IMG/VR virus record: IMGVR_UViG_3300032236_000747
Span: 248,001 to 312,000 of that record
Source: a virus
DNA length: 64,000 nt
Reading direction: 5' to 3' (one strand)
Shown one piece after another: positions 1 through 64,000 of this stretch (its first letter is position 1; the number at the start of each line of letters is the position of its first letter). The notes under the pieces are model-generated. The model did not search any database, was not told the origin of the DNA, and saw only the letters and a list, made by a program, of their open reading frames with translations. Both the position numbers and the translations under genes were made by a program.

Positions 1-585
1 CAAGTTTTCAAATGCACTCCCGGGTACCCCCTCGGGGTCTCGGCCACCACTGTGTTCACTGCACGCTGCGTGCGACGCACGTGAGTAGCCCCGGGGTCTA
101 GCCATATATCGGCCTTGACCCCAGCCTCTGCGAAGATAAGAATTATTATCTCCTTGGGCGGCTTCCCCGGGGTCTGCCCCAAGAGTATGTGCACGCTGCG
201 TGTGTAGTATAGCGTGGCTACAGCTAGCAGCAGTGTAACAGCCCGCTCCCGCAGCAGTTCTTTCACGAGTGCAGAGTGAATGCTGCGTGGGGAGGGCCCG
301 TGAGTGTGTACTATATACGTAGCCTAGCACACTAGTGTAGTACACATGTACTAGTGCTAGCAGCTTACCATACAGCGATATATCTAGGAGTGCAATCAAC
401 TCTGCGTGGGGTTGTAAGGGAGCTATCCGTGTGTAGACCGCTGTGCTGCTGCTCGCTGCGGGGAAGATCATGCTAGGATCCCGGGGCAGCTCCTTGACAT
501 TTGTGGCCGGGGTCTCTGTGTTACCCCAGGAGCTACCGCGAAGGTAGTGCATGGTGGTTAGCAGCAAAAGTATTAGCAAAAGCAC
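1..585 (-). CDS. Hypothetical protein with hydrophobic N-terminus, partial (runs off left edge)
   Basis: A GTG at 585-583 opens 195 codons with no stop to the window edge. It has an AAGGAG ribosome site 6 bases upstream and a promoter at 617-644. The N-terminus (MLLLILLLLTTMHYLRG) looks like a signal peptide or membrane anchor. The rest is rich in Ala, Ser, Arg, Gly and His with scattered Cys and matches no family I know. The region is more GC-rich than its neighbours and full of GGGGTCT motifs, so the composition is odd. The long open frame, ribosome site and promoter together support a real gene, but a chance frame cannot be excluded. Confidence 0.5.
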   Translation of the reverse strand, partial: MLLLILLLLTTMHYLRGSSWGNTETPATNVKELPRDPSMIFPAASSSTAVYTRIAPLQPHAELIALLDISLYGKLLALVHVYYTSVLGYVYSTHSRALPTQHSLCTRERTAAGAGCYTAASCSHAILHTQRAHTLGADPGEAAQGDNNSYLRRGWGQGRYMARPRGYSRASHAACSEHSGGRDPEGVPGSAFENL

Positions 586-603
586 AGTGAGCTCCTTGTT
601 GTG

Positions 604-620
604 TACTGACAGAGTCAGTA
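604..620. promoter_or_regulatory. Palindromic operator candidate TACTGAC-AGA-GTCAGTA
   Basis: A perfect 7-bp inverted repeat with a 3-bp spacer overlaps the -10 and start region of the promoter at 617-644. An identical copy lies at 1640-1656 over another leftward promoter. Two identical palindromes at the same place in two promoters suggest a repressor or activator site; this is inference. Confidence 0.55.
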
Positions 621-644
621 TAGCATAACTTTAGCTCTTGTCAA
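617..644 (-). promoter_or_regulatory. Sigma70-type promoter (leftward)
   Basis: TTGACA (complement of 639-644), a 16-base spacer and TATACT (complement of 617-622). It reads into the partial gene starting at 585 and overlaps the palindrome at 604-620. Confidence 0.7.
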
Positions 645-805
645 CCATTATTTTGATTTATTTTGGTAGACCCCGGCCAGGTCCTTAACTGCGTAGCACT
701 GTGGTCTTGTAAAACCCCGGTCAGGTCAACGATTGATCATCTGCGTGGTCTGCTGTTTAATTTAAAACCCCGGCCGCAAATTGTGCAGTAGTGCAGGGTG
801 ATCTC
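645..805. other. Non-coding stretch with three ACCCCGG repeats
   Basis: Between the 45-residue gene ending at 806 and the promoter at 617-644 there is no convincing open frame. ACCCCGG recurs at 670-676, 714-720 and 767-773, each within (G/A)ACCCCGG(C/T)(C/A). I see no clear terminator hairpin. Confidence 0.4.
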
Positions 806-943
806 TCAGGGATATATCTCGTGATATAACCGTTGTAGCTCAAACTGGTCTACCTCGTAGGCCGCCACGGTATCCTTGACCGCTTGTATATAATCGCAGC
901 CAAGGTCTAGGAGCTGTTTAAAGTGGATCACAGCCTCTGTCAT
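806..943 (-). CDS. Small hypothetical protein, 45 aa
   Basis: The ATG at 943 lies in an ATGA overlap with the stop of the gene at 940-1029, so the two are translationally coupled. The protein is acidic and predicted helical (starts MTEAVIHFKQLLDLG, ends YHEIYP) with no known domain. It is the last gene of a three-gene string (1178 to 806) driven from the promoter at 1281-1309. Confidence 0.55.
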   Translation of the reverse strand: MTEAVIHFKQLLDLGCDYIQAVKDTVAAYEVDQFELQRLYHEIYP

Positions 944-1029
944 TTGATGTACCTCTCTATATACCACACCTTAGCAGCAAAGATCACCACCACGGCTAGG
1001 GAGATCAAGATCACTTGTAGATCGCTCAT
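940..1029 (-). CDS. Small single-span membrane protein, 29 aa
   Basis: The frame reads MSDLQVILISLAVVVIFAAK followed by VWYIERYIK: one hydrophobic span (about residues 5-22) with a basic and aromatic C-terminus. It has ATGA overlaps with both neighbours (1026-1029 and 940-943), strong evidence of a real coupled gene despite its size. The function is unknown; the shape is typical of small phage inner-membrane proteins. Confidence 0.6.
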   Translation of the reverse strand: MSDLQVILISLAVVVIFAAKVWYIERYIK

Positions 1030-1178
1030 CGTGCTAGCCTCACGGTGATGTCTGCGGAATAACCATCGTGTTTGATCAGTGCGCTGCGCACATCGTGTAA
1101 GGTCATGTCGCGGTCAAAGAACACGGTATCCACGATCTGACCGTTGCGGATAATGTCCCAGGCTTGCTGCTTGCTCAT
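1026..1178 (-). CDS. Hypothetical protein, 50 aa
   Basis: The ATG at 1178 was chosen over upstream in-frame starts because AAGGAG lies just before it and the upstream extension would read through the promoter at 1281-1309. It encodes MSKQQAWDIIRNGQIVDTVF and ends ITVRLAR. The charged sequence with a repeated VFFDRDMTLHDVRSAL-like helix resembles small phage proteins of unknown function. It is the first gene of the three-gene operon. Confidence 0.65.
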   Translation of the reverse strand: MSKQQAWDIIRNGQIVDTVFFDRDMTLHDVRSALIKHDGYSADITVRLAR

Positions 1179-1280
1179 CGTTGCTCCTTGAGGTGAAAAA
1201 GACCGCTGAGGGGAAGAACCACGGTTGCGGTACTGTGTACAGCACGGGCGGTGTGGCCCTAGGCCCCCAGCAGCAGAGTT

Positions 1281-1309
1281 ATTATAACACGGTTTTACCA
1301 AGTTGTCAA
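1281..1309 (-). promoter_or_regulatory. Consensus sigma70 promoter (leftward)
   Basis: TTGACA (complement of 1304-1309), a 17-base spacer containing TTGGTAAAACC, and TATAAT (complement of 1281-1286). The spacer core TGGTAAAAC recurs in the promoters at 7699, 8176 and 8524, and rightward at 31888. Confidence 0.85.
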
Positions 1310-1367
1310 CTGTGTTATTAAAATACTTGCTGACCTTGTCAAGGCCAGCGAGCACGTTAAGCGGGGT

Positions 1368-1619
1368 CTAGCAATCTGCGTCAAAATCTGCCCACTCCTG
1401 CGCTTCGTCGGGCTGACCGTCCCAGGCGCAATCTCGCTCGCGATCGCAGACCAATTCCCAGTAATCCTTGAGGGCGGCCATGGCGGCGGACAAGTTGCCG
1501 TTTGCCTCTGTGAGATACTGATCGTAGTCCTCAGCGCCAAAACACTCGTAGACCCAGTGCCCGCCGGCCTCGTAGTTGTCCAGTGCGTATTGCTCTAACA
1601 GTTTGATAGCTTGTGACAT
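1368..1619 (-). CDS. Acidic hypothetical protein, 83 aa (antirestriction-like composition)
   Basis: The start at 1619 has an AAGGAAC ribosome site, and the gene is transcribed from the promoter at 1653-1680. The protein is acidic and aromatic (CFGAEDYDQYLTEANGN, QEWADFDADC at the end). That composition and the YxxCxGxxDxxxYL pattern recall ArdA-type DNA-mimic antirestriction proteins, but it is much shorter than full ArdA (about 165 residues). I treat ArdA relatedness as a possibility only. Confidence 0.6.
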   Translation of the reverse strand: MSQAIKLLEQYALDNYEAGGHWVYECFGAEDYDQYLTEANGNLSAAMAALKDYWELVCDRERDCAWDGQPDEAQEWADFDADC

Positions 1620-1639
1620 AGCGTTGTTCCTTGTTTGTT

Positions 1640-1680
1640 TACTGACAGAGTCAGTATAGCATAACTTTAACGTTTGTCAA
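1640..1680 (-). promoter_or_regulatory. Leftward promoter with palindromic operator
   Basis: TTGACA (complement of 1675-1680), 16-base spacer, TATACT (complement of 1653-1658). The palindrome TACTGAC-AGA-GTCAGTA (1640-1656) overlaps the -10, exactly as at 604-620. The flanking bases are also nearly identical, so the whole promoter is a duplicated unit. Confidence 0.75.
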
Positions 1681-1724
1681 CCATTATTTTAATTTATTTT
1701 TAGCCTAGCAAAAACCATGCTTTT

Positions 1725-1763
1725 AGACCCCGAGACGATTTCTCTGGATTTGCTCCGGGGTCT
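1725..1763. repeat. Inverted repeat AGACCCCG / CGGGGTCT downstream of the GcrA-like gene
   Basis: Eight-base arms at 1725-1732 and 1756-1763 sit just after the leftward gene ending at 1769. It could act as a transcription end for the 3155-1769 operon, but no T-run follows on the minus strand, so a canonical Rho-independent terminator is not supported. Confidence 0.4.
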
Positions 1764-1768
1764 TTGAA

Positions 1769-2011
1769 TTAGATCTCTTCAGCCTCTAATTCGTCTGCAG
1801 CAGCGATGAAATCGTCGATGAGATCAGCAATGCTGTTCTTACGTCGTTCGCTGCGCTTGCGTGGTTTGACCGAGGTGCCCTCTTGGTAGACCTTCCATAC
1901 ATGGTCTTTACAGTAGCTCTTACCTTCGATGCTAGCTTGGCAGCAGGTGGGATGATGACTCTCTGTGTTGTCCCCGATGAACTGGCAGAGTGGTTCGTGA
2001 TCGATCTTCAT
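1769..2011 (-). CDS. Zinc-cluster protein resembling GcrA-type regulators, 80 aa
   Basis: The frame starts in a 4-base overlap with the upstream gene. Residues 9-43 show C9-xxxGD-...-P-x-C23-C24-...-GKSYC34-xxH37-xxVY, close to the C-terminal Cys/His cluster of GcrA family proteins (CxxPIGdP...FxFCGxxxxxGxxYCxxHxxxAY). A basic stretch (KPRKRSERRK) and an acidic helix follow. GcrA binds sigma70-RNA polymerase at promoters. Here only the Cys/His part is recognisable and the N-terminal DNA-binding helices are absent, so a role in host RNA polymerase control is inference. Confidence 0.5.
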   Translation of the reverse strand: MKIDHEPLCQFIGDNTESHHPTCCQASIEGKSYCKDHVWKVYQEGTSVKPRKRSERRKNSIADLIDDFIAAADELEAEEI

Positions 2012-2277
2012 TGTGGTCTCGCTTTGTTGTGTTCAAGGACGTCCGCTAGCTGGCCGCGTGCTGTAGCCAGTAGGGATCGCATGGTGATTAGCTCTTGCTC
2101 TGCTGCTTCCAAGGCCTCTATGTACTCGTGTGCTGCTGCTTGGTGGCCTTCCATGCGGCCTACTAGCTCTACAGCGCAAAACAAGCCCAGGAGACACATG
2201 AACTGCCACTCTTGCCAGCTGTAGCCTAACAAGTCAAGCAAGGTGCCCATAGTTGCGTACAAGAGCAAGCGTTGCAT
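2008..2277 (-). CDS. Membrane-anchored coiled-coil protein, 89 aa
   Basis: An ATG at 2277 gives a TAATG junction with the end of the ATPase gene and was preferred over a longer frame starting at 2325. Residues about 20-38 (WQFMCLLGLFCAVELVG) form one hydrophobic span. The remainder (HEYIEALEAAEQELITMRSL) is predicted coiled coil, as in phage Rz-like spanins or structural membrane proteins. No family is recognised. It is co-transcribed with the AAA+ ATPase and the zinc-cluster gene. Confidence 0.6.
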   Translation of the reverse strand: MQRLLLYATMGTLLDLLGYSWQEWQFMCLLGLFCAVELVGRMEGHQAAAHEYIEALEAAEQELITMRSLLATARGQLADVLEHNKARPQ

Positions 2278-3155
2278 TAGAGCATGTTCCTGCGCATACA
2301 TGTAGTCTTCGCCATGGCCTGCCAAGAAGCAGGGAATGCCTTCTTGAGATCGGCTATTTTAAGAACCATGCGCAAACTCAGCTCGCGCAGCTTGTCTTTA
2401 TACGTGTTAACGTAGTCTAGGATCTCTTGCTGCTCTACAGCGGGGTCTGTAAACTCGTACCTAGTTAACATTCCATCTGCGACTATGCTCTTGATCCACA
2501 AGAGTTTCTCTCGCATGGTATCCATCTGCAGATCGATATAGTGGCAGCGTGACTCAAGTGCGCTCAAGTGCTCACGTAGCTTCTTACTCTTCACGTGCTC
2601 GAACTTGATGTTCGTGATGAAGATCGCTGATCCCTTAAACTCAAAGCGATCAGGAATACCTTCCCCGCGCAGCATACGTGAATCCGTGTTCCAGGCGATC
2701 CAACGACGCTCGCTGCTGTCTAGGGCACCCTTGAGGATGTTGAGGCTTAGTTCATCGAGCAGGATCTGATCGCAGTCATCGAAGACCACCACGTGGTTCT
2801 CGTCGCTGTACTCGTAGAGTTTAGCGTAGAGGCCTAGCGCACTCATAGCGCCTTTAACAATCTCATACTTAGGTTTACGTTCCCCTAAGATATCAAAGAG
2901 GCCGTCCTTCTGAAGTACTGCTTCCACACCATAGCTCTTGCCAACACCGGGTGGGCCAGAAACAATCATCGCACGCACATCACCGCGCTTGATCGCCTTG
3001 GTCATCTCATTGAGGATCGTAAAACGTTCCTTGAGGCGAGTCAAGATCTCGTCATCGGTCTCTTGTTCTACCGCTAGCTCGCGTGCACGAATCGCATCGT
3101 GATCGAACTCGAGGATAGTTGTACCAGCTGAGGGTTTAGTATTTGCTTTTGCCAT
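2277..3155 (-). CDS. AAA+ family ATPase, 292 aa
   Basis: P-loop ATPase. Walker A is GPPGVGKS at residues 67-74 and Walker B is VVVFDDCD at 122-129. A sensor-1-like IFITN is at 178-182 and a candidate Arg finger at R170. The length suits a single AAA+ module with a small lid and no other domain. Such stand-alone ATPases are common in large phages, but the partner and substrate are unknown. It heads a three-gene leftward operon from the strong promoter at 3184-3212, with a ribosome site AGGATTAATAT before ATG. Confidence 0.85.
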   Translation of the reverse strand: MAKANTKPSAGTTILEFDHDAIRARELAVEQETDDEILTRLKERFTILNEMTKAIKRGDVRAMIVSGPPGVGKSYGVEAVLQKDGLFDILGERKPKYEIVKGAMSALGLYAKLYEYSDENHVVVFDDCDQILLDELSLNILKGALDSSERRWIAWNTDSRMLRGEGIPDRFEFKGSAIFITNIKFEHVKSKKLREHLSALESRCHYIDLQMDTMREKLLWIKSIVADGMLTRYEFTDPAVEQQEILDYVNTYKDKLRELSLRMVLKIADLKKAFPASWQAMAKTTCMRRNML

Positions 3156-3183
3156 ATATTAATCCTGTGTTGTATAAAAATGT

Positions 3184-3212
3184 ATTATACAATTATTTAC
3201 GATATTTGTCAA
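3184..3212 (-). promoter_or_regulatory. Consensus sigma70 promoter for the ATPase operon
   Basis: TTGACA (complement of 3207-3212), 17-base spacer, TATAAT (complement of 3184-3189). It lies inside the 3' end of the upstream gene (stop at 3193), so transcripts overlap. Confidence 0.85.
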
Positions 3213-3417
3213 GAAGCAGGTTTGCCAGAGTTAGGTCTGTGACCTCGTCAAAGGCCTCCAAGATCATGATCAGCTTCATCGCGTGCATTCTATGATTGCG
3301 AGTAAGACGAATCATGTAGGCGATCTCAGCAATACTGGCCTGTTGTTCCCAAGCCTCCCACTCATCGGTAGGGGCCGTGAGCATCCAACGAAGGTTGTCC
3401 TCATCGTAGGGATTCAT
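3193..3417 (-). CDS. Hypothetical protein, 74 aa
   Basis: The ATG at 3417 overlaps the stop of the preceding membrane protein gene (ATGA). The protein is helical and acidic at the N-terminus (MNPYDEDNLRWMLTAPTDEW), with a middle helix rich in Met and His (MIRLTRNHRMHAMKLIMIL). No domain is recognised. It is second in the operon from the promoter at 3652-3680. Confidence 0.65.
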   Translation of the reverse strand: MNPYDEDNLRWMLTAPTDEWEAWEQQASIAEIAYMIRLTRNHRMHAMKLIMILEAFDEVTDLTLANLLLDKYRK

Positions 3418-3632
3418 TTATTATCGTTGGTGACCTTGGTTTTAAACAATAAACCAAACAGTATGTTAAGACCCCAGGCTTGTAGCCACGTGATCTCTTG
3501 TACGCCGGTGACTGCTCCTACAAGGCAACCATTCCATAACCAGTACACGGGCAACGATACCAGCATGCCAATCACAATGATCAGCAAGGCAGCGACCAGC
3601 AATGCGCCAACGACGGCAAATAGTTTATCCAT
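3414..3632 (-). CDS. Small two-span membrane protein, 72 aa
   Basis: Hydrophobic segments at about residues 4-33 (very Leu/Ile/Val-rich) and 48-62, separated by a short loop. The tail KTKVTNDNK is polar. A good ribosome site (TAGGAGAAATAC) precedes the ATG at 3632, and the promoter TTGACG-17-TATAAT lies just upstream. This is the typical build of a phage holin or inner-membrane effector, but the position in the early arm argues against lysis. Confidence 0.65.
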   Translation of the reverse strand: MDKLFAVVGALLVAALLIIVIGMLVSLPVYWLWNGCLVGAVTGVQEITWLQAWGLNILFGLLFKTKVTNDNK

Positions 3633-3651
3633 GTATTTCTCCTATGTGTAT

Positions 3652-3680
3652 ATTATACACTCAAAGGGTTTCTACGTCAA
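3652..3680 (-). promoter_or_regulatory. Sigma70 promoter (leftward)
   Basis: TTGACG (complement of 3675-3680), 17-base spacer, TATAAT (complement of 3652-3657). The -35 lies within the last codons of the gene ending at 3661. Confidence 0.75.
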
Positions 3681-4008
3681 AGAGCTTGGCCTTCAACTCA
3701 GTCAAGCGTGTGCGTGCATTGACCAGCGCAAGGTGGATTTGATCCTCTCCAAGGCCATCGGTCATGACCTCACGGGGATCTTCGTAGAGGCAACCGCCGA
3801 GGTATTCGCTGGCAACCTCAAGGCCGTCAAACATCACTCGCGTGCGCAGCATGAACCAATCGTAGATACCTAGGTCGATCTTGCGGATGATTTCGGCTAC
3901 GTCGTCTTCTTCAAAGAGATCACGTGGGCTAATATCCTCCCAGGTCTTGTCGAGAATCACAGTCAGACCGTTGCGTTCCACGGTAGCAATGTGTTCATAA
4001 TAGCGCAT
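3661..4008 (-). CDS. Hypothetical protein, 115 aa
   Basis: The ATG at 4008 follows AAGGAG. The acidic soluble protein (MRYYEHIATVERNGLTVILD, then ISPRDLFEEDDVAEIIRKID) fits the pattern of small early phage proteins with no named family. A copy of CAGCGGGGTCT sits in its leader (4034-4044). Only weak promoter-like sequence (TATAAC or TATAAG without a good -35) is upstream, so it may be read through from the gene at 4359. Confidence 0.65.
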   Translation of the reverse strand: MRYYEHIATVERNGLTVILDKTWEDISPRDLFEEDDVAEIIRKIDLGIYDWFMLRTRVMFDGLEVASEYLGGCLYEDPREVMTDGLGEDQIHLALVNARTRLTELKAKLFDVETL

Positions 4009-4049
4009 CTTCGGCTCCTTGATCTAGGTTATACAGCGGGGTCTTATAG

Positions 4050-4071
4050 CACAAGGGCAGATGCCCCTGTG
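4050..4071 (-). terminator. Strong hairpin after the 94-aa gene
   Basis: CACAGGGGCA-TC-TGCCCTTGTG on the minus strand gives a 10-bp stem (one G-T pair) just downstream of the stop at 4075. No T-run follows, so it may be an attenuator, a processing site or a weak terminator. Confidence 0.4.
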
Positions 4072-4074
4072 ATT

Positions 4075-4359
4075 TCAGTTGTCGAAATAGCGATCGTTGG
4101 CCAGACTCAATCCCAACACGTCATTGAGATCGTCGTCGGCATATGCATACTCGCCTTCAAGGTCCTCAGTTGTGTCGTCAGTGGTTTCATCTTCTTCAAC
4201 GAAGTTGTTTGCGTGCATCATCTCTTCTACGTCTGCTTCGGGCATACGCTCAAGGCAGGCACGCAATGCGTCTGTGGGATCTACCAAACCCTCATCAACC
4301 ATGGTAAGGAGCTTGATGGTAAACTCGCGGCTACGACGTGCGGTGCTGAACATTGACAT
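4075..4359 (-). CDS. Acidic hypothetical protein, 94 aa
   Basis: The start at 4359 (MSMFSTARRSREFTIKLLTM) was chosen over an upstream in-frame ATG because AACAAGGAGAATGTC precedes it and the upstream extension would cover the promoter at 4384-4412. The N-terminus is a basic helix. The C-terminal half is very acidic (VEEDETTDDTTEDLEGEY), as in DNA-mimic or chaperone-like phage proteins. No family is recognised. Confidence 0.7.
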   Translation of the reverse strand: MSMFSTARRSREFTIKLLTMVDEGLVDPTDALRACLERMPEADVEEMMHANNFVEEDETTDDTTEDLEGEYAYADDDLNDVLGLSLANDRYFDN

Positions 4360-4383
4360 GACATTCTCCTTGTTAAAAACTGT

Positions 4384-4412
4384 ATTATAACAAGGGCCGG
4401 AGCCCTTGTCAA
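4384..4412 (-). promoter_or_regulatory. Consensus promoter with embedded hairpin
   Basis: TTGACA (complement of 4407-4412), 17-base spacer, TATAAT (complement of 4384-4389). The spacer contains CAAGGGC-CGGA-GCCCTTG (4391-4408). This hairpin could end the upstream transcript (gene ending at 4422), or it could be an operator. Confidence 0.85.
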
Positions 4413-4421
4413 TCAAAGACC

Positions 4422-4889
4422 CTACCAACTGGAATGGTATTCAAAGTCCCAACCATCGCCAAACATAGCAAGAGTTGATTCAATCTCTGAGGCCGTACGG
4501 CGCAGGTCGTCCCAGTAGTATTCGTCGATGTCTGTGCTACCAAAGAAGAAGCCTGCTGCAGGAGGCAGTAACTTAGCGTTCTTGGTATCCAAGACCTCAA
4601 GGATCAGCTGATGCAGCTCGTTGAGTTTTTCGCGGCTAACATAGTAGTGGCCGCAGTTGTCTTCACCGGCTTGCACGTTCTTGACAAACCAGTCGTGGAT
4701 TTGATTGCTCTTGCGCCAGTAGATAGCTTCAGCGATGATCTCTTTGACTCTGCTAGAGGCATGACCCCAGCGGTCACAATCCTTGAGCTCGGGGAAGAGC
4801 GCCTGCACGGTGTTCGCGATCTGTTTGTCGGGGTGGTCCCCGTGTGTCCACAGATAGCGTTTAGCGTTCAAATACATATCCAATCCCAT
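4422..4889 (-). CDS. Conserved phage hypothetical protein (MGLDMYL family), 155 aa
   Basis: The N-terminus MGLDMYLNAKRYLW is the hallmark of a small protein family found in many phages and plasmids. Its members also share the YWRKSNQIHDWFV segment (here at about 58-70) and the aromatic C-terminal part with GWDFEYHSSW. No function is established. The ATG at 4889 has AAGGAGTAGATC upstream. It lies 13 bases after the 81-aa gene, so the two form an operon from the promoter at 5171. Confidence 0.8.
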   Translation of the reverse strand: MGLDMYLNAKRYLWTHGDHPDKQIANTVQALFPELKDCDRWGHASSRVKEIIAEAIYWRKSNQIHDWFVKNVQAGEDNCGHYYVSREKLNELHQLILEVLDTKNAKLLPPAAGFFFGSTDIDEYYWDDLRRTASEIESTLAMFGDGWDFEYHSSW

Positions 4890-4902
4890 GATCTACTCCT
4901 TG

Positions 4903-5148
4903 TTAACTGAAAACTTTTTTGTCGCCGGACTCTTCATTGAAGGCGTAACCTGCGTTGTACTCGCGTACTTCGTCGTCGGTCAGCTCTTGGCCTTCAATGA
5001 GGGGAGGATTGCCTGTACCGTTAGGGTACTTGTGTGGATTAGGCCTGCGACCATAGTAACTGTCTGCTGAGCCACGATCAAATGGATCGCCGTGTTTGAC
5101 CGTGTAGTTAACGCCTTTGTACTCAACTTGATAAAGTGCATCAAACAT
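4903..5148 (-). CDS. Hypothetical protein, 81 aa
   Basis: The ATG at 5148 has an AAGGAG ribosome site. The protein begins with a beta-rich segment (MFDALYQVEYKGVNYTVKHG) followed by a Pro/Gly/Tyr-rich loop (SYYGRRPNPHKYPNGTGNPP) and an acidic helix. No family is recognised. It is first in a two-gene operon with the MGLDMYL protein. Confidence 0.65.
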   Translation of the reverse strand: MFDALYQVEYKGVNYTVKHGDPFDRGSADSYYGRRPNPHKYPNGTGNPPLIEGQELTDDEVREYNAGYAFNEESGDKKVFS

Positions 5149-5170
5149 CTTTCACTCCTTGTAAAACTGT

Positions 5171-5199
5171 ATTATAACACAAAGAAAGGCATTTTGCAA
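5171..5199 (-). promoter_or_regulatory. Sigma70 promoter (leftward)
   Basis: TTGCAA (5194-5199), 17-base spacer, TATAAT (complement of 5171-5176). The -35 lies in the loop of the terminator hairpin at 5184-5203. Confidence 0.8.
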
Positions 5200-5203
5200 T
5201 GCC
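5184..5203 (-). terminator. Rho-independent terminator overlapping the next promoter
   Basis: On the minus strand GGCATT-GCAA-AATGCC is followed by TTTCTTTG, just after the gene ending at 5212. The same bases supply the -35 for the next gene. Confidence 0.65.
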
Positions 5204-5211
5204 CTTCCACT

Positions 5212-5562
5212 TTAGCTGGCTTCTAGCACCACGTTAAACTTGCGCTCCCATGCGCTTAAGAAGTTGCCGTCTACGTCACAACTAACGTAGTTGTCACCCT
5301 GCATGCCCTGCTCGCTATAGCTTACTGCGCACAAACCTTGTTCAGCTAAAAACTTATTAAGTTGCAGCATGAACAGTCTGTCTGTGTAGATCAGCCCGTC
5401 TTTGTTTACATTCCAGTCGCTGGTGTCAAAGTATACACGCAGCTCTCCGAAGTCTTTGTCATCGCTTACATACGCAATACGCATGTCTTCAACTTCTACT
5501 TCAGTTGCTTTGTTGCTCCAGTAACCGTCGCCGCAGGTCTCAAAGTAAACACGTTCAAACAT
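5212..5562 (-). CDS. Hypothetical protein, 116 aa
   Basis: The ATG at 5562 is preceded by AACAAGGAGCGAAT. The sequence is beta-rich and aromatic (MFERVYFETCGDGYWSNKAT, then LRVYFDTSDWNVNKDG), with an LQLNKFLAEQGLCAVSYSEQGMQGDNYVS segment in the second half. No named family is recognised. It is expressed as a single gene, ending at the hairpin 5184-5203. Confidence 0.7.
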   Translation of the reverse strand: MFERVYFETCGDGYWSNKATEVEVEDMRIAYVSDDKDFGELRVYFDTSDWNVNKDGLIYTDRLFMLQLNKFLAEQGLCAVSYSEQGMQGDNYVSCDVDGNFLSAWERKFNVVLEAS

Positions 5563-5585
5563 ATTCGCTCCTTGTTAAAAACTGT

Positions 5586-5629
5586 AGTATAACATCTAAG
5601 ACACAGCGTAGCTATAACACTACGCTGTG
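5586..5629 (-). promoter_or_regulatory. -10 element with a perfect 10-bp inverted repeat upstream
   Basis: TATACT (complement of 5586-5591) serves the gene starting at 5562. There is no good -35; its place is taken by the inverted repeat CACAGCGTAG (5602-5611) / CTACGCTGTG (5620-5629). The repeat may be a terminator for the gene ending at 5642 or an activator site. Confidence 0.5.
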
Positions 5630-5641
5630 AAGGGTTATTTT

Positions 5642-5791
5642 TTATGCTAGCAGTTCCTCGTCCTCCGTGTTATAATCGTCCTCTGCTAACTCTGCAAGCT
5701 CGTTGTCTAACTGCTCGCGTGCGTAAGCAGCAATTAACGCTTGCTCCGCGTTGTGGATGCGTTGTGTGCTTGTGCTGTCAAAAACTAGCAT
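5642..5791 (-). CDS. Small acidic protein, 49 aa
   Basis: The start at 5791 (MLVFDSTSTQRIHNAEQALI) is preceded by AACAAGGAGCAAACT. The upstream in-frame ATG at 5830 would sit inside the promoter and was rejected. A helix of alternating Ala, Glu and Leu leads into an acidic tail (EDDYNTEDEELLA). The function is unknown; small acidic helical proteins of this kind are typical phage host-takeover genes. Confidence 0.65.
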   Translation of the reverse strand: MLVFDSTSTQRIHNAEQALIAAYAREQLDNELAELAEDDYNTEDEELLA

Positions 5792-5818
5792 AGTTTGCTC
5801 CTTGTTAAAAACAGCTTC

Positions 5819-5846
5819 ATTATACAACACAAAACCCAGTTGTCAA
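5819..5846 (-). promoter_or_regulatory. Consensus sigma70 promoter (leftward)
   Basis: TTGACA (complement of 5841-5846), 16-base spacer, TATAAT (complement of 5819-5824). Confidence 0.8.
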
Positions 5847-5875
5847 CCTCTTTTTTAAAATATTTTTAGGCCAAG

Positions 5876-5915
5876 AAAAACCCCGGAAAGATCCATCGAA
5901 GAACCTTCCGGGGTT
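5876..5915 (-). terminator. Rho-independent terminator
   Basis: On the minus strand AACCCCGGAA ... TTCCGGGGTT forms a long GC-rich stem, followed by TTTCTTGG. It lies just downstream of the gene ending at 5956. Confidence 0.8.
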
Positions 5916-5955
5916 AAGATGCCTGCGGGAGCGATTCGCAGGACTTGGAGCGATC

Positions 5956-6228
5956 TTAGATCGTGATGCCCAATGCCATGGCCTTGTAGCCTAATGCTAC
6001 GAGTTCTTGGCTTGGTTGGCCCATTACGTACTCAACGACATGAGCGTTGTTGCCAGCTGTGCGTTCCTTGCGATATACTGCGAAACCATGTTGGCGAACA
6101 CGACTTACCTCTGCGCTGATGTTCTTGATACCAAAACGCTTTTCGGCTTGACTAGCAGTGATACGCTCGCCTGCTTGTAGTGCTTTGAATAGCTTGTATG
6201 CCTTGGTTTCTTTACTGAACTTTTTCAT
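5956..6228 (-). CDS. Winged-helix / HTH-like DNA-binding protein, 90 aa
   Basis: Residues about 10-60 (YKLFKALQAGERITASQAEK, RFGIKNISAEVSRVRQHGF) match the layout of small winged-helix domains seen in phages. A helix is followed by I-T-x-x-x-A and RFGIxNxxAxVSRxRxxG as recognition helix, then a beta wing (AVYRKERTAG). It is a likely transcription regulator or DNA-binding protein; the target is unknown. It is monocistronic, with a promoter at 6269-6297 and a terminator at 5876-5915. Confidence 0.75.
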   Translation of the reverse strand: MKKFSKETKAYKLFKALQAGERITASQAEKRFGIKNISAEVSRVRQHGFAVYRKERTAGNNAHVVEYVMGQPSQELVALGYKAMALGITI

Positions 6229-6268
6229 ATCATTTCCTTTTGTTATATACTGCTTAACAGTTATAACA

Positions 6269-6297
6269 ATATTACACGATTACTCGCTTTCTTGCAA
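6269..6297 (-). promoter_or_regulatory. Sigma70-like promoter (leftward)
   Basis: TTGCAA (complement of 6292-6297), 17-base spacer, TAATAT (complement of 6269-6274). It lies in the 3' end of the gene ending at 6272. Confidence 0.6.
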
Positions 6298-6562
6298 GGA
6301 GTTTTTTATCCAATCGCGTACGACTTTGTCCAGTTGGTTGAGTGCTTCTTGCATTTGTTTCTCCAAATTCCTTAGTGACATAATACTTGATAAGGCTACG
6401 TTGAATCATCGTAACCAAATCGCCTGAATCGTCTGTGACGAATCTAACTGGACAACGCCCCCAAGTTCCCAGCCTTTGGAACTCTTCAAACCATCGTCTG
6501 TGGTTCTTAAGGCTAGGATCAAAGACTACCCAAGGTCTACCTATGTATGCGAGTTTGCTCAT
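6272..6562 (-). CDS. Hypothetical protein, 96 aa
   Basis: Starts MSKLAYIGRPWVVFDPSLKN. The HRRWFEEFQRLGTWGRCPVRF part is aromatic and basic, and the C-terminus is strongly basic (DKKLLARKRVIV). No family is recognised. No clear ribosome site or own promoter is visible. A CAGCGGGGTCT copy lies in the leader (6578-6588), and the gene may be read from the promoter at 7013 through the 122-aa gene. Confidence 0.55.
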   Translation of the reverse strand: MSKLAYIGRPWVVFDPSLKNHRRWFEEFQRLGTWGRCPVRFVTDDSGDLVTMIQRSLIKYYVTKEFGETNARSTQPTGQSRTRLDKKLLARKRVIV

Positions 6563-6596
6563 GTGTAGAGGCCTTTACAGCGGGGTCTTTGCAAGT

Positions 6597-6965
6597 TCAG
6601 AGTGGCGCTGCTTCAAGTTCGGTGCTAGCTGCTAGAGCAACCCCGACTGGAGCCTCGATAGGAGCTGCCGGGGTCTTAGCCTTGGCCTTCTTCTCAGCTT
6701 TGGGTTTAGCAATCACACCGCGCTTCTCACCTGCTGCTTCCAATGCTGCGCGAACGGCTTTGTTGCCGTTGTCGAAGTCAATGCTCAACAAGTAGGCCAC
6801 AGTCTCGGCCTTGGTCATCGGATGCTTGAGCTCAACGATATCAATATCAGTGTGCCCATTCTTCTTCAGAACCTTGGTACGAAGAGCGTCGTTGCAGAAA
6901 CGAACTTTGAACTCGCCGTCTTGTTTTGAAACACCAGCATGTGAAAATTTAACGATTGTTGACAT
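6597..6965 (-). CDS. Conserved phage hypothetical protein, 122 aa
   Basis: The N-terminal two thirds (KFSHAGVSKQDGEFKVRFCN, then VLKKNGHTDIDIVELKHPMTKAE) form a compact beta-alpha domain that I associate with uncharacterised proteins of large phages. The tail from about residue 82 is a low-complexity Ala/Lys/Pro linker (KPKAEKKAKAKTPAAP). A ribosome site (TAGGAGATC) precedes the ATG at 6965. The function is unknown. Confidence 0.7.
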   Translation of the reverse strand: MSTIVKFSHAGVSKQDGEFKVRFCNDALRTKVLKKNGHTDIDIVELKHPMTKAETVAYLLSIDFDNGNKAVRAALEAAGEKRGVIAKPKAEKKAKAKTPAAPIEAPVGVALAASTELEAAPL

Positions 6966-7012
6966 ATTTAGATCTCCTATAATGTCCGGATTAATAAAAC
7001 TAATGAAACACT

Positions 7013-7041
7013 AGTATAGCATAATCTGGCCATTATGTCAA
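7013..7041 (-). promoter_or_regulatory. Sigma70 promoter (leftward)
   Basis: TTGACA (complement of 7036-7041), 17-base spacer, TATACT (complement of 7013-7018). Confidence 0.8.
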
Positions 7042-7043
7042 CC

Positions 7044-7238
7044 TTAGGCCCCGTAGTAGGGGCTGTAGATCTCCTCAGCATGTGGCATTTCTGCCACAAC
7101 CTTAAAGCCTTCTTCCCGAGCCATTTCGGCCTCATCCAAGGTGAACACAGTGTAGAGATAGAGATCTCCGTCCCAGATTTGATAGCTCATTTGAAACTTG
7201 TCCTTTGATGCTTGCAGTTTTGCTCGGAAGCCGCTCAT
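7044..7238 (-). CDS. Small hypothetical protein, 64 aa
   Basis: The start at 7238 (MSGFRAKLQASKDKFQMSYQ) follows TAGGAGCAACTAGC. The longer frame from 7289 would cover the promoter and was rejected. A beta-hairpin-like middle (IWDGDLYLYTVFTLDEAEMA) suggests a small alpha/beta fold, and it ends EEIYSPYYGA. No family is known. Confidence 0.65.
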   Translation of the reverse strand: MSGFRAKLQASKDKFQMSYQIWDGDLYLYTVFTLDEAEMAREEGFKVVAEMPHAEEIYSPYYGA

Positions 7239-7260
7239 GCTAGTTGCTCCTAAAACGTTT

Positions 7261-7297
7261 ATTATACAGCCACGCTGGGGGACTGTCAATCCCCCAG
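7261..7297 (-). promoter_or_regulatory. Promoter with its -35 in a hairpin loop
   Basis: TTGACA (complement of 7284-7289), 17-base spacer, TATAAT (complement of 7261-7266). The -35 is in the loop of CTGGGGGA (7275-7282) / TCCCCCAG (7290-7297). This stem immediately follows the stop of the upstream gene (7305) and may act as its terminator. Confidence 0.8.
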
Positions 7298-7304
7298 TGC
7301 GAGC

Positions 7305-7673
7305 TTAACCTGCCGCAAAAGCCGCTAGGGCTTCCACTGCTCCGTCAACATTGTTGAACACAAAGCGATCATAGACCTGTTGCGCTTCTTTTTCCAGTTG
7401 CTCCGCATAGTCGTTGAGAGCTTGCTTTTTGGCTTCCAGTTGCGGCCACACAATATCGTCTGTGATCATGTAAGGGCGTGTGCAGGTTTCCGTTCCCTCT
7501 TTGAGCACTAGCTCGCCTGCTTTAATAGCATCAAAGACCATGCCCCAGGTGATGTGATATGGGCTACCACCCTTGCCAAACAGCTCGTCTTGTTTAGCCT
7601 GCATCTTAGCCTCTGTGATTGCGTTAAGGCGTGCGCGGAGGTGTGTGCGTTGCTCTTGCGAAAGTTCAGTCAT
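7305..7673 (-). CDS. Hypothetical protein, 122 aa
   Basis: The ATG at 7673 has AACAAGGAGCATTAA. The protein is largely helical and charged (MTELSQEQRTHLRARLNAIT), with a central ITWGMVFDAIKAGELVLKEG segment and a heptad-like stretch about residues 85-105 suggesting coiled coil. No family is recognised. Single-gene unit from the promoter at 7699. Confidence 0.7.
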   Translation of the reverse strand: MTELSQEQRTHLRARLNAITEAKMQAKQDELFGKGGSPYHITWGMVFDAIKAGELVLKEGTETCTRPYMITDDIVWPQLEAKKQALNDYAEQLEKEAQQVYDRFVFNNVDGAVEALAAFAAG

Positions 7674-7698
7674 TTAATGCTCCTTGTTAAAAACGTTT

Positions 7699-7727
7699 AT
7701 TATACAGTGGTTTTACCAGTCTGTCAA
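7699..7727 (-). promoter_or_regulatory. Consensus promoter with conserved ACTGGTAAAACCACT spacer
   Basis: TTGACA (complement of 7722-7727), 17-base spacer, TATAAT (complement of 7699-7704). The spacer is nearly identical to that at 8176-8204. Confidence 0.85.
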
Positions 7728-7738
7728 CAGATCTAGTA

Positions 7739-8152
7739 TTACTTGACTAGAGCGTAGGGTTTATCCCAACGACCGATGTTGATGTCAACGTAGTGGCTGC
7801 AGTGAAAGTAGTCTGTCATTGAATCACTGTGATCAAAGTAGTCCGGCCCCTTGAGCGCTGCTACAGCAGCAACGAGAAAGTCCTTGGCCTTGCCGTCAAA
7901 GTGCTCATGACACCAGTATGTGTTGATCTGCAGATAGTCACGATCTACATTGCGTGGACTGTTGTTGTAGCGTGGCTGCGCTGCGCATACTCTATTAGTA
8001 TTGCCAATGAAGTCAATGCTGCCCTGCTTGACAGTAAGTACCAAAGTACTGTGATTGTTCACACTCAACGAACCCTTGAGACCGTACTGCTTGAGCAGGG
8101 CCTTGATGGTGGGTGCGATCTTAGCTTTCATTTCCTGACTTACGTATGCCAT
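7739..8152 (-). CDS. Conserved phage hypothetical protein (MAYVSQEMKAKIAP family), 137 aa
   Basis: The N-terminus (MAYVSQEMKAKIAPTIKALL) followed by GLKGSLSVNNHSTLVLTVKQ and IDFIGN is a pattern I recognise from uncharacterised proteins common in T4-like and other large phages. They typically also carry a DYFDxSDxMxDYFHxxHYVxINIGRWDKPY-like C-terminus, present here at about 103-133. No function is established. Start at 8152 with CAAGGAGC upstream. Confidence 0.8.
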   Translation of the reverse strand: MAYVSQEMKAKIAPTIKALLKQYGLKGSLSVNNHSTLVLTVKQGSIDFIGNTNRVCAAQPRYNNSPRNVDRDYLQINTYWCHEHFDGKAKDFLVAAVAALKGPDYFDHSDSMTDYFHCSHYVDINIGRWDKPYALVK

Positions 8153-8175
8153 ACACTGCTCCTTGTAAAACGTTT

Positions 8176-8204
8176 ATTATATAGTGGTTTTACCAGTTTG
8201 TCAA
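8176..8204 (-). promoter_or_regulatory. Consensus promoter with conserved ACTGGTAAAACCACT spacer
   Basis: TTGACA (complement of 8199-8204), 17-base spacer, TATAAT (complement of 8176-8181). Confidence 0.85.
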
Positions 8205-8228
8205 CCACTATTTTAAAGTTTTTTCAAT

Positions 8229-8498
8229 TTAGATCACTTCCAACAAGCTAGCGGAAACTCTCCAATTCACTGTGGGAGTAGCGACTACAACGTTTTTGGG
8301 TCCAATGCTTTTAACAGTGCCCTGCTCAAGTCTTCCACCCCGGCCGGTGAATTGAACTCGTGCACCAATGGTCAGCTTGCGGATAATACCAGCAGCTACT
8401 CGGCTGCGTGCGAACTTAAGGGCATCGTTGAGCTCAGTAACCTGTTCTGCTGTGAATGCGCCTGTTACGATTGCTGCTTTGATAGTGGCAAAGTCCAT
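8229..8498 (-). CDS. Hypothetical protein with SH3/KOW-like C-terminus, 89 aa
   Basis: The start at 8498 (MDFATIKAAIVTGAFTAEQV) follows AACAAGGAGTTGATC; the earlier in-frame ATG at 8522 overlaps the promoter. An N-terminal helical part (EQVTELNDALKFARSRVAAG) is followed by a beta-rich part (IGARVQFTGRGGRLEQGTVK, then GPKNVVVATP). The second part resembles small SH3-like barrels that bind nucleic acid. This family of phage proteins is uncharacterised. Confidence 0.7.
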   Translation of the reverse strand: MDFATIKAAIVTGAFTAEQVTELNDALKFARSRVAAGIIRKLTIGARVQFTGRGGRLEQGTVKSIGPKNVVVATPTVNWRVSASLLEVI

Positions 8499-8523
8499 GA
8501 TCAACTCCTTGTTAAAAAACACT

Positions 8524-8552
8524 ATTATACACTAGGTTTTACCAGTTGTCAA
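8524..8552 (-). promoter_or_regulatory. Consensus promoter with conserved ACTGGTAAAACC spacer
   Basis: TTGACA (complement of 8547-8552), 17-base spacer, TATAAT (complement of 8524-8529). Confidence 0.85.
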
Positions 8553-8558
8553 CCACTA

Positions 8559-8738
8559 TTATTCATCGTCCTCTTCATCTAGATCATCGCCCTCGGGATC
8601 CCAATCATCAATGAGATCACCCGGGCACACAGCGTATTCTCCAGAACACACCACGATGCCATCCACGATCTTCCAAGCGAAGAACAAGAAGAATACTAGG
8701 CCAAACCACCACTGCAGGCTGTGCGGTCTATGTTTCAT
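8559..8738 (-). CDS. Small membrane protein with acidic tail, 59 aa
   Basis: ATG at 8738, reading MKHRPHSLQWWFGLVFFLFF, then a VDGIVVCSGEYAVCPGD segment and a very acidic end (DDLDEEDDE). There is one transmembrane span at about residues 10-31 with a basic N-terminus, so the C-terminal part with two Cys is probably periplasmic. No ribosome site is obvious. It lies directly downstream of the tRNA on the same strand and is probably co-transcribed with it. Confidence 0.55.
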   Translation of the reverse strand: MKHRPHSLQWWFGLVFFLFFAWKIVDGIVVCSGEYAVCPGDLIDDWDPEGDDLDEEDDE

Positions 8739-8749
8739 ATATATTAAGA

Positions 8750-8826
8750 TGGTGCGTCGAACAGGGCTCGAACCTGTGACCCAGCGATTATGAGTCGCTT
8801 GCTCTAACCAACTGAGCTATCAACGC
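8750..8826 (-). tRNA. tRNA with anticodon CAT (Met elongator or Ile2)
   Basis: The minus strand folds as a full cloverleaf with encoded CCA (8750-8752). The acceptor is GCGTTGA / TCGACGC, the D arm carries GCTC...GAGC, and the anticodon stem AGCGA/TCGCT encloses the loop CTCATAA. The T arm is ACAGG-TTCGAGC-CCTGT. The anticodon arm resembles both elongator tRNA-Met and the lysidine-modified tRNA-Ile2 of proteobacteria. The sequence alone does not decide, but an AUA-decoding Ile2 would suit the AT-rich late genes. It has its own promoter at 8839-8867. Confidence 0.95.
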
Positions 8827-8838
8827 ATCATAGTATCT

Positions 8839-8867
8839 ATTATACAGCCTCTAGGCCCGTTTGTCAA
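8839..8867 (-). promoter_or_regulatory. Consensus promoter for the tRNA
   Basis: TTGACA (complement of 8862-8867), 17-base spacer, TATAAT (complement of 8839-8844). It overlaps the end of the gene ending at 8851. Confidence 0.85.
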
Positions 8868-9078
8868 CCTTAGCAGCGGGGTCTCTACGTATATACCTAT
8901 ATACTCGTTCATAGATGATCGAATCCTCAGCAGCTAGCTCAGTTAACATGCCCACAAGTAGTCCCAACTCATAGACAACCTTTAGGTGATGATCCCGATC
9001 TCGATACTCACTACTAGCTAGTCTAGCATTGAGCATATCATAGATGTGCTGCTGTATACGTTGATGACGATGATCCAT
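8851..9078 (-). CDS. Hypothetical protein, 75 aa
   Basis: ATG at 9078 (MDHRHQRIQQHIYDMLNARL); an in-frame GTG at 9096 would add six residues. Neither has a clear ribosome site. The predicted helical protein (YELGLLVGMLTELAAEDSII) has a basic C-terminus. No family is recognised. It begins at the edge of the origin-like region and has a CAGCGGGGTCT copy at its 3' end (8874-8884). Confidence 0.5.
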   Translation of the reverse strand: MDHRHQRIQQHIYDMLNARLASSEYRDRDHHLKVVYELGLLVGMLTELAAEDSIIYERVYRYIRRDPAAKVDKRA

Positions 9079-9678
9079 GCTAGTATTTACATACACGTAT
9101 ATAACTCACATAGTGCTAGTACACGTATGTATATACACATACACGTATATACACTGTGTAGCGTATATACAACACTGTATAAAATCACAGTTGACAACTC
9201 ACACATATACATATACGTATACTAGCCATATGCACGCAGCGGGGTCTTATACAGTGTATATAGATCTACCTAGACTCACAGTATATACAGTGATCTATGG
9301 TGGGAGAACCGTGGGAAAGAATCAGGAAGATTCTAGGCCGAAACGGTGGAAAATATGGCCTGAAAAACCGTGAAAATGTTGTTTTTATCATGAATTAAGG
9401 TAAAAAATATCTTGACCATTTTGGAGAGGCAGGCTATGCACAAATACCCCAAGCCATTAACTGCTCAGATAACCGAGTTATCCACAGCCTATCCACAGCC
9501 TATCCACAACCTTTACACAGCTTGTTCATAGTTCAACGTTCTCACAGCTTCTCTACTGTATATACGTATATGTGTATATGCCTTATACACGCAGCGGGGT
9601 CTTATACTGTGTATACGCATACACATAGACTTACAGTGAGTTTCTAGACTAGTCTATGTGTATATGTGTATATACGTA
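9079..9678. other. Non-coding AT-rich origin-like region
   Basis: About 600 bases with no credible gene. It holds many TATACGTATA and ACACGTATATAC-like alternating purine-pyrimidine runs and two copies of CGCAGCGGGGTCTTATAC followed by (A/T)GTGTATA (from 9236 and 9591). Near-palindromes of the TATACAGTGTATA type occur around 9169-9181, 9249-9262, 9283-9293 and 9601-9613. AACCGTG lies at 9307 and 9366, and the DnaA-box array is at 9478-9519. The whole looks like a replication origin and/or regulatory hub. Confidence 0.6.
9478..9519 (+). repeat. DnaA-box array with 11-bp period
   Basis: TTATCCACA (9478-9486) matches the bacterial DnaA box consensus exactly. CTATCCACA at 9489-9497 and 9500-9508 and CTTTACACA at 9511-9519 follow in the same orientation every 11 bases, about one helical turn. 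Tandem, phased boxes beside AT-rich DNA are typical of an initiator-binding origin. Confidence 0.7.
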
Positions 9679-10266
9679 CTAGTAGGTTACGCCCAGAGCT
9701 TTGCGTCCAGGACTAGCATGATCACCACAAGCATAGGTCTTTTCGTAGTGACACATCATACACAGAGTTTGGAGATTTGAAGGATCATTGTTAGTGGGAT
9801 TACCATCTATGTGATCTACCTGCAGCTGACCTGTGAGTCTTATAGTATGTGTGCAAGGATATCCTAGTACGTGTCCGTCCAGATTTTCACAGTGATCTTT
9901 GCGATATTGACGATATGGATGCTGGCTGTTCTTCCAATCAACATAGCTTTTAAAGCCTTCTTTGTGTGCGCAGACATCGTGCACAGTTTTAACCCACTCA
10001 GCATCAGGGTGTTTGGCCGCGTATTTTCTTGCTGTATTAGCATCGTGACAGCTCTTGCACACAGTTCTATACACAGGTTTTGCCGAAGTCCAGTGCCAAT
10101 CTTGTACGATTCTTGGGTTGGTGCACTGTGGAGTTGAGCAAGTGGGATGTTCAGTTAGGTCGTTGTAGCTGGGATGTCTGCGTCTAGGTGTGCCCTGTTC
10201 GCGAGCTAGATTGCGTGCTGTTTTATGATTAAGGGCGTTGAGTTCTTTGATTGTATAACGTGCCAT
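9679..10266 (-). CDS. HNH endonuclease with extra zinc-binding Cys pairs, 195 aa
   Basis: The C-terminal part has the HNH signature: DHIDGN at 151-156, then N-x-x-NLQTLCxxCH with C169 and C172. Upstream Cys pairs (C43/C48, C70/C73, C126/C138) suggest structural zinc sites. Free-standing HNH enzymes of this size are common in phage genomes as homing endonucleases or packaging-associated nickases. It lies next to the origin-like region. The ATG at 10266 has no strong ribosome site. Confidence 0.85.
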   Translation of the reverse strand: MARYTIKELNALNHKTARNLAREQGTPRRRHPSYNDLTEHPTCSTPQCTNPRIVQDWHWTSAKPVYRTVCKSCHDANTARKYAAKHPDAEWVKTVHDVCAHKEGFKSYVDWKNSQHPYRQYRKDHCENLDGHVLGYPCTHTIRLTGQLQVDHIDGNPTNNDPSNLQTLCMMCHYEKTYACGDHASPGRKALGVTY

Positions 10267-10291
10267 GATGAGTGTATAATGCTAAAAAATC

Positions 10292-10310
10292 TGCGCTGAG
10301 TGCTAGCGCA
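10292..10310. repeat. Inverted repeat TGCGCT / AGCGCA in a divergent intergenic gap
   Basis: Arms at 10292-10297 and 10305-10310 lie between the leftward HNH gene and the rightward late gene. It may be a regulatory site; nothing else is recognised in 10267-10362. Confidence 0.3.
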
Positions 10311-10362
10311 CACATGTACAAATATACAGTATTCCCGGTTAGTCTTCAACGACAAGGTTTGC

Positions 10363-10370
10363 CATAAATA
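10363..10370 (+). promoter_or_regulatory. T4-like late promoter element CATAAATA
   Basis: Close to the T4 late consensus TATAAATA and 5 bases from the ATG at 10376. The same octamer type precedes many rightward genes. Confidence 0.6.
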
Positions 10371-10375
10371 TCCTT

Positions 10376-11815
10376 ATGCGCTACAATGAATTTGTTATCA
10401 AGGAAGACTTTGGCTATGCTTGGAGATTTGAGAATCCTCCCGGGGCTTTGCCAGTTAAACTAGCCACTAATACCAACCGTGAGGGCTTTATCGACGCAGA
10501 GACTTGGCCCGCAGAGGACGGCCGGGGTGTGATGCTACATCTACACTCTGTGGCCGCAGGCTGGTATTTCAGTGACGATCCCATAGAAGGATGGGTGGAC
10601 TTTGTCTGCAACATCGACAATGTCAAGGGGGGTAAGATCACTGAAACAGACTACTCCAATCCCAGCAACAGCTATGAACCCGAGCTTGATTATGACACAC
10701 TGTGGGGTGAAATCACTGAGCTGGTTGACTACTTTCGCAAGGCCTATGGTAATACCTGGAAAGAAGTAGAAGATGAGCTAGTGGGCGGGTGGACTGTTGA
10801 CGAAGCTAGAGAACCTCAACCCTCGCTGTGGCCAGGTAGATTGGGTCCACAACGTGATCTCAGCACAGAAGAAATAGACCATATCACGGACTTTACACTG
10901 AGCTGGGACTTTGACGGCCACGACGAGAACTATGATCCCTACAGGGCCTTTGAAGATGCCAGCCACGATGAACTAGGCGATGCTGTACAGGTACACTGGG
11001 GAAATCTTCTGGATGCCAGCGGGCTAGCCACTGACTATTCTAGACTATCTAGCCCTGATGCAGACAATGTGGCCCGTCTTTTGGAACTCCTAGATGATGC
11101 CCGCAAGGAAGCTGAACAGGTCTGGGAAAGCAGGATCGTTGAAACACCACAGGACGAAAACGCCATACACGAACTAGCCCAGGGTATAATCAAATGGCTG
11201 TTAGATCACATAGACAGCATACGTGATGGCTACATAGGCGGGGGTGACCTCAAGGGTGTGATAAACATAGGCACCATAGAGGACCTCACGGGCTATCTAC
11301 GCAAGCATAGAAAACAGGGCTCTATCAATGACGTGCATGGGCGTGATGCTGCTGCCCTAGAGACCATAGTCAAAGATACCCGCATGGGCCTAATACACCC
11401 CATGCCCGATGATGCTGAGGGTGCCTACAACGCAGGCCTCAAGTTCCTTATCTTGGATCTAGAACTGGTTAAAAAGAGCCCACCACGCATGTTGGGCACT
11501 ATCATGCATGAACTACGCCATGCCCTAGACTCCAGCAAGAGCAATGATCGCTTCAATAAAAAAGACGATGCCAAGAACTATATATTTCAGCCTCTTGAGA
11601 TCAACGCACGTTTTACACAGGCCCTAGACGATATACGCAAAATGGCGGCCAAGAACCCCCAGCCCGAGCTGCTCATGGATATCATCAAGTTCAACCTGAA
11701 CAAACACAATATACGACAGATATTCCCCGGGGGTACAAAAAGCCCCAGATATCGCAGACTAGTTAACAGAGTGTACCAGCAACTAGAGTACCATAAAGGA
11801 AAGACCAAGCCATGA
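10376..11815 (+). CDS. Putative zinc metallopeptidase-like late protein, 479 aa
   Basis: HELRHALD at residues 378-385 matches the HExxH zinc-peptidase motif, preceded by a hydrophobic helix (MLGTIM). The long N-terminal region has no recognised domain. The start MRYNEFVIKEDFG resembles the MRxxEF leader shared by several late genes here and T4-type capsid-targeting leaders. It may therefore be packaged in the head and injected, though this is inference. It follows a late promoter and overlaps the next gene by ATGA. Confidence 0.6.
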   Translation: MRYNEFVIKEDFGYAWRFENPPGALPVKLATNTNREGFIDAETWPAEDGRGVMLHLHSVAAGWYFSDDPIEGWVDFVCNIDNVKGGKITETDYSNPSNSYEPELDYDTLWGEITELVDYFRKAYGNTWKEVEDELVGGWTVDEAREPQPSLWPGRLGPQRDLSTEEIDHITDFTLSWDFDGHDENYDPYRAFEDASHDELGDAVQVHWGNLLDASGLATDYSRLSSPDADNVARLLELLDDARKEAEQVWESRIVETPQDENAIHELAQGIIKWLLDHIDSIRDGYIGGGDLKGVINIGTIEDLTGYLRKHRKQGSINDVHGRDAAALETIVKDTRMGLIHPMPDDAEGAYNAGLKFLILDLELVKKSPPRMLGTIMHELRHALDSSKSNDRFNKKDDAKNYIFQPLEINARFTQALDDIRKMAAKNPQPELLMDIIKFNLNKHNIRQIFPGGTKSPRYRRLVNRVYQQLEYHKGKTKP

Positions 11816-12222
11816 GATTCAACGAATTCACCCAACCCCCACAGCAGCCAAGTCAGCCAAAGATGCCCGAATACGACTTCGAAGCTGAACTAGATCTCAG
11901 TGACATTGTCAAGGGCCTACTATGGGGTAGCACCAGCAAGTGGGACTACAGCAACAGCATCGTTGGGGTAGTATCCGGCGTAGAGTATCATGATACCAAG
12001 CGTGGCCCAGATACCTTGGCAGTAGTGGATGTCTATGAAGTATGGGCACCCATAGGCGTTGACGACGAGGGCGAAGGCGGCGATTGGGTAGACATCAAGG
12101 GTGAACTAGACAGTGAAACCATAGATAGTCTAGAAGAACAGGCTGTGGAGCATGAGCAGTGGAAAAACCGCAATACCTTTAGCCATGCTAGGTATATAAC
12201 CCGCAGTGACTTTGAGAACTAA
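11812..12222 (+). CDS. Hypothetical late protein with MRxxEF leader, 136 aa
   Basis: Overlaps the stop of the metallopeptidase-like gene by 4 bases. The leader MRFNEFTQPPQQPSQP is followed by an acidic domain (YDFEAELDLSDIVKGLLWGS, then DDEGEGGDWVDIKGELDSET). No family is recognised. Its 3' end overlaps the end of the convergent gene at 12219 by 4 bases. Confidence 0.65.
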   Translation: MRFNEFTQPPQQPSQPKMPEYDFEAELDLSDIVKGLLWGSTSKWDYSNSIVGVVSGVEYHDTKRGPDTLAVVDVYEVWAPIGVDDEGEGGDWVDIKGELDSETIDSLEEQAVEHEQWKNRNTFSHARYITRSDFEN

Positions 12223-12977
12223 GGACCTGGGCTGAATATAGGCCTAGCAGCCAGGCTATCGGCAGGGGGTTCTAGTATAGTCCACTCAGTGCCCAATACA
12301 GGCGTTAGGTGTATGTGGCTGCGTGGTATCCAATACTTGTCACCCTCGATCTGCATTTGATCAACAATATTACTAAACACTGAATCCAGTAAGATAAGGG
12401 CCTGCGCACCCTCGAGTATCTTTAACCAATCAAAGACATTGTCTGTTTGTAAAGTTATGTTTATGACCTGCCAATCTATGGGTATGGCGCTGAGATCAGC
12501 ATCACACTTGTAGGTGCTGCCTTCTGTGTGTACGACCACATAGTTGGGGTTGGCGACTAGTTTGTTGTAGAGGGCCTGCTCACGGGCAGGGTTACGTGTA
12601 ATACATTCAGCTAGAGTCCACTTCTTTAAAAAGGGCACACCTGCCTTTGAATACTTGAACTCATCAAAGTGCTGTATTTGAAAGAAGGGCTGCTTGCTGA
12701 GCTCGGGTACGATGTTGAGAGCCTGATACAAACAGATAATCTCGTCACATTTAAGTGCTTTTAATCTTTTCATGGGCTCAGCGTAGAAAAACTGTCCCTG
12801 ATTGTCTTCTGGAATAGGGATCCACTGTACCCAGGGTGCTGTTTCTTTGACAGAGCCCCAAAAGGCTTCACACACGGGCCATACAACAGTATGCCCTTGA
12901 TCTACATATGCTTTGGCTATGGGTAGAGTGATAACAATATCACCTAGCCCTCTTGATTGTATAATACCTATTTTCAT
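12219..12977 (-). CDS. Glycosyltransferase family 9-like protein, 252 aa
   Basis: Starting at the ATG at 12977, the N-terminus reads MKIGIIQSRGLGDIVITLPI. This is the GDxxxxxP loop typical of ADP-heptose:LPS heptosyltransferase-like (GT9) Rossmann folds. The C-terminal region (EGAQALILLDSVFSNIVDQM) corresponds to the nucleotide-sugar-binding half, where GT9 enzymes have a D-S-x-x-x-H type motif. The usual His is absent, so activity is uncertain. A longer frame from 13010 overlaps the upstream gene and is less likely. It is in an operon with Dam and the nuclease-like gene. Confidence 0.65.
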   Translation of the reverse strand: MKIGIIQSRGLGDIVITLPIAKAYVDQGHTVVWPVCEAFWGSVKETAPWVQWIPIPEDNQGQFFYAEPMKRLKALKCDEIICLYQALNIVPELSKQPFFQIQHFDEFKYSKAGVPFLKKWTLAECITRNPAREQALYNKLVANPNYVVVHTEGSTYKCDADLSAIPIDWQVINITLQTDNVFDWLKILEGAQALILLDSVFSNIVDQMQIEGDKYWIPRSHIHLTPVLGTEWTILEPPADSLAARPIFSPGP

Positions 12978-12981
12978 ATTT

Positions 12982-13932
12982 TTAGTTATCGAAGTCAAAT
13001 AGCTGCTCAACTAATGTTGGCGGAGGTAAGGCCACGGCCGCTGCGGGTATCGTGGCACTGTGTAAGAGTATTTCTTCTGCTGCCTTGGCTGTGTGTGTGG
13101 CTACGTTGTTTTCATCTACGCCTCGGGCACGCCTACCTGCTGTGTAGGTGATTGGGTATTTCTTTAACAACAGTTGCCCTTGATTACTGGTATAGAAGTT
13201 ATCGCCGGCTTCTCGGTTACAGTAGAACACAATATCGCCTGCTAGGTCTTGTTGTTTACAAAAGTTTATCAGTGTTAGATGATCGGCGTCTGTGAACGTT
13301 TGCCCATAGCTAGTAAAGCTGTCTCTATAGGGTGGGTCAAAGAACCAAAAGGTCTTGCCCTGAGTGTGCGGAACAACATTGCTCCAGTTGCCACAATAGA
13401 TATCTACCTGCTGTAGGAATGCATTCCACTCTATGACATTGTCCTTGTCATAGACCTTGGAGGTTTGATTTAACAGTCCGCTGGGGGTAGCAAAGCGTCC
13501 ATTACTGGTTTTATTGGTTTGCCAAATACCGTTGAAGCCCGTTTTCATCAAGAAGTAGAGGCTAGCACTTTCATCAGTGGCTGACCACTGTGTCCAGTTA
13601 GTGGTGTACTCTGTGCGCAGAGTATAGTAGAATGCCTTGCGATCTACCTTAGACAAGGGCAAGTATTGCGCAGTCAGCTGATCCATACGTGCCATAAAGG
13701 CCAAGTGATCTGTTTTGATTGCTGTGTAGATACCCACAATCTCTGCGTTGATATCATTGAGCACAAACTTTGTTACACTTGGACAGTGGTCTTTGACCCA
13801 GCACATCATTGCGCCACCCCCAAAGAATGGCTCAGCAAATGTATCGTATTGAGTCGTGGGTATTCCGGGATCCGCAATATACTTGGGGATCATCTTGTTC
13901 TTGCCGCCTGCCCATATATACAATGGCTTCAT
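12982..13932 (-). CDS. Dam-type DNA adenine-N6 methylase (D12 class), 316 aa
   Basis: All main motifs are present: WAGGKNK at 7-13 (motif X), AEPFFGGG at 33-40 (SAM-binding motif I) and DPPY at 199-202 (catalytic motif IV). A TGFNGIWQTN segment at 131-140 is typical of the family. The length is a little above E. coli Dam (278 residues) owing to a Pro/Ala-rich tail (ATIPAAAVALPPPT). It probably methylates phage DNA to escape host restriction. It shares a 4-base overlap with the upstream gene. Confidence 0.93.
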   Translation of the reverse strand: MKPLYIWAGGKNKMIPKYIADPGIPTTQYDTFAEPFFGGGAMMCWVKDHCPSVTKFVLNDINAEIVGIYTAIKTDHLAFMARMDQLTAQYLPLSKVDRKAFYYTLRTEYTTNWTQWSATDESASLYFLMKTGFNGIWQTNKTSNGRFATPSGLLNQTSKVYDKDNVIEWNAFLQQVDIYCGNWSNVVPHTQGKTFWFFDPPYRDSFTSYGQTFTDADHLTLINFCKQQDLAGDIVFYCNREAGDNFYTSNQGQLLLKKYPITYTAGRRARGVDENNVATHTAKAAEEILLHSATIPAAAVALPPPTLVEQLFDFDN

Positions 13933-14801
13933 ATTGTTATATTAACATATCCGTCTGTGATAGCCTGTGTATCTCCAGATCTTTCTGACTTCCAACTAAA
14001 CTTCAGTGATGTAAAGATAGATAGATCAGTGATATCTGCGATATTGGCTATGAGTTTCTTGTCTTGATCAATGATGATTAGACTGTTCCAACTATCAATG
14101 TCCTTGTACCAACCTAGTACTCTATGTCCGATGATGTTGTTAAAATCGTTGCCATCTTTGGCGTTAACTAGTTCAGCACACATTGCGTCAATGTCGTGCC
14201 CCGGGTATAGTTTACCGAAATATTCTTTGTAGATAGCCAAAGGATCGGGCTTAGTTTTAATCCAATCCTGATGGCCGCTGAACTTGGTAACGGGTCCTGC
14301 CCTGTTGCCTTCAAAAACTGTTCTATTAAGCTCGTCTTGTACACGAATGGCTTCTGCCAAAGGTTTAAGACTAGCGCCGTTGTTCTTTAGTTCACGGATG
14401 CCTCCGGCAACTCTACCATCACCCTTGCCATCTGTGCGTTCAAAGGTCCAGCCTTGGATAACCATGGCCAAATACAGCTCGCCTACGCCTAGACCCTTGC
14501 CCTTGAACTCTACTAGAGTGGGCATGAGTCTTTGCCAAGTCTTGTTATTCTTTAATGCTAGGGGATAAAGCTCTTCAAAGTTTAACATGAAGTTAGTGTT
14601 AAACTTAGCGCCTCCTACTAGCTGTGCGTCATCCATTAAAATATCTAGCATTTCGAACCCGTCACCTTCATGTGTGTGGGCTAACCAAGCGTGTGCTAGG
14701 AAATGCTTACAAAATGCTGTTAGTCCAATCTTCTTGGACGGCATCATTTTTCTTTTTGTTAACAGTTGGTTTACTTTCTTTTCGAAGTCGTTGATCGACA
14801 T
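13929..14801 (-). CDS. Putative PD-(D/E)xK-like nuclease, Dam-linked, 290 aa
   Basis: The central region reads GKGLGVGELYLAMVIQGW, then GDGRVAGGIRELKNNGASLK, with E108, G127-D128 and E137-L-K139. The order GE ... GD ... (V/I)xxELKxxGAxL recalls phage proteins related to restriction-endonuclease-like folds that bind DNA through an E...D...ExK site. Placement directly upstream of Dam would fit a restriction-modification-like pair or a DNA repair nuclease. The assignment is by motif order only. It is first in the operon from the promoter at 14822-14850. Confidence 0.5.
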   Translation of the reverse strand: MSINDFEKKVNQLLTKRKMMPSKKIGLTAFCKHFLAHAWLAHTHEGDGFEMLDILMDDAQLVGGAKFNTNFMLNFEELYPLALKNNKTWQRLMPTLVEFKGKGLGVGELYLAMVIQGWTFERTDGKGDGRVAGGIRELKNNGASLKPLAEAIRVQDELNRTVFEGNRAGPVTKFSGHQDWIKTKPDPLAIYKEYFGKLYPGHDIDAMCAELVNAKDGNDFNNIIGHRVLGWYKDIDSWNSLIIIDQDKKLIANIADITDLSIFTSLKFSWKSERSGDTQAITDGYVNITI

Positions 14802-14813
14802 GTGTCTCTACCT

Positions 14814-14850
14814 TATACAGTATACTACACTGTATAGAAACACATGTCAA
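14814..14850 (-). promoter_or_regulatory. Leftward promoter covered by a TATACAGT/ACTGTATA operator
   Basis: TTGACA (complement of 14845-14850), 17-base spacer, TAGTAT (complement of 14822-14827). Perfect 8-bp arms at 14814-14821 and 14829-14836 flank the -10. Related TATACAGTGTATA sequences recur in the origin region (9249-9262). Confidence 0.65.
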
Positions 14851-14864
14851 AGTTTTTGAGCGTC

Positions 14865-15641
14865 TTAGAAATAGTAGCCGTTTGGCTGCTTAGGAAAGTA
14901 GCATTCGTTGCGTTCGATTGGCAAATCTCTACGGCCTTCGCAGTAGAACTCAGCACCCAAACCAATAGCCAATGATAGGGCTACACTTTGGTTGCCAATA
15001 AATGCGCCAACACCTTTGATTAGGTTAGCAACTTCCAACAATGTAGTTGTGGGTTGATACTTACAATCTTTCCAATCAGTCAACTTGACAAAGTCTTCGT
15101 ATTCATTTGGCAAGCCAACAAACAATGCTTCTTGGTCCAAACCGTCTGCCTTCCATTGATCGTAGGCAGGATTACGCTCTCCTGGAACCCAACGACCTGT
15201 GCGGTTAACAATAACACTGATGCCTTCTGGCGCCATTGGTGTAGGCGCAGTGAGCCAAGGCGTTGTTCTTAGTTGTTCTTTAACAACAGGATCATTAATA
15301 CCAAAACAACCTGCGTAGATATCTACATAGTTGCCAGGGTGTCCAACAAACGGAACTCTAAAGCGATCTAGGTTATGGGTAACTTCGTGCTTCTTTGGAT
15401 CCAAGGGTTCGAATGATTCGATATATGTCTGTGCCAGCATAAAGGATTTCATGAACTCGTAGTCTTTGAGATTCATTCTGCCTTGATGGAATGGATTTGG
15501 ATCTGCTCCGTAAAAATGCTTGCCAATCCAATCTATTTGATTCATGTGTAAGTAGAACTTACCGCCGCCTGTGTATTGAGCAATGGGTAGACTGTAGATT
15601 AAATCGCCCAAAGTGCCCGAGTGTTTGTATGAGTTTGCCAC
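14865..15641 (-). CDS. Glycosyltransferase family 9-like protein, 258 aa
   Basis: The GTG start at 15641 follows AAAGGAAGTACTATA. The N-terminus MANSYKHSGTLGDLIYSLPI carries the G-T-LGDLIYSLP loop of GT9-like folds. The C-terminal region LIKGVGAFIGNQSVALSLAI, then GLGAEFYCEGRRDLPIERNE, matches the sugar-nucleotide-binding half (GNQS in place of D-S-x-x-x-H). It is transcribed from its own promoter divergently from the endolysin. It may modify DNA or cell-surface sugars; the substrate is unknown. Confidence 0.65.
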   Translation of the reverse strand: MANSYKHSGTLGDLIYSLPIAQYTGGGKFYLHMNQIDWIGKHFYGADPNPFHQGRMNLKDYEFMKSFMLAQTYIESFEPLDPKKHEVTHNLDRFRVPFVGHPGNYVDIYAGCFGINDPVVKEQLRTTPWLTAPTPMAPEGISVIVNRTGRWVPGERNPAYDQWKADGLDQEALFVGLPNEYEDFVKLTDWKDCKYQPTTTLLEVANLIKGVGAFIGNQSVALSLAIGLGAEFYCEGRRDLPIERNECYFPKQPNGYYF

Positions 15642-15673
15642 TATAGTACTTCCTTTGTAATATTTACAACTCC

Positions 15674-15713
15674 ATTGTACACGATTGACAGATCCTGGTC
15701 AATAGTGTATAAT
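15674..15713. promoter_or_regulatory. Overlapping divergent promoters
   Basis: Rightward: TTGACA 15685-15690, 17-base spacer, TATAAT 15708-15713 (to the endolysin). Leftward: TTGACC (complement of 15697-15702), 17-base spacer, TACAAT (complement of 15674-15679). The two -35 boxes form the inverted repeat TTGAC...GTCAA (15685-15702), so polymerase binding should be mutually exclusive. Confidence 0.8.
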
Positions 15714-15796
15714 AGCTCATTATCCTGCCGTTTTGTAGCCATATGAAGCGTCAATGATAACTATTATATCAAGCAAACTAGCAAAAGGAGGTCTTT

Positions 15797-16375
15797 ATGA
15801 CGGAATTGATACTAGATAGAGCGGAAAGTAACACACAAAAAGCAGAAGCAGTTAGCAAACTGTTTACAATCGTATTAATGCTTTTGGGAGTATGGTTAAG
15901 CGTAGACATGCTTACATACGCCGTTCATCACAAACTAGAAACTGCAGAGGTTGTTGGAGACAACAGCGTGACAACAGCAGTAAGAGAAAGACAGTTAACC
16001 TGTCTAGCTAAAAATATATACCATGAAGCAGGATCAGAGCCATTTGAAGGTAAGGTCGCTGTCGCACAGGTAACATTAAACAGGGCTAACAACAGTCAGT
16101 TCCCTGGAGATGTATGTAACGTTATCTATCAAAAGAACGTTATCTACAGTAAAGTAATATGCCAGTTCAGTTGGGCCTGTGATAGGGATACCAGCGTCAG
16201 GCCTATCAACAAAGCCATGTACAATGAAAGCGAACTGGTTGCCCGCAAGGTGCTACTAGAAGGATTTAGATTGCCTAGTTTAAATCAAGCATTGTATTAT
16301 CATGCTGACTACATAGACCCGCACTGGCGTAGAGAACGTATTACGTCAATCGGACACCATATCTTTTACAAATGA
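15797..16375 (+). CDS. SleB-type cell wall hydrolase (endolysin), 192 aa
   Basis: The ribosome site AAAAGGAGGTC precedes ATG. Residues 21-41 are a hydrophobic span (LFTIVLMLLGVWLSVDMLTY) acting as a signal-anchor, so this may be a SAR-type endolysin. The hydrolase domain begins near 65. IYHEAG at 74-79 contains the presumed catalytic Glu77, followed by GKVAVAQVTLNR at 85-96 and CQFSWACD at 122-129. These are the signature blocks of the Hydrolase_2/SleB family, which cleaves peptidoglycan glycan strands. The holin-like gene overlaps its stop. Confidence 0.9.
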   Translation: MTELILDRAESNTQKAEAVSKLFTIVLMLLGVWLSVDMLTYAVHHKLETAEVVGDNSVTTAVRERQLTCLAKNIYHEAGSEPFEGKVAVAQVTLNRANNSQFPGDVCNVIYQKNVIYSKVICQFSWACDRDTSVRPINKAMYNESELVARKVLLEGFRLPSLNQALYYHADYIDPHWRRERITSIGHHIFYK

Positions 16376-16713
16376 GAAAGCAGTATATGAATAGACAACT
16401 TATGGAACTAGTAGCTAAATGGCCACGTTGGATTTGGTATTTCTTGCGTGATCATCTAGGCAAGGTTAGTGCTCACACACTAGGATGGATGAGCATTATC
16501 TTATGTCACTTTGCTGCCATTCCTACACTGTTAGCTGTGCTACTTGGGCAAAGTGATAAGCTACCTCCTGTAGATCTTATGGTCTTTATTTGGGCAGCTT
16601 TAACTACAATGTTCTTTAAATCACTCATTGAAAAGAACTTCTTGTATCTTTCTACAATCTGTTTGGGATTTGTGGCCCAAACCATTATCATGGGTCTGAT
16701 CCTGTTCAAATAA
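16372..16713 (+). CDS. Holin-like membrane protein, 113 aa
   Basis: Overlaps the endolysin stop (ATGA). After a basic N-terminus (MRKQYMNRQLMELVAKWPRW) it has hydrophobic spans at about 38-57, 66-82 and 92-112. Three spans and the position next to an endolysin fit a class I holin or a related membrane protein. The sequence itself matches no holin family I know. Confidence 0.6.
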   Translation: MRKQYMNRQLMELVAKWPRWIWYFLRDHLGKVSAHTLGWMSIILCHFAAIPTLLAVLLGQSDKLPPVDLMVFIWAALTTMFFKSLIEKNFLYLSTICLGFVAQTIIMGLILFK

Positions 16714-16716
16714 ATA
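16709..16716 (+). promoter_or_regulatory. T4-like late promoter element AATAAATA
   Basis: Lies at the end of the holin-like gene and 4 bases before the ATG at 16721. Confidence 0.5.
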
Positions 16717-16720
16717 ATGG

Positions 16721-17176
16721 ATGCCCCAGAACAATCCACCACAAGATCTACGTAAACTTCTTGCTAGCCTACAGCAAGATCTAGCAAGAGCAGAAGCTGC
16801 CTACGCTTCTGCACAGCAGATCACTAAACCTATCAAAGAAGTCAATGGTATTACAAACTCTATCATAAGAGAAATCAGTGACCTAATCGAACAACAGGGA
16901 AGACCTGTTGAGATTCGCTACGAGATTAATGAAATAGATGAAGCTGCACACAAACTAGTAGCCAAAATATATGCTTTGGAAGATATATTTGAAGAGTCCG
17001 TCAAGAATCTACGCAGTAACATCGAAGACGTAGAATATGACATAGAAAATGGCGAAGATGAGCCGTGGACAGTGAGAGAATCATCTCTAGCTGAACAGCA
17101 TATGAACAAACTACGCAACAAGATTCTGTACACAGAGCAACTCCTTGCCTACAAGAAACTAAAAAGCAATAAATAA
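16721..17176 (+). CDS. Coiled-coil late protein, 151 aa
   Basis: Long helical sequence with heptad patterns (LRKLLASLQQDLARAEAAYA, then EAAHKLVAKIYALEDIFEES) and an acidic region near 110 (DVEYDIENGEDEP). No domain is recognised. The N-terminus (MPQNNPPQ) lacks the MRxxEF leader. It lies between two late promoter elements, so it is probably virion-associated. Confidence 0.65.
   Translation: MPQNNPPQDLRKLLASLQQDLARAEAAYASAQQITKPIKEVNGITNSIIREISDLIEQQGRPVEIRYEINEIDEAAHKLVAKIYALEDIFEESVKNLRSNIEDVEYDIENGEDEPWTVRESSLAEQHMNKLRNKILYTEQLLAYKKLKSNK
17168..17175 (+). promoter_or_regulatory. T4-like late promoter element AATAAATA
   Basis: Overlaps the end of the coiled-coil gene and precedes the ATG at 17181. 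It is the last promoter-like element I see before the modification gene cluster, so the cluster may be read from here. Confidence 0.55.
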
Positions 17177-17180
17177 AACT

Positions 17181-17546
17181 ATGAGAGCACAAGAGTTTAC
17201 CAAAGAAGCAAGAGATCACGGACCAGGGCACAATAACATGATGCCCACGGAAGATCATTCTAGTCATCGCATGACTAACAATACAATGCCATATGAAGAA
17301 AGCCGTGTTGAAGCATTGAGAAAAAACATTGCTACATTGGAACAGCAAATCCTAGAAAAGACCAGCGCCAAACTTTGCCGCAGTCCTAAGAAGCTAGGCA
17401 ACAGTGATCAAAGCTCTTGTGTAGCACAAGGTCTACGTGCTCACACCAGTAAAGGCAAAGGCCACACAGATGGCAAAGGTCACTACCTAAAAGGTCATAG
17501 AGCTAAAAGTACTAAGTACGGCGGCGACGTTCCTGATTACAGTTAA
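17181..17546 (+). CDS. Late protein with MRxxEF leader and His/Lys/Gly-rich tail, 121 aa
   Basis: The leader MRAQEFTKEARDHGPGHNNM resembles T4 capsid-targeting peptides (MKTYQEFIAEA), with a possible cleavage near EA. The C-terminal half (CVAQGLRAHTSKGKGHTDGK, then HYLKGHRAKSTKYGGD) is basic and His-rich, as expected for a DNA-associated internal head protein. The function is inferred from this pattern only. Confidence 0.65.
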   Translation: MRAQEFTKEARDHGPGHNNMMPTEDHSSHRMTNNTMPYEESRVEALRKNIATLEQQILEKTSAKLCRSPKKLGNSDQSSCVAQGLRAHTSKGKGHTDGKGHYLKGHRAKSTKYGGDVPDYS

Positions 17547-17577
17547 TATCCTGTAGAAGGATCATGAGTAGTATTAA

Positions 17578-18039
17578 ATGATAACCTTAGAGGAATTCCA
17601 CTCTTTTATTGAAAACGATATAGTATATCTCCAGAACTTACTATACTACATTGATGCTCAAGGGCAAGAGCATAAAATCAACAACCTGGGTCATCTTCAT
17701 TCCTTGTACGGGAATACCATAAAACTAGAAGGTGCCGAGAAATACAATAAAGCTCTCTTTGACTATTGTCAATCTTTCAAACACTCGGGTCCAGTAACTT
17801 GCCACATCTTTAGATCCTTCGCAGGCTCACATAGTTTTCCAACCCATGTAGATCCAGATGATGTACACCTTAGGTTGCTATATGGACAGAAAACTATTAT
17901 ACTAGAAGATACAGAACATATTTTGAATCCCAACGACTGCTTATACATACCTGCCAATACTCCCCATCGTGCAATAAACAACGAAGAGTCTTTGATGTTA
18001 AGCATAGGACTTGAAAAGTTTCTTATTGATAAACTATGA
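17578..18039 (+). CDS. Cupin/JmjC-like Fe(II) oxygenase candidate, 153 aa
   Basis: The HxD...H metal triad of cupin-fold 2-oxoglutarate oxygenases is visible as H90-V-D92 and H130 in IPANTPHRA. Further family marks are DVHLRLLYGQKTIIL (95-109) and NPNDCLYIP (117-125). At 153 residues it is a minimal double-stranded beta-helix domain. It begins the modification cluster and overlaps the first radical SAM gene by ATGA, so the two are probably coupled. Hydroxylation of a peptide or protein side chain is the likely reaction; the substrate is unknown. Confidence 0.65.
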   Translation: MITLEEFHSFIENDIVYLQNLLYYIDAQGQEHKINNLGHLHSLYGNTIKLEGAEKYNKALFDYCQSFKHSGPVTCHIFRSFAGSHSFPTHVDPDDVHLRLLYGQKTIILEDTEHILNPNDCLYIPANTPHRAINNEESLMLSIGLEKFLIDKL

Positions 18040-19094
18040 ATTGGCTTTTCTATTTAAAAACTACAGAGACCTGTAATCTCAACTGTAAACATTGTTTCAC
18101 CAATGGAACCAGCGGAGCAAAGATCTATTGGAACAAAGAAAAAGTCAGTAAGTGGTTAAAGGATTTTAGAGAAGAAGTTGGTCCTGGGCATTCAGCTCAC
18201 TGTGAGTTTCATGGGGGAGAGCCATTCCTTGTTGATGTAGAAGAAATGAAACAAGTATACGATGAATGTAAAGACCTTTGGAATAATATGTCATGGGGTG
18301 TAACAACTAATCTCGTATTCAAACTATCTCCTTCTATCATAGAGTTTATTAAAGGGCCCTTAGACAATAGATTAGCTACGAGTTGGGATCCTGATATTAG
18401 ATTTGCTAATCCTAAACAGTATGACCTTTGGAGGAACAATGTTAGGACATTGATAAACGAAGGAGTTACTCTTAAATTGTTTGTCAGTGTTACAAAAGGC
18501 ACAGTTAAAATGAACCCCATTGATCTCTTAGAGTGGATTAGAGACCTGGGAGTGAAAGAAGTAAGTTTTGAGAGATTAACGCACAACGGTAGCGCAAACA
18601 AAAACCCTGATATATTTCCCAGCAACGTAGAACAAGATGCTTGGTTCCTTAGAATGCATCAACAGAGCGAACAGGCAAACGCTAGAACTTGGTTTAATAA
18701 CGAGTTTCTAGAAAATGTTTATACAAAGTTTGAATCCGGATTTAACAAAGCAGGAACTTTCTGCAGGGACTGTGAGGAAAAACTCTTTACGTTAAACGCA
18801 GATGGTTCTATTGCCGGATGCCCAAACAGTGCTCCGGAACAGTATTTCGGACATATAGATACTAGAATACACGATCTACTCAAAGACCCTGCTAGAATAA
18901 ACAACATAGCCTGTGAAAGATCTAGAGATCCTAGGTGTTATTCCTGTGATGTTTTTGAGTTTTGTGGAGGAGACTGCCATCAGTTATCCTGGGAAGACGA
19001 TCAGTGTGGTGCACCTAGAAGCTTGATGCAGTTGTTAGCAGGTATAAATACTCTAAGAAGTCAAAAGATCTTTAAAATAGAGGAAATTAAATGA
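18036..19094 (+). CDS. Radical SAM enzyme with SPASM domain (1 of 5), 352 aa
   Basis: The CxxxCxxC cluster motif is C13-NLN-C17-KH-C20. EFHGGEP at about residue 57 is the SAM-binding GGE motif. A C-terminal Cys-rich SPASM region (about 243-324: C243, C246, then GCPNS, CYSCDVFEFCGGDC and C324) should hold auxiliary [4Fe-4S] clusters. SPASM enzymes typically modify ribosomally made peptides (thioether, C-C links, epimerisation). It lies directly upstream of the CHxS-tail protein with a 4-base overlap, making that protein the prime substrate candidate. Confidence 0.9.
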   Translation: MNWLFYLKTTETCNLNCKHCFTNGTSGAKIYWNKEKVSKWLKDFREEVGPGHSAHCEFHGGEPFLVDVEEMKQVYDECKDLWNNMSWGVTTNLVFKLSPSIIEFIKGPLDNRLATSWDPDIRFANPKQYDLWRNNVRTLINEGVTLKLFVSVTKGTVKMNPIDLLEWIRDLGVKEVSFERLTHNGSANKNPDIFPSNVEQDAWFLRMHQQSEQANARTWFNNEFLENVYTKFESGFNKAGTFCRDCEEKLFTLNADGSIAGCPNSAPEQYFGHIDTRIHDLLKDPARINNIACERSRDPRCYSCDVFEFCGGDCHQLSWEDDQCGAPRSLMQLLAGINTLRSQKIFKIEEIK

Positions 19095-19750
19095 CAACGT
19101 TAAATAATCCGGTCACCTCCCAAAATATTGTTGATAGATTCTACGATTACGTAAACTATACAGCTAGTCAAGGAGTCACTTGGGGTAGTGATGTTATTCC
19201 AGCGGGCGATACTAGCCCAGTGAGCGGAGTTGCTGCATCAGTACCTATTATAGCCAGCACGGATTTTGCAGGGACAGTGGCCGCGGTTACTGATATTGCT
19301 ATTAACGGAGCAAGTATTGGATCATCCGGTGGTACTATTACAGCCTCTGACATTTGGTCGGTGCTGGTAAATGAAACAAGCAGAGAAACACATATTAGAT
19401 ATGTTCAAGCAATTTGCGGAGTAACGGGCACTGGTGGAAATGCTGGTACAAGATTGAGAAACACAACCACTAACAGTGATCCTAATCGTGTTCAAGACGT
19501 ATATAATCTTACAAGGGTAGCTAATATGAGGGCAGGTTTTGCAAGTGGCATAACCAATCCAGCTGCTTCAACCTACTCATTAACCGCTGGAAGTACTATT
19601 AGTTCAACTAACCTTGAATCTTTTTTCAGTGCTTGTCGAGACGCTTATAATAACGCTGCTAGAGCCACTGGATCAGCATATGTATATCGTACTAATGTAT
19701 GCCACGCTAGTTGCCACTCTAGTTGTCATAGTTCAAGAGGAAGAAGATGA
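19091..19750 (+). CDS. CHxS-tail protein, candidate substrate of the radical SAM enzymes, 219 aa
   Basis: Residues 1-200 look like a folded Thr/Ala/Gly/Asn-rich domain (MTTLNNPVTSQNIVDRFYDY at the start), like many phage virion proteins. The last 16 residues are CHASCHSSCHSSRGRR: three C-H-x-S units (C204, C208, C212) and a basic end. The only other Cys are C109 and C182. The HxS pattern recalls the His-Xaa-Ser substrates of radical SAM maturases, here with Cys added. Coupled ATGA overlaps join it to the SPASM enzyme and to the next gene. A metal-binding tail without modification is the main alternative. Confidence 0.75.
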   Translation: MTTLNNPVTSQNIVDRFYDYVNYTASQGVTWGSDVIPAGDTSPVSGVAASVPIIASTDFAGTVAAVTDIAINGASIGSSGGTITASDIWSVLVNETSRETHIRYVQAICGVTGTGGNAGTRLRNTTTNSDPNRVQDVYNLTRVANMRAGFASGITNPAASTYSLTAGSTISSTNLESFFSACRDAYNNAARATGSAYVYRTNVCHASCHSSCHSSRGRR

Positions 19751-20436
19751 ACATCATCGAAACAACAGCACCTATTTCTATAGATAATTTAAAGAAGTAT
19801 TTTGAAGATAAAGAAACTGTCTTTTTAATCGATTATGATAACTCTAATCTTAAAGAAGAAAAACTATTAACTTATCTTAGCAATCTAGAAATACCCTGCG
19901 ACCTAAACATAACAGACAATGATTATCTCTTACCGTTGATAACCTGTTATTTAAAATCTCCACATATGGTAGAAATCCCGTTTCTTGAAAGAATAACAAT
20001 TATTCTTCTCTTGCAACATAAAGGCATTTTAGAAAAACAAGATCTTACTATGTTAGAGTCTTTTAAAGAACTATTAGATCTATGGTGTGAAAGATTAGAT
20101 TCTCTAACATTATATAACTTATATTGTGTTAATGAAGACAATGATTATTTTAAAAACTGGGTATTAGAAACCGGTATAAAGGATGACACAACTGATATGT
20201 CAGGTTGTAACTTTGTTAATCTTTTAAAATATGAAGATTTCTATCGATTCTATCAAAAGAGCAGTTCGACTCCTAAATATTTTCCCTACTACTTTGACGA
20301 GTATGTATTCAAAGGGAAAAACTTATACAGTTATTGGGCCAACAATAACAACCCTATGTTTCTTTTAACATTTGGAATAGCTTCCGGTGTATTTGAACAA
20401 TTCAAGGAAAATTTAAATGCTACACCTATTCAATAA
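19747..20436 (+). CDS. Unknown protein of the modification cluster, 229 aa
   Basis: Overlaps the CHxS-tail gene by ATGA. It is acidic and largely helical (ISIDNLKKYFEDKETVFLID, then TLYNLYCVNEDNDYFKNWVL) with few conserved-looking motifs. I recognise no family. The position suggests a partner of the substrate protein, such as a peptide-recognition or carrier protein, but nothing in the sequence proves it. No known leader-binding (RRE-type) fold could be confirmed by eye. Confidence 0.6.
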   Translation: MNIIETTAPISIDNLKKYFEDKETVFLIDYDNSNLKEEKLLTYLSNLEIPCDLNITDNDYLLPLITCYLKSPHMVEIPFLERITIILLLQHKGILEKQDLTMLESFKELLDLWCERLDSLTLYNLYCVNEDNDYFKNWVLETGIKDDTTDMSGCNFVNLLKYEDFYRFYQKSSSTPKYFPYYFDEYVFKGKNLYSYWANNNNPMFLLTFGIASGVFEQFKENLNATPIQ

Positions 20437-21520
20437 AGTCTATCTTGCTAGTGATTATACACTATGGAATATTCATGCTGACAAAATATTAATAATATCA
20501 GATCATTATGCCACTGAAGATACAAAAGGATATCAAGGATCTACCTATGTAGGTAAAAGTTTATCAGATGCTTTTGGAGAGAAAACACTGCATGATGTTT
20601 TATCAGAGTTTGCCGCAGGCACTGATAAAGTTATTATCTATGCCGATAACATAAGTTTTGCTGAAATCGCTGCTTCGTGGTTTAAGTCGATTACGCACAT
20701 GGATCAAACAGCCTACGATACATTTGTTGACTGTTATATCTATAAAAGGTCTGTTACTGGGCAAGATGTTGGTCAACTATCTGTTTTAATGAAACAACAG
20801 TTAGAGTCAGCACCGGCATATGATTTTTCTAATATAGCAGTTGATATGCCCTATGAGTTTTTATTAGCATCTGCTTTGGTCAATAGAGACTTTTCTAAGA
20901 AATCTCAGTTTTTAAAAACACAAGCTAAGTTTGTTAAGAGATCATATGAACACCTTATTCTAGAAGCACGCAGGCATTTGGACAACTATATATTAGATGC
21001 TAATTTACAAACAGCTCTAGGGGGCTCTGGTAAAACAATACAAAACTACAAAGAACTACCAAGCCTAGCTGCTTATAAAGAACCTTATTTTAAAGAAGCT
21101 GTTCCTGGGCCAGTAGTTCATAGCTATATTCCCGGACAAGGATCTAAGATCGATATTAGCCAAGGGTCTGATAGCGATATTGATGACCTATGCAGGGTTA
21201 CAAATATCATAAACGTTTCTATAGCAGGTATGACTATTTCAACAGGGCCCAATGGACCGGTTGTTTCTTCTAGTCCATATACAAACAACCTAAGAGCCGA
21301 TGATGGTAATGGTTGGAAATATCTAGCAGCAGCTAGAAGAGGCGAGCTAACCTCTGAAGAGTCTGATGCATTGTTAACTGAGTTCTTAGAACCTAGAGTG
21401 GCATTTGAGTTAGTCCCATTGGATCTATCACAAACTATTGTCATGGTACTACTCCCTTATTTTAAATCTCTTGCTAATAGCGGAAACACTACTGAGCTCA
21501 CTAAGTTTACACTAAAATAA
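20417..21520 (+). CDS. Unknown cluster protein, paralogue A, 367 aa
   Basis: The N-terminus MLHLFNKVYLASDY, with TDKVIIYADNISFAEIAASWF near 69-89, matches the 26608-27714 protein (MMIHLFNQVYLSYDN and NKVVIYASRDSFLEILVLWF) at equivalent positions. A first domain of about 120 residues is therefore shared, and the remainder diverges. No catalytic motif is seen. Each paralogue sits directly upstream of a radical SAM gene, suggesting a dedicated partner or substrate-presenting role. AAGGAAA precedes the ATG inside the previous gene. Confidence 0.65.
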   Translation: MLHLFNKVYLASDYTLWNIHADKILIISDHYATEDTKGYQGSTYVGKSLSDAFGEKTLHDVLSEFAAGTDKVIIYADNISFAEIAASWFKSITHMDQTAYDTFVDCYIYKRSVTGQDVGQLSVLMKQQLESAPAYDFSNIAVDMPYEFLLASALVNRDFSKKSQFLKTQAKFVKRSYEHLILEARRHLDNYILDANLQTALGGSGKTIQNYKELPSLAAYKEPYFKEAVPGPVVHSYIPGQGSKIDISQGSDSDIDDLCRVTNIINVSIAGMTISTGPNGPVVSSSPYTNNLRADDGNGWKYLAAARRGELTSEESDALLTEFLEPRVAFELVPLDLSQTIVMVLLPYFKSLANSGNTTELTKFTLK

Positions 21521-21521
21521 T

Positions 21522-22550
21522 ATGTCCTTGTATGATGTAATAGACAGGAAGGTCATAGACTATGCTGAGATTGTTGTCTGTTTATTTGATCATTGTAATC
21601 TACGCTGTGCTTTTTGTCCACAACATCACGATGATTTATTAGGTGCCTCTAGGGATGAAATATTAGCCAAGGTTCCGGGCATTGTTAACTGGATTAATAA
21701 TAATACTAGATCAAAGTATTTTAAAATTCATATAATGGGCGGCGAAGTATTTGAAGATATCTTCATAGAACAAGGCTTTATTGAAATCTATCAGGATTTT
21801 ATAGATCAAATAAAAAATAGTGTTCCAAAAGAAAAACACGTTGAAATAAACTTTATAACAAACTTAGTTTTTCAAAAACATCAAACAGTTTTAGATTTTC
21901 TTAATATCAATAACCTAAAAGTTTCAACATCTTACGATCCTCGTGGTCGATTTACTGCTCAACAGTTTGAAACATTTAAAAATAACATAGAGATATTTAA
22001 AGACTATATTAGTATGTTTTCTGTAGTAACTACTAGACAAAACATTGAAGCAGTTATAAAAGGCGATAGTTATTTTGATTATCTATATCAAAACTTTGTT
22101 TGTGATTGGGATTCATTTATACCAGCAATAGCAGAAACAGCCGAAGCAATGATGCCTAGTGAACAAGAGTTATTAAACTTTTATAAACATCTCGTTGACC
22201 ATTATCCGGACTGTATTAATATAGAGTATTTTACTGGTAATGAAAAAGAAAATCACATGAGCTGCACAAGGGGAAACAGTTATACTATTCTAAGAGATGG
22301 TTCTATGCCCGGTGGATGCAGTGGTGCGGTGTTTCTTAAAGATGCTGAAACAAAAAACTTAGAATCAACTATCATATTACATAAGTTTTTTGATACCTAT
22401 GATTGTTTCTCGTGTGAGTATTTTAAGAAATGTCCTTTTACCTGTTTTATAAAAAATGACTACAAAAAAATTAAACGAGATCTCGGAAGCTGTGTTTTTA
22501 AAGAAACCTTTCGATACGTCGATTCAAAACATAAAAGTATCATTCATTAA
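21522..22550 (+). CDS. Radical SAM enzyme with SPASM-like C-terminus (2 of 5), 342 aa
   Basis: The cluster motif is C25-NLR-C29-AF-C32. HIMGGEV near 71 is the GGE motif. The C-terminal Cys set (CTRGNSYTILRDGSMPGGCS, then CFSCEYFKKCPFTC and a last Cys) fits a SPASM/twitch auxiliary-cluster domain. It follows paralogue A by one base. The next gene (B12-type enzyme) overlaps it by 95 bases, which is unusually long. Confidence 0.88.
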   Translation: MSLYDVIDRKVIDYAEIVVCLFDHCNLRCAFCPQHHDDLLGASRDEILAKVPGIVNWINNNTRSKYFKIHIMGGEVFEDIFIEQGFIEIYQDFIDQIKNSVPKEKHVEINFITNLVFQKHQTVLDFLNINNLKVSTSYDPRGRFTAQQFETFKNNIEIFKDYISMFSVVTTRQNIEAVIKGDSYFDYLYQNFVCDWDSFIPAIAETAEAMMPSEQELLNFYKHLVDHYPDCINIEYFTGNEKENHMSCTRGNSYTILRDGSMPGGCSGAVFLKDAETKNLESTIILHKFFDTYDCFSCEYFKKCPFTCFIKNDYKKIKRDLGSCVFKETFRYVDSKHKSIIH

Positions 22551-24255
22551 TCCACCTCACGCCGATTGGTGTTTGGCAAACAATGCTGCTTACTTAATGT
22601 TTCAATCGCATTACAGCAGACACGGCAAAAATAATAAAAAGGTAGAGTGGATACCGGCTCCTTATCGATTTGATCAGTATGAAAATGTTCAACAAATATT
22701 AAACGAAGTTGGGAAAGCTGATGTGTATCTATTTTCTAGTTACATATGGAACTATGATGTATGTGATAGTCTCGCCAGACTAATCAAAGATACCTATCCT
22801 ACAAGCATCTGCGTATTAGGTGGCCCGCAAATAGGAACTAACGAACCAAAGTTCTTAACATCTCGTTCTATGTATGATTATATACTGCGACCAACCAAAC
22901 CCGGTGAAGTATTTGTACAAGAACTTATTGATTCGTATTTCGATAACTTAGGATATCCTGATGTAGAAGATATTTCCTGGGAACTACGTAGCGATAAAAA
23001 ATGCGATCAGTTTATGCCAGATTATAGTGTGTACGAAGAACATATAGAATATCTAACCAATGCTAGAGAACATGCTCGTGAAAATGATCTAGAACCATTT
23101 TGTATTATTGAAACAACTCGAGGATGTCCTTATGCGTGTACCTATTGCGAATGGGGCGGAGGAATAGACAGTAAAATCTATAAGAAGCCTATTGATGTAG
23201 TAAAGCGTGATTTATTAGCATTAAAGAAAGCAGGCTATCGAGATGTTTACCTGACAGATGCTAACTTCGGAGCATTTAAAGATAGGGACTTAGAAATATT
23301 TAAGTTTGCGTGGGACAATGAAATAAATCTAACTGACATCAGTACTATGAAAAGCAAGGATTTGAAAAGAAGAACAGATCTAGTCGATGCATGGTTTAGC
23401 GTTGTAGGATCCGGGCCAGAAAAACACAGCCCTGTTATAACAGGAAGAGAAGGCGGACAAGCTCTTGTTGCCGGACTAGGTGAAATGTCAGCTTTATCAA
23501 ACGATGTTTCTTATATTAGTATTGTACCAACAGTATCTATTCAAAGTATCAGCGATGAAGCTATGAAAGTAGCTAAACGTGCTGACCTATCCTTTCAAGA
23601 TAAAATAAAACTCAGCGAGCATATAAACAATCAGTGCCACAAAGAAGGATATCCTGTTCCTGCTATTGAGTTAATAATGGGAATGCCAGGCAGTACTATT
23701 GATGATTTCTATGCTGAATGGGAAATAATGTGGAACTTCAAAGCATGGACTAGTTATCGACACGATTATATGTTCTTGCCTGACTCCGAGTTAACTAATC
23801 CAGAATATTTAAAAAAGTATGATATTACTCTAGTAGAAGTTTACAGTGATCTAGTAGACGAGTTTGGTATTGATAATCAAAATAGTCTTTATAAAAATAA
23901 ACGTAGTTATTTTAAAACTATATCGTCTTGCTTCTCTTATACATTCGACGAAATGTGTGAAATGTGGTTCATGAATCTAGCTGAGAACAGACTATTAGAA
24001 AAAATATATCCAATGTTTGAAAATGATATTTTACCGAGCGAGTTTGGAAAAATGTGTTATCGAATATTATCTCAAACAGATGAGTTTGCTGTTATCCATA
24101 AACAAATACAAGACCTACTAGATCCAAATACATCTCCAAAAAATATCAAAAGATTGAATGGTAAACTAAGAAACTTTGCTATTGATGACCTCACTGATAA
24201 GTACAGAACTATCATTGTTTCTCAAATATACAAGGAGATGTTATGCATCAACTAA
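22456..24255 (+). CDS. B12-binding-domain radical SAM enzyme (3 of 5), 599 aa
   Basis: Residues about 25-160 look like a Rossmann B12-binding domain (IKVSFINPPHADW, YLFSSYIWNYD, ICVLGGPQIG). The radical SAM motif is C224-PYA-C228-TY-C231 preceded by IIETTRG, typical of class B methylase-like enzymes. The usual DxHxxG cobalamin-ligand motif is not visible. Such enzymes methylate unactivated carbons or rearrange side chains. The start is uncertain: a GTG near 22491 would shorten the 95-base overlap. Confidence 0.85.
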   Translation: MTTKKLNEISEAVFLKKPFDTSIQNIKVSFINPPHADWCLANNAAYLMFQSHYSRHGKNNKKVEWIPAPYRFDQYENVQQILNEVGKADVYLFSSYIWNYDVCDSLARLIKDTYPTSICVLGGPQIGTNEPKFLTSRSMYDYILRPTKPGEVFVQELIDSYFDNLGYPDVEDISWELRSDKKCDQFMPDYSVYEEHIEYLTNAREHARENDLEPFCIIETTRGCPYACTYCEWGGGIDSKIYKKPIDVVKRDLLALKKAGYRDVYLTDANFGAFKDRDLEIFKFAWDNEINLTDISTMKSKDLKRRTDLVDAWFSVVGSGPEKHSPVITGREGGQALVAGLGEMSALSNDVSYISIVPTVSIQSISDEAMKVAKRADLSFQDKIKLSEHINNQCHKEGYPVPAIELIMGMPGSTIDDFYAEWEIMWNFKAWTSYRHDYMFLPDSELTNPEYLKKYDITLVEVYSDLVDEFGIDNQNSLYKNKRSYFKTISSCFSYTFDEMCEMWFMNLAENRLLEKIYPMFENDILPSEFGKMCYRILSQTDEFAVIHKQIQDLLDPNTSPKNIKRLNGKLRNFAIDDLTDKYRTIIVSQIYKEMLCIN

Positions 24256-24749
24256 AAGAAAACATTTACAAATACGGATATCATCAACTATTTGAACCTA
24301 GTGCCCTTGATTTAATAAAAGCAGACGAGTTTCGTTTACTCAATGTAGAAGAGCGCAGTAGAGATAATATGATAAAAGATGTACCAACAGAGTTATCAAA
24401 TAGATTAACTACAGTTGCTCATTATTTTAAAACCAAATATATAGATCCTGTATGGGAGAACTCTAGATACAATAAATTTACTATCTGGGAAGGTGTTGAT
24501 CGTGACAACCAAGGATGGCATACTGATTTCTTTGAAGGTTATGATTTATTCTTTCTCTACTACCTTGATGACACATTTGAAGAATCTGGAGGGTATATTG
24601 AGTTTAAATGGGACAGCGGCGAAAAACGTTATCAACCAAAAGCAGGAGATCTGTTTTTAGTTAACAACCTACGTGGCTTCTGGCATCGTGCTGGCAGTTC
24701 TACTATATCTCGTCGTGTAGCAAGTTTTGATTTTAACGCAGGTATCTAA
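24243..24749 (+). CDS. 2-oxoglutarate/Fe(II) oxygenase, prolyl-hydroxylase type, 168 aa
   Basis: The metal triad is H93-T-D95 and H148, with the 2-oxoglutarate-binding Arg in SRRVASFDF (R157 or R158). LFFLYYLDDTFEESGGYIEF and PKAGDLFLVNN give the typical strand order of P4H-like domains. The gene overlaps the B12-type enzyme by 13 bases. A peptide or protein side chain in this cluster, or the collagen-like fibre at 52279, are possible substrates. Confidence 0.85.
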   Translation: MHQLKENIYKYGYHQLFEPSALDLIKADEFRLLNVEERSRDNMIKDVPTELSNRLTTVAHYFKTKYIDPVWENSRYNKFTIWEGVDRDNQGWHTDFFEGYDLFFLYYLDDTFEESGGYIEFKWDSGEKRYQPKAGDLFLVNNLRGFWHRAGSSTISRRVASFDFNAGI

Positions 24750-24750
24750 A

Positions 24751-25056
24751 ATGCAACAAGTTATTAATGATCTATTAGAAAAGAAGAAAATCCTAGGAGA
24801 TGAAAGAGACCTATGCGCTGAAGTTTATAATGTGTGGATTACTAGGATGTACGAGTGCCAGGACGATCCTGTTAAGTATGAAATGTATATAAACATGATA
24901 CAGGTTATGGAACCATATGGCCAAATGGTTAAAGAGGAAATAAGAGAAATAAATCGTCAGCTTTGTGAAATAGAAGGTGTAGATTCTATAGACGAAACTC
25001 CTTATCTTAGAGAATGCAACAACAAGTATGGAAACGCAAAACCAAACGATATCTGA
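24751..25056 (+). CDS. Small helical cluster protein, 101 aa
   Basis: ATG at 24751, one base after the oxygenase stop; an upstream in-frame start within the oxygenase was rejected. The N-terminal helices (MQQVINDLLEKKKILGDERD, then MVKEEIREINRQLCEIEGVD) look coiled coil. The C-terminus (ECNNKYGNAKPNDI) is polar with one Cys. It could be a scaffold or a small precursor. No family is recognised. Confidence 0.55.
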   Translation: MQQVINDLLEKKKILGDERDLCAEVYNVWITRMYECQDDPVKYEMYINMIQVMEPYGQMVKEEIREINRQLCEIEGVDSIDETPYLRECNNKYGNAKPNDI

Positions 25057-25552
25057 TATTGGCAACGATTTTCTTATTAATGGATTTGCTACCGGTCTAG
25101 TTCCTCTTGATTTATTAACTCCGTTTAATAACACATATTTTCCTGATTGTAATATAGACTGTGATTATGTGTTTCCGGAAGAAGTTATAAATTTATTAAC
25201 ACCTGTGTGCGATTGGTTAAAAATAAACTATCTAGAAACATTGTTTGCTGACTATAGAGTACATTACATAGGAGCATGGAGTGGAGTCGATGAAGGCTCA
25301 GCAAGATGGCACAACGACTGGATTGATGGCGACCCATTTAATACAAACATTCTTGTATATCTAGATCCTCCATTAGAAAACTATATAGCAGTTAGAAATA
25401 TACTTGATCCGGACAGCGAAACTAAGATATATCCAGAAGTTGGGCAGTTTGTTTGGATCAATCAACAAAAACACATACAACACAAAGCACAACATACTGC
25501 TGGCCCTAGAAGATTATTGTGCTTTGAATTCTTCGTACCTAACCTAACCTAA
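25028..25552 (+). CDS. 2-oxoglutarate/Fe(II) oxygenase-like protein, 174 aa
   Basis: The HxD is H95-N-D97 in SARWHNDWIDGDPF. The distal His is H152 or H156 (QHKAQH), followed by GPRR with R161 or R162 as the likely 2-oxoglutarate ligand and CFEF as the last strand. NILVYLDPP and VGQFVWIN correspond to core strands. It overlaps the preceding small gene by 29 bases. It is the third oxygenase-type protein of the cluster. Confidence 0.75.
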   Translation: METQNQTISDIGNDFLINGFATGLVPLDLLTPFNNTYFPDCNIDCDYVFPEEVINLLTPVCDWLKINYLETLFADYRVHYIGAWSGVDEGSARWHNDWIDGDPFNTNILVYLDPPLENYIAVRNILDPDSETKIYPEVGQFVWINQQKHIQHKAQHTAGPRRLLCFEFFVPNLT

Positions 25553-25556
25553 CAAA

Positions 25557-26648
25557 ATGGATCTTATCATTAAACCTACAGAAGTATGTAACTTCAAATG
25601 TACATTTTGTTCATCTACAAAAATCAGTGAAGAACATAGTTCAACACTAGACTTAGATTACGTGTTTAAGTTTCTAAAAAGATTTCCGGAAACTAATACA
25701 ATAATAGTCAATGGTGGAGATCCATTGATGATGCCTGTTAACTATTATTGGGAGATTATTAACTGGCTAGATCAACACAACTACGATCACACTACTCTTA
25801 GTCTTACAACTAATCTTTGGCCATTTTATAAAAATCCAGATAAATGGATTGAGCTATTCAAACATCCAAGGGTTGGCGTTAGTACATCGTTCCAATATGG
25901 TAACGGCCGTCTTAAAGGCAACTATGAAGTCTTTACAGAAGATGACTTTTGGGCAGCATCGAATATGATGCTAGATAAAATAGGTTATCGACCTACCTTC
26001 ATTGCTGTTATCACAGAAGAAAACGAAGACAGCATTATTAAAACAGTAGAGCTTGCTAAGAAGATGGATGTTGTTTGTAAAGTAAATTACGGAATGGCAT
26101 CCGGAGACCAGTCAACTCCATATATGTTATCAAAGATATATAAGGCCTATATAGATATATGGAAGGCGGGACTTTATCCCTGGGAACATAATACGCAGCA
26201 GATGATGACTCGATTAAAAGGAACAGCGACAATCTGCCCACAGGCCCGAAACTGTGATTCGCATATAAGAACACTTCAACCAGAAGGAGATTACTATTCC
26301 TGCGGTGCATTCGGCGACGACAAGGAAAAACCTATTAACTTTGAAGAAGAAATGAGTGGTAAGTTTTTTACACCGTTGTCTGATGACTTTGACATTGCTA
26401 CAATGAAACAATCCTGTTATACTTGTGCTATGTTTGAAATCTGTAATGGTTGCAGAAAAACCGTTAAAGATCAAAAGAGACACGGAATGGTAGAAGAACA
26501 TTGTAAGATGATGAAGTCTCTCGCTCCTGATATAATAACAGCCAATGGAGTTGTTAGGGAAGTTACCCCTTATGTTAAAGAAAGCAATCAAAGAATAATA
26601 AGGATAGTTGATGATACATTTGTTCAACCAAGTTTACCTATCTTATGA
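25557..26648 (+). CDS. Radical SAM enzyme with SPASM domain (4 of 5), 363 aa
   Basis: The cluster motif is C11-NFK-C15-TF-C18. VNGGDPL near 51 replaces the usual GGEP, a common variant. The C-terminal Cys set (ATICPQARNCD, then EGDYYSCGAFGD, CYTCAMFEICNGCRKT and EEHC) fits a full SPASM domain with two auxiliary clusters. The order HxD-oxygenase then SPASM enzyme repeats the arrangement at the start of the cluster. Confidence 0.9.
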   Translation: MDLIIKPTEVCNFKCTFCSSTKISEEHSSTLDLDYVFKFLKRFPETNTIIVNGGDPLMMPVNYYWEIINWLDQHNYDHTTLSLTTNLWPFYKNPDKWIELFKHPRVGVSTSFQYGNGRLKGNYEVFTEDDFWAASNMMLDKIGYRPTFIAVITEENEDSIIKTVELAKKMDVVCKVNYGMASGDQSTPYMLSKIYKAYIDIWKAGLYPWEHNTQQMMTRLKGTATICPQARNCDSHIRTLQPEGDYYSCGAFGDDKEKPINFEEEMSGKFFTPLSDDFDIATMKQSCYTCAMFEICNGCRKTVKDQKRHGMVEEHCKMMKSLAPDIITANGVVREVTPYVKESNQRIIRIVDDTFVQPSLPIL

Positions 26649-27714
26649 TAATATCATAGATGAAAACATTGATAGAGTAGTAATATCAGAAGAGTTTGGT
26701 AAACATATGTTGCAGTATGCCGCTAGGCCTTCCCACGGGGCATTGTTGTATGCTGGCATGGATATTAATGACCTAGCAACAAATGGTATTAGTGATTTCT
26801 TTAACAACCTAGCAACGCATAAAAATAAAGTTGTTATCTATGCTAGTAGAGATTCGTTCTTAGAAATATTAGTGTTATGGTTTACTTCTCTATTAAAACA
26901 TGCCGACAAAGATACAGTACAAACATTGTGTAAGGCTTTGATCTTTAGGATAGTTGTGTTTTCAAATGGAAGATTTATCACACGCAGCGATAAAAACAAA
27001 ACTGAATATTCGCCGCAATACTACGAGTTCCCACAGGCCGACTTTGATTCATACTATAAGCTAGCACTTGAGTCTAACTTAGATCTAGCACCATTTCTAA
27101 ATAACATAGGTGTTGAGTATATGCTAGCAACATATCTTTACAGCGGTCATTATAAAGAAGAACTTAAATCTTTATTAAAACCCTTGATAAGAAAAGATAT
27201 GATAAAATATCTCTACGAGCTCAAAGAGATATTTCTTGTACATTTAATGACTCCTGCCTTTACAAATAAGATGTCATTAACTAAAGATTATGATTTTAAT
27301 ACATTTACTGATATTATAAATGATGATTCTAGATTTGCTAAAACATTCATGTCTACTCAAATATGGGAAACTCCTTTTATGTCAGCATATGGAAACCATG
27401 ATATCTTTTTAGAAAATATAACTCCAGAAGATATTCAAGTGTTTAAAGACTTTACTCATATTGCTGGAAACACATGGATAGAAGAAAGTGTTTATATATT
27501 TGTTAAATCAGATATTAATAAACTAGACTTTCTAGCTTGTTTTTTAGATTTTACAGATGATCTACTCGATAAGATTATAGAGGCTGAATCAACATTTGAG
27601 CACTCAGCTGGATCTTTCTTTTCTATAGACGTGACTACTGTTAATCATTATCTTGTACAAGGTCTTTTAAAAAATAGAAACAATAAAGAATATCTAAGAT
27701 TGTATTCAATATGA
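26608..27714 (+). CDS. Unknown cluster protein, paralogue B, 368 aa
   Basis: Paralogue of the 20417-21520 protein, with the same length (368 versus 367) and N-terminal pattern HLFNxVYLxxD ... KVxIYAxxxSFxEIxxxWF. It overlaps the SPASM gene upstream by 41 bases and the radical SAM gene downstream by ATGA. The conserved length and position suggest a radical SAM partner. No motif pointing to an enzyme is visible. Confidence 0.65.
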   Translation: MMIHLFNQVYLSYDNIIDENIDRVVISEEFGKHMLQYAARPSHGALLYAGMDINDLATNGISDFFNNLATHKNKVVIYASRDSFLEILVLWFTSLLKHADKDTVQTLCKALIFRIVVFSNGRFITRSDKNKTEYSPQYYEFPQADFDSYYKLALESNLDLAPFLNNIGVEYMLATYLYSGHYKEELKSLLKPLIRKDMIKYLYELKEIFLVHLMTPAFTNKMSLTKDYDFNTFTDIINDDSRFAKTFMSTQIWETPFMSAYGNHDIFLENITPEDIQVFKDFTHIAGNTWIEESVYIFVKSDINKLDFLACFLDFTDDLLDKIIEAESTFEHSAGSFFSIDVTTVNHYLVQGLLKNRNNKEYLRLYSI

Positions 27715-28643
27715 ACATTTCTATTAACCCTTGGTACTACTGTAACTTTCGCTGCGATTTTTGTTATCTAACCACGCAACAGTTATCAGATAAGCAGTTA
27801 CTAGATCTCGATGTACTAGAAACACGTCTAAGAGAAATACCCTCTCCTATTGATCAGGTAGATCTATACGGGGGTGAGATAGGTCTTCTTCCTAAAGAGT
27901 ATTTTCAAAGACTCAAAGAAATCTGTAAAAGATACACTGATAAAATAAACATTATTACAAACTTATCTACAGTAAACAGCATTACCACAGATGAAGATTG
28001 CTATATATCAGTTAGCTATGATTTTGACTGTAGGGAAAATCACGAAATAGTTTTTAAAAATATGATGCTATTAGAAAGACCATTTTCTATTTTAATGCTA
28101 GCTGGAGATAAACTAATAGAGAAAGATGTTAGCCATATGATTAATATGTTTAATCTTATAGGAAACTTGGAATCAGTTGAGATTAAACCTTACAGTAGCA
28201 ACCAAGCTAATCAACAAACGGTTACTTTTAAACAGTTTGAAGATTTTATAATAAAATGGATTGATAGCCCTATTAAGAAAAACTTTTCTTTTATAAACGA
28301 GTTCCTAATAGAAGATGTATTAGATAAAACTAGAAACAGTTTTTCCGATGATCACATTTACATAACTCCTAGTGGTAGATATGCTGTTTTAGAATTTGAT
28401 TTAAATGACAATGAGTTCTTTCTTGAATATGATACATTTCAGGACTACCTAAACTGGTGTTCGATTGAAAAGAAACGAACACACAAGAACTCCTATTGTA
28501 ATCAATGCGAGTATAACGGTCATTGTCTATCTGAACACCTGAGAGATGTCAAAGATCTAAATAATAGTTGTAACGGATTTAAACATCTGATAGATTGGTA
28601 TAAGAATGAAAGACTGGAAGATTCGACAAGAAGTTTATCATAA
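27711..28643 (+). CDS. Radical SAM enzyme with short Cys-rich tail (5 of 5), 310 aa
   Basis: The cluster motif is C11-NFR-C15-DF-C18. DLYGGEIGLLP near 51-61 is the GGE motif. The C-terminal Cys (YCNQCEYNGHC, then SCNGF) could hold one auxiliary cluster, like a twitch domain. It is smaller than the SPASM members. It overlaps paralogue B by 4 bases and the next small gene by 38. Confidence 0.85.
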   Translation: MNISINPWYYCNFRCDFCYLTTQQLSDKQLLDLDVLETRLREIPSPIDQVDLYGGEIGLLPKEYFQRLKEICKRYTDKINIITNLSTVNSITTDEDCYISVSYDFDCRENHEIVFKNMMLLERPFSILMLAGDKLIEKDVSHMINMFNLIGNLESVEIKPYSSNQANQQTVTFKQFEDFIIKWIDSPIKKNFSFINEFLIEDVLDKTRNSFSDDHIYITPSGRYAVLEFDLNDNEFFLEYDTFQDYLNWCSIEKKRTHKNSYCNQCEYNGHCLSEHLRDVKDLNNSCNGFKHLIDWYKNERLEDSTRSLS

Positions 28644-29010
28644 ACTAAATCGTTCACACACGGATGATTTAAACTCAGTTGATATAATAAACACTACCGA
28701 AACAGTAAAAGATGCTGTAAGATATTTTCACGAAACAAACATTGGATGGATATATCCTTCAAAGAGTTATATGGTTGCTATATGTTATGCTAGATGGCTA
28801 GGCGAAAACTTCGGCGGTGATCCTTACGAATATCTAAATGATCCTGATTTGCTTTATGGAAACGATCCTTATTTTATTCCCTATAGAGAATCAAAAAAAG
28901 AATACGATCAAATTTTGATTGATATTAATGGTTGGCAGTTTTCCGAAACTTCAGGTATGGTGCCCGATGTTAAACAATATTTCCTAGAGGAGTTCATGAT
29001 AGATGTATGA
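28606..29010 (+). CDS. Unknown cluster protein, 134 aa
   Basis: Begins MKDWKIRQEVYHKLNRSHTD and contains ETNIGWIYPSKSYMVAICYA, then LGENFGGDPYEYLNDPDLLY. The aromatic and acidic soluble protein has no family I recognise. It overlaps both neighbours (38 and 8 bases), so it is part of the same translation-coupled string. Confidence 0.6.
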   Translation: MKDWKIRQEVYHKLNRSHTDDLNSVDIINTTETVKDAVRYFHETNIGWIYPSKSYMVAICYARWLGENFGGDPYEYLNDPDLLYGNDPYFIPYRESKKEYDQILIDINGWQFSETSGMVPDVKQYFLEEFMIDV

Positions 29011-29629
29011 TGATTTACACAGCCCTTCGGGCAAGGGCAATAGCTGGGGCACTGGCAATAAACTAACCAACGGAGTTAACTTACTGTGGCCTAATCAAGT
29101 TCTATCCGGTAATATAGAAGAAAAGGATTTGTTAGATAAGTTTTCTCAAACTATATTCGAATCTGTAGATTTTTCATCTAATAGATTTTCGGAGTTTGAT
29201 CCGTTAATAGAAGGTCCAGAGATTTGTCAAGAGTTTAAAAATAAAGTTGTTGTGCCCTGCTTTGAAAAGTATCTTAACAACATGGGGCTAAATCTACAAT
29301 CCTTTGGAAACTATAGACTTAAATCTTGGATAACCGGATCAAAAGAAGGATACTCAATATCAGCACACAATCATAGCGGTGCTAGTTTAAGTGCTGTGTT
29401 TTATCTTTTAGTAGGGAATAGAGTAACCGGAGGGGACCTTGTAATAATAGACCCTAGGACCAATGCTAACCGAGGATACCTAGATGCATTTAAACCATTT
29501 TTTGAAAATAAGGTCTTTACACCGCAGTCTGGGGAATATATAATCATACCCGGATATCTTTATCATCATACTACTACATTTTATGGATCACTGAGGCTTG
29601 CTATGCCGGTAGATTTGTTTTTGAGTTAA
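29003..29629 (+). CDS. 2-oxoglutarate/Fe(II) oxygenase-like protein, 208 aa
   Basis: AHNHSGASLSAVFYLL (121-136) is the H-x-H/G-x-x-LS-x-V-F/Y-YL motif of a phage-abundant oxygenase group annotated as putative 2OG-Fe(II) oxygenase. GGDLVIIDPR (143-152), PQSGEYIIIPGYLYHHT (174-190, distal His) and GSLRLAM (195-201, R198) complete the pattern. It is the last gene of the cluster and meets the convergent IscA gene with a 4-base overlap. Confidence 0.8.
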   Translation: MYDDLHSPSGKGNSWGTGNKLTNGVNLLWPNQVLSGNIEEKDLLDKFSQTIFESVDFSSNRFSEFDPLIEGPEICQEFKNKVVVPCFEKYLNNMGLNLQSFGNYRLKSWITGSKEGYSISAHNHSGASLSAVFYLLVGNRVTGGDLVIIDPRTNANRGYLDAFKPFFENKVFTPQSGEYIIIPGYLYHHTTTFYGSLRLAMPVDLFLS

Positions 29630-29955
29630 ACTCTAAAACTTTCGCCGCAGCCACAACGGTCGCGTTCATTAGGATTTCTAAACTCAAACCCTTCATTTAA
29701 TCCATTTCGAACATAATCTACAGTTGTTCCTAAAATATATGGAAGGTGTCTGGTGTAAATCTTGATTATGAAATCCGGATAGATAATGCGCTCTTCACTA
29801 GGGTCAAAGGAATCTGGATAGTTTAACCATTCTAAAGTATAAGCTAAACCACTACACCCTGTAGTTTTAACTCCTATCCTAAGTCCTACACTAGCTCCTC
29901 GTTTTATTTTCAACTGTTTAATCTTGTCTAGGGCTTGCTCTGTTAGTGTGATCAT
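29626..29955 (-). CDS. iscA: A-type Fe-S carrier protein (IscA/HesB family), 109 aa
   Basis: The three invariant Cys are C34 (TTGCSGLAYTLEW), C101 and C103 (DRCGCGESF). The length is normal for IscA (about 107). It receives and delivers [2Fe-2S] or [4Fe-4S] clusters. It is the only leftward gene in this part and shares its stop region with the last oxygenase gene. The spacing KRGASVGLRIGVKTTGCSGL is like IscA rather than ErpA. Confidence 0.9.
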   Translation of the reverse strand: MITLTEQALDKIKQLKIKRGASVGLRIGVKTTGCSGLAYTLEWLNYPDSFDPSEERIIYPDFIIKIYTRHLPYILGTTVDYVRNGLNEGFEFRNPNERDRCGCGESFRV

Positions 29956-29967
29956 GTTATTATTTAC

Positions 29968-29975
29968 AATAAATA
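29968..29975 (+). promoter_or_regulatory. T4-like late promoter element AATAAATA
   Basis: Upstream of the secreted protein gene at 29994; a good ribosome site (AGGGAG) follows. Confidence 0.55.
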
Positions 29976-29993
29976 CAATCTAGGGAGAAACAT

Positions 29994-30287
29994 ATGAAAA
30001 AGATCCTTCTAACATTTATCATAGCATTAGCGGCAGTACCTGCAATGGCGCAGTGGCATCATCATCATTGCTGTTATCGAGGCGGATGGGTTGGTCCTGC
30101 CCTCATAGGTGGTGTAGTCGGATATGAGTTATCTCGCCCTCGTACAGTAGTTGTTGAACAACCTATTATTGTACAACAACCACAACAACCTATTATTGTA
30201 CCTAGCGCCGCCCCTGCTGGATATCATTGGCAACAAATGATCAATCCACAAACAAATCAATATCAACTAGTACTGGTACCTAACTAA
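29994..30287 (+). CDS. Secreted His/Cys-rich small protein, 97 aa
   Basis: MKKILLTFIIALAAVPAMA is a clear Sec signal peptide with an AMA cleavage site. The mature protein would start QWHHHHCCYRGGW, a likely metal-binding cluster. A Gly-rich segment and a Pro/Gln/Val tail follow (VEQPIIVQQPQQPIIVP, then YQLVLVP). This layout is close to small bacterial periplasmic proteins of unknown role (Gly-zipper plus QP repeats) and may have been acquired from a host. Confidence 0.7.
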   Translation: MKKILLTFIIALAAVPAMAQWHHHHCCYRGGWVGPALIGGVVGYELSRPRTVVVEQPIIVQQPQQPIIVPSAAPAGYHWQQMINPQTNQYQLVLVPN

Positions 30288-30288
30288 T

Positions 30289-30420
30289 ATGAAACTACGT
30301 AAACTAAGAAAAAAGATGTACAAGGCTATATTCAATCATGATGTAGCAAAAGAAAGAAAAACTTGGCTCAAGATTCTTAAAAAATCTATGAAGCACAAAC
30401 ACACCGCAGACGTTCAATAA
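30289..30420 (+). CDS. Small basic protein, 43 aa
   Basis: ATG at 30289 immediately after the secreted protein stop. It reads MKLRKLRKKMYKAIFNHDVA and ends KHKHTADVQ: strongly basic and helical. The stop overlaps the IscU start (TAATG). No family is recognised. It might bind nucleic acid or couple IscU translation. Confidence 0.55.
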   Translation: MKLRKLRKKMYKAIFNHDVAKERKTWLKILKKSMKHKHTADVQ

Positions 30421-30803
30421 TGGCATATTCGGATAAAGTAATAGATCATTACGAGAATCCTAGAAATGTAGGAAAGTTTGACATCGACGATAGTATAGGC
30501 ACGGGCATGGTCGGAGCTCCTTCTTGCGGTGATGTTATGAAACTACAAATCAAAGTAAATGAAGAAGGTATCATTGAAGATGCAAGATTTAAAACATATG
30601 GATGCGGTTCAGCAATCGCATCAAGCTCACTTATCACAGAGCTTGTCAAAGGAATGTCTCTTGACCAGGCGACAGCTATTAAAAACAGCGACATCGCCGA
30701 GGAGTTGGCTCTTCCACCTGTTAAGATTCACTGCTCAATCCTCGCAGAAGACGCAATCAAAGCAGCAGTAATAGATTATAAAAAGAAGAATAATCTGTTG
30801 TGA
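30420..30803 (+). CDS. iscU: Fe-S cluster scaffold IscU, 127 aa
   Basis: Full-length IscU with the three cluster-binding Cys C36 (APSCGD), C62 (YGCGSA) and C105 (KIHCS), plus D38 and H104. The chaperone-binding motif LPPVK is at 98-102. These are all hallmarks of the ISC scaffold that assembles clusters with IscS and passes them on through HscA/HscB. Here it stands without iscS, hscA/B or fdx, so host partners are presumably used. It follows a 1-base overlap from the small basic gene. Confidence 0.95.
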   Translation: MAYSDKVIDHYENPRNVGKFDIDDSIGTGMVGAPSCGDVMKLQIKVNEEGIIEDARFKTYGCGSAIASSSLITELVKGMSLDQATAIKNSDIAEELALPPVKIHCSILAEDAIKAAVIDYKKKNNLL

Positions 30804-30811
30804 TCTAACTT

Positions 30812-31552
30812 ATGTTTCAATCAATTTTTCCACCTGCAATAGTTAGAGAACATAGACAAGAAAAACCCAGCAAAGTTTCTAGTGCTAGATTTAGTAATGA
30901 TGAAATACTGGGAAGAGCACTGTTTAGGTCAACTAATAAGTTGAAAGGGAAAGACGGAAGAACATACAACTACATAGATAAAAATGGGGAATATGTTAGT
31001 TCTAGGATTAGCCCTTATAGCCCTTATATAGATGATAATATAGAACCCGGTGTATACGATATAGTTAAATCATTATTAAACAAAGGATACTTAACTGTTA
31101 GTAGTTGTCAAGGACATAGTGATAGGAAATTTAGATTTGTTACGGTTGCTTTTAAAACACAACAAAACTCTGATGAATTTAAAGATGTGTTGATTAACTC
31201 TAAAGTTCCACTACATTTTCAAAAAGTTTCCAAAAATACCGGCTTTTCATTTGTATATGATCAAAATAGATATAACGGTAAAGAACTAGCTGGTGAAGAA
31301 TACAGGAATGTCCCTTATTCTGAATCAGATCTTGTTAAATATCTTAACATAATGTTTTTAAGGAACTACTCCGAATATCATCTATTACAAGTAAGGATAG
31401 CATCTGAACCAGATATAGAGTCTGTAGGAATATTAAAATATATTTTATCAAAGCCATATTATTTTGTTCTATATCAGTTTAGAGATTATTTCACTAAAAA
31501 ACTAGTTTCTTACATTAATACGTACTTAAAAGATTATTCGGACAAACTATGA
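30812..31552 (+). CDS. Hypothetical protein with SSCQGH motif, 246 aa
   Basis: The central segment ([20 protein letters not shown], then [19 protein letters not shown]) resembles uncharacterised phage and bacterial proteins with an SSC-x-GH signature following a substrate-like helix. The N- and C-terminal parts are unknown. It overlaps the ErpA-like gene by ATGA, which links it to the Fe-S genes. No reaction can be assigned. Confidence 0.6.
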
Positions 31553-31881
31553 ATATTACAATTTCAGATTCTTGTGTATCAAAAATAAAAGACCTTCTTC
31601 TAGAAGAAAATAATCCTTTGTTGAATCTGCGTACATTTGTCCAGGGCGGTGGCTGTTCAGGAATGCAGTACGGATTTACCTTTGATGAAGAAATCAACGA
31701 AGATGATTTTATCTTAGAACAGTCCGGATTTAAAATATTAATAGATAGCATGAGCTATCAGTATCTTCAAGGATCTACCGTTGATTACAAAGAAGATCTA
31801 CAAGGTAGCCGGTTTGTTATTCAAAACCCAAATGCCCAAACAACCTGTGGTTGTGGCAGCTCGTTTAGTGTAGCAGAATAA
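31549..31881 (+). CDS. erpA: A-type Fe-S carrier protein, ErpA-like, 110 aa
   Basis: [20 protein letters not shown] (33-52), [20 protein letters not shown] (66-85) and [16 protein letters not shown] (93-108) match ErpA closely. The cluster Cys are C36, C100 and C102. ErpA delivers [4Fe-4S] clusters to target proteins. A second carrier besides the IscA at 29626 suggests two delivery routes. It is last in the Fe-S operon. Confidence 0.93.
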
Positions 31882-31887
31882 CAACGG

Positions 31888-31916
31888 TTGACAGCATTGG
31901 TAAAATCCTGTATAAT
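31888..31916 (+). promoter_or_regulatory. Consensus sigma70 promoter for DNA ligase
   Basis: TTGACA 31888-31893, 17-base spacer containing TTGGTAAAATCC, TATAAT 31911-31916. It shares the spacer motif of the early-arm promoters, so the ligase is an early gene inside a late region. Confidence 0.85.
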
Positions 31917-31943
31917 ATTAGCATTAAACAACTAGGAATACCA

Positions 31944-33269
31944 ATGACAGATACTTGCGACAGCGTTATTCGCAGTTTGGAAGAACATCCAAGCCGCCTT
32001 AATAAAGAAGCTATTCTCGAAGCACAAGCTAACTTCAACAACATCGAGTTGTTTGATGGTATTCGCTTGGCACTTGATAATCTGATTACATTTGGTGTTA
32101 AGAAAGTTCCCAGTCATGGTGGTCCAGACGGACAAGGTTTGCCTTGGGTGGCTTTTGTAGAACTTGCCAGCTTGTTAGCTAAACGAGAACTCACAGGTGA
32201 TGACGCTAAGAAAGCTATTGAACTAGCCTTATCAGCAAGCACAAAAGCACAGTGGAACGATTGGTATCGTCGTATCCTTATCAAAGACCTGCGCTGTGGT
32301 GTAAGCGAAAAGACAGTAAACAAAGTACTCAAAGGCTTCCCTAACATCAAATCAGTGCCTGTGTTTGAATGCATGTTGGCACATGATGGTGCTAATCACG
32401 AAAAGAAGATCACAGGTAAGAAACTTCTAGAGCCTAAGTTAGACGGTGTGCGTGTTATCACAGTTGTTAACTACGAACTGCGCACAGTACAACAGTTTAG
32501 CCGCAATGGCAAAGAACTGTTAAACTTCTCACATATTACAGATGAGCTAGCCAAGCACATTGATGATTTTGGCCGCAGTTACATACTAGATGGAGAAATC
32601 ATTAGTTCTAGTTTCCAAGATCTAATGAAGCAAGTACATCGCAAAGACGATGTAGCGGCCACAGACGCTAAACTTATGTTATTTGACATTCTGCCACTCA
32701 GCGAGTTCCGCAATGGTAAGAGTGTACAAACACAGAAGATCCGTAGTAATCTACTACGTTCGTTTAATACTGTTTGGGATGCTGTACCTAGCATTGAACT
32801 AGTTCCGCAGACTGCTATTGACTTAGATGGTGGTGCTATAGCTGACATTCAGTTTAAACAATACAACAAAGATGCTATTGAAGCAGGCTACGAAGGCATT
32901 ATGATCAAAGATCCTAGTGCTCTCTACGAATGTAAACGTAGCGTAGCATGGCTTAAACAAAAGCCATTTATCGAAGTTAGTCTTGCTGTGATAGCTGTTG
33001 AAGAGGGAACTGGTAAAAACGAAGGGCGCCTAGGTGCACTGATTTGTGAAGGTGAAGATGATGGGAAAGTTATCCGTGTCAATGTTGGATCAGGTTTTAC
33101 TGACGACCAACGTACTGAATACTGGATGGATAAAGAATCAATGGTGGGGCAGATCGTTGAAGTCCGCGCTGATGCGGCGACTCTCAGTCAAGATAGTGAA
33201 CAGACTTGGTCACTACGATTTCCCCGTTTTCTCCGATTCCGTGGCTTCGTTGCAGGTGAAAAGTTATAA
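31944..33269 (+). CDS. ATP-dependent DNA ligase, 441 aa
   Basis: Nucleotidyltransferase motif I is EPKLDGVR at 163-170 with the adenylated Lys165. LDGEIIS near 215 is motif III, EGIMIKDP is motif IV and WLKQKP is motif V. The N-terminal helical domain and C-terminal OB part give the T4-gp30-like size class (487 residues in T4). It seals nicks during phage replication and repair. It is driven by its own early promoter. Confidence 0.93.
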   Translation: MTDTCDSVIRSLEEHPSRLNKEAILEAQANFNNIELFDGIRLALDNLITFGVKKVPSHGGPDGQGLPWVAFVELASLLAKRELTGDDAKKAIELALSASTKAQWNDWYRRILIKDLRCGVSEKTVNKVLKGFPNIKSVPVFECMLAHDGANHEKKITGKKLLEPKLDGVRVITVVNYELRTVQQFSRNGKELLNFSHITDELAKHIDDFGRSYILDGEIISSSFQDLMKQVHRKDDVAATDAKLMLFDILPLSEFRNGKSVQTQKIRSNLLRSFNTVWDAVPSIELVPQTAIDLDGGAIADIQFKQYNKDAIEAGYEGIMIKDPSALYECKRSVAWLKQKPFIEVSLAVIAVEEGTGKNEGRLGALICEGEDDGKVIRVNVGSGFTDDQRTEYWMDKESMVGQIVEVRADAATLSQDSEQTWSLRFPRFLRFRGFVAGEKL

Positions 33270-33270
33270 T

Positions 33271-33513
33271 ATGGATAAATCAGCAGTAAAAGATCTATTG
33301 TTCGGCGGCATTAATGAGTTAATGCGTAACCGAAACTACTACTATCACAGTAGTGTAGGTGCCGGGTACTCGCACTGGACAGATGAGGGCAAAAAGGCAC
33401 TCGCAGAGTATATGGATGTAATGGGCTGGAAACTTAGAGAAGCTGAAGAAGCTGATTTAAAGAAACGCTCGAAGGAAATGGTTATGCAAGGATTAAAAGG
33501 AGAATCAGTTTAA
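33271..33513 (+). CDS. Hypothetical protein, 80 aa
   Basis: ATG at 33271, one base after the ligase stop. It reads [20 protein letters not shown] and continues [20 protein letters not shown] and [20 protein letters not shown]. It is a predicted helical protein with a basic and acidic C-terminus. No family is known. Operon with ligase and IF-1. Confidence 0.65.
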
Positions 33514-33514
33514 A

Positions 33515-33733
33515 GTGGCTAAAGAAGACCAAATACAGGTAGAAGGATACGTAGAAGAAGTTCTACCCAACGCAATGTTTCGCGTTAAAATCAATGAAAC
33601 ACATAGAATCACGGCAGTTATCTCTGGCAAGATGCGTCAGAATAGAATACAGATCCTGCAAGGTGACAGGGTTAAAGTAGAAATGAGCCCTTACGATATG
33701 ACCAAGGGCCGTGTTGTTTATAGAGAGAAATAA
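33515..33733 (+). CDS. infA: Translation initiation factor IF-1, 72 aa
   Basis: Nearly full-length similarity to bacterial IF-1: [40 protein letters not shown] and [15 protein letters not shown] line up with the E. coli protein without gaps (72 residues each). IF-1 is an OB-fold protein that binds the ribosomal A site during initiation. Translation starts at GTG (33515). It is read from the ligase promoter and ends at the hairpin 33734-33754. A phage-borne IF-1 is unusual. Confidence 0.97.
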
Positions 33734-33754
33734 AAAGCCGCTTAAAGCGGCTTT
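33734..33754. terminator. Bidirectional hairpin terminator
   Basis: AAAGCCGCT-TAA-AGCGGCTTT between convergent IF-1 and HNH genes. On the minus strand it is followed by TTATTTCTC after a T-rich arm. On the plus strand the T-tract is short (TTTCTAGC). Confidence 0.8.
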
Positions 33755-33759
33755 CTAGC

Positions 33760-34278
33760 TTACTCAATACCTAAGTACAATGCCCAGCTAGGGTGCTGTA
33801 AGTCGAACGGTTGCTTTCGACGTTTTTGTACCAACTGATAGTATGTAGGCTTGTAAGGCTTCATTTTAGGAACAATCTTTTTATTGTTACCTTTTTTGCT
33901 GTTACAAGGACTGCATGAAGTTGCGGTATTTTCCCATGTAGATGTTCCTCCGTGGCTAACTGGTAGCACATGGTCAAGTGTAGCTGTCTTACGATCTACC
34001 TTTGATTCACAGTAGACACAGGTATATCCGTCACGCAAGAAAATGTTCTGCTTTGAGTAGCGGATCGTAGTCTTGGGCTTCATATATTCAGTCAGCATGA
34101 TTACAGCAGGAACCTTGGTTTCCCACTTTTCGCTGCGGACTTTCCAGTCTTCATACCATTCTAATACATAAGCCTTTTCTAAAACCATATATCTGATGGC
34201 ATCTTCCCATGAGATTACACTCAAAGGAAGCAGGCTAACTGGGTTAGCGTCCGAATTTAATACTAATACGCCGTTCAT
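33760..34278 (-). CDS. HNH endonuclease, 172 aa
   Basis: Classic HNH with zinc Cys pairs: C87/C90 (YTCVYC), LDHVLPVSHGG (101-111, catalytic DH) and C122/C125 (SCSPCNSKKGNN). The N-terminal half (MNGVLVLNSDANPVSLLPLS) is the usual leading domain of this bacterial and phage HNH group. It has an early promoter at 34312-34340, and an ATAAATA element also lies close to its start. Confidence 0.92.
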   Translation of the reverse strand: MNGVLVLNSDANPVSLLPLSVISWEDAIRYMVLEKAYVLEWYEDWKVRSEKWETKVPAVIMLTEYMKPKTTIRYSKQNIFLRDGYTCVYCESKVDRKTATLDHVLPVSHGGTSTWENTATSCSPCNSKKGNNKKIVPKMKPYKPTYYQLVQKRRKQPFDLQHPSWALYLGIE

Positions 34279-34311
34279 GATAATATTTATGGTTTAGTTG
34301 ATTACGTTACT

Positions 34312-34340
34312 ATTATAACAGGTTTAGGGAAAACGAGCAA
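34312..34340 (-). promoter_or_regulatory. Sigma70-like promoter (leftward)
   Basis: TTGCTC (complement of 34335-34340), 17-base spacer, TATAAT (complement of 34312-34317). Confidence 0.6.
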
Positions 34341-34352
34341 TAGCTAAAATAG

Positions 34353-34360
34353 AATAAATA
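34353..34360 (+). promoter_or_regulatory. T4-like late promoter element AATAAATA
   Basis: 5 bases before the ATG of the first tail-fibre gene at 34366. Confidence 0.65.
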
Positions 34361-34365
34361 CCTTT

Positions 34366-35943
34366 ATGACCACAGCTACAATACTCGTTATCAATACAGG
34401 CACATCACCAAATTCAGGTGATGGAGATACCCTAAGAACCGCCTTTAACAAAATAAACTACAATTTTGCTACCCTTGAGAACCAAATCGGTGGTGTTGTA
34501 GCATTTACAGGTACTGTTACTAGCAGCGCCAATCTTGGTGATTTATACATCATAGGTGCTACTATCTTTAGTACAGGTACTGATGAAGGTATTGTACTAT
34601 CTCCTAATGGAACTGGAACAGTTATTATAGAATCAATTTTACAACCTGTACAAGGTGTAAAGTTCGTCGACGGCAGTTTACAAACCACAGCAGTTAACTC
34701 TTCTACTATTACGGTAAGCGAAGTAACTTCGAGCACAGGTGGAAACATCATAACCAATGAAGTAATCGGGGTTAGTGCTCTACGCTTTGCTACAGAAGCG
34801 GGTTTCACAGTCAGTGATATTGGTGGCGGTCAAGCATATGTTAGCATGAATAGTACGTTTAAGTACTGGGAGATTGACGGACAGGCTACTCTAATAGCCA
34901 ACGGCTTAGATACCATGCACTTCAAAACAGGCGCAGGTATCCAAATTGTGTCTAGTGCTACAGATAGTCCGCAAAGCATTCAATTCAACGTTAAACCTGC
35001 TACAACAACAACGCTGGGCGGTGTAATCATTGGGCGTGGTTTATCTATAAACGCTCAGGGTGTATTAACAGCAACTAATCAAGCAAGTACCGGGGGCATG
35101 TCTTTCGGTGGAACTACAATGTATCCTGCTTCGGGCAGTACAGACGTAGTTATTTCTAATCAAAACGGTACTAATGGCAACTTTGTTAAGTTACCTGCTA
35201 CCAATGATAACTCAACTCTACTAACCATCTTAGGCAGTAACGGTGTGTTAGTTACTACAAACACAACAACAAGCGGTCCTATCGTTATTAGTCCAAACAA
35301 TGGCTACGATGGTCCGGGTGATGTACAAATTTTTGCACGTGGTGCTTATGATAATACAGCAGGAGTATACCTAGCCAGTGCTGATGCGCAAGTATTCTTA
35401 TACCCAAGTGATGTATTGCCTGCTTTAGTATCTATGTCCGCTGGACAAAACGTGGGTGTTTTAGATATTGCTACTAGAGTAGGTCACACTATCAGTATTA
35501 GACCAGGCGGCATTGATAATACAACAGGAACTGTATATGTAGACGGCGATATGGTTGTCAACAGTGTTACTGTACTTAATGGAGCTAAAATAGGAAGTGC
35601 TACATCAAGTACCTTAGCAGGTGGAGTAGCAGTTACTAGCAGCACCTATCATTCATCAGCAGTTGCCTTATCGCTATCGGCTAACATACAAAAGTTAACC
35701 AGTGGTGCTTACTATCTTCCTCCGGGCGCGGAAGGACAACAAGTTTATTTTGCTCCTAAGAACGGAACTAATAGCGGAACTAGTGTAACTGTTTGGTTCC
35801 AGGCCGTGAGATCATTTGTTGGCGGCTCGGCAACAACATTGTCAGACAAAGCATGGTATCCGTTTTATGATTCCAGCGTAGGATTGCCGTATGCGATATA
35901 CACAGACGGTACCTGGAACCTTAGTACAAATCACATAGTTTAA
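34366..35943 (+). CDS. Tail fibre / baseplate-attached structural protein, 525 aa
   Basis: The N-terminal motif INTGTSPNSGDGDTLRTAFN, then KINYNF, is the common anchor of large-phage virion proteins. Gly/Thr/Ser/Val-rich beta-repeat sequence follows (GGVIIGRGLSINAQGVLTAT), ending in a compact C-terminal domain (VWFQAVRSFVGGSATTLSDK and on). It is first in the fibre operon and expressed from a late promoter. Confidence 0.8.
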   Translation: MTTATILVINTGTSPNSGDGDTLRTAFNKINYNFATLENQIGGVVAFTGTVTSSANLGDLYIIGATIFSTGTDEGIVLSPNGTGTVIIESILQPVQGVKFVDGSLQTTAVNSSTITVSEVTSSTGGNIITNEVIGVSALRFATEAGFTVSDIGGGQAYVSMNSTFKYWEIDGQATLIANGLDTMHFKTGAGIQIVSSATDSPQSIQFNVKPATTTTLGGVIIGRGLSINAQGVLTATNQASTGGMSFGGTTMYPASGSTDVVISNQNGTNGNFVKLPATNDNSTLLTILGSNGVLVTTNTTTSGPIVISPNNGYDGPGDVQIFARGAYDNTAGVYLASADAQVFLYPSDVLPALVSMSAGQNVGVLDIATRVGHTISIRPGGIDNTTGTVYVDGDMVVNSVTVLNGAKIGSATSSTLAGGVAVTSSTYHSSAVALSLSANIQKLTSGAYYLPPGAEGQQVYFAPKNGTNSGTSVTVWFQAVRSFVGGSATTLSDKAWYPFYDSSVGLPYAIYTDGTWNLSTNHIV

Positions 35944-35946
35944 TTT

Positions 35947-37191
35947 ATGACCATAAGAAAAATACCATCAGGGCAGGTACATACAACATTAGAAAACTAC
36001 GTAGGCGAGTTGGGCCACCTATTCTACGATTCTAATAGAGGCAACCTAAGATTAAGCGATGGACATACTCCTGGCGGAATATCTCTGTTAAGCAGTGGCA
36101 CAGGCAATATTATTCAATCTTCTACTCCTCCTGCACATAACACAGGCACCTTATGGTATGATACCGTTGGCGGTCGCAGCTATGTTTATTTTGATAATAC
36201 CTGGGTTGATGCTGCTCCTATATCAGGAAATGGTCCTAGTTGGTTATTAACTTCTAGCACAGCAGTGGTTAGCTTAACTTCTACAGGGCAATTTAACCTA
36301 GGAACAGCGCAAAATCAAGCAGGTTCCTTTACAGATGTAGCTGTTCAGATTGACAGTGATACAAATAGTTATGCTCAGATAGTATTCCAAAATCACAACA
36401 GTGGACCTATTGCTAGTACAGATATTGTACTAATGAACTCCGACGGCGATGATTTTAATAATATTATTGACATAGGCATCAATAGTAATAACTATGACTT
36501 CCCAGAATATTCTATACAAAGTCCCGGATCCGGATACTTATTCACTAATGGTGGAGATTTAACAATCGGAACACAGACTCCGGGCAAGGCACTGATATTC
36601 CACGCAGGTGGAACAACAGGAACAAACAGCGTTGGACGATTTGATCAATACGGTTGGGCGTTTAATAGGCAAGTAGTAGTTAGTGATAATAAAACAGGTC
36701 CGTTGGTATTCACAACTCAAAATATCAGTACTAGTTCTAATGCTAGTGCTTTATATCAAGCAGAAAACGATAATAACAGTTATCTTCAGTTTGGTATATT
36801 GGGTAGTCACAATGGAGGTATTGGTGTCGATTGGAATCCTAGTGATGTATTCTTCACAGCAAACGGCAGCGGACAATCTATGCATTTTGGCGGACAGCTA
36901 GATCTAAGATTTTATGCTAGTCGAGCTGATAGCAACACCAGTGACCCTGCCTTGTGGATTAATAACGTAGATCAAACTGCTGTATTTGATGGAAACATAC
37001 TACCACAAGAGACTGCATCATACAATCTAGGGACATCAACTGCTGTGTGGAATACTTTATATGTTAACCATATAGCATATACTCCTTCCACTCCTAGTAA
37101 CTGGCACGGAACACCGCCAACAACAGTACAACAAGCATTAGATAGATTAGCCGCAGTAGTTAAATCTTTAAACGGCGGCATCGGAGCATAA
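35947..37191 (+). CDS. Tail fibre protein, 414 aa
   Basis: The N-terminal motif IPSGQVHTTLENYVGELGHL, then FYDSNRGNLRLSDGHTPGGI, is typical of phage structural proteins with an adaptor domain. IIQSSTPPAHNTGTLWYDTV and YVYFDNTWVDAAP form the repeated label-like beta unit seen also in the 2048- and 2308-residue fibres. The C-terminus carries a helical PSNWHGTPPTTVQQALDRLA end typical of a trimer base. Confidence 0.8.
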   Translation: MTIRKIPSGQVHTTLENYVGELGHLFYDSNRGNLRLSDGHTPGGISLLSSGTGNIIQSSTPPAHNTGTLWYDTVGGRSYVYFDNTWVDAAPISGNGPSWLLTSSTAVVSLTSTGQFNLGTAQNQAGSFTDVAVQIDSDTNSYAQIVFQNHNSGPIASTDIVLMNSDGDDFNNIIDIGINSNNYDFPEYSIQSPGSGYLFTNGGDLTIGTQTPGKALIFHAGGTTGTNSVGRFDQYGWAFNRQVVVSDNKTGPLVFTTQNISTSSNASALYQAENDNNSYLQFGILGSHNGGIGVDWNPSDVFFTANGSGQSMHFGGQLDLRFYASRADSNTSDPALWINNVDQTAVFDGNILPQETASYNLGTSTAVWNTLYVNHIAYTPSTPSNWHGTPPTTVQQALDRLAAVVKSLNGGIGA

Positions 37192-37215
37192 CATGAACAA
37201 CAGGAATAACCAACA

Positions 37216-40200
37216 ATGCTAAATCTTAATTTTCCAACAACAGGTATAACAACCGGTACACAATACACAGGTGACAACGGTGTTACATACATATACGACG
37301 GAGTTAAGTGGGTAGGACACTCTGTAGCACAGCCAGCAGGGACAAACTCAATCACTAATGCTGGACATACAGTACAAGTTGACGGCAGTGGTAATCTTGT
37401 TACTCCTAACTATGTATTCCCAGCAACTTCGGGTATAGCAAATCAAGTTCTAGTATGGCCCAACAGTGGCAACACGCTAGTATGGTCTAATCAAAGCGGG
37501 TCCGGCGGCGGCTCTAGCGGACCAGTTAACCAACTAACCAGCGGCACCGCAGTATTAAGTTTAGATCTTAACAGCACACTTAAAACAGTATCTCCGAACC
37601 TACAGGTACAGATAGGTGAATCATATGCACCTTATTGGGTAGCAGAATACGGTGGTCTTGGTTCCTCGGCCGTAGTAGCAAATGACTATGCTTATGGTAC
37701 CGGCGCTATATATGATAGCAAGGGTAATTTATATATTCTAGGTTCTGCCGCATCACAGATCAATGGCAGTACTTTTAACGACAGTTTGTTGTTGAAATAT
37801 GATCCTGCAGGTAATCTATTATGGCACAAGACTTGGCGCGATCCAATTAATGGTGGCAACTGCGGTGCCACCAATGTGGCCGTTGCCATAGATGCTAATG
37901 ATCGTATCTACTGGGTGGCCAACGATTGGACATCGGGCGGCATGTGGACTGGCTACATGGACACTGACGGTAATCTCGGTCTTGGTGGACAAGCACAACA
38001 AGTATTAGGGTTCAGTAGTCTTTATCCTACAGATCTTGCCTGCGACACTTCGGGCAACTACTATATTTCAGGTGCAATAACTGCCACAGGTAGTCCTTTC
38101 GGTGGTGGACAGTATGGTCAACCAATAGTTGTTAAAATCAACGGCGACAGTGGAGATGTAGTATGGACCAGCGACCTAACACCTGTTGCTTCTGACTCTA
38201 GTACTAGTACAGGACTATATCGTGCTGTTACTGTCAATGCTGCAACGGGAGATATTTGGGCAGTAGGCGACTATGTAGATATTAGCACCACTTGGGCTAT
38301 GTTGACTAAATGGAACAGCGCAGGTGTACATCAATGGACCAAGAAGTTAGTCACATACTCGGGAGATAAGGGCGAAGCAGTAGTCTTTAATAACGGCCAT
38401 GTCTATACTGTGGTCAATGACGGTACTGAAGTTAAAGTAGTAGTATCTAAATTTACTACCAATGGCACATTAGTTTGGGCATCTAACCTAGCACAAGGCG
38501 GATCTGATCCACAAGGATTTGATTTAAGTTTTGATTCAGACAATAATGTGTATCTAACTGGTACTTTACAAGGTCAGATATGGTTGACCAAGCTAGATCC
38601 TGCTACTGGTGCAATGCTATATAGCCGTAATTTAGTAACACAAAGCGGAGAAATAATATTTGACGGATCAGGTGATCCATTAGTTGGACACAGAGTAGGC
38701 GATATCTATCAAGATAAGATAGCTATTACTGCTATGACTCAAAGCGATCTTACACAAGCAGGCGGCTTCAACTCAAGAATTATACTAGCACAGTTGCCTA
38801 TTGATGGTAGCATTACCGGTGTATTTAATAATGTAGAAATCGGTGATATTACTAGTACTATAGCAGGCTCTTGCACAACAGGTACCTATTCTGTCACATC
38901 ATTGACCTGGATCACAGGAACAATAGGTACAAGTATTGGCACATTGAGTCAATTGTCAGCTAGTGCTGTTACCACAGTGGGCCAAATGAGTGGTCGAATA
39001 ATCAGCATCAGCACAGGCACTAGATCAACTGCTTGGAACTTTGGTCAGGACGGTGGATTAGCATTTCCAGATGGAACTGTACAGTACTCAGCGGCAGCAG
39101 GCGCGGAAACAAGATGGACTGCTACACCAGCAGTATCAGGTTGTCCTATCTACACAGAACTAACTCCAGACCACTTCTACGCATACACACAACAAAGTCA
39201 TTTGAGTTTAGAGAACGCGGGTGATTGGTGGTTAGGTAGTAGTTTCAACGGCACTTATGTTGGATCCCTTAATAGTACTGATACTACTGTCGTTGCTGTA
39301 AACGGTAAGGTTGTTGTTGGCGCAGGGTCAAGAGAGTTGGTATTTAGAGGTGATGGCAGTTTAACATTACCGGATACTAATAAGATAACAGCGGCAGTAA
39401 CTCCACAGGTTGGTTATATAGCAGTAGGTGTTGAAAATCCCGAGCAAGGAGTAGGTACTGACACTTTTGGATTTGTCAACTATATCTGGTCTAACGCCAG
39501 TACTGTGTTCCAATCAATTTTCCATCTAGGGCTAAATGGTTGGTACTTCTATCCAGTAGGTCATCCAGAGCAAAGTGTAGTCGTAGGCACCACTGGACAA
39601 CTAGGTTCAGCCTCAATAGGATTTAATACTACGCTTCCTCAAGGTCCCTATGTAGCATATAGTCCAGACTACAGACCTGCTGTCGGCCATCCTATTGTCG
39701 TTGAAACCAATGCCAATACATGGACATTTATGGTAGATGGCTCGTTGAAACTGACTGGAAGCAATCCAGAAAGTATTTATGGTGGTCCAGGCATTATTGA
39801 TTTTACTCCGGACAGCAGTTTAAGAATAGGTACTCCTACCTTAACTGGATCTGGGTTCCGCGACCACAACATTCGACATGCTATTGCCATTGGTAATGGC
39901 GCACAAGACTGGAATGTCAACACAGGTAGCTACTCAATTGTGATTGGTAGCGGAGACGACACCGGCTACGGTGCCAAAGACAAGTCTGTTGTTATTGGTA
40001 GTGGGGCAGGATTCAACGATGGCGGTGCAGTAGGTACAGCCTCTATTGCCATTGGTTATCGTGCTAACTACGATCACGGAGCAGATCACACAATAACACT
40101 CAACGCCACCGGCAATGATCTAAGTGTTGATCATTCTGGATTCTTTGTTAAACCGATTCGACAAGACGGTGCTAGCAGAGCCAAAGCTGTATTTTACAAT

Positions 40201-43200
40201 ACTGCCACCGGTGAACTAACTTATACAACATCAACAGTATATCAACTGACCAGCGGAACAGCAGTATTAAGCGTAGCCTCAGACAGTAGCGTGACACTGC
40301 CTAATGGCGCTAAACTAGACGGCGGAGTTTCTTATAAGTTTGCCACAGACAATAGTGTAACGCAGTATATTGATCTACGTGATGCAAGTGGTCGTGGTTT
40401 CTATACTGACGGTAGCGGATATACATTAAGAAGTAGTAGTAGCTACAGCTGGATCTTTGGTCCAGATGGTAGTTTAAGAGCACCGGCATTACCTGTAAAC
40501 GGTGCATCGTTTGACATAGTATATACACAGCCAACATTGATGCTAGGTGTAAACTCATCTGATTCTACTATTGCCGACACACCAAGTGATGAAACCAATC
40601 GCGGCAACCGCACTATCCTAATACAAGGACAAAGAGGCTACGGCAGTTTTAGTACTAATGGACCGGGCGGAAAAGGCACCAGTGTTCGCATTCAGGGTGG
40701 ATTAGGTGGAGAAAGTGGCACCACTAACGGTGGCGGCGAAGGCGGAACTATTAACGTCTACGGCGGCGACGGTAATGGCGGTAATGGTGGCGGCTGGGTT
40801 AACATCGGCGGAGGCACCGCAGCATACAACGACATTGGATCAACTCCTTATGGTGGACAAGTTAATATCACCGGTGGTAGTGCATTAGGCGCCTATAGCG
40901 GTACAGGCATTGGCGGCGATATAATACTTCAAGGCGGACGAGGTAATTTTGCCAACGGACGTGTCAGTATTCAAACATTTGATTCATTACTTAGCACCTG
41001 GAACAATTGGAACTTTAACCAAGACGGTACTTTAAATATACAAGGTGATATACAAGATTCTAATGGATCGGTTATTCGTATAGCAACAACTAGCACAGCA
41101 CCTACTAGAGTTAATGGACAGTTATGGTTTAACACTGATGAAGGTCGTACTTATATTAAGTACAACGGTCAATGGGTTGATGCTAGTCCAACAGAAGTTC
41201 CTCCTGTAAGTACATATCTAGGCGATATTACGGTCATCGGCAATACTCTATATATCAATACTTCTACACTAACTATTGACGACTCCGGTACACTATTAGT
41301 CAATGGCGCACAAGTAACCGGTACTGGCGGAGGCGGTGGTGGAGGTTTTATTACTAGTGGAACATTATTCGGACCACAGATTGTAGGATTTGTACCCCCG
41401 GATAGTGCGTTAATATTCTCTAGTACAGCAAGTAATAGCAATTTAGCTGAATTAGGATTTGTAGCACCTGGCGGCTTTGGTAGTAACAATGATTTTATAT
41501 CAGTTCTTGGTGCCGCTAACCTCGGCGGTAGTACAGCATCATCAGTAATGATCTTTAGTGCGGCAGCTAGCGGCAATCAGAGCCAATGGAAGTTCGGTGG
41601 CGACGGCGTATTAACATTAAGCACAGCAAGTACTATTTTAGGAACAGGCTCAGACCCCAATGTCTATATCGAAACAGTTACATCTAGTACAACCAGCATT
41701 TGGACATTTGGTACTAACGGCGTTCTAACACTACCTGCGTCCACTCCTGTAATCAAGGGTGCTGGATCTGGTACAGATGTTACCCTTGTTGCTACAACAG
41801 GTTCTAATACTAGTACCTGGGTGTTTGGCGCAAACGGAACTACGCATTTCCCACAATACACATTCCCTGCTGTAGATGGCGCTGCATATCAAATGCTACA
41901 AACAGATGGTAGTGGTAACTTAACCTGGGTTGACAACGCACACAACTATATATCTAATGGTACAAGCGGCGTAACTATTCCGGGCGAGAATGGTAATGTT
42001 ATTATGTCTGTTGAAGGCAATACTATTGCTGAGTTTACTCCTACTGGAGTTAACATTACAGGCAATCTAAATATTACTAACTCGGCAACTTACATTGTCA
42101 GTACTAATACAGTCTATACAGATAGCCTAATCGAAATACACGCACCTCCGGGTGGAGTAGCAAGTACTTGGACCAGCAATGATCTCAATGATATTGGTTT
42201 CCGATTCCATTATTATAATGGGGCGGATAAAAATGCTGGCTTATATATGGACAACGGCACTTGGAGATTAAAGTGGGCTGTGGACGGTGTTGAATCGGGT
42301 GGACAGTTTGTTCACAGTGGCCTAGGCGATATTGAGGCACGCACATTCTACGGTAACTTAAATGCCACTACTGCTACATTCTCGGGTGGTCTAACAATTG
42401 ATAATGGAGGTATTGCTGGCCTTGATCAAAATAGAGTTAATATTAATTCATCTGGGGCTAACGGAGGAACAACATTATATTGGTTATCTACATTCACAAA
42501 CACATCGTCGATACAGACGGTCAGTGTTGATCTCGGCCAACAAGGTGGCGGATTGCCAGGTGTACGGATTCAGGCCTATGACGAAAGGTATTTAAACCCT
42601 AACGATTATGGCGGCTGGACTTTTGATTATTATGGTAATTTGTCATTGCCAGATGGTTCAACATTAGGAAACAATAAATGGATATCAGTCAGTCAATCTA
42701 TGGCTATTAAATTAGATGACACATATGTTCAAATTACTCCTGTTGATCAGTATTCTAATAGTACTACCCCTTGGACTTTTAGTAGTACTGGCACACTTAC
42801 ATTCCCTAACGATACTGTGCAAACCACAGCCTATTTAGGAACTGCTACAACTGGAAGAGTTGGTGGAGTTAAGATTGGTAGTGGCATTAGTATAACAGCA
42901 GATGGTACCATATCGGCTGCGGCAATTAGCACATCTAGTTTCTTAGTTAATAACTTTACCGCAGTAGGTACAACCACGGTAGGTGTATTTAAAGCAACAC
43001 AGGTAGCGGAAACATTCACTAGTTTAACTCCTGCCAACGCATCAACTGCTACACTTAACTGTTCAGGTGGTAATGTCTTTAATATCACAATGGGGACATT
43101 GGGTCAAAACTGGACTCCATGGTTGACTAACCTTAATGTAACATCAGGCACAGTGGCTACTGTATCTATCATTGTTAACCAAACAGGCACAGCTTACATT

Positions 43201-43362
43201 CCGACTAGTGTGGTTATTCCGGGCGCTACTAATACTAGTTTTACATGGCAAGGCGGATCTACTCCAACAGGTAGTCCTAACAAGAAAGATGTTATTGCTT
43301 ATAACATCTACAGTACAGCAACTAACCAATATGTTGTATTAGCACAGTTGATATCATTCTAA
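37216..43362 (+). CDS. Giant tail fibre / adhesin, 2048 aa
   Basis: The N-terminal adaptor TGTQYTGDNGVTYIYDGVKW is a common fibre motif. Residues about 150-560 contain repeats such as YDSKGNLYILGSA, ACDTSGNYYISGA and FDSDNNVYLTGTL, each followed by WxxxL, which look like a beta-propeller (SBBP/NHL type). Then come many WxFGxDGxLxLP-like beta modules, a YadA-head-like segment (VVIGSGAG, SIAIGYRA), a Gly-rich segment near 1160, and a C-terminal beta domain. It lies between two shorter fibres and is probably part of the host-recognition apparatus. Confidence 0.85.
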   Translation: MLNLNFPTTGITTGTQYTGDNGVTYIYDGVKWVGHSVAQPAGTNSITNAGHTVQVDGSGNLVTPNYVFPATSGIANQVLVWPNSGNTLVWSNQSGSGGGSSGPVNQLTSGTAVLSLDLNSTLKTVSPNLQVQIGESYAPYWVAEYGGLGSSAVVANDYAYGTGAIYDSKGNLYILGSAASQINGSTFNDSLLLKYDPAGNLLWHKTWRDPINGGNCGATNVAVAIDANDRIYWVANDWTSGGMWTGYMDTDGNLGLGGQAQQVLGFSSLYPTDLACDTSGNYYISGAITATGSPFGGGQYGQPIVVKINGDSGDVVWTSDLTPVASDSSTSTGLYRAVTVNAATGDIWAVGDYVDISTTWAMLTKWNSAGVHQWTKKLVTYSGDKGEAVVFNNGHVYTVVNDGTEVKVVVSKFTTNGTLVWASNLAQGGSDPQGFDLSFDSDNNVYLTGTLQGQIWLTKLDPATGAMLYSRNLVTQSGEIIFDGSGDPLVGHRVGDIYQDKIAITAMTQSDLTQAGGFNSRIILAQLPIDGSITGVFNNVEIGDITSTIAGSCTTGTYSVTSLTWITGTIGTSIGTLSQLSASAVTTVGQMSGRIISISTGTRSTAWNFGQDGGLAFPDGTVQYSAAAGAETRWTATPAVSGCPIYTELTPDHFYAYTQQSHLSLENAGDWWLGSSFNGTYVGSLNSTDTTVVAVNGKVVVGAGSRELVFRGDGSLTLPDTNKITAAVTPQVGYIAVGVENPEQGVGTDTFGFVNYIWSNASTVFQSIFHLGLNGWYFYPVGHPEQSVVVGTTGQLGSASIGFNTTLPQGPYVAYSPDYRPAVGHPIVVETNANTWTFMVDGSLKLTGSNPESIYGGPGIIDFTPDSSLRIGTPTLTGSGFRDHNIRHAIAIGNGAQDWNVNTGSYSIVIGSGDDTGYGAKDKSVVIGSGAGFNDGGAVGTASIAIGYRANYDHGADHTITLNATGNDLSVDHSGFFVKPIRQDGASRAKAVFYNTATGELTYTTSTVYQLTSGTAVLSVASDSSVTLPNGAKLDGGVSYKFATDNSVTQYIDLRDASGRGFYTDGSGYTLRSSSSYSWIFGPDGSLRAPALPVNGASFDIVYTQPTLMLGVNSSDSTIADTPSDETNRGNRTILIQGQRGYGSFSTNGPGGKGTSVRIQGGLGGESGTTNGGGEGGTINVYGGDGNGGNGGGWVNIGGGTAAYNDIGSTPYGGQVNITGGSALGAYSGTGIGGDIILQGGRGNFANGRVSIQTFDSLLSTWNNWNFNQDGTLNIQGDIQDSNGSVIRIATTSTAPTRVNGQLWFNTDEGRTYIKYNGQWVDASPTEVPPVSTYLGDITVIGNTLYINTSTLTIDDSGTLLVNGAQVTGTGGGGGGGFITSGTLFGPQIVGFVPPDSALIFSSTASNSNLAELGFVAPGGFGSNNDFISVLGAANLGGSTASSVMIFSAAASGNQSQWKFGGDGVLTLSTASTILGTGSDPNVYIETVTSSTTSIWTFGTNGVLTLPASTPVIKGAGSGTDVTLVATTGSNTSTWVFGANGTTHFPQYTFPAVDGAAYQMLQTDGSGNLTWVDNAHNYISNGTSGVTIPGENGNVIMSVEGNTIAEFTPTGVNITGNLNITNSATYIVSTNTVYTDSLIEIHAPPGGVASTWTSNDLNDIGFRFHYYNGADKNAGLYMDNGTWRLKWAVDGVESGGQFVHSGLGDIEARTFYGNLNATTATFSGGLTIDNGGIAGLDQNRVNINSSGANGGTTLYWLSTFTNTSSIQTVSVDLGQQGGGLPGVRIQAYDERYLNPNDYGGWTFDYYGNLSLPDGSTLGNNKWISVSQSMAIKLDDTYVQITPVDQYSNSTTPWTFSSTGTLTFPNDTVQTTAYLGTATTGRVGGVKIGSGISITADGTISAAAISTSSFLVNNFTAVGTTTVGVFKATQVAETFTSLTPANASTATLNCSGGNVFNITMGTLGQNWTPWLTNLNVTSGTVATVSIIVNQTGTAYIPTSVVIPGATNTSFTWQGGSTPTGSPNKKDVIAYNIYSTATNQYVVLAQLISF

Positions 43363-43370
43363 GGACTGCA

Positions 43371-44189
43371 ATGTTTGGATTTTTTACTAACGCTATAGGT
43401 TTTGGGGAACGACCTGCTATTAAGCAGACTGTTACTGCGGCCAACTTAACCGCTACTGTGACTGCTACAGTAGTTTGGTATGATATGAGTACTACTGGTA
43501 CAAATTATGTAGATCAATTTGTACAAGCTACTTCTGCTGCTACCCCTATAAACAGCGGAACAGCTATTACTAAGTTTATTAATCGAGCCAATACTGCAAC
43601 TTATACAATGACAGTGTCGGGTAATCCGCAGTATGTTACTAATGCTAATAATACATTGGGTGCTGTCAAGTTCACAGGCAGTCAATACGGAACATTAGGT
43701 TCTATGTCAACAGTATTTGGTGGCAAGTCGGGGATGACTGCTATTGCTGTGGTCAAGCCCGCTGCAATGTCTACATCAACATCGGGTGGCTTGTGGATAT
43801 GTGGTTCAGACAACGGTCCAGAGATGGTTATAAAATACGAAACTAGTGTATGGAAATGTACTGTTGCTGGATACACTGGCGCTACTACAGTTCCTTTGAA
43901 CACTACTACTTGGCAAGTGTTCAGTTTTGTGTTTGATGGCATAGCACCAGCAACTGCTGGTAGACTGCGATTCCGTTATAACAAAGCAGATCAAGTATTA
44001 ACCTATAGTGGAACTGCTGGTACTGCCACAGGTGGTTCAACAGACAACTACTATATAGGTGGTATGGGATCAGGTCCTTCAAATCAAATGAGCGGACAGA
44101 TAGGCGAGTTCTTTATTTGGAATCGTGCTCTTAAAGTTTCTGAAGTAAGTGCTATAGAAACTTATCTCGGAACCAAGTGGGGTATATAA
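43371..44189 (+). CDS. Concanavalin A/LamG-like lectin-domain tail protein, 272 aa
   Basis: Jelly-roll signature: LGAVKFTGSQYGTLGSMSTV, then WQVFSFVFDG, DNYYIGGMGSGPSNQMSGQI and GEFFIWNRALKVSEVSAIET. This is the classic end of LamG/ConA-like domains (IGEFxIWNRALxxxEVxxIExYL). It probably binds host surface glycans. Confidence 0.85.
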   Translation: MFGFFTNAIGFGERPAIKQTVTAANLTATVTATVVWYDMSTTGTNYVDQFVQATSAATPINSGTAITKFINRANTATYTMTVSGNPQYVTNANNTLGAVKFTGSQYGTLGSMSTVFGGKSGMTAIAVVKPAAMSTSTSGGLWICGSDNGPEMVIKYETSVWKCTVAGYTGATTVPLNTTTWQVFSFVFDGIAPATAGRLRFRYNKADQVLTYSGTAGTATGGSTDNYYIGGMGSGPSNQMSGQIGEFFIWNRALKVSEVSAIETYLGTKWGI

Positions 44190-45553
44190 TGGCAATAACA
44201 ATACGATCAGCACAGACTATCAGCAACGGTATTAAACTCAAAGGTAATTACAATATTAACGAAGGTATAATCTTATGGCTTGATGCTGCCAACCCAGCAA
44301 GTTATCCTGGTTCAGGAACAACCTGGTATGATTTAACCAGCAATCACTATAACGCTACCTTATATGGCGCTACTTATAGCAACAGGGCCATCAACTTTGA
44401 CTACACACAAAGCCAGTATGCTGCACTAGCCGCTAACAATATCCTAGGTGGAGACTTTACAGCTATAGGTTGGGTCTATGTTCGCAGTTATCAAGCCTGG
44501 AGTAGACTATTTGATTTTGGTAATGGTGCAGGTGGTGTTAATGTGATTCTAGCAGTTACACAGGGCTCTAGTGGGAATCCTGTGTGGAGCACTGACGGAG
44601 CAGATAATATAAACAGCAGTCAACTATTACCTCTAAATCAATGGGTTCAGTTGTCAGCAACTCAATCAGGACTAACAGGCACAATCTACATAAACGGACA
44701 ACAAGTGGCTAGTGCTACTAATACTGGAATAGCTACTGTAACTCGTAATCTCAACTATATTGGCAAGAGTAACTGGAATGGTGATGGTTACCTAGATGGT
44801 AAGATTAAATCGTTGAAAATGTGGAATAGAACACTGAGTCCTAGTGAGATTAGTTTTGACTATCAAACTAACAATCCTAATATTGTTACTACAGGACTCT
44901 ACGCCAACTATGATGCCACTGCAATAACCAACACCACAACATTCCCAGACTCTAGCGGTAATGGTCGCAATGCTAGCTTGTTTAATGGTCCTACTACTAC
45001 AATATTTAATGGTACACAAGTATTACAGTTAAACGGTAGCAGTCAATATTTTGCTAAAAATGATGGGTACGGTTCAGACTTGGACTCAGCGTTTACATTT
45101 GATGTATGGGCGTGTCCTGTAAGTGCTGGCACACCAGGAGTGCTGATAGCCGAATGGTCACCGACGGTTACTGGCGGCTGGCAAGATACACAGATGGGAT
45201 TTACTAATGTGGATATCAGAGCAGGTGTTTATAATACTAATGCCGCTGTAGCCAAAGACAGTTGGACTGCTAACACTTGGTATCATATCGTAACAACATA
45301 TGACGGGTCTATACTTAGAACCTATGTCAATAGTGTAGCAGGTGCTACTAGTGCAGGAGCAAAACAAAGTCCAACAGGATCTAGTGTTGGGCCAACAGTT
45401 TTAAGTATGGGTATACCTTGTGCTGATTATCTAGGCGGCGTTAGCGGATACTTTCACGGATTTATTGGTGCTTGGAAAATCTACAACCGAGCACTAACAC
45501 CTGCAGAGGTAAATCAAAACTTTAACGCACTACGCGGTCAGTACGGAGTATAA
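44189..45553 (+). CDS. Two-domain LamG-like tail protein, 454 aa
   Basis: The ATG at 44189 shares bases with the stop of the preceding gene (TAATGG); an earlier in-frame start was rejected. Two LamG/ConA-like domains are visible. The first ends GKIKSLKMWNRTLSPSEISF (about 205-224) and the second ends GFIGAWKIYNRALTPAEVNQ (about 423-442). Each starts with a WLDAANPASYPGSGTTWYDL or YDATAITNTTTFPDSSGNGR style strand pair. It is likely a glycan-binding adhesin. Confidence 0.85.
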   Translation: MAITIRSAQTISNGIKLKGNYNINEGIILWLDAANPASYPGSGTTWYDLTSNHYNATLYGATYSNRAINFDYTQSQYAALAANNILGGDFTAIGWVYVRSYQAWSRLFDFGNGAGGVNVILAVTQGSSGNPVWSTDGADNINSSQLLPLNQWVQLSATQSGLTGTIYINGQQVASATNTGIATVTRNLNYIGKSNWNGDGYLDGKIKSLKMWNRTLSPSEISFDYQTNNPNIVTTGLYANYDATAITNTTTFPDSSGNGRNASLFNGPTTTIFNGTQVLQLNGSSQYFAKNDGYGSDLDSAFTFDVWACPVSAGTPGVLIAEWSPTVTGGWQDTQMGFTNVDIRAGVYNTNAAVAKDSWTANTWYHIVTTYDGSILRTYVNSVAGATSAGAKQSPTGSSVGPTVLSMGIPCADYLGGVSGYFHGFIGAWKIYNRALTPAEVNQNFNALRGQYGV

Positions 45554-45554
45554 C

Positions 45555-46361
45555 ATGAGCCTAATAATTAATCCAGGATACACAATAGGGCCAGGTACTA
45601 CTCTACATAGTGGCAATCCAGTAATACCAGCACCAACGGGACTAACCAGTAGTAATCCTAGTACAAGTGCGTGGGCTATTAAACAGGCATATCCAAATAG
45701 TCCGGATGGCCGATACTGGATACAGAACGCTAACATTAACGGCGGAGCTCCTGTACAGATTTATGCTGATATGACCACATTGGGTGGCGGCTGGACCTTA
45801 TTAGTACAGAACCCTAGTTCAGACTGGACCACCTCAAATGGCTTATTACGCAATCAAACCTCACCACCTAGCAGTCTAGTTGACTTTAACAGCAATGGCT
45901 CCGGCACGGCCTACAGCATACTAGGTTGGGCAGATTATATCAAACGTAGCGCAAGCGGATTTGATTATATGTTTGATGCTGGCTACAGAGGACGCAACGG
46001 AGCGGCTTATACTGCTAACGAAGCCTATAGTTTTGTTGAAGTATGGAACAATCAATCAGTTGGAAGTGTTGGATTAGCTAATAACGGTTGGCGCAAGAAC
46101 ATTACAGAAATTCAGCGTTTCCCAGCAGGTACTTCAAGCGATACTAACTTAACTTGGAACTACGATCAAGACGGTATAGAAGCTCGTATGCCCTGGTATG
46201 CCTACGGAGGCCACGATGCTCAAGCAATATTGACCACAGACGGCCCAGGCAATGGGGGGTGGTGGGGAACTATTATAGCAACAGCTGGCTGGGATCCAGC
46301 ACCATGGCATAACCCCTCAGGTTGGGGTTACCCAAAGGTTATCTGGTACTGGGTTAGATAA
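45555..46361 (+). CDS. Fibrinogen-like-domain tail protein, 268 aa
   Basis: NSPDGRYWIQNANINGGAPV, then QIYADMTTLGGGWTLLVQN, is the fibrinogen C-terminal/intelectin-like signature (DGxYWI...VxxxDMTTxGGGWTL). The C-terminal IEARMPWYAYGGHDAQAILT and GYPKVIWYWVR fit the end of such lectin domains. It is likely a carbohydrate-binding adhesin, co-transcribed with the LamG proteins. Confidence 0.85.
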   Translation: MSLIINPGYTIGPGTTLHSGNPVIPAPTGLTSSNPSTSAWAIKQAYPNSPDGRYWIQNANINGGAPVQIYADMTTLGGGWTLLVQNPSSDWTTSNGLLRNQTSPPSSLVDFNSNGSGTAYSILGWADYIKRSASGFDYMFDAGYRGRNGAAYTANEAYSFVEVWNNQSVGSVGLANNGWRKNITEIQRFPAGTSSDTNLTWNYDQDGIEARMPWYAYGGHDAQAILTTDGPGNGGWWGTIIATAGWDPAPWHNPSGWGYPKVIWYWVR

Positions 46362-46371
46362 CACAAAAACA

Positions 46372-46379
46372 GGTAAATA
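46372..46379 (+). promoter_or_regulatory. Late promoter-like element GGTAAATA
   Basis: Precedes the ATG at 46385; variants of the same form occur at 50567 and 61149. Confidence 0.45.
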
Positions 46380-46384
46380 CGCAT

Positions 46385-47566
46385 ATGACACATCCAATAC
46401 CATTTCCAACAAGCCCTCAAACAGGGCAACAATTTCTAGCAGATAATACAGTGACTTATATCTGGACTGGAGATCGTTGGTCTTCTAGTCGTGCTCTAGT
46501 TAATAGATATACAACATTTACTGTAGAAGAAGGCGCATTTGCAGATTTTGACTACAATCCATCAATTAATAAGTTATTAGATAGTGGTGATAGTACTACA
46601 GAATCATACCGTTTTATAGATGCAGGCAGTTCTAATGTTGGACTTGAGCAAATAACTGTCACATCATCTTATCTAGCACCTAGCGGATACGCACCTGGTG
46701 ATTTTGGCACAGTTACTTACTATATTGTACACGACGGCGCACAAGAAGCTGGTCTAGTTTTCCACGGACTAACCGGCGGTGGAGACCAAACAATAACAGG
46801 CACCTACGCTCAGGGCAGTAATACTTTAGTAATACCTCCATTATATCAGAGTTTATGGTCACAAATAGTATCTGTTAGAGCTTATGTGGTAGACAGTCTC
46901 GGTGATACATATTTTGCTGATGTTAGCGATATGTGGGAAACACCTTATGGTCCGTGTCTAGTAGCAGGCACATTAATGACATTGGCTGATGGAACACATA
47001 AGAAGATTGAAGACATTACATATGATGATGTATTGAGTGTATGGAACTTTGATCTAGGTGAAATGTCAGAAGCCCGTCCACTATGGGTCAAACGCAAACA
47101 AACCGCCGGAGACTATACACTGGTAAAGTTCAGCGATGGTACAGAATTACGCACTGTTGGACACCATATATTCAACAAACAAGTAGGCGAGTTTACAAAG
47201 ATTATCACTGATGATACTCCGGTAGGTACTATCACCGTAAACGAACAAGGACAAGAGATTGCTATTGTTAGCAAAGAACTAGTGCGAGAAACTGTAGACT
47301 ACTATAACATCTGGACACAGTATCATTTGAACGCTTATGCTAATGGTCTATTAACTGGCAACAAATATTGTAATATCTACCCTGTTGTGGATATGAAGTA
47401 TGTGAAAGATGACAGAACTTTACGCTCTGTAGAAGAATTTGCGGATATCGATGAGAAATATATCGCAGGTATGAGATTACAAGAACAAACATTCGATTTA
47501 GCATTTATACAAACTATGGTAGATAGAATAGAATTATTAGACAGCAAGGCTGCTATAACAGCATAA
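46385..47566 (+). CDS. Tail protein with C-terminal Hint (hedgehog/intein-like) domain, 393 aa
   Basis: The N-terminus TSPQTGQQFLADNTVTYIWT is the usual fibre adaptor. From C191 a Hint domain is evident: CLVAGTLMTLADGTHKKIED (block A, with a C1 nucleophile), then TVGHHIF (block B, residues 257-263, with paired His). The end lacks the HN-C/S/T splice junction, so self-cleavage rather than splicing is expected. It may process or crosslink the preceding domain. Confidence 0.8.
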   Translation: MTHPIPFPTSPQTGQQFLADNTVTYIWTGDRWSSSRALVNRYTTFTVEEGAFADFDYNPSINKLLDSGDSTTESYRFIDAGSSNVGLEQITVTSSYLAPSGYAPGDFGTVTYYIVHDGAQEAGLVFHGLTGGGDQTITGTYAQGSNTLVIPPLYQSLWSQIVSVRAYVVDSLGDTYFADVSDMWETPYGPCLVAGTLMTLADGTHKKIEDITYDDVLSVWNFDLGEMSEARPLWVKRKQTAGDYTLVKFSDGTELRTVGHHIFNKQVGEFTKIITDDTPVGTITVNEQGQEIAIVSKELVRETVDYYNIWTQYHLNAYANGLLTGNKYCNIYPVVDMKYVKDDRTLRSVEEFADIDEKYIAGMRLQEQTFDLAFIQTMVDRIELLDSKAAITA

Positions 47567-47579
47567 TAGGAAAACAACT

Positions 47580-49202
47580 ATGACAACGAGAATTAAACAA
47601 AGACGCGACACAGCGGCAAACTGGTTAGGTTATAACCCAATTCTAGCACTGGGAGAAACAGGCTGGGAAACTGATACCGGCCGCGTAAAAATAGGCGACG
47701 GATCCTCAAACTGGCAAACCCTACAGTATGCAGTAGGTGGCGCAGGACACGGACTAGGTGGTGCTATTCAAATAGGAACGGTATGTACATCTGGTTCATA
47801 TTGCGGTTGTTGTAATAACTCAGTGGCTATTGGCACAGGTGCTGGTTCTTGCTGTAGATGCAGCGGCCCGTCGATCGCTATAGGACACGATGCAGGACAT
47901 TGCAAACAACATGGATCTGCGATCGCAATTGGTCGCCAGGCAGGGCGTTGTTGCCAAGCTATGAATACAATAGCCATGGGTCGTTATGCTGGCTCATACG
48001 GTCAAAACTACGGTGCTGTTGCTATTGGTAAGTATGCTGGCAACTATGGTCAACAATCATATGGAGTAGCCATTGGGTATGGTGCTCAAAACGGTTATGG
48101 TGGATGTAATGCTGTTGCCATCGGACATTATGCAGGCAGCTATGGGCAAAATACTTCTGCCGTAGCTATTGGACATCAAGCAGGTTCCTGTTGTCAAGGA
48201 TATCGATCAGTTAGTATTGGACGTTGGGCAGGCCAGTGTTGTCAGTGCTACCAGTCAGTGGCTATCGGTGCATTGGCAGGAAGAGAATATCAAGGCGAGT
48301 GTTCGGTTGCTATCGGTCGTCATGCTGGTCTTGTAAATCAAGGTTCCAACTCTGTAGCTATCGGACATCAAGCAGGACAGGGATTAGGCGATAGTCAGTA
48401 CTATTGTCACATAAACGCAACTTATGTATCTGGTGGTGCTAGTGGAGCTACAACATTTGTAGTCAATACTGTTGCAGGCATTCACCCAGGTATGTATCCT
48501 GAAGGTGCTAACCTTGGCCCTCAAAAGGTCACAGCAGTTAACACAGCAACCAACGAAATCACTTTAGATTTTGGTACCTTTGGACAGTTAAGTGGTACAT
48601 ACTATTTCTACGGTGCTCAAGGTAGTAATGCTGTTGCTATTGGTGCATATGCTGGTCTTTCAGTTCAACAAGATAATAGCATTATTATCAACGCTACAGG
48701 CATTGAAGTAAATTCAGCAGGTACAGGCACAACGGTAATTAAACCAGTTGCGCCAACTACTACTGGTAATCCTTTGTATTATAATGCCGACACTGGTCAA
48801 ATTACCTACGGTACTGTTAATCGTTATGTCAGCACTGCTACCAGTACACCTGTCAATGCCCCTGTAATTGATATAACTAGTAGTAAGGTATTCCTAGCAC
48901 CGCTATCTGGTGGTAATGCCAGCTATGTAATACCAGGGAATGGATTATATGACGGACAAACTATTGAATTCTACCCACAATGGGTCTCTGGCACAAATAA
49001 CACAGATGTAGCGAACATCTTTATCTATGTGTCAAATATATTTGATATTAATTCAGGAAACGGTCAATACTCCGGTGGCGGATACTACAACTGGTATCCA
49101 TTCCAAACTTATAACACAACAGGTGCCGCGAAAGGTACCGCAACTTGGGATGCCCACCAACAACATTGGGTGATTGATCCAGGTTGGACCAAGTTTGATT
49201 AA
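47580..49202 (+). CDS. Cys-rich tail fibre with YadA-head-like repeats, 540 aa
   Basis: The anchor IKQRRDTAANWLGYNPILAL, then GETGWETDTGRVKIGDGSSN, is a typical fibre N-terminus. About residues 78-275 carry 15-residue repeats of SVAIGxxAGxxxQ type, as in YadA heads. Cysteines fill positions often held by Asn elsewhere (GSYCGCCNNS, GSCCRCSGPS, GRCCQAMN, GQCCQCYQS). The C-terminal half is an ordinary beta fibre. The Cys density is unusual for a virion fibre. Confidence 0.85.
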   Translation: MTTRIKQRRDTAANWLGYNPILALGETGWETDTGRVKIGDGSSNWQTLQYAVGGAGHGLGGAIQIGTVCTSGSYCGCCNNSVAIGTGAGSCCRCSGPSIAIGHDAGHCKQHGSAIAIGRQAGRCCQAMNTIAMGRYAGSYGQNYGAVAIGKYAGNYGQQSYGVAIGYGAQNGYGGCNAVAIGHYAGSYGQNTSAVAIGHQAGSCCQGYRSVSIGRWAGQCCQCYQSVAIGALAGREYQGECSVAIGRHAGLVNQGSNSVAIGHQAGQGLGDSQYYCHINATYVSGGASGATTFVVNTVAGIHPGMYPEGANLGPQKVTAVNTATNEITLDFGTFGQLSGTYYFYGAQGSNAVAIGAYAGLSVQQDNSIIINATGIEVNSAGTGTTVIKPVAPTTTGNPLYYNADTGQITYGTVNRYVSTATSTPVNAPVIDITSSKVFLAPLSGGNASYVIPGNGLYDGQTIEFYPQWVSGTNNTDVANIFIYVSNIFDINSGNGQYSGGGYYNWYPFQTYNTTGAAKGTATWDAHQQHWVIDPGWTKFD

Positions 49203-49222
49203 TACACAAAGGATAACATAAA

Positions 49223-49474
49223 ATGGCACAATATAACATTACAGCAACATCAGCTAGTAGAGACATGACAGTGAGTAACACCACTATTGACATCTTGGTA
49301 GAAAATGAAGAAGGTGGTCGTCCAACAGCGGGCACAAGAATACAATTTCCAAGTCCTGCTGAGTTTGATACACTGGAACTAGCACAGAAATATGCCAACA
49401 GCTATGCTGGACATCTAAATGATCATTATCACGAAGGTGGCGATGATTGGGTTGGACAGGCTACAGCAGTTTAA
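49223..49474 (+). CDS. Small conserved structural-region protein, 83 aa
   Basis: MAQYNITATSASRDMTVSNT, then TIDILVENEEGGRPTAGTRI and HLNDHYHEGGDDWVGQATAV. It is a compact beta-rich protein following the Cys-rich fibre, possibly a fibre chaperone or small tail part. No family is recognised. Confidence 0.65.
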   Translation: MAQYNITATSASRDMTVSNTTIDILVENEEGGRPTAGTRIQFPSPAEFDTLELAQKYANSYAGHLNDHYHEGGDDWVGQATAV

Positions 49475-50068
49475 TCAAGCTCTAATACCAGCGTCCTTCA
49501 ACTGTAGGCAAGTTTTACATTTGCCGCAGGGTTGGATGCTTTCTTTTGAGTATACTGGAGTGCGGCATGACCAAAACATGTTCTTTAATGTGTCAGGCAA
49601 GCTGTCATAGATCTCACGCTTGGTCAAGTCAAGTACAGGGTAAATCTTCTTTACACTTGTAAAAGCTGACAGTATAGCATTAGCACGGACTCTGCGCTCT
49701 TCTAGACTGTGATTGCTGTCATCAGACTGCATGCCTAGAGCTACTAGTTTGATATCAGGGTTTACACTACAGATATAGCCCGCAAAAAAGTTGATGCTGT
49801 CCGTGTCATACATATACTGTCCATTATAGGGTTGACTGGCTATTTGGCTTTCACTATAGACAAAACTGTAGCCTAGACGTTCTAGTTCTCTTAGTGCCAT
49901 TTCGACTGTAATGGCCTCGGCACGGTGTCTGTCCTCTACATTGTGTTGATGCACGTGATGTATGTGTATCTGGTAGTCTTGATATTCAGGATCTGTTAAT
50001 AACTTATAAACAGTACCTAGACTGTCTAGGCCACCTGAATACATTACAAGGATTGTTTTTTGTTCCAT
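49475..50068 (-). CDS. queC: QueC-like PP-loop enzyme (7-cyano-7-deazaguanine synthase family), 197 aa
   Basis: The PP-loop SGGLDS is at 11-16. The zinc-site Cys C168, C181, C184 and C187 (FWSC ... QPCGKCKTC) match QueC. QueC makes preQ0 for queuosine, and phage versions supply 7-deazaguanine DNA modification. No queD, queE, folE or DNA transglycosylase is seen in this window. The gene overlaps the end of the methyltransferase-like gene by 25 bases. Confidence 0.75.
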   Translation of the reverse strand: MEQKTILVMYSGGLDSLGTVYKLLTDPEYQDYQIHIHHVHQHNVEDRHRAEAITVEMALRELERLGYSFVYSESQIASQPYNGQYMYDTDSINFFAGYICSVNPDIKLVALGMQSDDSNHSLEERRVRANAILSAFTSVKKIYPVLDLTKREIYDSLPDTLKNMFWSCRTPVYSKESIQPCGKCKTCLQLKDAGIRA

Positions 50069-50505
50069 ATATAAAATGTGTAAACGTTGTTAACGGGATG
50101 CTCTTCTGGCTGTGGATCTAGTTCATAGACACGTGGAAAATACACAGCGTATTTTGTGGGCCAGTTGGGATTTAAAAACGTGCGTGATATAAATCGATCA
50201 CAATGATCTAGAACAATGGGCAACAAGCGTTCTGTAAAATCTTTACCCAAGGCTAGTCCGCCGTCGATTATTATAGTGTCCCAATGTTCGTTCAAACTAA
50301 ACCAATCTTTGACCCTTATTTTAGGATCATTGTAAACTGGCTCTAGGTCCCATGCTTCTGTACATAAAGGTAATAGTAGCTTAGTGCTACCCAGCAATAA
50401 AACTTTACCTCTACAATATCTTTCAAATACAGCATAATCATCTTGATTAGGAGCAGCGGGCCACTCTAATGTTGTCCAGAATTCGGGGTCGTTGATCATG
50501 CTCAT
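50044..50505 (-). CDS. Methyltransferase-like protein, 153 aa
   Basis: GKVLLLGSTKLLLPLC (about 33-48) resembles motif I of class I SAM methyltransferases, and WDTIIIDGGLALGKDF (about 74-89) resembles motif IV. The protein is small and lacks a clear catalytic motif, so it may be a degenerate or partner subunit. It lies upstream of the QueC-like gene in the same leftward unit. Confidence 0.5.
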   Translation of the reverse strand: MSMINDPEFWTTLEWPAAPNQDDYAVFERYCRGKVLLLGSTKLLLPLCTEAWDLEPVYNDPKIRVKDWFSLNEHWDTIIIDGGLALGKDFTERLLPIVLDHCDRFISRTFLNPNWPTKYAVYFPRVYELDPQPEEHPVNNVYTFYIWNKKQSL

Positions 50506-50566
50506 GTGGATATTTAAGCGGTAAATAACGGTAGAACATACAATAATGGCTGAGATTACCTAACTA

Positions 50567-50574
50567 GGTAAATA
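50567..50574 (+). promoter_or_regulatory. Late promoter-like element GGTAAATA
   Basis: Precedes the structural gene at 50594; a GGAG ribosome site follows. Confidence 0.45.
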
Positions 50575-50593
50575 TAGCAAACGGAGACAACAA

Positions 50594-50920
50594 ATGTCAG
50601 TAAACTTTAGAAAAGGTGCTTATTACCCAGGCACAACCCAGAATCAAACAACAACTAGCACTAATGCTGTGACCAATGCTTTTAGTTCAACTACGAGCAT
50701 TATTCGTGTCGCAGTACAAAATGATACATATGTTCAGCCTGTTAACAACTCTAGCACAACGGCCACTGTTAGCAGTATGATCATCCCAGGTGGTGGCGTA
50801 GAGTTCTTCGCAGTTCGCCCGAATACATATCTAGCACACCTATTAGTGAGTTCGGCGGGTTGGATAAGTGTTACTGAACTTTCTAATCTAAACAATATTG
50901 TAAACGGAACAACTTACTAA
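50594..50920 (+). CDS. Small structural protein, 108 aa
   Basis: MSVNFRKGAYYPGTTQNQTT at the start, then VNNSSTTATVSSMIIPGGGV and EFFAVRPNTYLAHLLVSSAG. This Thr/Ser/Asn-rich beta sequence is typical of small tail parts. Its stop shares a base with the next start. Confidence 0.65.
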   Translation: MSVNFRKGAYYPGTTQNQTTTSTNAVTNAFSSTTSIIRVAVQNDTYVQPVNNSSTTATVSSMIIPGGGVEFFAVRPNTYLAHLLVSSAGWISVTELSNLNNIVNGTTY

Positions 50921-51969
50921 TGTGGGCAAAACCTGGTCATGTTAAACCAGCTGGAAGTCTACACACCGTAGCCAAAGCTATTAATATTAAGAATACTGTG
51001 GATCGTTACGGTTTCTTTGAACAGCAACTAGATGGTGGAACTTATATTGATTTTAATCAAAGTATTTCTAGACAACAGGTAAAGTTTATCTGTACCAACT
51101 TCAACGGCAATCCAACACACGGCAGCTATATCAAAGTTAACGGTACACTGATAGCAGGTGACAAGCAGGGTCTTGCCCCGGACGGTGTTAACACTAACCT
51201 TGCACCATTCCAAATGGGTCGCGGACATACCATTGTGGTCATAAACCCAGCTGATGGTTCTATAAGAGCTGGTTATCCAAAATTATATGATACCTACGGC
51301 AACTCCGCACTATGTAGCCAAATGAGACTTGATCTCAATATTGTAGACCCTAATGATATTGTAGCCATTGGCACATATGATGCTACCAGCTGTACACAAG
51401 ATCTTCGCGACGGTCTAACCAATTACTTCGGCGACATTACTTATAGTAACACATGGACCAGCAGTCGTATCAGCCAGATGTTCTTGGGCAAGCGAAACTC
51501 CTTCATTGACTATCTACCAGGTGCGGTTCGCAGAACCTATGGATCATACTATAACGGTACCAAAGCATATTTTAATACAGCCAGTGTTACAGCAACAACC
51601 GTTGCTACAGACTTTCAAGTTAGTACAAACACCGCTAACTTCAGCTATCAGTATCAAGGTTACATACTGGCAGACTATACAGGAACTTGGACATTTGCGT
51701 TTACCACAGATGACTATTGTCATATCTGGATAGGACCTGAGGCACTTCGTTCACCGGACGTTGCTGGCGCAGAAAATGCTGCAAGTCCAATCGGCAGTGG
51801 TAGTTTTACAGTTAATATGGTATCGGGCACGTACTACCCAATTAAAGTAATGTACGGAAACAGTGGCGGGCCGGGAAATCTTACATTGTCCTGGAACCGC
51901 AACGGATCTGGTGCATCAACTAACTGGACCAACAAACTGTACTTCAACCCAAGAACAAATGGCTTCTAA
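50920..51969 (+). CDS. Tail adhesin with ILEI/FAM3-like and PA14/GLEYA-like domains, 349 aa
   Basis: FQMGRGHTIVVINPADGSIR, then DIVAIGTYDATSC, is the ILEI/FAM3 carbohydrate-binding-like motif (GRGxNVVVxNPxTG...). The C-terminal half (GYILADYTGTWTFAFTTDDY, then HIWIG and YPIKVMYGNSGGPGNLTLSW) is a PA14/GLEYA-like adhesin domain. Together they suggest a glycan-binding receptor protein. Confidence 0.8.
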   Translation: MWAKPGHVKPAGSLHTVAKAINIKNTVDRYGFFEQQLDGGTYIDFNQSISRQQVKFICTNFNGNPTHGSYIKVNGTLIAGDKQGLAPDGVNTNLAPFQMGRGHTIVVINPADGSIRAGYPKLYDTYGNSALCSQMRLDLNIVDPNDIVAIGTYDATSCTQDLRDGLTNYFGDITYSNTWTSSRISQMFLGKRNSFIDYLPGAVRRTYGSYYNGTKAYFNTASVTATTVATDFQVSTNTANFSYQYQGYILADYTGTWTFAFTTDDYCHIWIGPEALRSPDVAGAENAASPIGSGSFTVNMVSGTYYPIKVMYGNSGGPGNLTLSWNRNGSGASTNWTNKLYFNPRTNGF

Positions 51970-51975
51970 TAAATA
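51968..51975 (+). promoter_or_regulatory. T4-like late promoter element AATAAATA
   Basis: Six bases before the ATG at 51981. Confidence 0.6.
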
Positions 51976-51980
51976 CTATC

Positions 51981-52256
51981 ATGAGAGCAAAAGAATTTAC
52001 AATTAACATTCCTATCAACATTAAGATCAATGGTGATGGCGAGCCTGAAATCAGCACAAGTCAAGATACCGAAGCTGATGTAGATTCTAACCCTGTATTT
52101 GTTCCGCCTCTACAGCAACATTTAGAGCTACACAAAGCAGAACTAGGTAAAGAAAGCCCTGTCATTGACAAACTTACACAAGATAATGATATTGGCACAG
52201 AACCGGACGGAACCGAAGCACAGCTAGCTAGACTCAAGCAACTGATGGCCCGATAA
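51981..52256 (+). CDS. Small late protein with MRxxEF leader, 91 aa
   Basis: The leader MRAKEFTINIPINIKINGDG matches the MRxxEF start seen in four genes of this window. The rest is acidic and helical (LQQHLELHKAELGKESPVID). Possible internal head protein or scaffold; no family is recognised. Confidence 0.65.
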   Translation: MRAKEFTINIPINIKINGDGEPEISTSQDTEADVDSNPVFVPPLQQHLELHKAELGKESPVIDKLTQDNDIGTEPDGTEAQLARLKQLMAR

Positions 52257-52259
52257 ATA
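52252..52259 (+). promoter_or_regulatory. T4-like late promoter element GATAAATA
   Basis: Upstream of the 2308-residue fibre gene at 52279. Confidence 0.6.
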
Positions 52260-52278
52260 CTCAAACTAGGGTATTTTA

Positions 52279-55200
52279 ATGGCCTTCATTCAGAAGTTAT
52301 TCACAACACTACAAAACTACGATAATGGCGATACTCGTATTGGCGAGCTCAACCGTATTTGGTATGACTCTAATCGTAATGCCTTCTACATATCTGACGG
52401 CCAAACAGAAGGCGGTATACTAATTGGTGGCGGTGGTGGTGGCGGAACTTACACACTATTAACAGCAACTACTACCCGCCTAGGTGGTGTTAGAATCGGT
52501 GCTGGTATTCAAGTTGATTATCGCGGTGTTATTAGTGTAAACACATCTACGCTAGCAGGACCACAAGGTCCTAAAGGCGACACTGGTCCTAAAGGGGATA
52601 CTGGAACACAAGGATCAGTTGGGGCTCAAGGCGATCCCGGTATAGGAGTTCCTGTCGGCGGCGTTGCTGGACAAGTGCTGGCTAAAATTGACGGTGTTGA
52701 TTATAATACATATTGGGTTGATCAAACTGGTGGTACAGGTAATGGTAGCGTAATACAAAGTGATATAGCTCCTACTCCTGCAAATACTACGACTCTTTGG
52801 TATGATACAGTAGGCGGTCGTAGTTATGTGTATTATTACGGGGGTTGGGTTGACGCTAGCCCAGGAATAGGCGGGATACCTGGACCAAAAGGCGATACAG
52901 GTACGCAAGGACCTACTGGACTACAAGGAGACATAGGTCCAAAAGGTGATACAGGTACTCAGGGACTAATAGGTCCAATGGGTCCGAAAGGCGATACAGG
53001 TACTCGAGGCCTTACTGGTGATATAGGCCCAGTTGGACCAAAGGGAGATACCGGAACACAGGGATTGATAGGACCAACAGGACCTAAAGGGGACACTGGT
53101 ACACAAGGTATTCAAGGACCGATTGGTCTAACTGGAAACACTGGAACACAGGGTATACAAGGAATTCCGGGCGAAGGCGTTCCGGTAGGCGGAACTGCCG
53201 GGCAAGTATTAACCAAGATTGACGGTGTTGATTACAATACACACTGGGTTGATGCTAATTTTTCTAGTTCAACTGCTACTGCTGGTGTAAGTGATATTAC
53301 CGCAGGGACAGGAACTTATGTATCTGCTAATACAGGTTCAGTGAGCATCTGGGTTGATCCAAACGTAGTCGAAGGCACGGTAGCTCCTGCATCTACAGCT
53401 TCATTTTGGTATGATACTAATGTAGGTCGACTATTCATATATTATAATGGGTCTTGGATTGATGCTAGTCCGGGAACTACTGGTATACCTGGTCCAAAGG
53501 GAGACACTGGAACTACTGGTCCAACTGGACTACAGGGAGATATTGGCCCTAAAGGTGATACCGGTACAGCAGCTACCCTAGTTATAGGAACAGTTACCTT
53601 AGGAACTTATACAAGTGTAATTAATGTAGGCGATCAATACAATGCTGTGTTTGACTTTGTATTACAGCAAGGACCTAAAGGTGATGCTGGGCTCAAAGGC
53701 GACACAGGAACCACAGGTGCAACTGGCGCACAAGGACCTAAAGGTGATACTGGCACCCAAGGAATACAAGGCATACAAGGTTTTCAGGGAATACAAGGCA
53801 TTAAAGGTGATACTGGCACCACCGGAGCAACTGGTGCTACAGGCAGTGTTGGTCCAAAAGGTGATACCGGTACACAGGGTATTCAAGGTATTCAGGGACC
53901 AAAAGGCGATACAGGAACTACCGGCGCACAAGGTATCCAAGGCATACAAGGTATCCAGGGCGTAACGGGTAGTACAGGTACTCAAGGACCAAAAGGCGAT
54001 ACTGGCTCAATTGGCATAGCTACATTAAATTTAGGCACAGGTACATACGGCACACTAACATCGCAGACATTAAGTTTATGGATCGGCCAAGATGTTTCTG
54101 CTACAAGTAATGTAACATTTAACTCTGTGGCTATTAGTAATCTTGGTAGCATTTTATCATCTCAAGTAAACATTGATGCATTTATTACAGTCTATACCTT
54201 AACTAATGTTGTTGACTATAGTTCTACTGCTACTTTGGCATCGGGTGTTTACGGTAACATCAATGGAGTTCAACCTCCGTGGACTGTATTTGATCTAAGT
54301 CCCGGACCTTCAGGTACTCCTGTAAGTACTATTGCTATTAACGATAAACTAACAGGTGCTGGTATTATTCCTAGTACCGTAGAAGATCGCGGCACCGGAA
54401 CTTATGCATCTTATGTTATTGTTAATTTAGATCTAGCTGGCCTAGGACAGATACAACCTTTAGTTGGGGCGGCATTTAACCTTGTACGCCCACTACAAAA
54501 AGCTGGCTTGGACATTACTACACAAAACAACACAGACATTTTCCTAAACAGCAATGGTCTAGGTGATGTACTAGTTAACACCAACATTCTACCAGTTGCC
54601 ACCAATGTAAGTAATTTAGGAAGTCCAGACTTTAGATGGAAGAGTTTGTATGTTGGCCCAGGTACTATCTATGTCTTAGATGAAACATTAGGCAAAGATA
54701 TTAGCATTGGCGCTCGTGACGGACTACTATATGTACAAAACGGTGCTGGGCTTGTAGTAGGTGAGTTTACTCTTATTGACAATCAGATTAAGATTGCCAA
54801 TCCCGATCGTGATATTATTATTGGAACTACTACTGCTACAGGTAGTGTAGTATTAAATCGTCCTATTAGAGTTAACACACTAGCAGGACAAACTTCATTT
54901 AGTGTAGATAGACTAGGTCTAACTACAATCCACCCACTTATCTCAATGAGCTCTACTCAATCAGCATTGAATATTGTGGGCAACACTAGCGGACTACAGC
55001 AACCTCGTAATTTTAACGATACAATGTTGCAGATTACAGGTGCAGACAATACTGCTACTCGTGTAAGTTTAGATTCATTTGGTACAGGCACATATCCAGT
55101 TATTGCTGGTCGTCAAGCAGGCGGAACAGTAGCGTCTCCAAGTCAAACAAAATTAAACGATACGCTGTTAAGATTTAGTGCCCAGGGTTGGGGGACTACA

Positions 55201-58200
55201 GGATATGTAAGTACTATTGCTCGTATAAACATGCGAGCTCTACAAGATTTTACTGACACCGCCGCAGGCACAGGAATACGTTTTCAATTAACTCCTATAA
55301 ACACAACTACAATACAAACTGTTACAGTAGACATCACTGCTACAGGTATAAGTTTTGTTGGTAACTCTATTGGCGGAATCACATTCAGTAACAATGACAG
55401 ACTAACTTACTTCCCAACACCTGTGGGACAAGCCGGCTTATATTTAAAGTCAGATGGTACTACAATGAGTTGGCAAACAGGAGGTGCTGGCGCCAAAGGT
55501 GATACCGGTACAGCAGCTACAATTACAATAGGTACTGTTACAGTTTCTACAACTACAGCAAGTGTAACCAATGTAGGTAACTCTAGTAGTGCTATACTTA
55601 ATTTTGTCTTACAACAAGGTCCACAAGGTATCCAGGGAGCTACCGGTAGCACAGGAACACAGGGACCCAAAGGCGATACAGGTACTACTGGCGCACAGGG
55701 CATACAAGGTATTCAAGGCATTCAGGGAGCAACCGGAACCAGTGCGACAGTTATGGTTGGACTAGTTACTACAGGTTCAACAGCTCTAGTTACTAACACA
55801 GGAACAAGTGCTAACGCGGTACTTAACTTCCAAATTCCATGGATACCGGGCCCACAGGGCGCAACTGGTGCTACGGGAAGTACAGGTACACAAGGACCTA
55901 AAGGGGATACCGGAACACAGGGTATTCAAGGACCTATTGGGCCAACTGGAACATTTACAGGTAGTGTAGTTACTCTAGCATCTGCTGATACTGCGGCACT
56001 GACTTATACATCATCAACTGGCATATTCTCATTCACTCCTAACAATGTCTATAAGACATTGTCTAGTTTAAGTGATGTTAATGTTCCAGCACCCGGCAAC
56101 AATCAAGTACTAACCTGGAGTACCGGCACTAATCGTTGGATTCCTACAACAGTAAACGGTGTTGGTGTTCCTATTACAGGTATTGCCTACTATGGTACAT
56201 TCTACGACGTGGGCGCGGATCAAACAGCGCCACTGACAACCAGCAGTTATGTTGTAAGAATAGATCACACTGACGGTAGCAATGGCATCAGCATTGTTGA
56301 CAATAATCAAATAACATTTGCCTACGGCGGAACTTATGAAGTAGAGTTTAGCATACAGTTCCAAAATACAGATACTAAAGATGCCACTGTTAGTGTATGG
56401 TTTAGAAAGAACGGCGCAGACATAGCAGATTCAAACAGCATATTCACAGCGCCAAGTAAGCAAAACGGTAATGGATTCTTGATAGCAGTCACTCCGTTTA
56501 TCGTCACAGTCAACGCCGGCGACTATGTACAGATTATGTGGTCAAGTGACAATACAGTAACCAAAATCGTCACAACAGCGGCTGGAACTACCCCAACTGT
56601 TCCACGCACACCGGGCGTTATTATCACAGTGGTGCCGGTTACCTCAGTGGTTATCCCAGGCACCGTTGAGAGTTTAACAGTAACGGGCAATGCCAGTGCC
56701 AATAACTTTATCTCAGCGTATCTGCCCATAGTGTCAAGTGGTACTACTACTGTGCTGTCTGTTACAAGTCCGCACTATATATCAGTAAGTGGTGTATCAA
56801 CACAGACTATCAAACTGCCAAACGCTACCTTATTGACTGTAGGACAAAGTTACAAGATTGACAACAACTCAAGTGGCAATGTTTACATACAAGATGCTAC
56901 TGGTGCTCAGATTGGCGGTGCTCTGTTACCGGGTGCGGCCACTGAAGGTAGAGTTATTAATGTAGGTACAACAGCAGGCACATGGGATGGTTGGAACTAT
57001 GTTCCTGGCAATGTATCATTTGGCACAAGTCAGATGGTGTTTACTGGCGGGACCATTGTAGCCAGCACATTCACTGGTAGTTTAGTAGGTACTGCTACCA
57101 CAGCAACCTACGCACAATCATTTAATACTGCGACTCTAGTAACTACTGCTGTTAGTGCTACTACTGCCACTAACGCTGGTTACGCATATTCATTTAATAC
57201 AAACACAGTCGTAACTACAGCAGTTACAGCAACTAACGCTGGGTATGCCTACTCGTTCAACACATCAACCCTAGTATTGAAAGCAACTACAGCTACACTG
57301 GCACAAACTGTTACTGCGGCCGCACAGCCTGCTATCACAAGTGTAGGAACACTAACAAGTCTATCACTTCAGGGCAGTATAACATTTAATGATGCCACTA
57401 CACAATCTACAGCATGGACTGGTAGTACATATAGAATAATCAAAGTTGCTGACGGTTTTGGAGTAGGCCTACCATTCCAGTCTTATGTAACTGCTGATAC
57501 CAGCACAGGCATTATTGTTTCCGCATTAACTGGTATTCCAGCAAGCCCTACATATAAAACTTGGACATTTGGGTTTGACGGAGTCTTAACATTCCCAGAT
57601 AACTCAACACAAACAGTTGCGTGGAATACAAGCACAGCAGTTTATTATTCACAGATAAGGAATGCGCCTTCTACTACAGGCACAGCAGTATTCAATATTG
57701 TTAGTGCTACTAACATAACAGTTGGCGGAACAACAATACAAAACTTGTTTAGTGTATCAACAGCTACAGTGAGCAATACTGCTACTAGTCTTGTCTATAA
57801 TACTAGCACCGGTGTTTATACATTTACACCATTTAGTCTAAACACCAGTACACTAATGGCTCGAGCTGTCACTGTTACAAGTTCAACACAAGCGGCTATT
57901 ACCGCACTTGGTACATTAACGTCTCTATCAGTTAGCGGAGCATCAACAGTTAGTGGGCTTGCTACCTTTAACTATACAGGCGGTGGATCAACTTCAACTA
58001 TTTCTGTCAGTGGGCAAAATAGCAAAGGTGGCGCACTATATCACGACTTCCTAAGTGCTACTAACGGGTTAGCCACTGCTACCAATGCTACCAAATATTT
58101 CCGTCTAAACAACGTAGGCACCTTAGAAATATTGAATAGTGCTTATAATGCAACTGTATTCTCAGTAACTGATAACGGATATATTGCTATCAATGCGGCA

Positions 58201-59205
58201 TCCGGTGTTTCAAACGGTTTGCCTGGTAATAATGCTATAGCGATGAATAACAACAGTTACATCTACGATGATGGTAACTATCACCTTACAAGTAAGTCTG
58301 GTAGCATTTGGATCAATGCCAACGGTGGTAATGATGTTAATATAAACACACAAGTCCCTAGTGGTACTATGCCAGGCGGGTTGAATGTACAGGGTGCTAT
58401 AACAAGTCAAGGCTCTGGTACAGCCGCTACATCGTTTATATCAGGTGTAAACGCATATAGTGGCGTAGCACTACAGCTGACTCCAAACGGTACAGGTGCG
58501 GCAAACCAAGCTATTCGTGATACATCAAGTGCGGCAAGCACAATGTATTTTGACGTTAATACTGGTGGTAGTGCTCACGGCCAATTCCAATTTAGATCAA
58601 GCAATGCGTTTAGTCAACTCTTGGTTGTAAGTAATAGTGCCGTAACAGTTAACAGACAAATGTTGATAGGTGGTGGTAGTCAAGGCGCCTATGTTACTAT
58701 TAACGGAACAAACACTTACAACATCAATGGGCCTTTTGGATACTTAAACGGTGGCGGCGCAGGCGCCATCAACAGCAGTGGATCAACGGGTAATCAAGGG
58801 TTTTCATTACAATGTAGTGGACGTATTCAAGCTAATGAAGTTGACGTTCCTTCAGACGAACGATTAAAAGACATACAGGGCACTATTCCTTTAGATAAGG
58901 CACTACAGTTTGTTCGAGCCGTAGATGGTATCTTGTATACTTGGAAGCCAGGATTTGGCGACAACGGATTAAAGTCAGGGTTTAATGCTCAAGGTGTATA
59001 CAAAGCTGGATTTGATCATATGGTTGTTCCTGTGCCAAATGATCGTGTAGCGGGTTCAACTGATGCTGATGGATTTACAAGCCCAGATAAGTTCCAATTA
59101 AGTTTAAACTATCAAGAAGCTATCCCATATCATCACGAAGTTATCAAGCACTTGCTAGATCGTATTGAGCAGCTAGAAGCTACAGTAGCCAAGTTAACTA
59201 AATAA
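52279..59205 (+). CDS. Giant collagen-like tail fibre with S74 chaperone, 2308 aa
   Basis: Several stretches of G-x-y triplets (for example GPKGDTGTQGIQG) lie between residues about 94 and 590 and again about 1085-1220. WFRKNGADIADSNSI with flanking strands (about 1300-1450) resembles a C1q/TNF-like beta domain. The C-terminus has the S74 intramolecular chaperone: S2192-DERLK2197-D is the catalytic Ser/Lys dyad, followed by a helical LLDRIEQLEATVAKLTK end. It should self-cleave after trimerisation. The prolyl and lysyl positions of the triplets are possible oxygenase targets. Confidence 0.92.
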   Translation: MAFIQKLFTTLQNYDNGDTRIGELNRIWYDSNRNAFYISDGQTEGGILIGGGGGGGTYTLLTATTTRLGGVRIGAGIQVDYRGVISVNTSTLAGPQGPKGDTGPKGDTGTQGSVGAQGDPGIGVPVGGVAGQVLAKIDGVDYNTYWVDQTGGTGNGSVIQSDIAPTPANTTTLWYDTVGGRSYVYYYGGWVDASPGIGGIPGPKGDTGTQGPTGLQGDIGPKGDTGTQGLIGPMGPKGDTGTRGLTGDIGPVGPKGDTGTQGLIGPTGPKGDTGTQGIQGPIGLTGNTGTQGIQGIPGEGVPVGGTAGQVLTKIDGVDYNTHWVDANFSSSTATAGVSDITAGTGTYVSANTGSVSIWVDPNVVEGTVAPASTASFWYDTNVGRLFIYYNGSWIDASPGTTGIPGPKGDTGTTGPTGLQGDIGPKGDTGTAATLVIGTVTLGTYTSVINVGDQYNAVFDFVLQQGPKGDAGLKGDTGTTGATGAQGPKGDTGTQGIQGIQGFQGIQGIKGDTGTTGATGATGSVGPKGDTGTQGIQGIQGPKGDTGTTGAQGIQGIQGIQGVTGSTGTQGPKGDTGSIGIATLNLGTGTYGTLTSQTLSLWIGQDVSATSNVTFNSVAISNLGSILSSQVNIDAFITVYTLTNVVDYSSTATLASGVYGNINGVQPPWTVFDLSPGPSGTPVSTIAINDKLTGAGIIPSTVEDRGTGTYASYVIVNLDLAGLGQIQPLVGAAFNLVRPLQKAGLDITTQNNTDIFLNSNGLGDVLVNTNILPVATNVSNLGSPDFRWKSLYVGPGTIYVLDETLGKDISIGARDGLLYVQNGAGLVVGEFTLIDNQIKIANPDRDIIIGTTTATGSVVLNRPIRVNTLAGQTSFSVDRLGLTTIHPLISMSSTQSALNIVGNTSGLQQPRNFNDTMLQITGADNTATRVSLDSFGTGTYPVIAGRQAGGTVASPSQTKLNDTLLRFSAQGWGTTGYVSTIARINMRALQDFTDTAAGTGIRFQLTPINTTTIQTVTVDITATGISFVGNSIGGITFSNNDRLTYFPTPVGQAGLYLKSDGTTMSWQTGGAGAKGDTGTAATITIGTVTVSTTTASVTNVGNSSSAILNFVLQQGPQGIQGATGSTGTQGPKGDTGTTGAQGIQGIQGIQGATGTSATVMVGLVTTGSTALVTNTGTSANAVLNFQIPWIPGPQGATGATGSTGTQGPKGDTGTQGIQGPIGPTGTFTGSVVTLASADTAALTYTSSTGIFSFTPNNVYKTLSSLSDVNVPAPGNNQVLTWSTGTNRWIPTTVNGVGVPITGIAYYGTFYDVGADQTAPLTTSSYVVRIDHTDGSNGISIVDNNQITFAYGGTYEVEFSIQFQNTDTKDATVSVWFRKNGADIADSNSIFTAPSKQNGNGFLIAVTPFIVTVNAGDYVQIMWSSDNTVTKIVTTAAGTTPTVPRTPGVIITVVPVTSVVIPGTVESLTVTGNASANNFISAYLPIVSSGTTTVLSVTSPHYISVSGVSTQTIKLPNATLLTVGQSYKIDNNSSGNVYIQDATGAQIGGALLPGAATEGRVINVGTTAGTWDGWNYVPGNVSFGTSQMVFTGGTIVASTFTGSLVGTATTATYAQSFNTATLVTTAVSATTATNAGYAYSFNTNTVVTTAVTATNAGYAYSFNTSTLVLKATTATLAQTVTAAAQPAITSVGTLTSLSLQGSITFNDATTQSTAWTGSTYRIIKVADGFGVGLPFQSYVTADTSTGIIVSALTGIPASPTYKTWTFGFDGVLTFPDNSTQTVAWNTSTAVYYSQIRNAPSTTGTAVFNIVSATNITVGGTTIQNLFSVSTATVSNTATSLVYNTSTGVYTFTPFSLNTSTLMARAVTVTSSTQAAITALGTLTSLSVSGASTVSGLATFNYTGGGSTSTISVSGQNSKGGALYHDFLSATNGLATATNATKYFRLNNVGTLEILNSAYNATVFSVTDNGYIAINAASGVSNGLPGNNAIAMNNNSYIYDDGNYHLTSKSGSIWINANGGNDVNINTQVPSGTMPGGLNVQGAITSQGSGTAATSFISGVNAYSGVALQLTPNGTGAANQAIRDTSSAASTMYFDVNTGGSAHGQFQFRSSNAFSQLLVVSNSAVTVNRQMLIGGGSQGAYVTINGTNTYNINGPFGYLNGGGAGAINSSGSTGNQGFSLQCSGRIQANEVDVPSDERLKDIQGTIPLDKALQFVRAVDGILYTWKPGFGDNGLKSGFNAQGVYKAGFDHMVVPVPNDRVAGSTDADGFTSPDKFQLSLNYQEAIPYHHEVIKHLLDRIEQLEATVAKLTK

Positions 59206-59229
59206 TATACTAACTTTTAAAGGTTTAAC

Positions 59230-60051
59230 ATGAAGAAGATTTTATTTGCACTATTGCTAGCAGCCACAAGCCTAGCACACGCTTGGGACCAACGTGCCCC
59301 TAATCCAGTACAAGCCTGTGCTGTCCATAGCCCATATGGCTTTGCTCAAACAGCTCGTACAGCACAACCAATCTGCAGAGAGGCCTATCTAGTAGCATAT
59401 GATGCACCAGTTAAAATTCCGGCTTATGTCGCTTATACACTACAGCCACAGAACGCACTTGGATGCTTTCCTCGCACTAATGCTTTTGTCGCTGATCAGT
59501 CAATCACTGGTGGAGCTCGCCCTGACGACTACGCAGGAACAGGCTACGACAAAGGACACGCAGCCCCAGATGGAGATTTGTCTTGGTCTGCACAAGTAGA
59601 ATACGAAAGTTTTTTAATGACAAACATGTATCCACAACACGGTTCTTTAAACAGGGGAATCTGGAAGTTGTTAGAGACATCAGTCCGCGGATGGGCCGTC
59701 CAACTGAACCAACCATTTACTATATACGTTGGCGCTTTATATGGCGCTGGTGATCCTACTATTGGTAATGGCGTTATCGTTCCGCACGGTTTCTACAAGA
59801 TTGTTATTAATAACACAACAGGTCAAGTTGCAGGCTGGATGTTCCCACATACCAAACCTTATGTTAATCTAGGCAACGACCTAACCAAGTTCCGTGCTAC
59901 TATAGCACAGATACAACAGCAAGCAGGAGTACAATATAAGTTTCCTGCCAAGGCTGTTGAACTACAACCTGGTCAAGAATGGCCGGTCAACTTTGGCGCA
60001 CTAACAAACGCTAAAAGAGCAAAGTGCGGCGCTAATGCATCCGCAGATTAA
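59230..60051 (+). CDS. Secreted DNA/RNA non-specific endonuclease, 273 aa
   Basis: Signal peptide MKKILFALLLAATSLAHA. D107-K-G-H110 (variant of the DRGH motif; H110 is the general base), with AAPDGDLSW following, then TNMYPQHGSLNRGIWKLLE (131-149, metal-binding N141). These are hallmarks of the NucA/EndA beta-beta-alpha-metal family. Export from an infected cell could degrade host or competing DNA, or help lysis. It may be of bacterial origin. Confidence 0.88.
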   Translation: MKKILFALLLAATSLAHAWDQRAPNPVQACAVHSPYGFAQTARTAQPICREAYLVAYDAPVKIPAYVAYTLQPQNALGCFPRTNAFVADQSITGGARPDDYAGTGYDKGHAAPDGDLSWSAQVEYESFLMTNMYPQHGSLNRGIWKLLETSVRGWAVQLNQPFTIYVGALYGAGDPTIGNGVIVPHGFYKIVINNTTGQVAGWMFPHTKPYVNLGNDLTKFRATIAQIQQQAGVQYKFPAKAVELQPGQEWPVNFGALTNAKRAKCGANASAD

Positions 60052-60062
60052 GGAAATAAGAA

Positions 60063-60266
60063 ATGCAAGGTACAGTGAAGTGGTTTAATACCGTAAAAGG
60101 GTTTGGTTTTATCACACCCGAAACAGGCGGAGCGGATGTATTTGTACATTATTCGCAAATTCAAGCAGATGGCTATAAAAACTTAAAAGAAGGACAACAA
60201 GTTCAGTTTGAGCTAGTTAGTACTCCAAAAGGCGATTTAGCAAATTCGGTTACTGTTGTCGGTTAA
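60063..60266 (+). CDS. cspA: Cold-shock domain protein CspA-like, 67 aa
   Basis: [20 protein letters not shown], then [20 protein letters not shown], has RNP1 (KGFGFI) and RNP2 (VFVHY) intact. The OB-fold single-stranded nucleic acid binder is about the same length as E. coli CspA. It may act as an RNA chaperone during late expression. A hairpin follows its stop. Confidence 0.96.
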
Positions 60267-60274
60267 AATAAATA
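60267..60274 (+). promoter_or_regulatory. T4-like late promoter element AATAAATA
   Basis: Overlaps the start of the hairpin at 60274-60301, upstream of the gene at 60317. Confidence 0.5.
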
Positions 60275-60301
60275 AAGGATACACTTAAAACTGTATCCTT
60301 T
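60274..60301 (+). terminator. Hairpin terminator or leader hairpin
   Basis: AAAGGATACA ... TGTATCCTTT (10-bp stem) follows the CspA stop. The T-run is short, so it may act as a mild terminator; it would also be in the leader of a transcript starting from the late element at 60267. Confidence 0.5.
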
Positions 60302-60316
60302 ACTATTTGCCACACA

Positions 60317-61153
60317 ATGAAAACATTCAAAGACTATCTTAGGGAAGCACAACAGGCCGCAGCAGCGGAACCTGAAGATGATGAACCTCCTAAGAAAAGA
60401 ACACAAACACAAGATCGTCCTAATACCAGTGCCTATGATAGAGCATTCGGACAACAAGGACAAGATCACCCCCTAGCACAAAATCCTGATCACAATCGCA
60501 GAGAACGTGAACCAGAACAGCCAGATGATCCTAGAGGCCGTCAATCTAGCAGAGATAATACTCGCAATAGAACAAGCGGTCTAAGCACACCGGGTATGTC
60601 GGATTTACTTGCTAACCTAAGAGATATAGAGCCACATCCAGATGATGTTCCTAATCCAGACCAAGAACCTAGACAAGACATAGAACTAAGAGTAGACACA
60701 GAAAACCTACCATCGGTGGCAGGACAGGCTCTACAAGCTTCGGGTATTGTCAATCCAGAATGGCACAAGGTAGCTAACCTACCAGGCAACATGAAACGTG
60801 CTATACAATCACTAGGTCGACATTTGTTTAGTAGCATGACAAGTACTCCTACAGAAGAAATACAAATGATTGCTAATCTAGGAGGACAAGGTCCTAACAC
60901 TACAAGAGAAGTTAACTCTGTGGCTAACTGGATTCGTGAACACGGTGATGATCAAGGACCAGGCAACATAGATTTCGCAACTAGCATCCCAGGATACAAC
61001 GCAGAGATACATAACTATGTAGCAGCAGGAATACATTGGTTGTTGGTTAGAGATGAGTTTGGACAATACATTTATAGTTGGCCAGAGCAAGATTCTCTAG
61101 AGCATCGATCAGCTGCAAGACTAGGCAACGATAGACCAAGATTAGGTAGGTAA
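60317..61153 (+). CDS. Late protein with capsid-targeting-like leader, 278 aa
   Basis: The leader MKTFKDYLREAQQAAAAEPE is very like T4 internal-protein leaders (MKTYQEFIAEA), with a plausible prohead protease cut after EA. A long disordered Pro/Arg/Asp/Gln-rich region runs from residue 20 to about 90. The C-terminal domain (NPEWHKVANLPGNMKRAIQS, then YVAAGIHWLLVRDEFGQYIY) is unknown. Possible internal, injected head protein. Confidence 0.65.
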   Translation: MKTFKDYLREAQQAAAAEPEDDEPPKKRTQTQDRPNTSAYDRAFGQQGQDHPLAQNPDHNRREREPEQPDDPRGRQSSRDNTRNRTSGLSTPGMSDLLANLRDIEPHPDDVPNPDQEPRQDIELRVDTENLPSVAGQALQASGIVNPEWHKVANLPGNMKRAIQSLGRHLFSSMTSTPTEEIQMIANLGGQGPNTTREVNSVANWIREHGDDQGPGNIDFATSIPGYNAEIHNYVAAGIHWLLVRDEFGQYIYSWPEQDSLEHRSAARLGNDRPRLGR

Positions 61154-61156
61154 ATA
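61149..61156 (+). promoter_or_regulatory. Late promoter-like element GGTAAATA
   Basis: Five bases before the ATG at 61161. Confidence 0.45.
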
Positions 61157-61160
61157 TAAA

Positions 61161-62102
61161 ATGAGACCAGAACGATTAAGATTATTTGCTCAACTAGCAG
61201 AGCAGTTAATGGAAGCTAGTACCGCCGGCGATTTAGTTAAGCGCCATCCAGGTGGTAATGAGATCATGCAGAAGTTGCATAGAGATCTAGGACTACCACA
61301 CAACGTAACATGGTCCGAACTAGGCATGGGAGAACGTTTCCATTGGACTCCGTTTAAAGAAACCAAGTTCGGTAGCTGGGTTATTGTTAAAGGACCAAAA
61401 GGCACAGGAGCCATTCAAGCTCAGAAAGGCGGCGGCGCATATCTAGGCATGGCTAGCACAGGTGGCCCTATTGAAACAATCAGAGATGACCGTGGTGGTA
61501 ACATTGTAGACTTTCTAGTAAGACATCTAGGCAAGGATCTAAGAAGATATAGCGGAGACACAGTAGGACCAGCGTCGACATATCAACGAACTGATAATCC
61601 AAGACAAATGACATATCCTGAAAAAACAAAATACAGGAAAGATCTTAAAACACTGGGCGGTTCAAAGAAAACCATGGATGCTGATGCCATACTAAAAAGA
61701 TTTAAACCTCTATGGAAATCTGGTGTAGTAAAAGCTATGGCTGACATTCAAGGTTTTGTTTCTCAACAAATCAAAGCAGGTGCCTATGCCAAAGCTGAAA
61801 GTAAAATTCAAAGATTAAAAAAACTTCAATCAATAATGAATATTTTAGACAATGATGAAGAACTACCACCATCAAATGATTACAGTGATAGTAATATTCT
61901 TTCATCTGCTGTTAAGAGTGCTATTACTCTCGGAGCAGCGCACTACTATCCAGAGTTAACAGGTAATGTAACTAAAAACGGTTACTCTTATCGTGCAGGT
62001 AATGCTGAAGGTACACAAAAGTTATTACAAGATATCGCAGGAGGTGATACAAGTAAAATGTTTACAGTAGCACATTTCTTTAGAAGGAGTTTAATATCAT
62101 GA
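61161..62102 (+). CDS. Late protein with leader-like N-terminus, 313 aa
   Basis: The N-terminus MRPERLRLFAQLAEQLMEAS is a helix ending in a possible cleavage site (LMEA). The middle (HWTPFKETKFGSWVIVKGPK, then GAIQAQKGGGAYLGM) and the C-terminal helices (DADAILKRFKPLWKSGVVKA and AKAESKIQRLKKLQSI) match no family I know. Its stop overlaps the next start by ATGA. Confidence 0.6.
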   Translation: MRPERLRLFAQLAEQLMEASTAGDLVKRHPGGNEIMQKLHRDLGLPHNVTWSELGMGERFHWTPFKETKFGSWVIVKGPKGTGAIQAQKGGGAYLGMASTGGPIETIRDDRGGNIVDFLVRHLGKDLRRYSGDTVGPASTYQRTDNPRQMTYPEKTKYRKDLKTLGGSKKTMDADAILKRFKPLWKSGVVKAMADIQGFVSQQIKAGAYAKAESKIQRLKKLQSIMNILDNDEELPPSNDYSDSNILSSAVKSAITLGAAHYYPELTGNVTKNGYSYRAGNAEGTQKLLQDIAGGDTSKMFTVAHFFRRSLIS

Positions 62103-63139
62103 AGCTAGGACAGATTGTTACAGAAGCCAACATAGCCCTTAAGGTATTAAAAGACCCTAAACTACCTAAGCAGTTATACATTGCTTTTACTCATGATAGT
62201 AGTCTTCCTGGAAACATTATTGCTAGACTAGGAACAAAGCCTACAGTAGAGCAAGTAGTTAAAGCATGGAGTGATCTAATAGATAGTTCTCTAAGAGATA
62301 GTAACTACGGTGACCTAAGTTCTAATGGTAAGTTTGATGATTGGTTGTTAAGATTGTATATATCCGGTCAAGTTGATTATGAAGATATCAACGGAGAAGC
62401 AGGAGATGCTCTTGGACTGTGGAGTGCCCTAAGCAGAAGAGGTAGACTTGATGTTAAAGATCAAGACTTCAACAAGTTTAAAGATATCCATAGCCTTAGA
62501 GCAGCAATGAATAAACCTCAGTATCGTGCTGAACTAGAAAGAATTAAAAACTCGGAAATTATTGAAAAACACAAGCGTGCTAGAAAAGAAGTTGTGTTAA
62601 TCGACGATGACAGATTCCATGTTATTCTACCATTGAACTATGGTGCTTGTTATACATTTAATAACTCCGAAGGTATTCAAGCAAACTTCTGTACTGGAGG
62701 TAGTAACGGTCTACACTGGTTCCAGAACTATGCTCCTTATACACCTATTATCAGTATTCTAGATAAAACTAATATGAATAATAAGTGGGGCAAATGGCAG
62801 TTACACGCATGGCCAGCTTTTGGTGCTGCCGGACAGTTAGTTAATGCTGAACAAAATAACAGAGGTGATCTACCGGGAAATGATCGTAAGTTTGCTGAAC
62901 TATTTCCGGGATTAATGAAGAGAATAGTAGCAGCTCTGGCAGAGAAGGGCCCTGAGATTGAACAACTCAGCGGTGAACCGGATTCTACAGGAACTACACT
63001 AATTCGCGGAGGCTACGATATACAAGACGCTATTTCTCGTATTAAACAAACTTTTCCAGCTAGCTATGCTTCGGAAGAGCCCGGAGCAGAAGAACCGGGC
63101 GCCGGCGAACCAGCACCAGGCGGCGAAGAGTTGTACTAA
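62099..63139 (+). CDS. Late protein with phage CTG-type domain, 346 aa
   Basis: The leader MKLGQIVTEANIALK may be a capsid-targeting peptide (TEA). FHVILPLNYGACYTFNNSEG, then NFCTGGSNGLHWFQNYAPYT and KWQLHAWPAFGAAGQLVNAE, resembles a domain found in many large-phage proteins: (WC)T...F..Y....PLY.I.D...KWQ.H....Q..D. The function is unknown. The C-terminus is a Gly/Pro/Glu-rich repeat (EEPGAEEPGAGEPAPGGEE). Confidence 0.65.
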   Translation: MKLGQIVTEANIALKVLKDPKLPKQLYIAFTHDSSLPGNIIARLGTKPTVEQVVKAWSDLIDSSLRDSNYGDLSSNGKFDDWLLRLYISGQVDYEDINGEAGDALGLWSALSRRGRLDVKDQDFNKFKDIHSLRAAMNKPQYRAELERIKNSEIIEKHKRARKEVVLIDDDRFHVILPLNYGACYTFNNSEGIQANFCTGGSNGLHWFQNYAPYTPIISILDKTNMNNKWGKWQLHAWPAFGAAGQLVNAEQNNRGDLPGNDRKFAELFPGLMKRIVAALAEKGPEIEQLSGEPDSTGTTLIRGGYDIQDAISRIKQTFPASYASEEPGAEEPGAGEPAPGGEELY

Positions 63140-63150
63140 ACCCACCTTAG

Positions 63151-63237
63151 GGCCGTTGTCGCTAACGGTTAGGACGAAAGTCCAGGCGTCACAAGGCGGC
63201 TGCTGCCGACCACATTACTTACGCCAGAGTATTGTGA
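63151..63237 (+). ncRNA. Candidate structured RNA between late genes
   Basis: Three hairpins in a row: CCGTT/AACGG (63153-63168), GGAC-GAAA-GTCC with a GNRA loop (63172-63183), and CGGC/GCCG (63197-63208). Two further pairings, GGCGT with ACGCC (63185-63189 / 63221-63225) and TCACAA with TTGTGA (63189-63194 / 63232-63237), would cross and form a pseudoknot. No known RNA family is matched. It ends just before the late promoter at 63247. Confidence 0.4.
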
Positions 63238-63246
63238 TAAGTGAGC

Positions 63247-63254
63247 AATAAATA
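63247..63254 (+). promoter_or_regulatory. T4-like late promoter element AATAAATA
   Basis: Six bases before the ATG at 63260. Confidence 0.6.
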
Positions 63255-63259
63255 CTATT

Positions 63260-64000
63260 ATGAAAATACATCATCTCTTAAATGAAACTGTAGAAACTTA
63301 TACTACTGTAGATGAGTTCGTGGACATTATGAAGGATTTTTTACCTTTGGCCATGCATCATCTTAAGATAGATGCGCTACCTCACATTAGGTTAGAAAAG
63401 TATATCAAAGACTCACATCAGCCTACGTTTGGCAAATACGTTAACGAAGAAAATGTGATACACGTAGGCATTGAAAATCGTCACCCATTAGATGTTCTAA
63501 GAACACTAGCACATGAACTAGTACACTTTAAACAAGGAACAGAGAATAGATTAGATGCCAAGAGCGGCGAAACTGGCAGTCCTATAGAGAATGAAGCACA
63601 CGAGGTAGCTGGTATTATCATGCGTCATTTTGGTAAAAGATATCCTCATTATTTTACAGACACAGCTATTACTATTTCCGAAGATTGGAACAAAGTTAAT
63701 CACCACGATAAAACTAACGGCCTAAGTCGTAAAGCAGTCAAAGCCTATCGTCGTGAACATCCAGGTAGTAAACTACAAACAGCAGTTACTACTAAACCTA
63801 GTAAGTTAAAGGCGGGTAGTAAGGATGCTAAACGCCGTAAAAGTTTCTGTGCTCGTATGAGTGGCAACAAAGGCCCAATGAAAAAGCCTAATGGTAAACC
63901 TACTCCTAAAGCATTGGCCTTGCGCCGTTGGAACTGTGAGAGCATTGAAGAAATGCGTCAGCTGATCGAAACAGCTGAACAGGTTATCATGCAGGAAAAA
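63260..64000 (+). CDS. Metalloprotease-like late protein with DUF6321-type tail, partial
   Basis: Open to the window end (247 codons, no stop). The leader MKIHHLLNETVETY is capsid-targeting-like. LAHELVHFKQGTENR near residues 90-104 is an HExxH zinc-peptidase-like motif (HELVH), with a second Glu-rich helix (ENEAHEVAGIIM) that could supply the third ligand. The C-terminal part (KAYRREHPGSKLQTAVTTKP, then RRKSFCARMSGNKGPMKK and LALRRWNCE) matches DUF6321 of phage proteins. It may be a head-internal peptidase. Confidence 0.65.
   Translation, partial: MKIHHLLNETVETYTTVDEFVDIMKDFLPLAMHHLKIDALPHIRLEKYIKDSHQPTFGKYVNEENVIHVGIENRHPLDVLRTLAHELVHFKQGTENRLDAKSGETGSPIENEAHEVAGIIMRHFGKRYPHYFTDTAITISEDWNKVNHHDKTNGLSRKAVKAYRREHPGSKLQTAVTTKPSKLKAGSKDAKRRKSFCARMSGNKGPMKKPNGKPTPKALALRRWNCESIEEMRQLIETAEQVIMQEK

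Follow-up and report, generated by a model that had tools for sequence, protein, structure and literature searches.

The window, i.e. the 64,000 nucleotides of viral DNA analysed here, is part of a phage record of 354,680 bases and carries a cassette of 15 rightward genes (g1 to g15; Table 1). The genes are tightly packed and neighbouring ORFs often overlap by a few to tens of nucleotides. Direction, packing and overlaps agree with the original prediction for this span, which had counted thirteen genes instead of 15. Counted as extra genes were g4, g9 and g14, which are kept in 81, 16 and 53 loci, respectively, and are regarded as real because of this conservation. An iscU and an iscA-like gene lie beside the cassette in the window, and were rejected as members since no related locus has them within about 10 kb. 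The phage record contains no IscS-type aminotransferase (PF00266).

Related loci were surveyed using homologues of the first radical SAM gene (g2), which served as the cassette anchor. This recovered 86 further loci, namely six isolated jumbo phages (Sinorhizobium phage Phosso, Agrobacterium phage Atu_ph07, Burkholderia phages FLC6, FLC8 and SURPRISE13, and Pseudomonas phage DT01) and 80 IMG/VR contigs. Occupancy per gene was counted over the 64 complete loci. Unrelated enzyme families without a conserved neighbourhood, which had been named beforehand as counter-evidence, were not what was found: the gene order is conserved among the surveyed loci.

Table 1. Genes and features of the cassette (window positions; occurrence refers to the complete loci where 64 is the denominator).
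Feature	Position	Strand	Description	Occurrence
g1	17578..18039	+	JmjC_2/cupin Fe(II)/2OG-type oxygenase, predicted tail His or Arg hydroxylase; PF08007 E 4e-10	62/64
g2	18036..19094	+	radical SAM/SPASM, cassette anchor; top NCBIfam model overall PapB 5e-15, below cut-off	64/64
g3	19091..19750	+	CHxS-tailed protein, presumed substrate, presumed virion fibre-tip protein	
g3 tail codons	19700..19747	+	C-terminal tail of 16 residues, CHASCHSSCHSSRGRR, where modification is presumed; also found by pattern	
g4	19747..20436	+	core protein, VFLIDYDNS...LLTYLSNLEIPCDL; phrog_20767 (annotated unknown function)	64/64
g5	20417..21520	+	family A, first copy	62/64 (family A)
g6	21522..22550	+	radical SAM, SPASM-like C-terminal Cys pattern; phrog_1802 E 5e-32	62/64
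g7	22456..24255	+	B12-binding/radical SAM, predicted C-methyltransferase, accessory; PF02310+PF04055	25/64
g8	24243..24749	+	2OG-Fe(II) oxygenase; PF13640 2.5e-5; HxD...H...R retained	
g9	24727..25056	+	small accessory protein, TTG start	16 loci
g10	25028..25552	+	2OG-Fe(II) oxygenase-like, grouped with g8 by iterative HMM clustering; HND...H in sequence	
g11	25557..26648	+	radical SAM, SPASM-like domain; PF04055 3.8e-11; top NCBIfam model overall DynA 6e-15, below cut-off	61/64
g12	26608..27714	+	family A, second copy; single HMM family with g5	
g13	27711..28643	+	radical SAM; PF04055 3.5e-8	58/64
g14	28606..29010	+	core small protein; phrog_20737 1.7e-56 (annotated unknown function)	52/64
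g15	29003..29629	+	2OG-Fe(II) oxygenase, PF13759 type; E 1.3e-9	47/64

The five predicted radical SAM enzymes were confirmed: g2, g6, g7, g11 and g13 all have the CxxxCxxC motif and match PF04055, with scores below the curated cut-off for g2 and g6. The SPASM model TIGR04085 is passed by g2 alone (32.2 bits, cut-off 27), g11 remains below it (21.9) and g6 and g13 display the Cys pattern only. The B12-type enzyme is g7, which is KedN5-like with a match to that family (E 6e-26) far under its cut-off; judged from its homologues, the true start probably lies downstream of 22456. Among NCBIfam models, the nearest for g2 and g11 are the peptide maturases PapB and DynA, both under cut-off, and no metabolic radical SAM family was matched above cut-off by any of the cassette enzymes.

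Four Fe(II)/2OG-oxygenase-like proteins had likewise been foreseen and correspond to g1, g8, g10 and g15. Scores are 39.7 (cut-off 22 bits) for JmjC_2/cupin in g1 and 38.8 (cut-off 27 bits) for PF13759 in g15; g8 stays just under the cut-off of PF13640 (25.6 of 27 bits) and g10, assigned through the g8 family, gave no match in the Pfam search. The iron triad H90xD92...H130 of g1 is present in 100% of 159 homologues. The ribosomal oxygenases, which belong to the JmjC_2 family (PF08007), are hydroxylases of His or Arg; as both residues are invariant in the g3 tail described below, g1 is predicted to be a His/Arg hydroxylase of this tail. The two paralogous proteins of the prediction are g5 and g12, distant paralogues of 17% identity, and a PDB sequence search with family A returned nothing significant. 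The AF2 model of g4 has a pLDDT of 91, and sequence and fold searches of the PDB gave no match at E ≤ 0.001. All seven phage records with a cassette contain g14.

The predicted Cys/His/Ser-tailed protein is g3. In 83 of 83 complete g3 proteins of the surveyed loci, the ending follows the pattern C-H-x-S-C-H-x-[SNA]-C-H-x-[SNA]-R-[GSA]-R-R-stop, whereas CHxxCH is missing from all remaining ORFs of these loci (roughly 4,600); the tail is therefore not due to chance. In an alignment of 56 g3 sequences, ten columns are invariant in the tail and none in the body. Using alignments built from the IMG/VR loci, AF2 modelled g3 with a pLDDT of 83 and a pTM of 0.80. The predicted fold is shared with Atu_ph07 gp170 (17% identity) and a 178-aa phage protein (about 20%), and the presumed substrates in general are folded proteins of roughly 100-360 residues. 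Sequence and fold searches of the PDB with g3 had no significant match, nor did tblastn in phages; the latter is explained by the divergence of the bodies and by the filtering of low-complexity stretches in BLAST. Scanning DNA with the tail pattern alone led to a cassette or fibre gene at 118 of 119 viral loci, of which 103 have cassette genes and the other 15 the fibre gene described next. Three matches in bacterial genomes (L212, L213 and L219) have no cassette gene nearby and were treated as chance.

A tail-fibre gene with one particular C-terminal domain (FIBC) lies directly upstream of g1 in 68 of 83 testable loci, the gap being -36 to +118 nt in 66 of them. At 26 other loci, a FIBC fibre gene abuts the CHxS gene (0-13 nt). 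The window belongs to the 15 loci with no FIBC fibre directly upstream, as do the Burkholderia and Pseudomonas phages; the phage of the window has three FIBC fibres elsewhere in its genome. Campylobacter phages have FIBC too, and there it is not near radical SAM genes: these phages, which have many radical SAM genes, were considered as carriers and rejected, as CP220 and CP21 have the FIBC fibre alone with no cassette adjoining. The virion proteins of Atu_ph07 are encoded in blocks, one of which is CDS 170-215 (PMC6102473). This block starts at gp170, the g3 homologue; the numbering was confirmed against the portal gp198 and the prohead core gp204. From this one proteome block boundary, g3 may be located in the virion. 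Its role as the substrate and its link to the fibre are well supported. As g3 is a neighbour of tail-fibre genes, the part rebuilt by the enzymes is most likely the tip that contacts the victim cell.

The cassette is not restricted to phages and is also chromosomal in Bdellovibrionota (Bdellovibrio-like), with an rRNA operon, S20, metG and tldD as neighbours; on a contig of 4.15 Mb, one cassette stands next to the rRNA operon. These bacterial cassettes adjoin prepilin genes fused to the S74 chaperone of phage fibres (Peptidase_S74). In bacterial tails, one of which reads WCHSSHSSHSSHSSRGRR, His is kept and Cys is down to one or two. No obvious secretion signal was present in the bacterial CHxS sequences read, which counts against a function at a tip. 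A 195-residue bacterial partner reached an hhalign probability of 36% as a FIBC relative, and this relationship is not claimed.

Taken together, the cassette is probably a dedicated post-translational tailoring pathway for the C-terminal tail of the fibre-tip protein g3. Modification of the tail, by reactions of the following kind, and its binding to the victim cell are inferred. The g3 protein would sit at the distal end of the tail fibre or close to it, and late in infection g2, g6, g11 and g13, with or without g7, would act on the 16-residue tail CHxSCHxSCHxSRGRR. Oxygenases may act on it as well, g1 always and g8, g10 and g15 variably. Predicted products are a hydroxylated His or Arg (g1), Cys-His units which are cross-linked or bear another C-H modification (SPASM-type enzymes) and methylation (g7), with g4, family A and g14 as putative non-enzymatic or uncharacterised partners. 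The finished tip would cap the fibre and make the first or the irreversible contact with the Gram-negative envelope; in the Bdellovibrio-like bacteria, the same tip might be used beside the prepilin-S74 fibre.

If the tail were processed as a classical RiPP, its cleavage after modification would release a small bioactive peptide acting as a toxin, a signal or a superinfection factor. We consider this unlikely, even though SPASM and B12 radical SAM enzymes with 2OG oxygenases are typical of RiPP pathways, g2 and g11 come closest to peptide maturases among the NCBIfam models, and the tail is C-terminal as core peptides are. The g3 body has a conserved fold (AF2 models) and is not a leader, varying in sequence where the C-terminal end is invariant; the genomic linkage is to fibre genes, with gp170 marking a virion block; and g1-g15 contain no dedicated protease or exporter and no PqqD/RRE match at E ≤ 0.1, a search which divergent RREs would escape. 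Of the RiPP-like or virion-protein maturation suggested originally, the virion half is strongly supported by the conserved neighbourhood, the invariant tail, the fibre linkage and the Atu_ph07 block, and the RiPP half finds no support in the form given: the presumed substrate is folded, and no RRE, export gene or leader-cleavage protease was found. Slightly less probable still is an unmodified metal-binding tip, in which Cys and His would be ligands at the end of a trimeric fibre (cf. iron-loaded phage spikes) and the enzymes would modify something else. Three Cys-His units fit Zn, Fe or Cu binding, and the retention of His in bacterial tails with reduced Cys would suit it, but the full enzyme set accompanies the tail in the 64 complete loci, the cassette offers no other shared candidate substrate, and metal binding does not need a conserved RxRR.

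It is improbable that g3 is a chaperone or catalyst of fibre assembly which is not retained, like T4 gp38: a g3-type gene does directly follow the fibre gene in phages with tandem tails, yet a chaperone has no need of a heavily tailored 16-residue tail, and the virion block of Atu_ph07 begins at gp170. Radical SAM and Fe-S genes of phages have been read as auxiliary metabolic genes altering host metabolism, as proposed for marine (PMC5332604) and Campylobacter (PMC2853527) phages. Here, this has very little to recommend it: the isc genes next to the cassette in the window would fit, but they are missing from all other loci, metabolic radical SAM families are not matched above cut-off, and the enzymes go strictly together with one structural gene whose tail is invariant.

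For tailoring of a fibre tip by radical enzymes, no description was found in the literature. If true, it would add radical chemistry to the known means of host recognition in phages, and the puzzling arrays of radical SAM (perhaps also isc) genes in marine and jumbo phages, which have been taken as metabolic until now, would gain a function. Tentatively, and at a little short of even chances, giant phages and predatory-type bacteria may share a horizontally exchanged 'warhead' cassette, which would place at the end of a fibre or pilus a peptide tip that has been rebuilt chemically and might be reactive or charged with metal, to engage or breach the Gram-negative outer envelope. No earlier case of a virion tip tailored by radical chemistry would then precede it; viruses and predatory-type bacteria would then be linked by a common attack-surface device.

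Radical SAM/SPASM RiPP pathways (PapB ranthipeptides, DynA dynobactin, B12-radical SAM methyltransferases) share their enzyme superfamilies with the cassette, where the target is presumably also a peptide segment made by the ribosome. They differ from the cassette, whose presumed substrate is a folded structural protein with no leader found and whose enzymes miss all curated cut-offs by a wide margin. The His-Xaa-Ser (Hxs) system has paired radical SAM enzymes and a His-x-Ser repeat in common with the cassette (compare the bacterial tail above), while the fibre linkage is a feature of the cassette. Orthology was not found: g2 scored 29.2 of 370 bits for HxsB; g11, g6 and g13 scored 26.1, 15.1 and 13.5 of 267.9 bits for HxsC; and HxsA (TIGR03979) is absent from the phage record.

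T-even gp38 tip adhesins resemble g3 in being small proteins which are encoded beside a fibre gene and thought to cap the fibre; such direct linkage exists at most loci and not in the window itself. The gp38 adhesin fold is a difference, the g3 model matching no solved structure (PDB, E ≤ 0.001), and we know of no enzymatic modification of gp38 adhesins. At the long-fibre tip of phage PP01, gp38 binds OmpC (PMC12892980). Radical SAM, 2OG or cupin genes have been annotated in FLC6, S13 and RP31 (PMC8066314, PMC11898562, PMC5468394), where they are listed singly or as metabolic and no substrate, tail or fibre link is proposed. The mosaic adhesive trimer (MAT) fibres of Bdellovibrio, with an S74 group (PMC10769870), are, like those of the bacterial cassette loci, phage-like fibres with an S74 chaperone on predatory bacteria. 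That report mentions neither pilin nor radical SAM, whereas in the cassette loci S74 is fused to a prepilin and lies beside a radical SAM cassette.

The cassette comprises 15 rightward, mutually overlapping genes (g1-g15) in a virus record of 354,680 bases, of which the window covers positions 248001-312000. Five genes encode radical SAM (rSAM) proteins (g2, g6, g7, g11 and g13), g7 carrying a B12 domain. A JmjC_2/cupin oxygenase is encoded by g1, further 2-oxoglutarate (2OG) oxygenases by g8 and g15, and a 2OG oxygenase-like protein by g10; a residue conservation check showed iron triads among the cassette oxygenases. The genes g5 and g12 are two distant paralogues (family A), whereas g4, g9 and g14 encode small or unknown proteins. 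The 219-residue protein g3 ends in CHASCHSSCHSSRGRR. Across the block, GC drops from about 0.41 to 0.34. Only one further rSAM match was found in the whole record, at 88 kb, far from the cassette. The IscA-like and IscU genes were seen in no other cassette locus examined and the phage record holds no PF00266 (IscS-type) gene; the pair may provide Fe-S clusters for the cassette rSAMs.

Coordinates of the cassette and neighboring features in the window
Feature	Position	Strand	Remark
Cell-wall hydrolase (PF07486)	15797-16375		Upstream of cassette; similar gene upstream in compared loci L015 and L031
Small protein, motif CRSxKxLGxSDxSSCVxQGLRAHxSKGKGHTDG	17181-17546		Upstream of cassette; motif shared with a gene at same position in L031
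Cassette g1-g15	17578-29629	+	
g3, CHxS-tailed protein	19091-19750	+	
IscA/A-type carrier-like gene	29626-29955	-	Directly after cassette
IscU gene	30420-30803	+	Directly after cassette
Collagen-repeat tail fibre, 2308 residues	52279-59205		C-terminal Peptidase_S74 domain

The last 16 residues followed the pattern C-H-x-S-C-H-x-[SNA]-C-H-x-[SNA]-R-[GSA]-R-R in all complete g3-type proteins (83/83), and all ten invariant columns of a 56-row g3 alignment lie within this tail. Among 4,712 ORFs of the compared loci, CHxxCH occurred in none other than the tail proteins. A DNA pattern scan for the tail, a route independent of g2 which yields lower bounds for viral totals, found at least 119 viral loci. 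The tail was in frame at the C-terminus in 118 of the 119 listed; cassette genes accompany it in 103 of these, and each of the other 15 has FIBC, our name for a conserved C-terminal domain of tail-fibre genes near cassettes. The x and [SNA] positions varied slightly more in this wider set. The tail is the candidate substrate of the cassette enzymes.

Using tblastn, g2 relatives were detected in 7 of 50,697 phage records, all jumbo phages: Burkholderia FLC6, FLC8 and SURPRISE13, Agrobacterium Atu_ph07 (two records), Sinorhizobium Phosso and Pseudomonas pPa_SNUABM_DT01. These seven also carry g4, g6 and g14 homologues, and in each of them the gene 3' of the g2 homologue encodes a different body with the identical tail type. 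A profile from five sequences gave 361 IMG/VR stretches encoding a g2 relative, the best 80 of which were compared. Iterative HMMs revealed a single gene order, g1-g2-g3-g4-A-g6-(g7)-(2OGs)-g11-g13-g14-g15. Among 64 loci with sufficient flank, g2, g3 and g4 were each present in 64, g1, g6 and family A each in 62, g11 in 61, g13 in 58 and g14 in 52; at least one 2OG gene was found in 57 and the B12-rSAM in 25.

FIBC (conserved DLAEKY..DKEYPVGTVV...GRVPVRV...) was found by clustering neighbor genes and matches Peptidase_G2 with an E of about 2e-5, just short of the cut-off. A FIBC fibre gene lies directly upstream of g1 in 68/83 testable loci; for 66 of them, the gap measures between -36 and +118 nt. 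In 26 other loci, 0-13 nt separate the FIBC fibre and the CHxS gene; several of these loci carry a tandem pair of short tail proteins. The window has no fibre gene directly upstream of the cassette, and its phage record contains three FIBC fibres away from it. That the CHxS tail protein belongs to a tail fibre is well supported. A second phage group (L090, L113, L121, L131, L153, L155, L172 and similar loci) has one or two short CHxS proteins (124-140 AA) immediately after the fibre gene, besides extra unknown proteins of ~340-395 AA, a few of them with weak rSAM-like matches.

Isolated phages rarely carry FIBC (18/50,697 records: 15 Campylobacter phages, Atu_ph07 in two records, and Phosso). 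No cassette lies beside the FIBC gene in Campylobacter phages CP220 and CP21, whose group has 11-12 unexplained rSAM genes. Most Atu_ph07 virion proteins are encoded within blocks, 'CDS 170-215' among them (PMC6102473). The g3 homologue is gp170 (numbering verified via portal gp198 and prohead core gp204); the start of the block at this gene suggests, without proving, that gp170 is among the detected virion proteins.

In AlphaFold2 models, the g3 body was confident (pLDDT 83, pTM 0.80) and the tail, following a terminal strand, of low confidence. No PDB fold matched g3, but among viral models a phage protein of 178 residues (E 1e-8) and Atu_ph07 gp170 (E 2e-5) did, at 17-20% sequence identity. 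The confident g4 model (pLDDT 91) had no structural match in PDB. Three proteins of one phage, Myoviridae sp. ctijX18 (BFVD A0A8S5USJ7, A0A8S5USV2, A0A8S5USJ8; 504-660 AA), also resemble the g3 fold (E 0.001-0.02) and are possibly larger relatives of the tip protein.

For FLC6, S13 and RP31, rSAM, 2OG or cupin genes are mentioned in passing (PMC8066314, PMC11898562, PMC5468394), and phage rSAM and Fe-S genes were interpreted as metabolic (PMC5332604, PMC2853527). The cassette system was not found described in the literature on radical SAM with tail fibres, jumbo phages, SPASM or Bdellovibrio; an earlier description is possible, since bioRxiv and most subscription papers lay outside this search.

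As enzyme families, SPASM rSAMs introduce cross-links or other changes into the side chains of peptides, and the MINA/NO66/YcfD group of JmjC_2 enzymes has His or Arg as its hydroxylation target. Gene set, gene order, tail, fibre linkage and iron triads were observed; we propose that four rSAMs and the oxygenases would tailor the CHxS tail inside the infected cell, that the product would cap the fibre, and that the capped tip would engage the target envelope.

The tail pattern also matched 19 bacterial or archaeal contigs, many from Bacteriovoracaceae, Bdellovibrionaceae or Halobacteriovoraceae; judged by taxonomy, the cassette-bearing bacteria would be predatory. In several contigs housekeeping genes adjoin the cassette (including ribosomal protein S20, 3-hydroxyacyl-CoA dehydrogenase, methionyl-tRNA synthetase, TldD and cytochrome oxidase), and on a 4,153,408-base contig a 16S-23S-5S rRNA operon does. 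A g2 orthologue was present in 13/129 genomes of one bacterial class. In a tree of 83 g2 proteins, bacterial and phage sequences are interleaved, requiring at least 5 changes; therefore, the cassette has moved between phages and bacteria.

At several bacterial loci, the cassette adjoins a prepilin with a C-terminal Peptidase_S74 domain, mostly with an N_methyl motif, an apparent pilin/tail-fibre chimera; a 195-residue partner protein lies near the cassette at 12 loci. On the Bdellovibrio-like chromosomes L228, L231, L233, L234 and L240, fusions of a prepilin-like part to the phage-fibre Peptidase_S74 chaperone are followed by this conserved partner. Bacterial tails differ among themselves (YCHGNFPPPCHGSRGRR, YCHTNVPTPPPCHASRGRR, YCHSNHCSHSNHGSRGRR, WCHSSHSSHSSHSSRGRR), keeping the opening CH and closing SRGRR with fewer Cys. 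One bacterial g3 homologue (L245:4310-4918) has a C-terminal end with a single Cys and four His-Ser-Ser repeats, similar to the repeat of the His-Xaa-Ser system.

Follow-up and report, generated by a model that had tools for sequence, protein, structure and literature searches.

A radical SAM/SPASM enzyme and a near-invariant Cys-His-x-Ser C-terminus in phage tail-fibre neighbourhoods: a probable modified virion protein

Organization of the locus

The window, which is the whole 64-kb stretch of viral DNA analysed here (64,000 nucleotides), harbors a conserved operon that includes a radical SAM/SPASM enzyme, a 219-aa protein with a conserved C-terminal tail (hereafter the tail protein) and two conserved partners, p229 and p367. 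ORF calling was mechanical and took the start of the longest frame. The ORFs at 18036-19094, 19091-19750, 19747-20436 and 20417-21520, in the part of the window that an earlier note on this DNA discusses, were confirmed. The features are as follows.

17168-17175, plus strand: late-type octamer AATAAATA, 6 nt before the ORF at 17181
17578-18039, plus strand: cupin/JmjC-like protein (Pfam JmjC_2 4e-10, Cupin_2 2.5e-9)
18036-19094, plus strand: radical SAM/SPASM enzyme, 352 aa (SPASM domain over cut-off; PHROG 1802, 7e-70)
19043-19050, plus strand: T4-type late octamer TATAAATA, sole exact copy in the window
19091-19750, plus strand: tail protein, 219 aa, folded N-terminal domain and C-terminal tail
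19700-19747, plus strand: conserved 16-residue tail CHASCHSSCHSSRGRR of the 219-aa protein
19747-20436, plus strand: p229, 229 aa, conserved partner (56 of 61 loci; PHROG 20767)
20417-21520, plus strand: p367, 367 aa, conserved partner (family in 52 of 61 loci)
21522-22550, plus strand: second radical SAM protein (weak Pfam Radical_SAM match, 0.0016; groups with the radical SAM family)
22456-24255, plus strand: B12-binding radical SAM protein (KedN5-like, 6e-26, far below cut-off), its start probably further 3' than called
24243-24749, plus strand: 2OG-Fe(II) oxygenase-like protein
25028-25552, plus strand: relative of the 24243 oxygenase family by blastp cluster, without a Pfam match of its own
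25557-26648, plus strand: third radical SAM/SPASM protein
26608-27714, plus strand: paralogue of p367
27711-28643, plus strand: fourth radical SAM protein
28606-29010, plus strand: p134, conserved in the cluster (32 loci; PHROG 20737)
29003-29629, plus strand: 2OG-Fe(II) oxygenase (Pfam 2OG-FeII_Oxy_5, 1.3e-9)
29626-29955, minus strand: Fe-S_biosyn protein
30420-30803, plus strand: NifU_N/IscU-like iron-sulphur scaffold
31549-31881, plus strand: Fe-S_biosyn protein

The cupin/JmjC-like gene opens the operon, and its family is present in 58 of 61 loci. The enzyme at 18036-19094 is presumed to be the maturase of the 219-aa protein's tail. It scores 32.2 bits against the SPASM model TIGR04085 (cut-off 27), and its radical SAM and SPASM cysteines are 98-100% conserved among 61 aligned sequences. 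The predicted model of p229 has a pLDDT of 93.5. It gave at most weak TIM-barrel-like matches (best Z 4.2, residues 1-60), residues 1-117 reached Z 3.1 against the radical SAM protein ChlB, and Foldseek returned no match at E 0.001. The source is a large phage that has a gp23 capsid match (1.3e-80) and encodes a gp55-type late sigma factor (6.6e-27).

The C-terminal tail and its link to the enzyme

The family of the tail protein is phage-wide and ends in C-H-x-S-C-H-x-x-C-H-x-[S/N]-R-[G/S/A]-R-R-stop; the window's 219-aa protein (19091-19750) ends VCHASCHSSCHSSRGRR. When loci were retrieved by the radical SAM/SPASM enzyme alone, the tail protein was present in 55 of 57, and in the other two the contigs end 263 and 0 nt past the enzyme match. 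All 54 aligned tails of this set share C, H, S(-13) and R(-4,-2,-1), and in all 54 a stop codon follows directly. A scan of viral contigs with the tail pattern gave at least 119 stretches. Among the matches listed, 123 pattern-selected loci have a tail ORF, and in 118 of them the fetched stretch includes a radical SAM relative. Conservation is quoted from the enzyme-selected set because invariance at C, H and R is built into the pattern-selected tails by construction. Counts are inflated by relatedness among the loci, for which one collapse was made (tail genes to 39 groups).

The N-terminal domains fall into two classes, and the class-1 alignment (A1) holds 74 of 90 non-redundant proteins. 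Since hhalign did not demonstrate kinship between the classes (probability 11%; C-terminal segment 12.8% vs 29.7% for an N-terminal control), it is possible that a single tail is carried on unrelated domains. A nucleotide search of phages, tblastn against phages with the 219-aa protein and a class-2 protein as queries, and a viral scan with the 219-aa protein yielded nothing useful. The short tail as tblastn query was negative against phages although six isolates carry the tail, so this query is insensitive.

Threonine and glycine make up 22.0% of residues 1-200 of the 219-aa protein, which ranks it 7th among the 65 window ORFs that reach 90 aa. The fibre/structural block at 34-59 kb accounts for all ten others in the top eleven. 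The likeness of the N-terminal 200 residues to virion proteins, proposed earlier, is thus borne out in composition, but not in fold: no match was found against the PDB at E 0.001, nor at Z of at least 2 against 65 structures, where a missing match is not proof.

Structural neighbourhood in relatives

The operon usually adjoins tail-fibre genes, and does so in several unrelated phage groups. Cultured phages that have it are Agrobacterium phage Atu_ph07 (tail protein gp170), Sinorhizobium phage Phosso, Burkholderia phages FLC6 and SURPRISE13 and Pseudomonas phage pPa_SNUABM_DT01. A fibre-family gene lies directly upstream of the cupin gene in 43 of 58 loci, or 40 under a stricter rule, 32 of these with a gap of 30 nt or less; membership of this family is loose, since it was built by single linkage with collagen-like repeats included. 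The PHROG families hit by its representatives are those of tail fibre, baseplate wedge and virion structural proteins. The 2823-aa protein upstream in locus L154 gave just a weak match, to a PHROG family of unknown function. For class-2 proteins, a fibre-like gene is upstream in 28 of 29 testable loci (two loci without an upstream gene were set aside), with gaps of -1 to 12 nt and PHROG tail-fibre matches in five of six tested. In phiKZ-like isolates, virion structural or tail proteins are encoded directly upstream. In Atu_ph07, a baseplate wedge and a 13-kb virion gene belong to the same block as the tail protein. Fibre genes are not adjacent to the cluster in the window itself, where the next structural genes start at 34366, 4.7 kb beyond the last cluster gene.

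The one virion proteome in print that names this region, that of Atu_ph07, gives a structural gene block 'CDS 170-215' (PMC6102473), whose leading gene is the tail protein when gene numbering is compared. This hints that the tail protein may be in particles; all three blocks of that paper span exactly 46 genes (PMC6102473), so the block boundary may be that of a fixed-size frame.

Late-type and early-type promoters

The late element at 17168-17175 had been read as the only promoter-like signal upstream of the cluster. AATAAATA is found there, but it was rejected as driver of the cluster: it is spaced to the ORF at 17181, 6 nt downstream, to which it probably belongs, and the raw motif count equals chance. 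The exact TATAAATA at 19043-19050 had been missed. It falls within the last part of the radical SAM gene, 40 nt ahead of the ATG of the 219-aa gene. When one mismatch is allowed, TATAAATA occurs 126 times in the window against 126.7 expected, so a bare match is uninformative. ATAAATA is nevertheless associated with gene starts: it lies within 40 nt upstream of 8 of 55 of them in the window, the best of 21 permuted heptamers.

Counted in relatives at 10-60 nt before each gene, the octamer NATAAATA is present for 17 of 56 tail genes and for 32 of 151 structural genes, but for 9 of 564 enzyme or accessory genes (Fisher 2.6e-13; 2e-9 once tail genes are collapsed to 39 groups). The other 39 tail genes do not have it. 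The octamers of the tail genes sit in differing reading frames of the enzyme gene. This tally covers members on the plus strand whose start is at position 70 or later. Its 56 tail genes include the window and three cultured phages, and some tails, such as those of Phosso, L044 and L057, were lost in the mechanical ORF selection. From these patterns we infer for the 219-aa gene a dedicated late-type promoter, of the kind that precedes structural and rarely enzyme genes.

NATAAATA ahead of the cupin gene was discarded as a general feature (4 of 58 loci within 150 nt, none of 58 at 10-60 nt). ATAAATA also accumulates at a second place, roughly 150-250 nt ahead of the tail ORF. We suspect that this is enzyme coding sequence, and for this reason the near site alone, which varies in frame, was used.

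Sigma-70-like sites over 15700-30500 number 61 against 57.2 expected. The claim that no internal early promoter exists therefore stands in the sense that such sites do not exceed chance, though they are not literally lacking. In the relatives L048, L051 and L053, a perfect TTGACA-17-TATAAT immediately precedes the cluster, which suggests that some phages express the enzymes early or continuously.

Interpretation

We consider it probable, at roughly 0.63, that the 219-aa protein is made late, becomes part of the tail/fibre region of the virion and keeps its C-terminal tail in modified form. The fibre-linked protein, the near-frozen last sixteen residues and the adjacent chemistry enzymes together make a chemically modified tip in the particle probable. 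The protein would be made late from its own predicted promoter, and the radical SAM/SPASM enzyme encoded just upstream would modify the C-terminal Cys-His-x-Ser repeats, with p229, p367 and variable further radical SAM, B12-radical SAM and 2-oxoglutarate enzymes as putative helpers. The modification would most likely be a three-cysteine cross-link, perhaps with changes at His or Ser, and the cross-linked tail may form a rigid or metal-binding tip. Neither cut nor exported, the protein would assemble beside the tail fibre and get outside with the particle at lysis, and may act at the cell surface. That the tail is displayed rather than released, as the earlier note proposed, is favoured by the promoter, the fibre adjacency and the lack of any sign of secretion or processing genes. 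A fold resemblance to a known virion protein and the uniqueness of the signal at 17168 are not supported. A membrane-piercing tip or a host-binding spike, the examples given in the earlier note, would be conjectural roles. In a broader form, to which we give even odds, tailed phages of several unrelated lineages would equip the virion with a radical-SAM-crosslinked Cys-His-x-Ser tip, a surface device associated with the fibre, its chemistry varied by swapped tailoring enzymes. It would be the first virion protein known to have post-translational chemistry of the RiPP type.

Tight coupling to fibre genes and a late promoter would also be expected if the tail protein were no part of the virion but an assembly factor of the neighbouring fibre, or its chaperone, with a modified tail that aids trimerisation or attachment and is then released. 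Of the 26 other cluster families, one has a match to the tail assembly chaperone Phage_tail_APC. However, the composition of the tail protein is that of fibre/structural proteins, and it would be strange to spend a costly modification on a helper that is released, so that we find this unlikely. Ranking below it, and likewise unlikely, is an intracellular role of the modified protein during infection, such as that of a metal-binding, redox or anti-defence factor. The Cys/His-rich tail could bind metal and Fe-S assembly genes adjoin the cluster, but the promoter and neighbourhood are of structural type, and PADLOC found weak resemblances of the enzymes alone (viperin-like, 27-35 bits; PDC-M51A, 42.5 bits) and no match for the tail protein.

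We give little credence to the tail being a RiPP core that is cleaved off and leaves the cell by lysis or export to serve as a bacteriocin or signal. A radical SAM/SPASM enzyme with many tailoring enzymes does resemble RiPP clusters, and the top NCBIfam score is that of the PapB ranthipeptide maturase (NF047865, 55.6 bits, far under the cut-off of 340). Nevertheless, no peptidase or transporter families were found in 10 + 10 window proteins or in the 26 other cluster families, a scan of proteins from 90 to below 1000 aa present beyond the four annotated isolates (L044 and L057 are not in the accessory-family list). No double-glycine site precedes the tail in any of 164 tail proteins, and the tail runs to the stop behind a conserved domain of about 200 residues. 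A strongly hydrophobic stretch was seen in one of the 164.

Relation to known systems

The arrangement is like that of RaS-RiPPs, where a radical SAM/SPASM enzyme lies beside a small linked ribosomal substrate with a conserved Cys-rich C-terminal stretch. In contrast to ranthipeptides, the phage substrate has a folded N-terminal domain of about 200 residues and is found in tail operons with a late-type promoter; no peptidase or exporter was found in the cluster, nor a sign of the leader removal and export seen in RaS-RiPPs. The tail also reads as His-x-Ser at four-residue Cys spacing, as in His-Xaa-Ser (Hxs) and CXXX-repeat systems. The enzyme is weakly similar to their maturases, far below cut-offs (HxsB 29.2 of 370; HxsC at most 26.1 of 267.9; TIGR04115, CXXX-repeat target, 22.9 bits of 350), but the partner proteins are not the same, and the 219-aa substrate matched no NCBIfam model at E 0.1. 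The quinohemoprotein amine dehydrogenase maturase is a SPASM enzyme modifying a protein that stays in a larger assembly. The phage enzyme scores 23.9 bits against its model (TIGR03906, cut-off 453), and the substrate of that system is unrelated to the tail protein.

Excerpted reports on the jumbo phages 332-Vera (PMC12390700), FLC6 (PMC8066314) and pPa_SNUABM_DT01 (PMC8541153) also describe multiple radical SAM genes within or close to the structural region. There they are listed, called unusual, or tied to DNA repair or host metabolism, and the excerpts name no tailed substrate. Marine T4-like phages similarly carry Fe-S assembly genes (IscU/ATC) next to many radical SAM genes; the excerpted paper treats them as Fe-S metabolism and gives no substrate (PMC5332604). 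In the open-licence literature, where radical SAM genes among phage structural genes are noted, no description of a modified virion protein was found.

Radical SAM genes of jumbo and marine phages, earlier listed as metabolic, DNA-repair or unusual, thereby gain a specific, near-invariant candidate substrate and become linked to the structural programme. If the reading as a modified virion protein is true, phages apply RiPP-type chemistry to their own particles, chemically hardened protein tips would have a new scaffold from nature, and the reason why large phages hold many radical SAM genes would become testable in cultured phages (Atu_ph07, FLC6). Our comparison found this same operon in both FLC6 and pPa_SNUABM_DT01.

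Virion structural genes near the operon

Display of the tail of the 219-aa protein on the virion, as the earlier note proposed, is the best-supported reading (probability roughly 0.63), and the observations offered for it were partly right. The virus record has 354,680 bases and encodes a capsid protein of the T4 gp23 type (E 1.3e-80) as well as a late sigma factor of the gp55 type (PHROG 234, E 6.6e-27; 0 of 14 control genomes matched), which on sequence grounds identify the virus as a jumbo T4-like phage. In such a phage with a gp55-type sigma factor, T4-type late promoters can be expected. The operon and the genes directly after it are as follows.

17578-18039, cupin/JmjC-like protein, first gene of the operon
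18036-19094, radical SAM/SPASM enzyme, second
19091-19750, 219-aa protein, third
Start 19747, conserved protein p229, fourth
Start 20417, conserved protein p367, fifth
Downstream of p367, operon to 29629, three further radical SAM proteins, a B12-binding radical SAM protein, 2OG-Fe(II) oxygenases, a p367 paralogue and conserved protein p134
29626-31881, IscU/NifU-like and two Fe-S_biosyn proteins, directly after the radical SAM cluster

The last group may supply the cluster's Fe-S enzymes. An earlier study noted that marine T4-like phages carry genes for Fe-S assembly together with radical SAM genes (PMC5332604).

The cupin is present in 58 of 61 loci; in 43 of the 58 it is preceded by a member of a single fibre-like gene family (40 under a stricter rule, 32 of these at most 30 nt away). 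In class 2, one of the two main N-terminal types of tail-bearing proteins, a fibre-like gene lies directly upstream in 28/29 testable loci. One related locus, L026, has the order baseplate wedge (PHROG 438, 3.5e-119), giant PHROG 358 protein, virion structural protein, tail-fibre protein, operon; another, L035, has an L-shaped-fibre assembly protein and a structural protein downstream. A tblastn search of 50,697 phage records with the enzyme as query found seven records (six phages), all cultured isolates of this kind, and the tail ORF was read or matched in SURPRISE13, FLC6, FLC8, Atu_ph07, Phosso and DT01. Virion structural/tail proteins stand immediately upstream of the operon in Burkholderia phage SURPRISE13 and Pseudomonas phage DT01, and in Atu_ph07 and Phosso giant virion proteins are encoded at a distance of a few genes. 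The report on phage 332-Vera describes eight radical SAM genes within a structural cluster, which its authors considered highly unusual (PMC12390700). The window's own operon has no adjacent fibre genes; these start at 34366.

Two proteins at 12219-13010 (-) and 14865-15641 (-) have similar starts (GDIVITLPIAK and GDLIYSLPIAQ) and look like glycosyltransferase-type folds related to each other; members of the 12219 family also occur close to the operon in L010 and L024. Within the fibre block, ORF 49475-50068 (-) begins MEQKTILVMYSGGLDSLG, and we take its product to resemble a QueC/PP-loop enzyme.

The tail and its enzyme

An enzyme-only scan of viral contigs found 56 relatives at 59-69% identity, which together with the window make 57 enzyme-selected loci. 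In 55 of them an ORF downstream of the enzyme carries the tail, 16 C-terminal residues with Cys-His-x-Ser repeats and an Arg end; this ORF lies at most 1.5 kb from the enzyme in 54 loci and 2.2 kb on in L010. The other two contigs stop 263 and 0 nt past the enzyme match. Among 54 aligned tails the Cys, His, first Ser, R(-4), R(-2) and R(-1) are invariant, and all 54 end at the stop codon. Of 123 loci that were selected by the tail pattern and hold a tail ORF, 118 have a radical SAM relative within the fetched stretch. An alignment of 61 enzyme sequences shows 98-100% conservation of the radical SAM and SPASM cysteines. The N-terminal parts fall into two main classes with no relationship detectable on comparison (110 and 44 of 161 clustered sequences, the rest being a few singles and pairs); class 2 usually has two tail proteins of ~127 aa in tandem.

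The tail motif was found in at least 119 stretches of viral contigs and in 12 stretches of 84,980 species genomes, several of the latter in contigs with phage genes; it is therefore essentially viral. These 12 stretches (L182-L193) come from bacterial/archaeal genome bins, four of the stretches from Bdellovibrio-like ones, and several look like phage contigs binned together with the host.

Promoters and timing

The earlier note assigned a late-type element (17168-17175) to the cluster. The octamer is real, but its spacing fits ORF 17181. The window's only exact TATAAATA is at 19043-19050, 40 nt ahead of the ATG of the 219-aa protein, and no other NATAAATA occurs on the plus strand from 17182 to 29700. 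Summed over tally rows, NATAAATA lies 10-60 nt upstream of 17/56 tail genes, 32/151 structural genes and 9/564 enzyme and accessory genes. The tail genes differ from the accessory genes (p 2.6e-13; p 2e-9 with tail genes collapsed to 39 groups) and do not differ from the structural genes (p 0.2). The sites occur in differing frames of the upstream gene or span its stop; conservation of the encoded protein is therefore not a sufficient explanation, although the codon context is Ile-Asn at eight sites, Gly-Ile-Asn at five of these.

The earlier note saw no early promoter for the cluster. In the related loci L048, L051 and L053, perfect sigma-70 consensus promoters lie 105-116 nt past the fibre gene, before the cupin. 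As sequence signals, these would count against a purely late programme; timing may be split, with enzymes early and substrate late.

Several ORFs, 10376, 11812, 17181, 51981 and 60317, begin MRxxEF or MKTFKDY-like, which we take to resemble T4-type capsid-targeting leaders. In ORFs 10376, 17181 and 51981, NATAAATA is exactly 6 nt ahead of the ATG, and nearly leaderless late mRNAs would therefore result.

Display, release and protein fold

The alternatives are that the tail is a released peptide, or that the 219-aa protein is an assembly factor or an intracellular factor. With regard to release, no peptidase or transporter family was found in the window's cluster or among 26 other cluster families of its relatives, and a double glycine precedes the tail in 0/164 cases. 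On presence in the particle, virion proteomics of Atu_ph07 gives a structural block CDS 170-215 (PMC6102473), in which the tail protein is encoded by CDS 170 and its enzyme by CDS 171. This is only a hint of the tail protein in the particle, because all three blocks given there are 46 genes long (PMC6102473). For phiRP31, the published proteome lists 32 proteins (PMC5468394).

The likeness to Thr/Gly-rich virion proteins, on which virion display had also been based, holds for composition: T+G content of the first 200 residues ranks 7 of 65, among fibre block proteins. An AlphaFold2 model of the 219-aa protein (pLDDT 82.8, pTM 0.80) gave no solved relative in Foldseek and no match at Z 2 or more in VIA; on these searches the likeness is therefore compositional, not structural. 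Clear matches among viral models were one unnamed protein, one protein of an uncultured phage, the Atu_ph07 tail protein and three Myoviridae ctijX18 proteins. The Myoviridae sp. ctijX18 models A0A8S5USJ7, A0A8S5USV2 and A0A8S5USJ8 in BFVD have 504-660 aa and weak fold similarity to the 219-aa protein.

Follow-up and report, generated by a model that had tools for sequence, protein, structure and literature searches.

A Cys-His repeat tail linked to a radical SAM cassette in jumbo phages, Pseudomonas megaplasmids and Bdellovibrionota

The cassette and its tailed protein

The window analysed here is a 64,000-nucleotide stretch of viral DNA, bases 248001-312000 of a 354,680-bp virus record. From 17578 to about 29629 it holds a gene cassette whose core members follow the order cupin, rSAM1, tail gene, phrog_20767 protein, rSAM2, rSAM3 and rSAM4 (Table 1). 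The tail gene encodes a protein of 219 aa, which we call the carrier; its C-terminal end reads YRTNVCHASCHSSCHSSRGRR before the stop codon, and the last 16 residues (CHASCHSSCHSSRGRR) form the tail. The original prediction, made from the letters of the window, held that this gene is translationally coupled to that of a SPASM enzyme, and a 4-nt overlap (ATGA) between rSAM1 and the carrier gene at 19091 bears this out. Further 4-nt ATGA overlaps join the cupin gene to rSAM1 at 18036, and the carrier gene to the next gene at 19747.

rSAM1 has a CX3CX2C cluster motif near its N terminus, in which C13, C17 and C20 are invariant among 20 homologues, and a SPASM domain that scores over the cut-off (TIGR04085, 32.2 bits versus 27). 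The Cys pattern of the SPASM domain is also kept in the 20 homologues, with C246-G257-C262, C301-C304-C310 and C324 invariant and C314 nearly so. When 28 loci spanning the cassette were compared, the cupin, rSAM1, phrog_20767, rSAM2 and rSAM4 genes were present in every one, the 134-aa protein in 21 and u367 in 19. rSAM3 was assigned in at least 22 of the 28, a lower bound that reflects overlap in the HMM assignment of families. The B12-dependent radical SAM enzyme and the 2OG oxygenases vary among cassettes. A second group of phages (class II, see below) has the same core cassette, with paired carriers some kilobases away.

IscU was considered as an obligate partner and rejected: it is optional for the cassette, because it was present in only 8 of the 49 tail-bearing records tested, none of them cultured. 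Between two of the Fe-S genes of the window lies a 97-aa, secreted-looking protein (29994-30287) with WHHHHCCYRGG after a putative signal peptide. Downstream of the cassette, at 34366-37191, are two long Gly/Ser/Thr-rich ORFs resembling tail-fibre or adhesin proteins.

Table 1. Features of the cassette and of the adjoining Fe-S genes in the window.
Feature	Position	Strand	Basis or remark
Small cupin/JmjC-like protein, core member	17578-18039	+	Profile matches, locus survey
rSAM1, radical SAM/SPASM enzyme, constant tail partner	18036-19094	+	Profile matches, alignment, locus survey
Tail carrier, 219 aa; body predicted alpha/beta, pLDDT 83, pTM 0.81	19091-19750	+	ORF, alignment, structure prediction
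C-terminal tail CHASCHSSCHSSRGRR, three CHxS units + RGRR	19700-19747	+	ORF translation, pattern counts, alignment
phrog_20767 protein, core member	19747-20436	+	Directly downstream of 137/164 single carriers
u367, frequent cassette member	20417-21520	+	Locus survey
rSAM2, radical SAM enzyme, core member	21522-22550	+	Profile matches, locus survey
B12-binding radical SAM enzyme, variable member	22456-24255	+	Start codon uncertain; overlaps rSAM2
2OG-Fe(II) oxygenase-like, variable member	24243-24749	+	Profile match, locus survey
Oxygenase-like, variable member	25028-25552	+	Same family as 24243-24749 by HMM
rSAM3, radical SAM enzyme, core member	25557-26648	+	Weak SPASM match
Second u367-like protein	26608-27714	+	Locus survey
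rSAM4, radical SAM enzyme, core member	27711-28643	+	Profile matches, locus survey
134-aa protein	28606-29010	+	In most complete cassettes, chromosomal included; class II homologue is phrog_20737
2OG-Fe(II) oxygenase	29003-29629	+	PF13759
A-type Fe-S carrier, IscA/SufA-like, possible Fe-S supply	29626-29955	-	PF01521
IscU-like Fe-S scaffold, possible Fe-S supply	30420-30803	+	PF01592
Second A-type Fe-S carrier	31549-31881	+	PF01521

Conservation of the tail and its linkage to rSAM1

The unusual Cys-His-rich ending that had drawn attention to this gene is real and widespread. A DNA pattern for CHx[ST]CHx[ST]CHxSRG, which demanded neither the stop codon nor the last two Arg, matched at least 119 viral stretches in IMG/VR, and in each matched ORF the motif opens a 16-residue C-terminal end that closes with RGRR. 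(Counts from the IMG/VR scans are lower bounds, and most records are fragments.) Because so many stretches share the ending, always at the same distance from the stop, a chance origin of the tail is excluded. Within the window CHxSCH occurs twice, both times in the tail, where 0.07 occurrences were expected and no shuffle reached 2; as the end of a real ORF it occurs once in the whole virus record. The carrier body is free of any pattern resembling the tail, as had been stated. The tail strings are not printed in any of the papers searched.

Among 178 distinct complete carriers, the three Cys, the three His, the first Ser and the three Arg of the tail show no variation. The second and third Ser are replaced by Asn or Ala in some, Gly is replaced by Ser in some, and a plasmid version of the tail has Ala instead of Ser. 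Ser being replaceable, the real signature is Cys-His together with the C-terminal RxRR. Other Cys are absent from 133 of the 178 carriers. The tail is encoded by 163 different DNA versions in this set, and its invariant first Ser uses codons of both the AGY (119) and TCN (59) families; this diversity of coding shows that selection acts on the tail at the level of protein rather than DNA. On one viral contig, adjacent and dissimilar large carriers (L054:11753-12682 and 12685-13467) both end in the tail.

Carrier lengths range from 124 to 319 aa, and the bodies share almost nothing. In the larger carrier class, 76 aligned members have a mean identity of 18%, and the invariant columns are confined to the tail; the alignment of homologues that had been proposed thus leaves the tail as the only conserved part of the carrier. 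The second class (class II) consists of tandem pairs of about 130 aa each. Profile comparison of the two classes (hhalign) gave a probability of 99.2% with the tail, which fell to 4.7% once the tail was removed, so the classes match only through the tail. PHROG 35144 matches the last 55 residues of the window carrier, for which neither Pfam nor NCBIfam gave a match. No match was found by tblastn with the whole carrier or its last 27 residues against 50,697 phage records. A search for related loci with the carrier as query was also empty because the bodies diverge, a problem that the tail DNA patterns overcame.

In structure comparisons, neither carrier body had a useful match in the PDB. For the window carrier the best Foldseek E was 2.5 and the best VIA Z 2.2 (8.4 Å over 74 residues); a weak class II model (pTM 0.57) reached a VIA Z of at best 2.1 (5.6 Å over 84 residues). 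These empty searches argue neither for a new fold nor for a known one. Structure matches in BFVD were mainly to uncharacterised phage proteins and included the carrier of Agrobacterium phage Atu_ph07 (E 4.4e-5).

The tail and the SPASM gene, whose co-occurrence had been put forward as a check, are linked in both directions. For 153 of 164 single carriers, the closest cassette gene upstream is rSAM1, and 8 more carriers lie at a contig edge. In the reverse direction, 80 loci were fetched by rSAM1 alone and the tail was found in all 76 that were testable; in the other four the contig ends before the next gene is complete. Tails kept in the absence of radical SAM genes would speak against the linkage, and they were looked for in 47 tail-bearing records, mostly chosen because the fetched stretch showed the tail but no adjacent rSAM1. 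rSAM1 was present in 38, the other nine being fragments of 5.6-38.7 kb, and each searched tail-bearing record of at least 40 kb encodes rSAM1; the prediction survives this comparison. Among the 50,697 phage records, rSAM1, rSAM2, rSAM3 and the phrog_20767 protein each match the same seven. We regard the functional linkage of tail and rSAM1 as close to proven. A fixed partner gene shows that the two are functionally linked, which does not by itself make the tail the substrate.

Tailed proteins of phages, plasmids and predatory bacteria

The cassette is found in six cultured jumbo phages. The seven matched records are those of Burkholderia phages FLC6, FLC8 and SURPRISE13, Agrobacterium phage Atu_ph07 (two entries), Sinorhizobium phage Phosso and Pseudomonas phage DT01. 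Five of these records were opened, and in all five a tailed protein directly follows rSAM1; the FLC6 carrier has an identical counterpart in FLC8. According to papers, Ralstonia phages RSF1 and RP31 have similar genes.

For Atu_ph07, in which the carrier is gp170 (RefSeq FDI40_gp170), rSAM1 is gp171 and the upstream cupin-family gene is gp172, the virion has been analysed by mass spectrometry. That report describes three clusters of virion proteins, CDS 170-215 among them (PMC6102473), and its numbering agrees with RefSeq at gp125, gp132, gp140, gp141, gp198, gp204, gp215 and gp227. The CDS 170-215 cluster runs from the tailed protein gp170, its first gene, to the major capsid protein, its last. 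Because the cluster starts at the tailed protein gene, gp170 was most likely detected in Atu_ph07 virions, the cluster boundary being the basis. In the class II phage G018, the two tail genes come immediately after a 2143-aa ORF that matches a tail fibre. With a gp170 that opens a virion cluster and class II genes that follow a tail-fibre ORF, the suggestion that the carrier is a virion protein is probably correct, and tailed carriers are probably present in virions.

Distant relatives of rSAM1 (about 26% identity) are encoded on Pseudomonas megaplasmids. The gene after the radical SAM cluster encodes a protein of 124-128 aa that differs from the phage carriers in having a hydrophobic N terminus and a tail of four units with mostly Ala for Ser, of the general form CHxA-CHGA-CHGA-CHGx-RGWR. 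The ends are CHSACHGACHGACHGARGWR in pQBR103, CHTACHGACHGACHGSRGWR in pQBR57 and CHNACHGACHGACHGSRGWR in Rms139. These tailed genes (pQBR103 L263:9326-9700, pQBR57 L268:8932-9306, Rms139 L267:8989-9375) come after three radical SAM genes, and just upstream in the megaplasmid clusters are genes for prepilins and for type II secretion/type IV pilus components. Relatives of the four-repeat protein occur in 129 plasmid records. Papers on pQBR/IncP-2 plasmids note the radical SAM cluster and the pilus and leave the role open; their passages on the cluster do not mention the tail (PMC13391042, PMC4989453, PMC7070040). A search of IMG/VR with the CHxA pattern returned two matches in a long low-complexity frame, which were hence rejected as tails.

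Of 240 Bdellovibrionota genomes, 13 have rSAM1, and the six genomes in which the tail was found all belong to these 13 (hypergeometric p = 7e-9). In one further genome a degenerate ending, CHSNCYTPPPKSRSRR, lies near rSAM1 and a phrog_20767 homologue (L275, minus strand, about 1140-1195); the third unit is lost and the basic end is kept as RSRR. In the Halobacteriovoraceae MAG G088, a 382-kb contig holds the cassette amid genes of an ordinary chromosome, one of which reads as rpsT; nearby is a protein that starts like a prepilin and has a Peptidase_S74 domain. The cassette of Bdellovibrionaceae UBA2316 includes extra CxxxCxxC-type ORFs (L273:9893-10906 and 13374-14474) outside the families modelled. 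Six Bdellovibrionota genomes have rSAM1 paralogues beside which no tail was found; most of these paralogues form a separate clade, and S74 fibre proteins recur next to a tail-less paralogue. Proteins that combine a prepilin-like N terminus with Peptidase_S74 were seen by radical SAM genes of the same family, a tail-less rSAM1 paralogue included, at L281:3062-4045, L283:3094-4062, L284:1-984, L269:8655-9692 and L271:9628-10920. The scan of bacterial genomes used the Ser-type pattern, and may miss Ala-type tails elsewhere; about half of its 24 matches were chance frames, and rSAM1 was absent from the three genomes with chance-frame matches that were tested. The plasmid and Bdellovibrionota cases represent a partial survey.

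The MAT fibres of Bdellovibrio recognise prey and use S74 domains (PMC10769870). These chimeric fibres, which place phage-like S74 chaperone domains on the predator surface, resemble the prepilin-S74 proteins that adjoin the cassettes; the neighbours found here differ in their prepilin-type N termini, and neither "radical SAM" nor "pilin" occurs in the text of the MAT paper (PMC10769870).

What the tail may be for

The resemblance to His-Xaa-Ser (Hxs) maturation systems that had been suggested does not extend to kinship. As in HxsA-D, His-Xaa-Ser units occur together with at least two radical SAM genes, but here the units start with Cys, the protein ends in RxRR and Ser is replaceable. The window gave 29.2 bits for HxsB (TIGR03978, cut-off 370) and at most 26.1 for HxsC (TIGR03977, cut-off 267.9), and HxsA (TIGR03979) had no match in the window carrier at E 0.01 nor in four other carriers at E 10. 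PapB, a maturase of ranthipeptides, is likewise a SPASM enzyme whose PapA CX3D substrate repeats Cys at a fixed spacing, and PapB (NF047865) is the best NCBIfam model for rSAM1, at 55.6 bits far below the cut-off of 340. In contrast to PapA, the repeat has no Asp (the residue four after Cys is Cys or Arg in 178 of 178 carriers, never Asp or Glu) and sits at the extreme C terminus of a folded protein of 124-319 aa. The CXXX-repeat family of radical SAM targets also has a Cys every fourth residue beside a radical SAM gene, but scores 22.9 bits against a cut-off of 350 (TIGR04115) and is without the invariant His and Arg of the tail. QhpD and the anaerobic sulfatase maturases are SPASM enzymes acting on large proteins instead of small peptides, as rSAM1 may; their scores are 23.9 and 41.2 bits against cut-offs of 453 and 349, and their substrates and motifs are different. 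By curated cut-offs the tail system falls outside all of these families. RiPPs typically come from a short precursor that releases a peptide; the carriers measure 124-319 aa. Judged by its sequences, it appears to work like a protein-modifying SPASM system, while membership in a named one fails.

We suggest, with a probability of roughly 60%, that rSAM1 docks on the tail of a surface-appendage protein and modifies it there. The 16-residue ending would be a portable C-terminal maturation tail and the rest of the protein an ordinary folded carrier. rSAM1, made from the gene just upstream, would dock on the tail, probably at the invariant basic end RxRR, and apply radical chemistry to the repeated Cys-His units. 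The cupin, the phrog_20767 protein and rSAM2-4 would continue or assist the modification, and the B12-dependent enzyme and oxygenases would vary it between lineages. The finished tail would then stand at the exposed end of a structure that contacts another bacterium, be it part of a phage tail or fibre, a type IV pilus encoded by a plasmid or a predator's fibre.

One SPASM enzyme is constantly paired with one short C-terminal motif on otherwise unlike bodies, which argues that the tail is what rSAM1 recognises, and we infer that rSAM1 very likely modifies it. Since Cys and His are invariant and a unit can end in Ser, Asn or Ala, we favour a Cys-based chemistry, the acceptor being perhaps the backbone carbon of the small fourth residue or a neighbouring His; a bond to the Ser side chain seems unlikely. 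That the product contains Cys-derived thioether or similar cross-links is a tentative proposal, and a role of the modified tail as a toughened or metal-binding tip comes just short of even odds. RxRR may be the docking part, because the degenerate variant keeps its basic end. Some of the four core radical SAM enzymes and the cupin may act on the body or on another protein, four such enzymes and a cupin being excessive for 16 residues.

It is also conceivable, if unlikely, that the tail is a docking tag only, which recruits the maturase complex so that the carrier body or a neighbour is modified, and is itself left unmodified or removed. RxRR equals Cys in its invariance and persists, as RSRR, in the variant without the third unit. 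Separate docking elements are usual in RiPPs, where they commonly lie apart from the modified core. However, the bodies offer no common target site, given that the classes are unmatched without the tail and that invariant columns are found in the tail only, and invariant Cys and His at a fixed four-residue period exceed what docking needs.

We give a similarly low probability to a metal-binding tip, in which a trimeric fibre joins the CHxS repeats and binds Fe or Zn while the radical enzymes serve another purpose. The invariance of Cys and His alongside a replaceable Ser and the tail-fibre or pilus gene contexts are in keeping with such a tip. Known phage tips have His-metal clusters, with HxH motifs binding metal in the T4 gp37 tip or in phage spike tips; the tail, in contrast to gp37, has its His four apart (CHxSCH) and no HxH in 178 carriers. 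Moreover, a plain metal site needs no rSAM1, yet the tail was never seen without rSAM1 in large enough records.

Still less probable is a metabolic or host-takeover module with the tailed protein as a non-structural substrate or cofactor precursor in the infected cell. Radical SAM and Fe-S genes of marine phages have been counted as auxiliary metabolic genes (PMC5332604), which agrees with such a module, but gp170 opens the published Atu_ph07 virion cluster, class II genes follow a tail-fibre gene, and the plasmid and predator copies lie by pilin genes. Read as sequence, CHxSCH holds overlapping CX3CH motifs and could let the tail bind a tetrapyrrole like c-type cytochromes, a very improbable reading given that the cassette showed no gene for cytochrome c maturation, that no signal peptide was found in the phage carriers read, and that an invariant Ser at the fourth position of the first unit has no reason in heme binding.

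Returning to a tail that rSAM1 docks on and modifies, the genomic contexts suggest the outer end of an adhesive appendage. We put forward, as a possibility somewhat below even odds, a mobile tip-finishing system in which a CHxS/A-repeat tail on unrelated carriers and a shared multi-enzyme radical SAM cassette yield a covalently cross-linked or cofactor-bearing tip on phage tails, plasmid pili and predator fibres.

Radical SAM genes have long been noted in marine T4-like phages, one of which has 12 (PMC5332604), and in the backbone of pQBR/IncP-2 megaplasmids, where their role has been called unclear (PMC7070040). The tail provides a concrete candidate substrate for radical SAM genes that lack one, and the cassette would offer a reason for the Fe-S assembly genes that lie beside it in some of these phages and for those seen earlier in marine phages (PMC5332604). 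The tail and its dedicated radical SAM set suggest that structures which make contact with other bacteria have their outer tips finished chemically, in a step not described before. Modification of the tail would probably involve a new radical SAM reaction and, if the tip-finishing reading is true, new chemistry on Cys-His repeats. That reading would also, to our knowledge, give the first virion protein modified by a radical SAM enzyme. With a modified tail, phages, plasmids and predatory bacteria would have a chemical device in common where they meet other cells.
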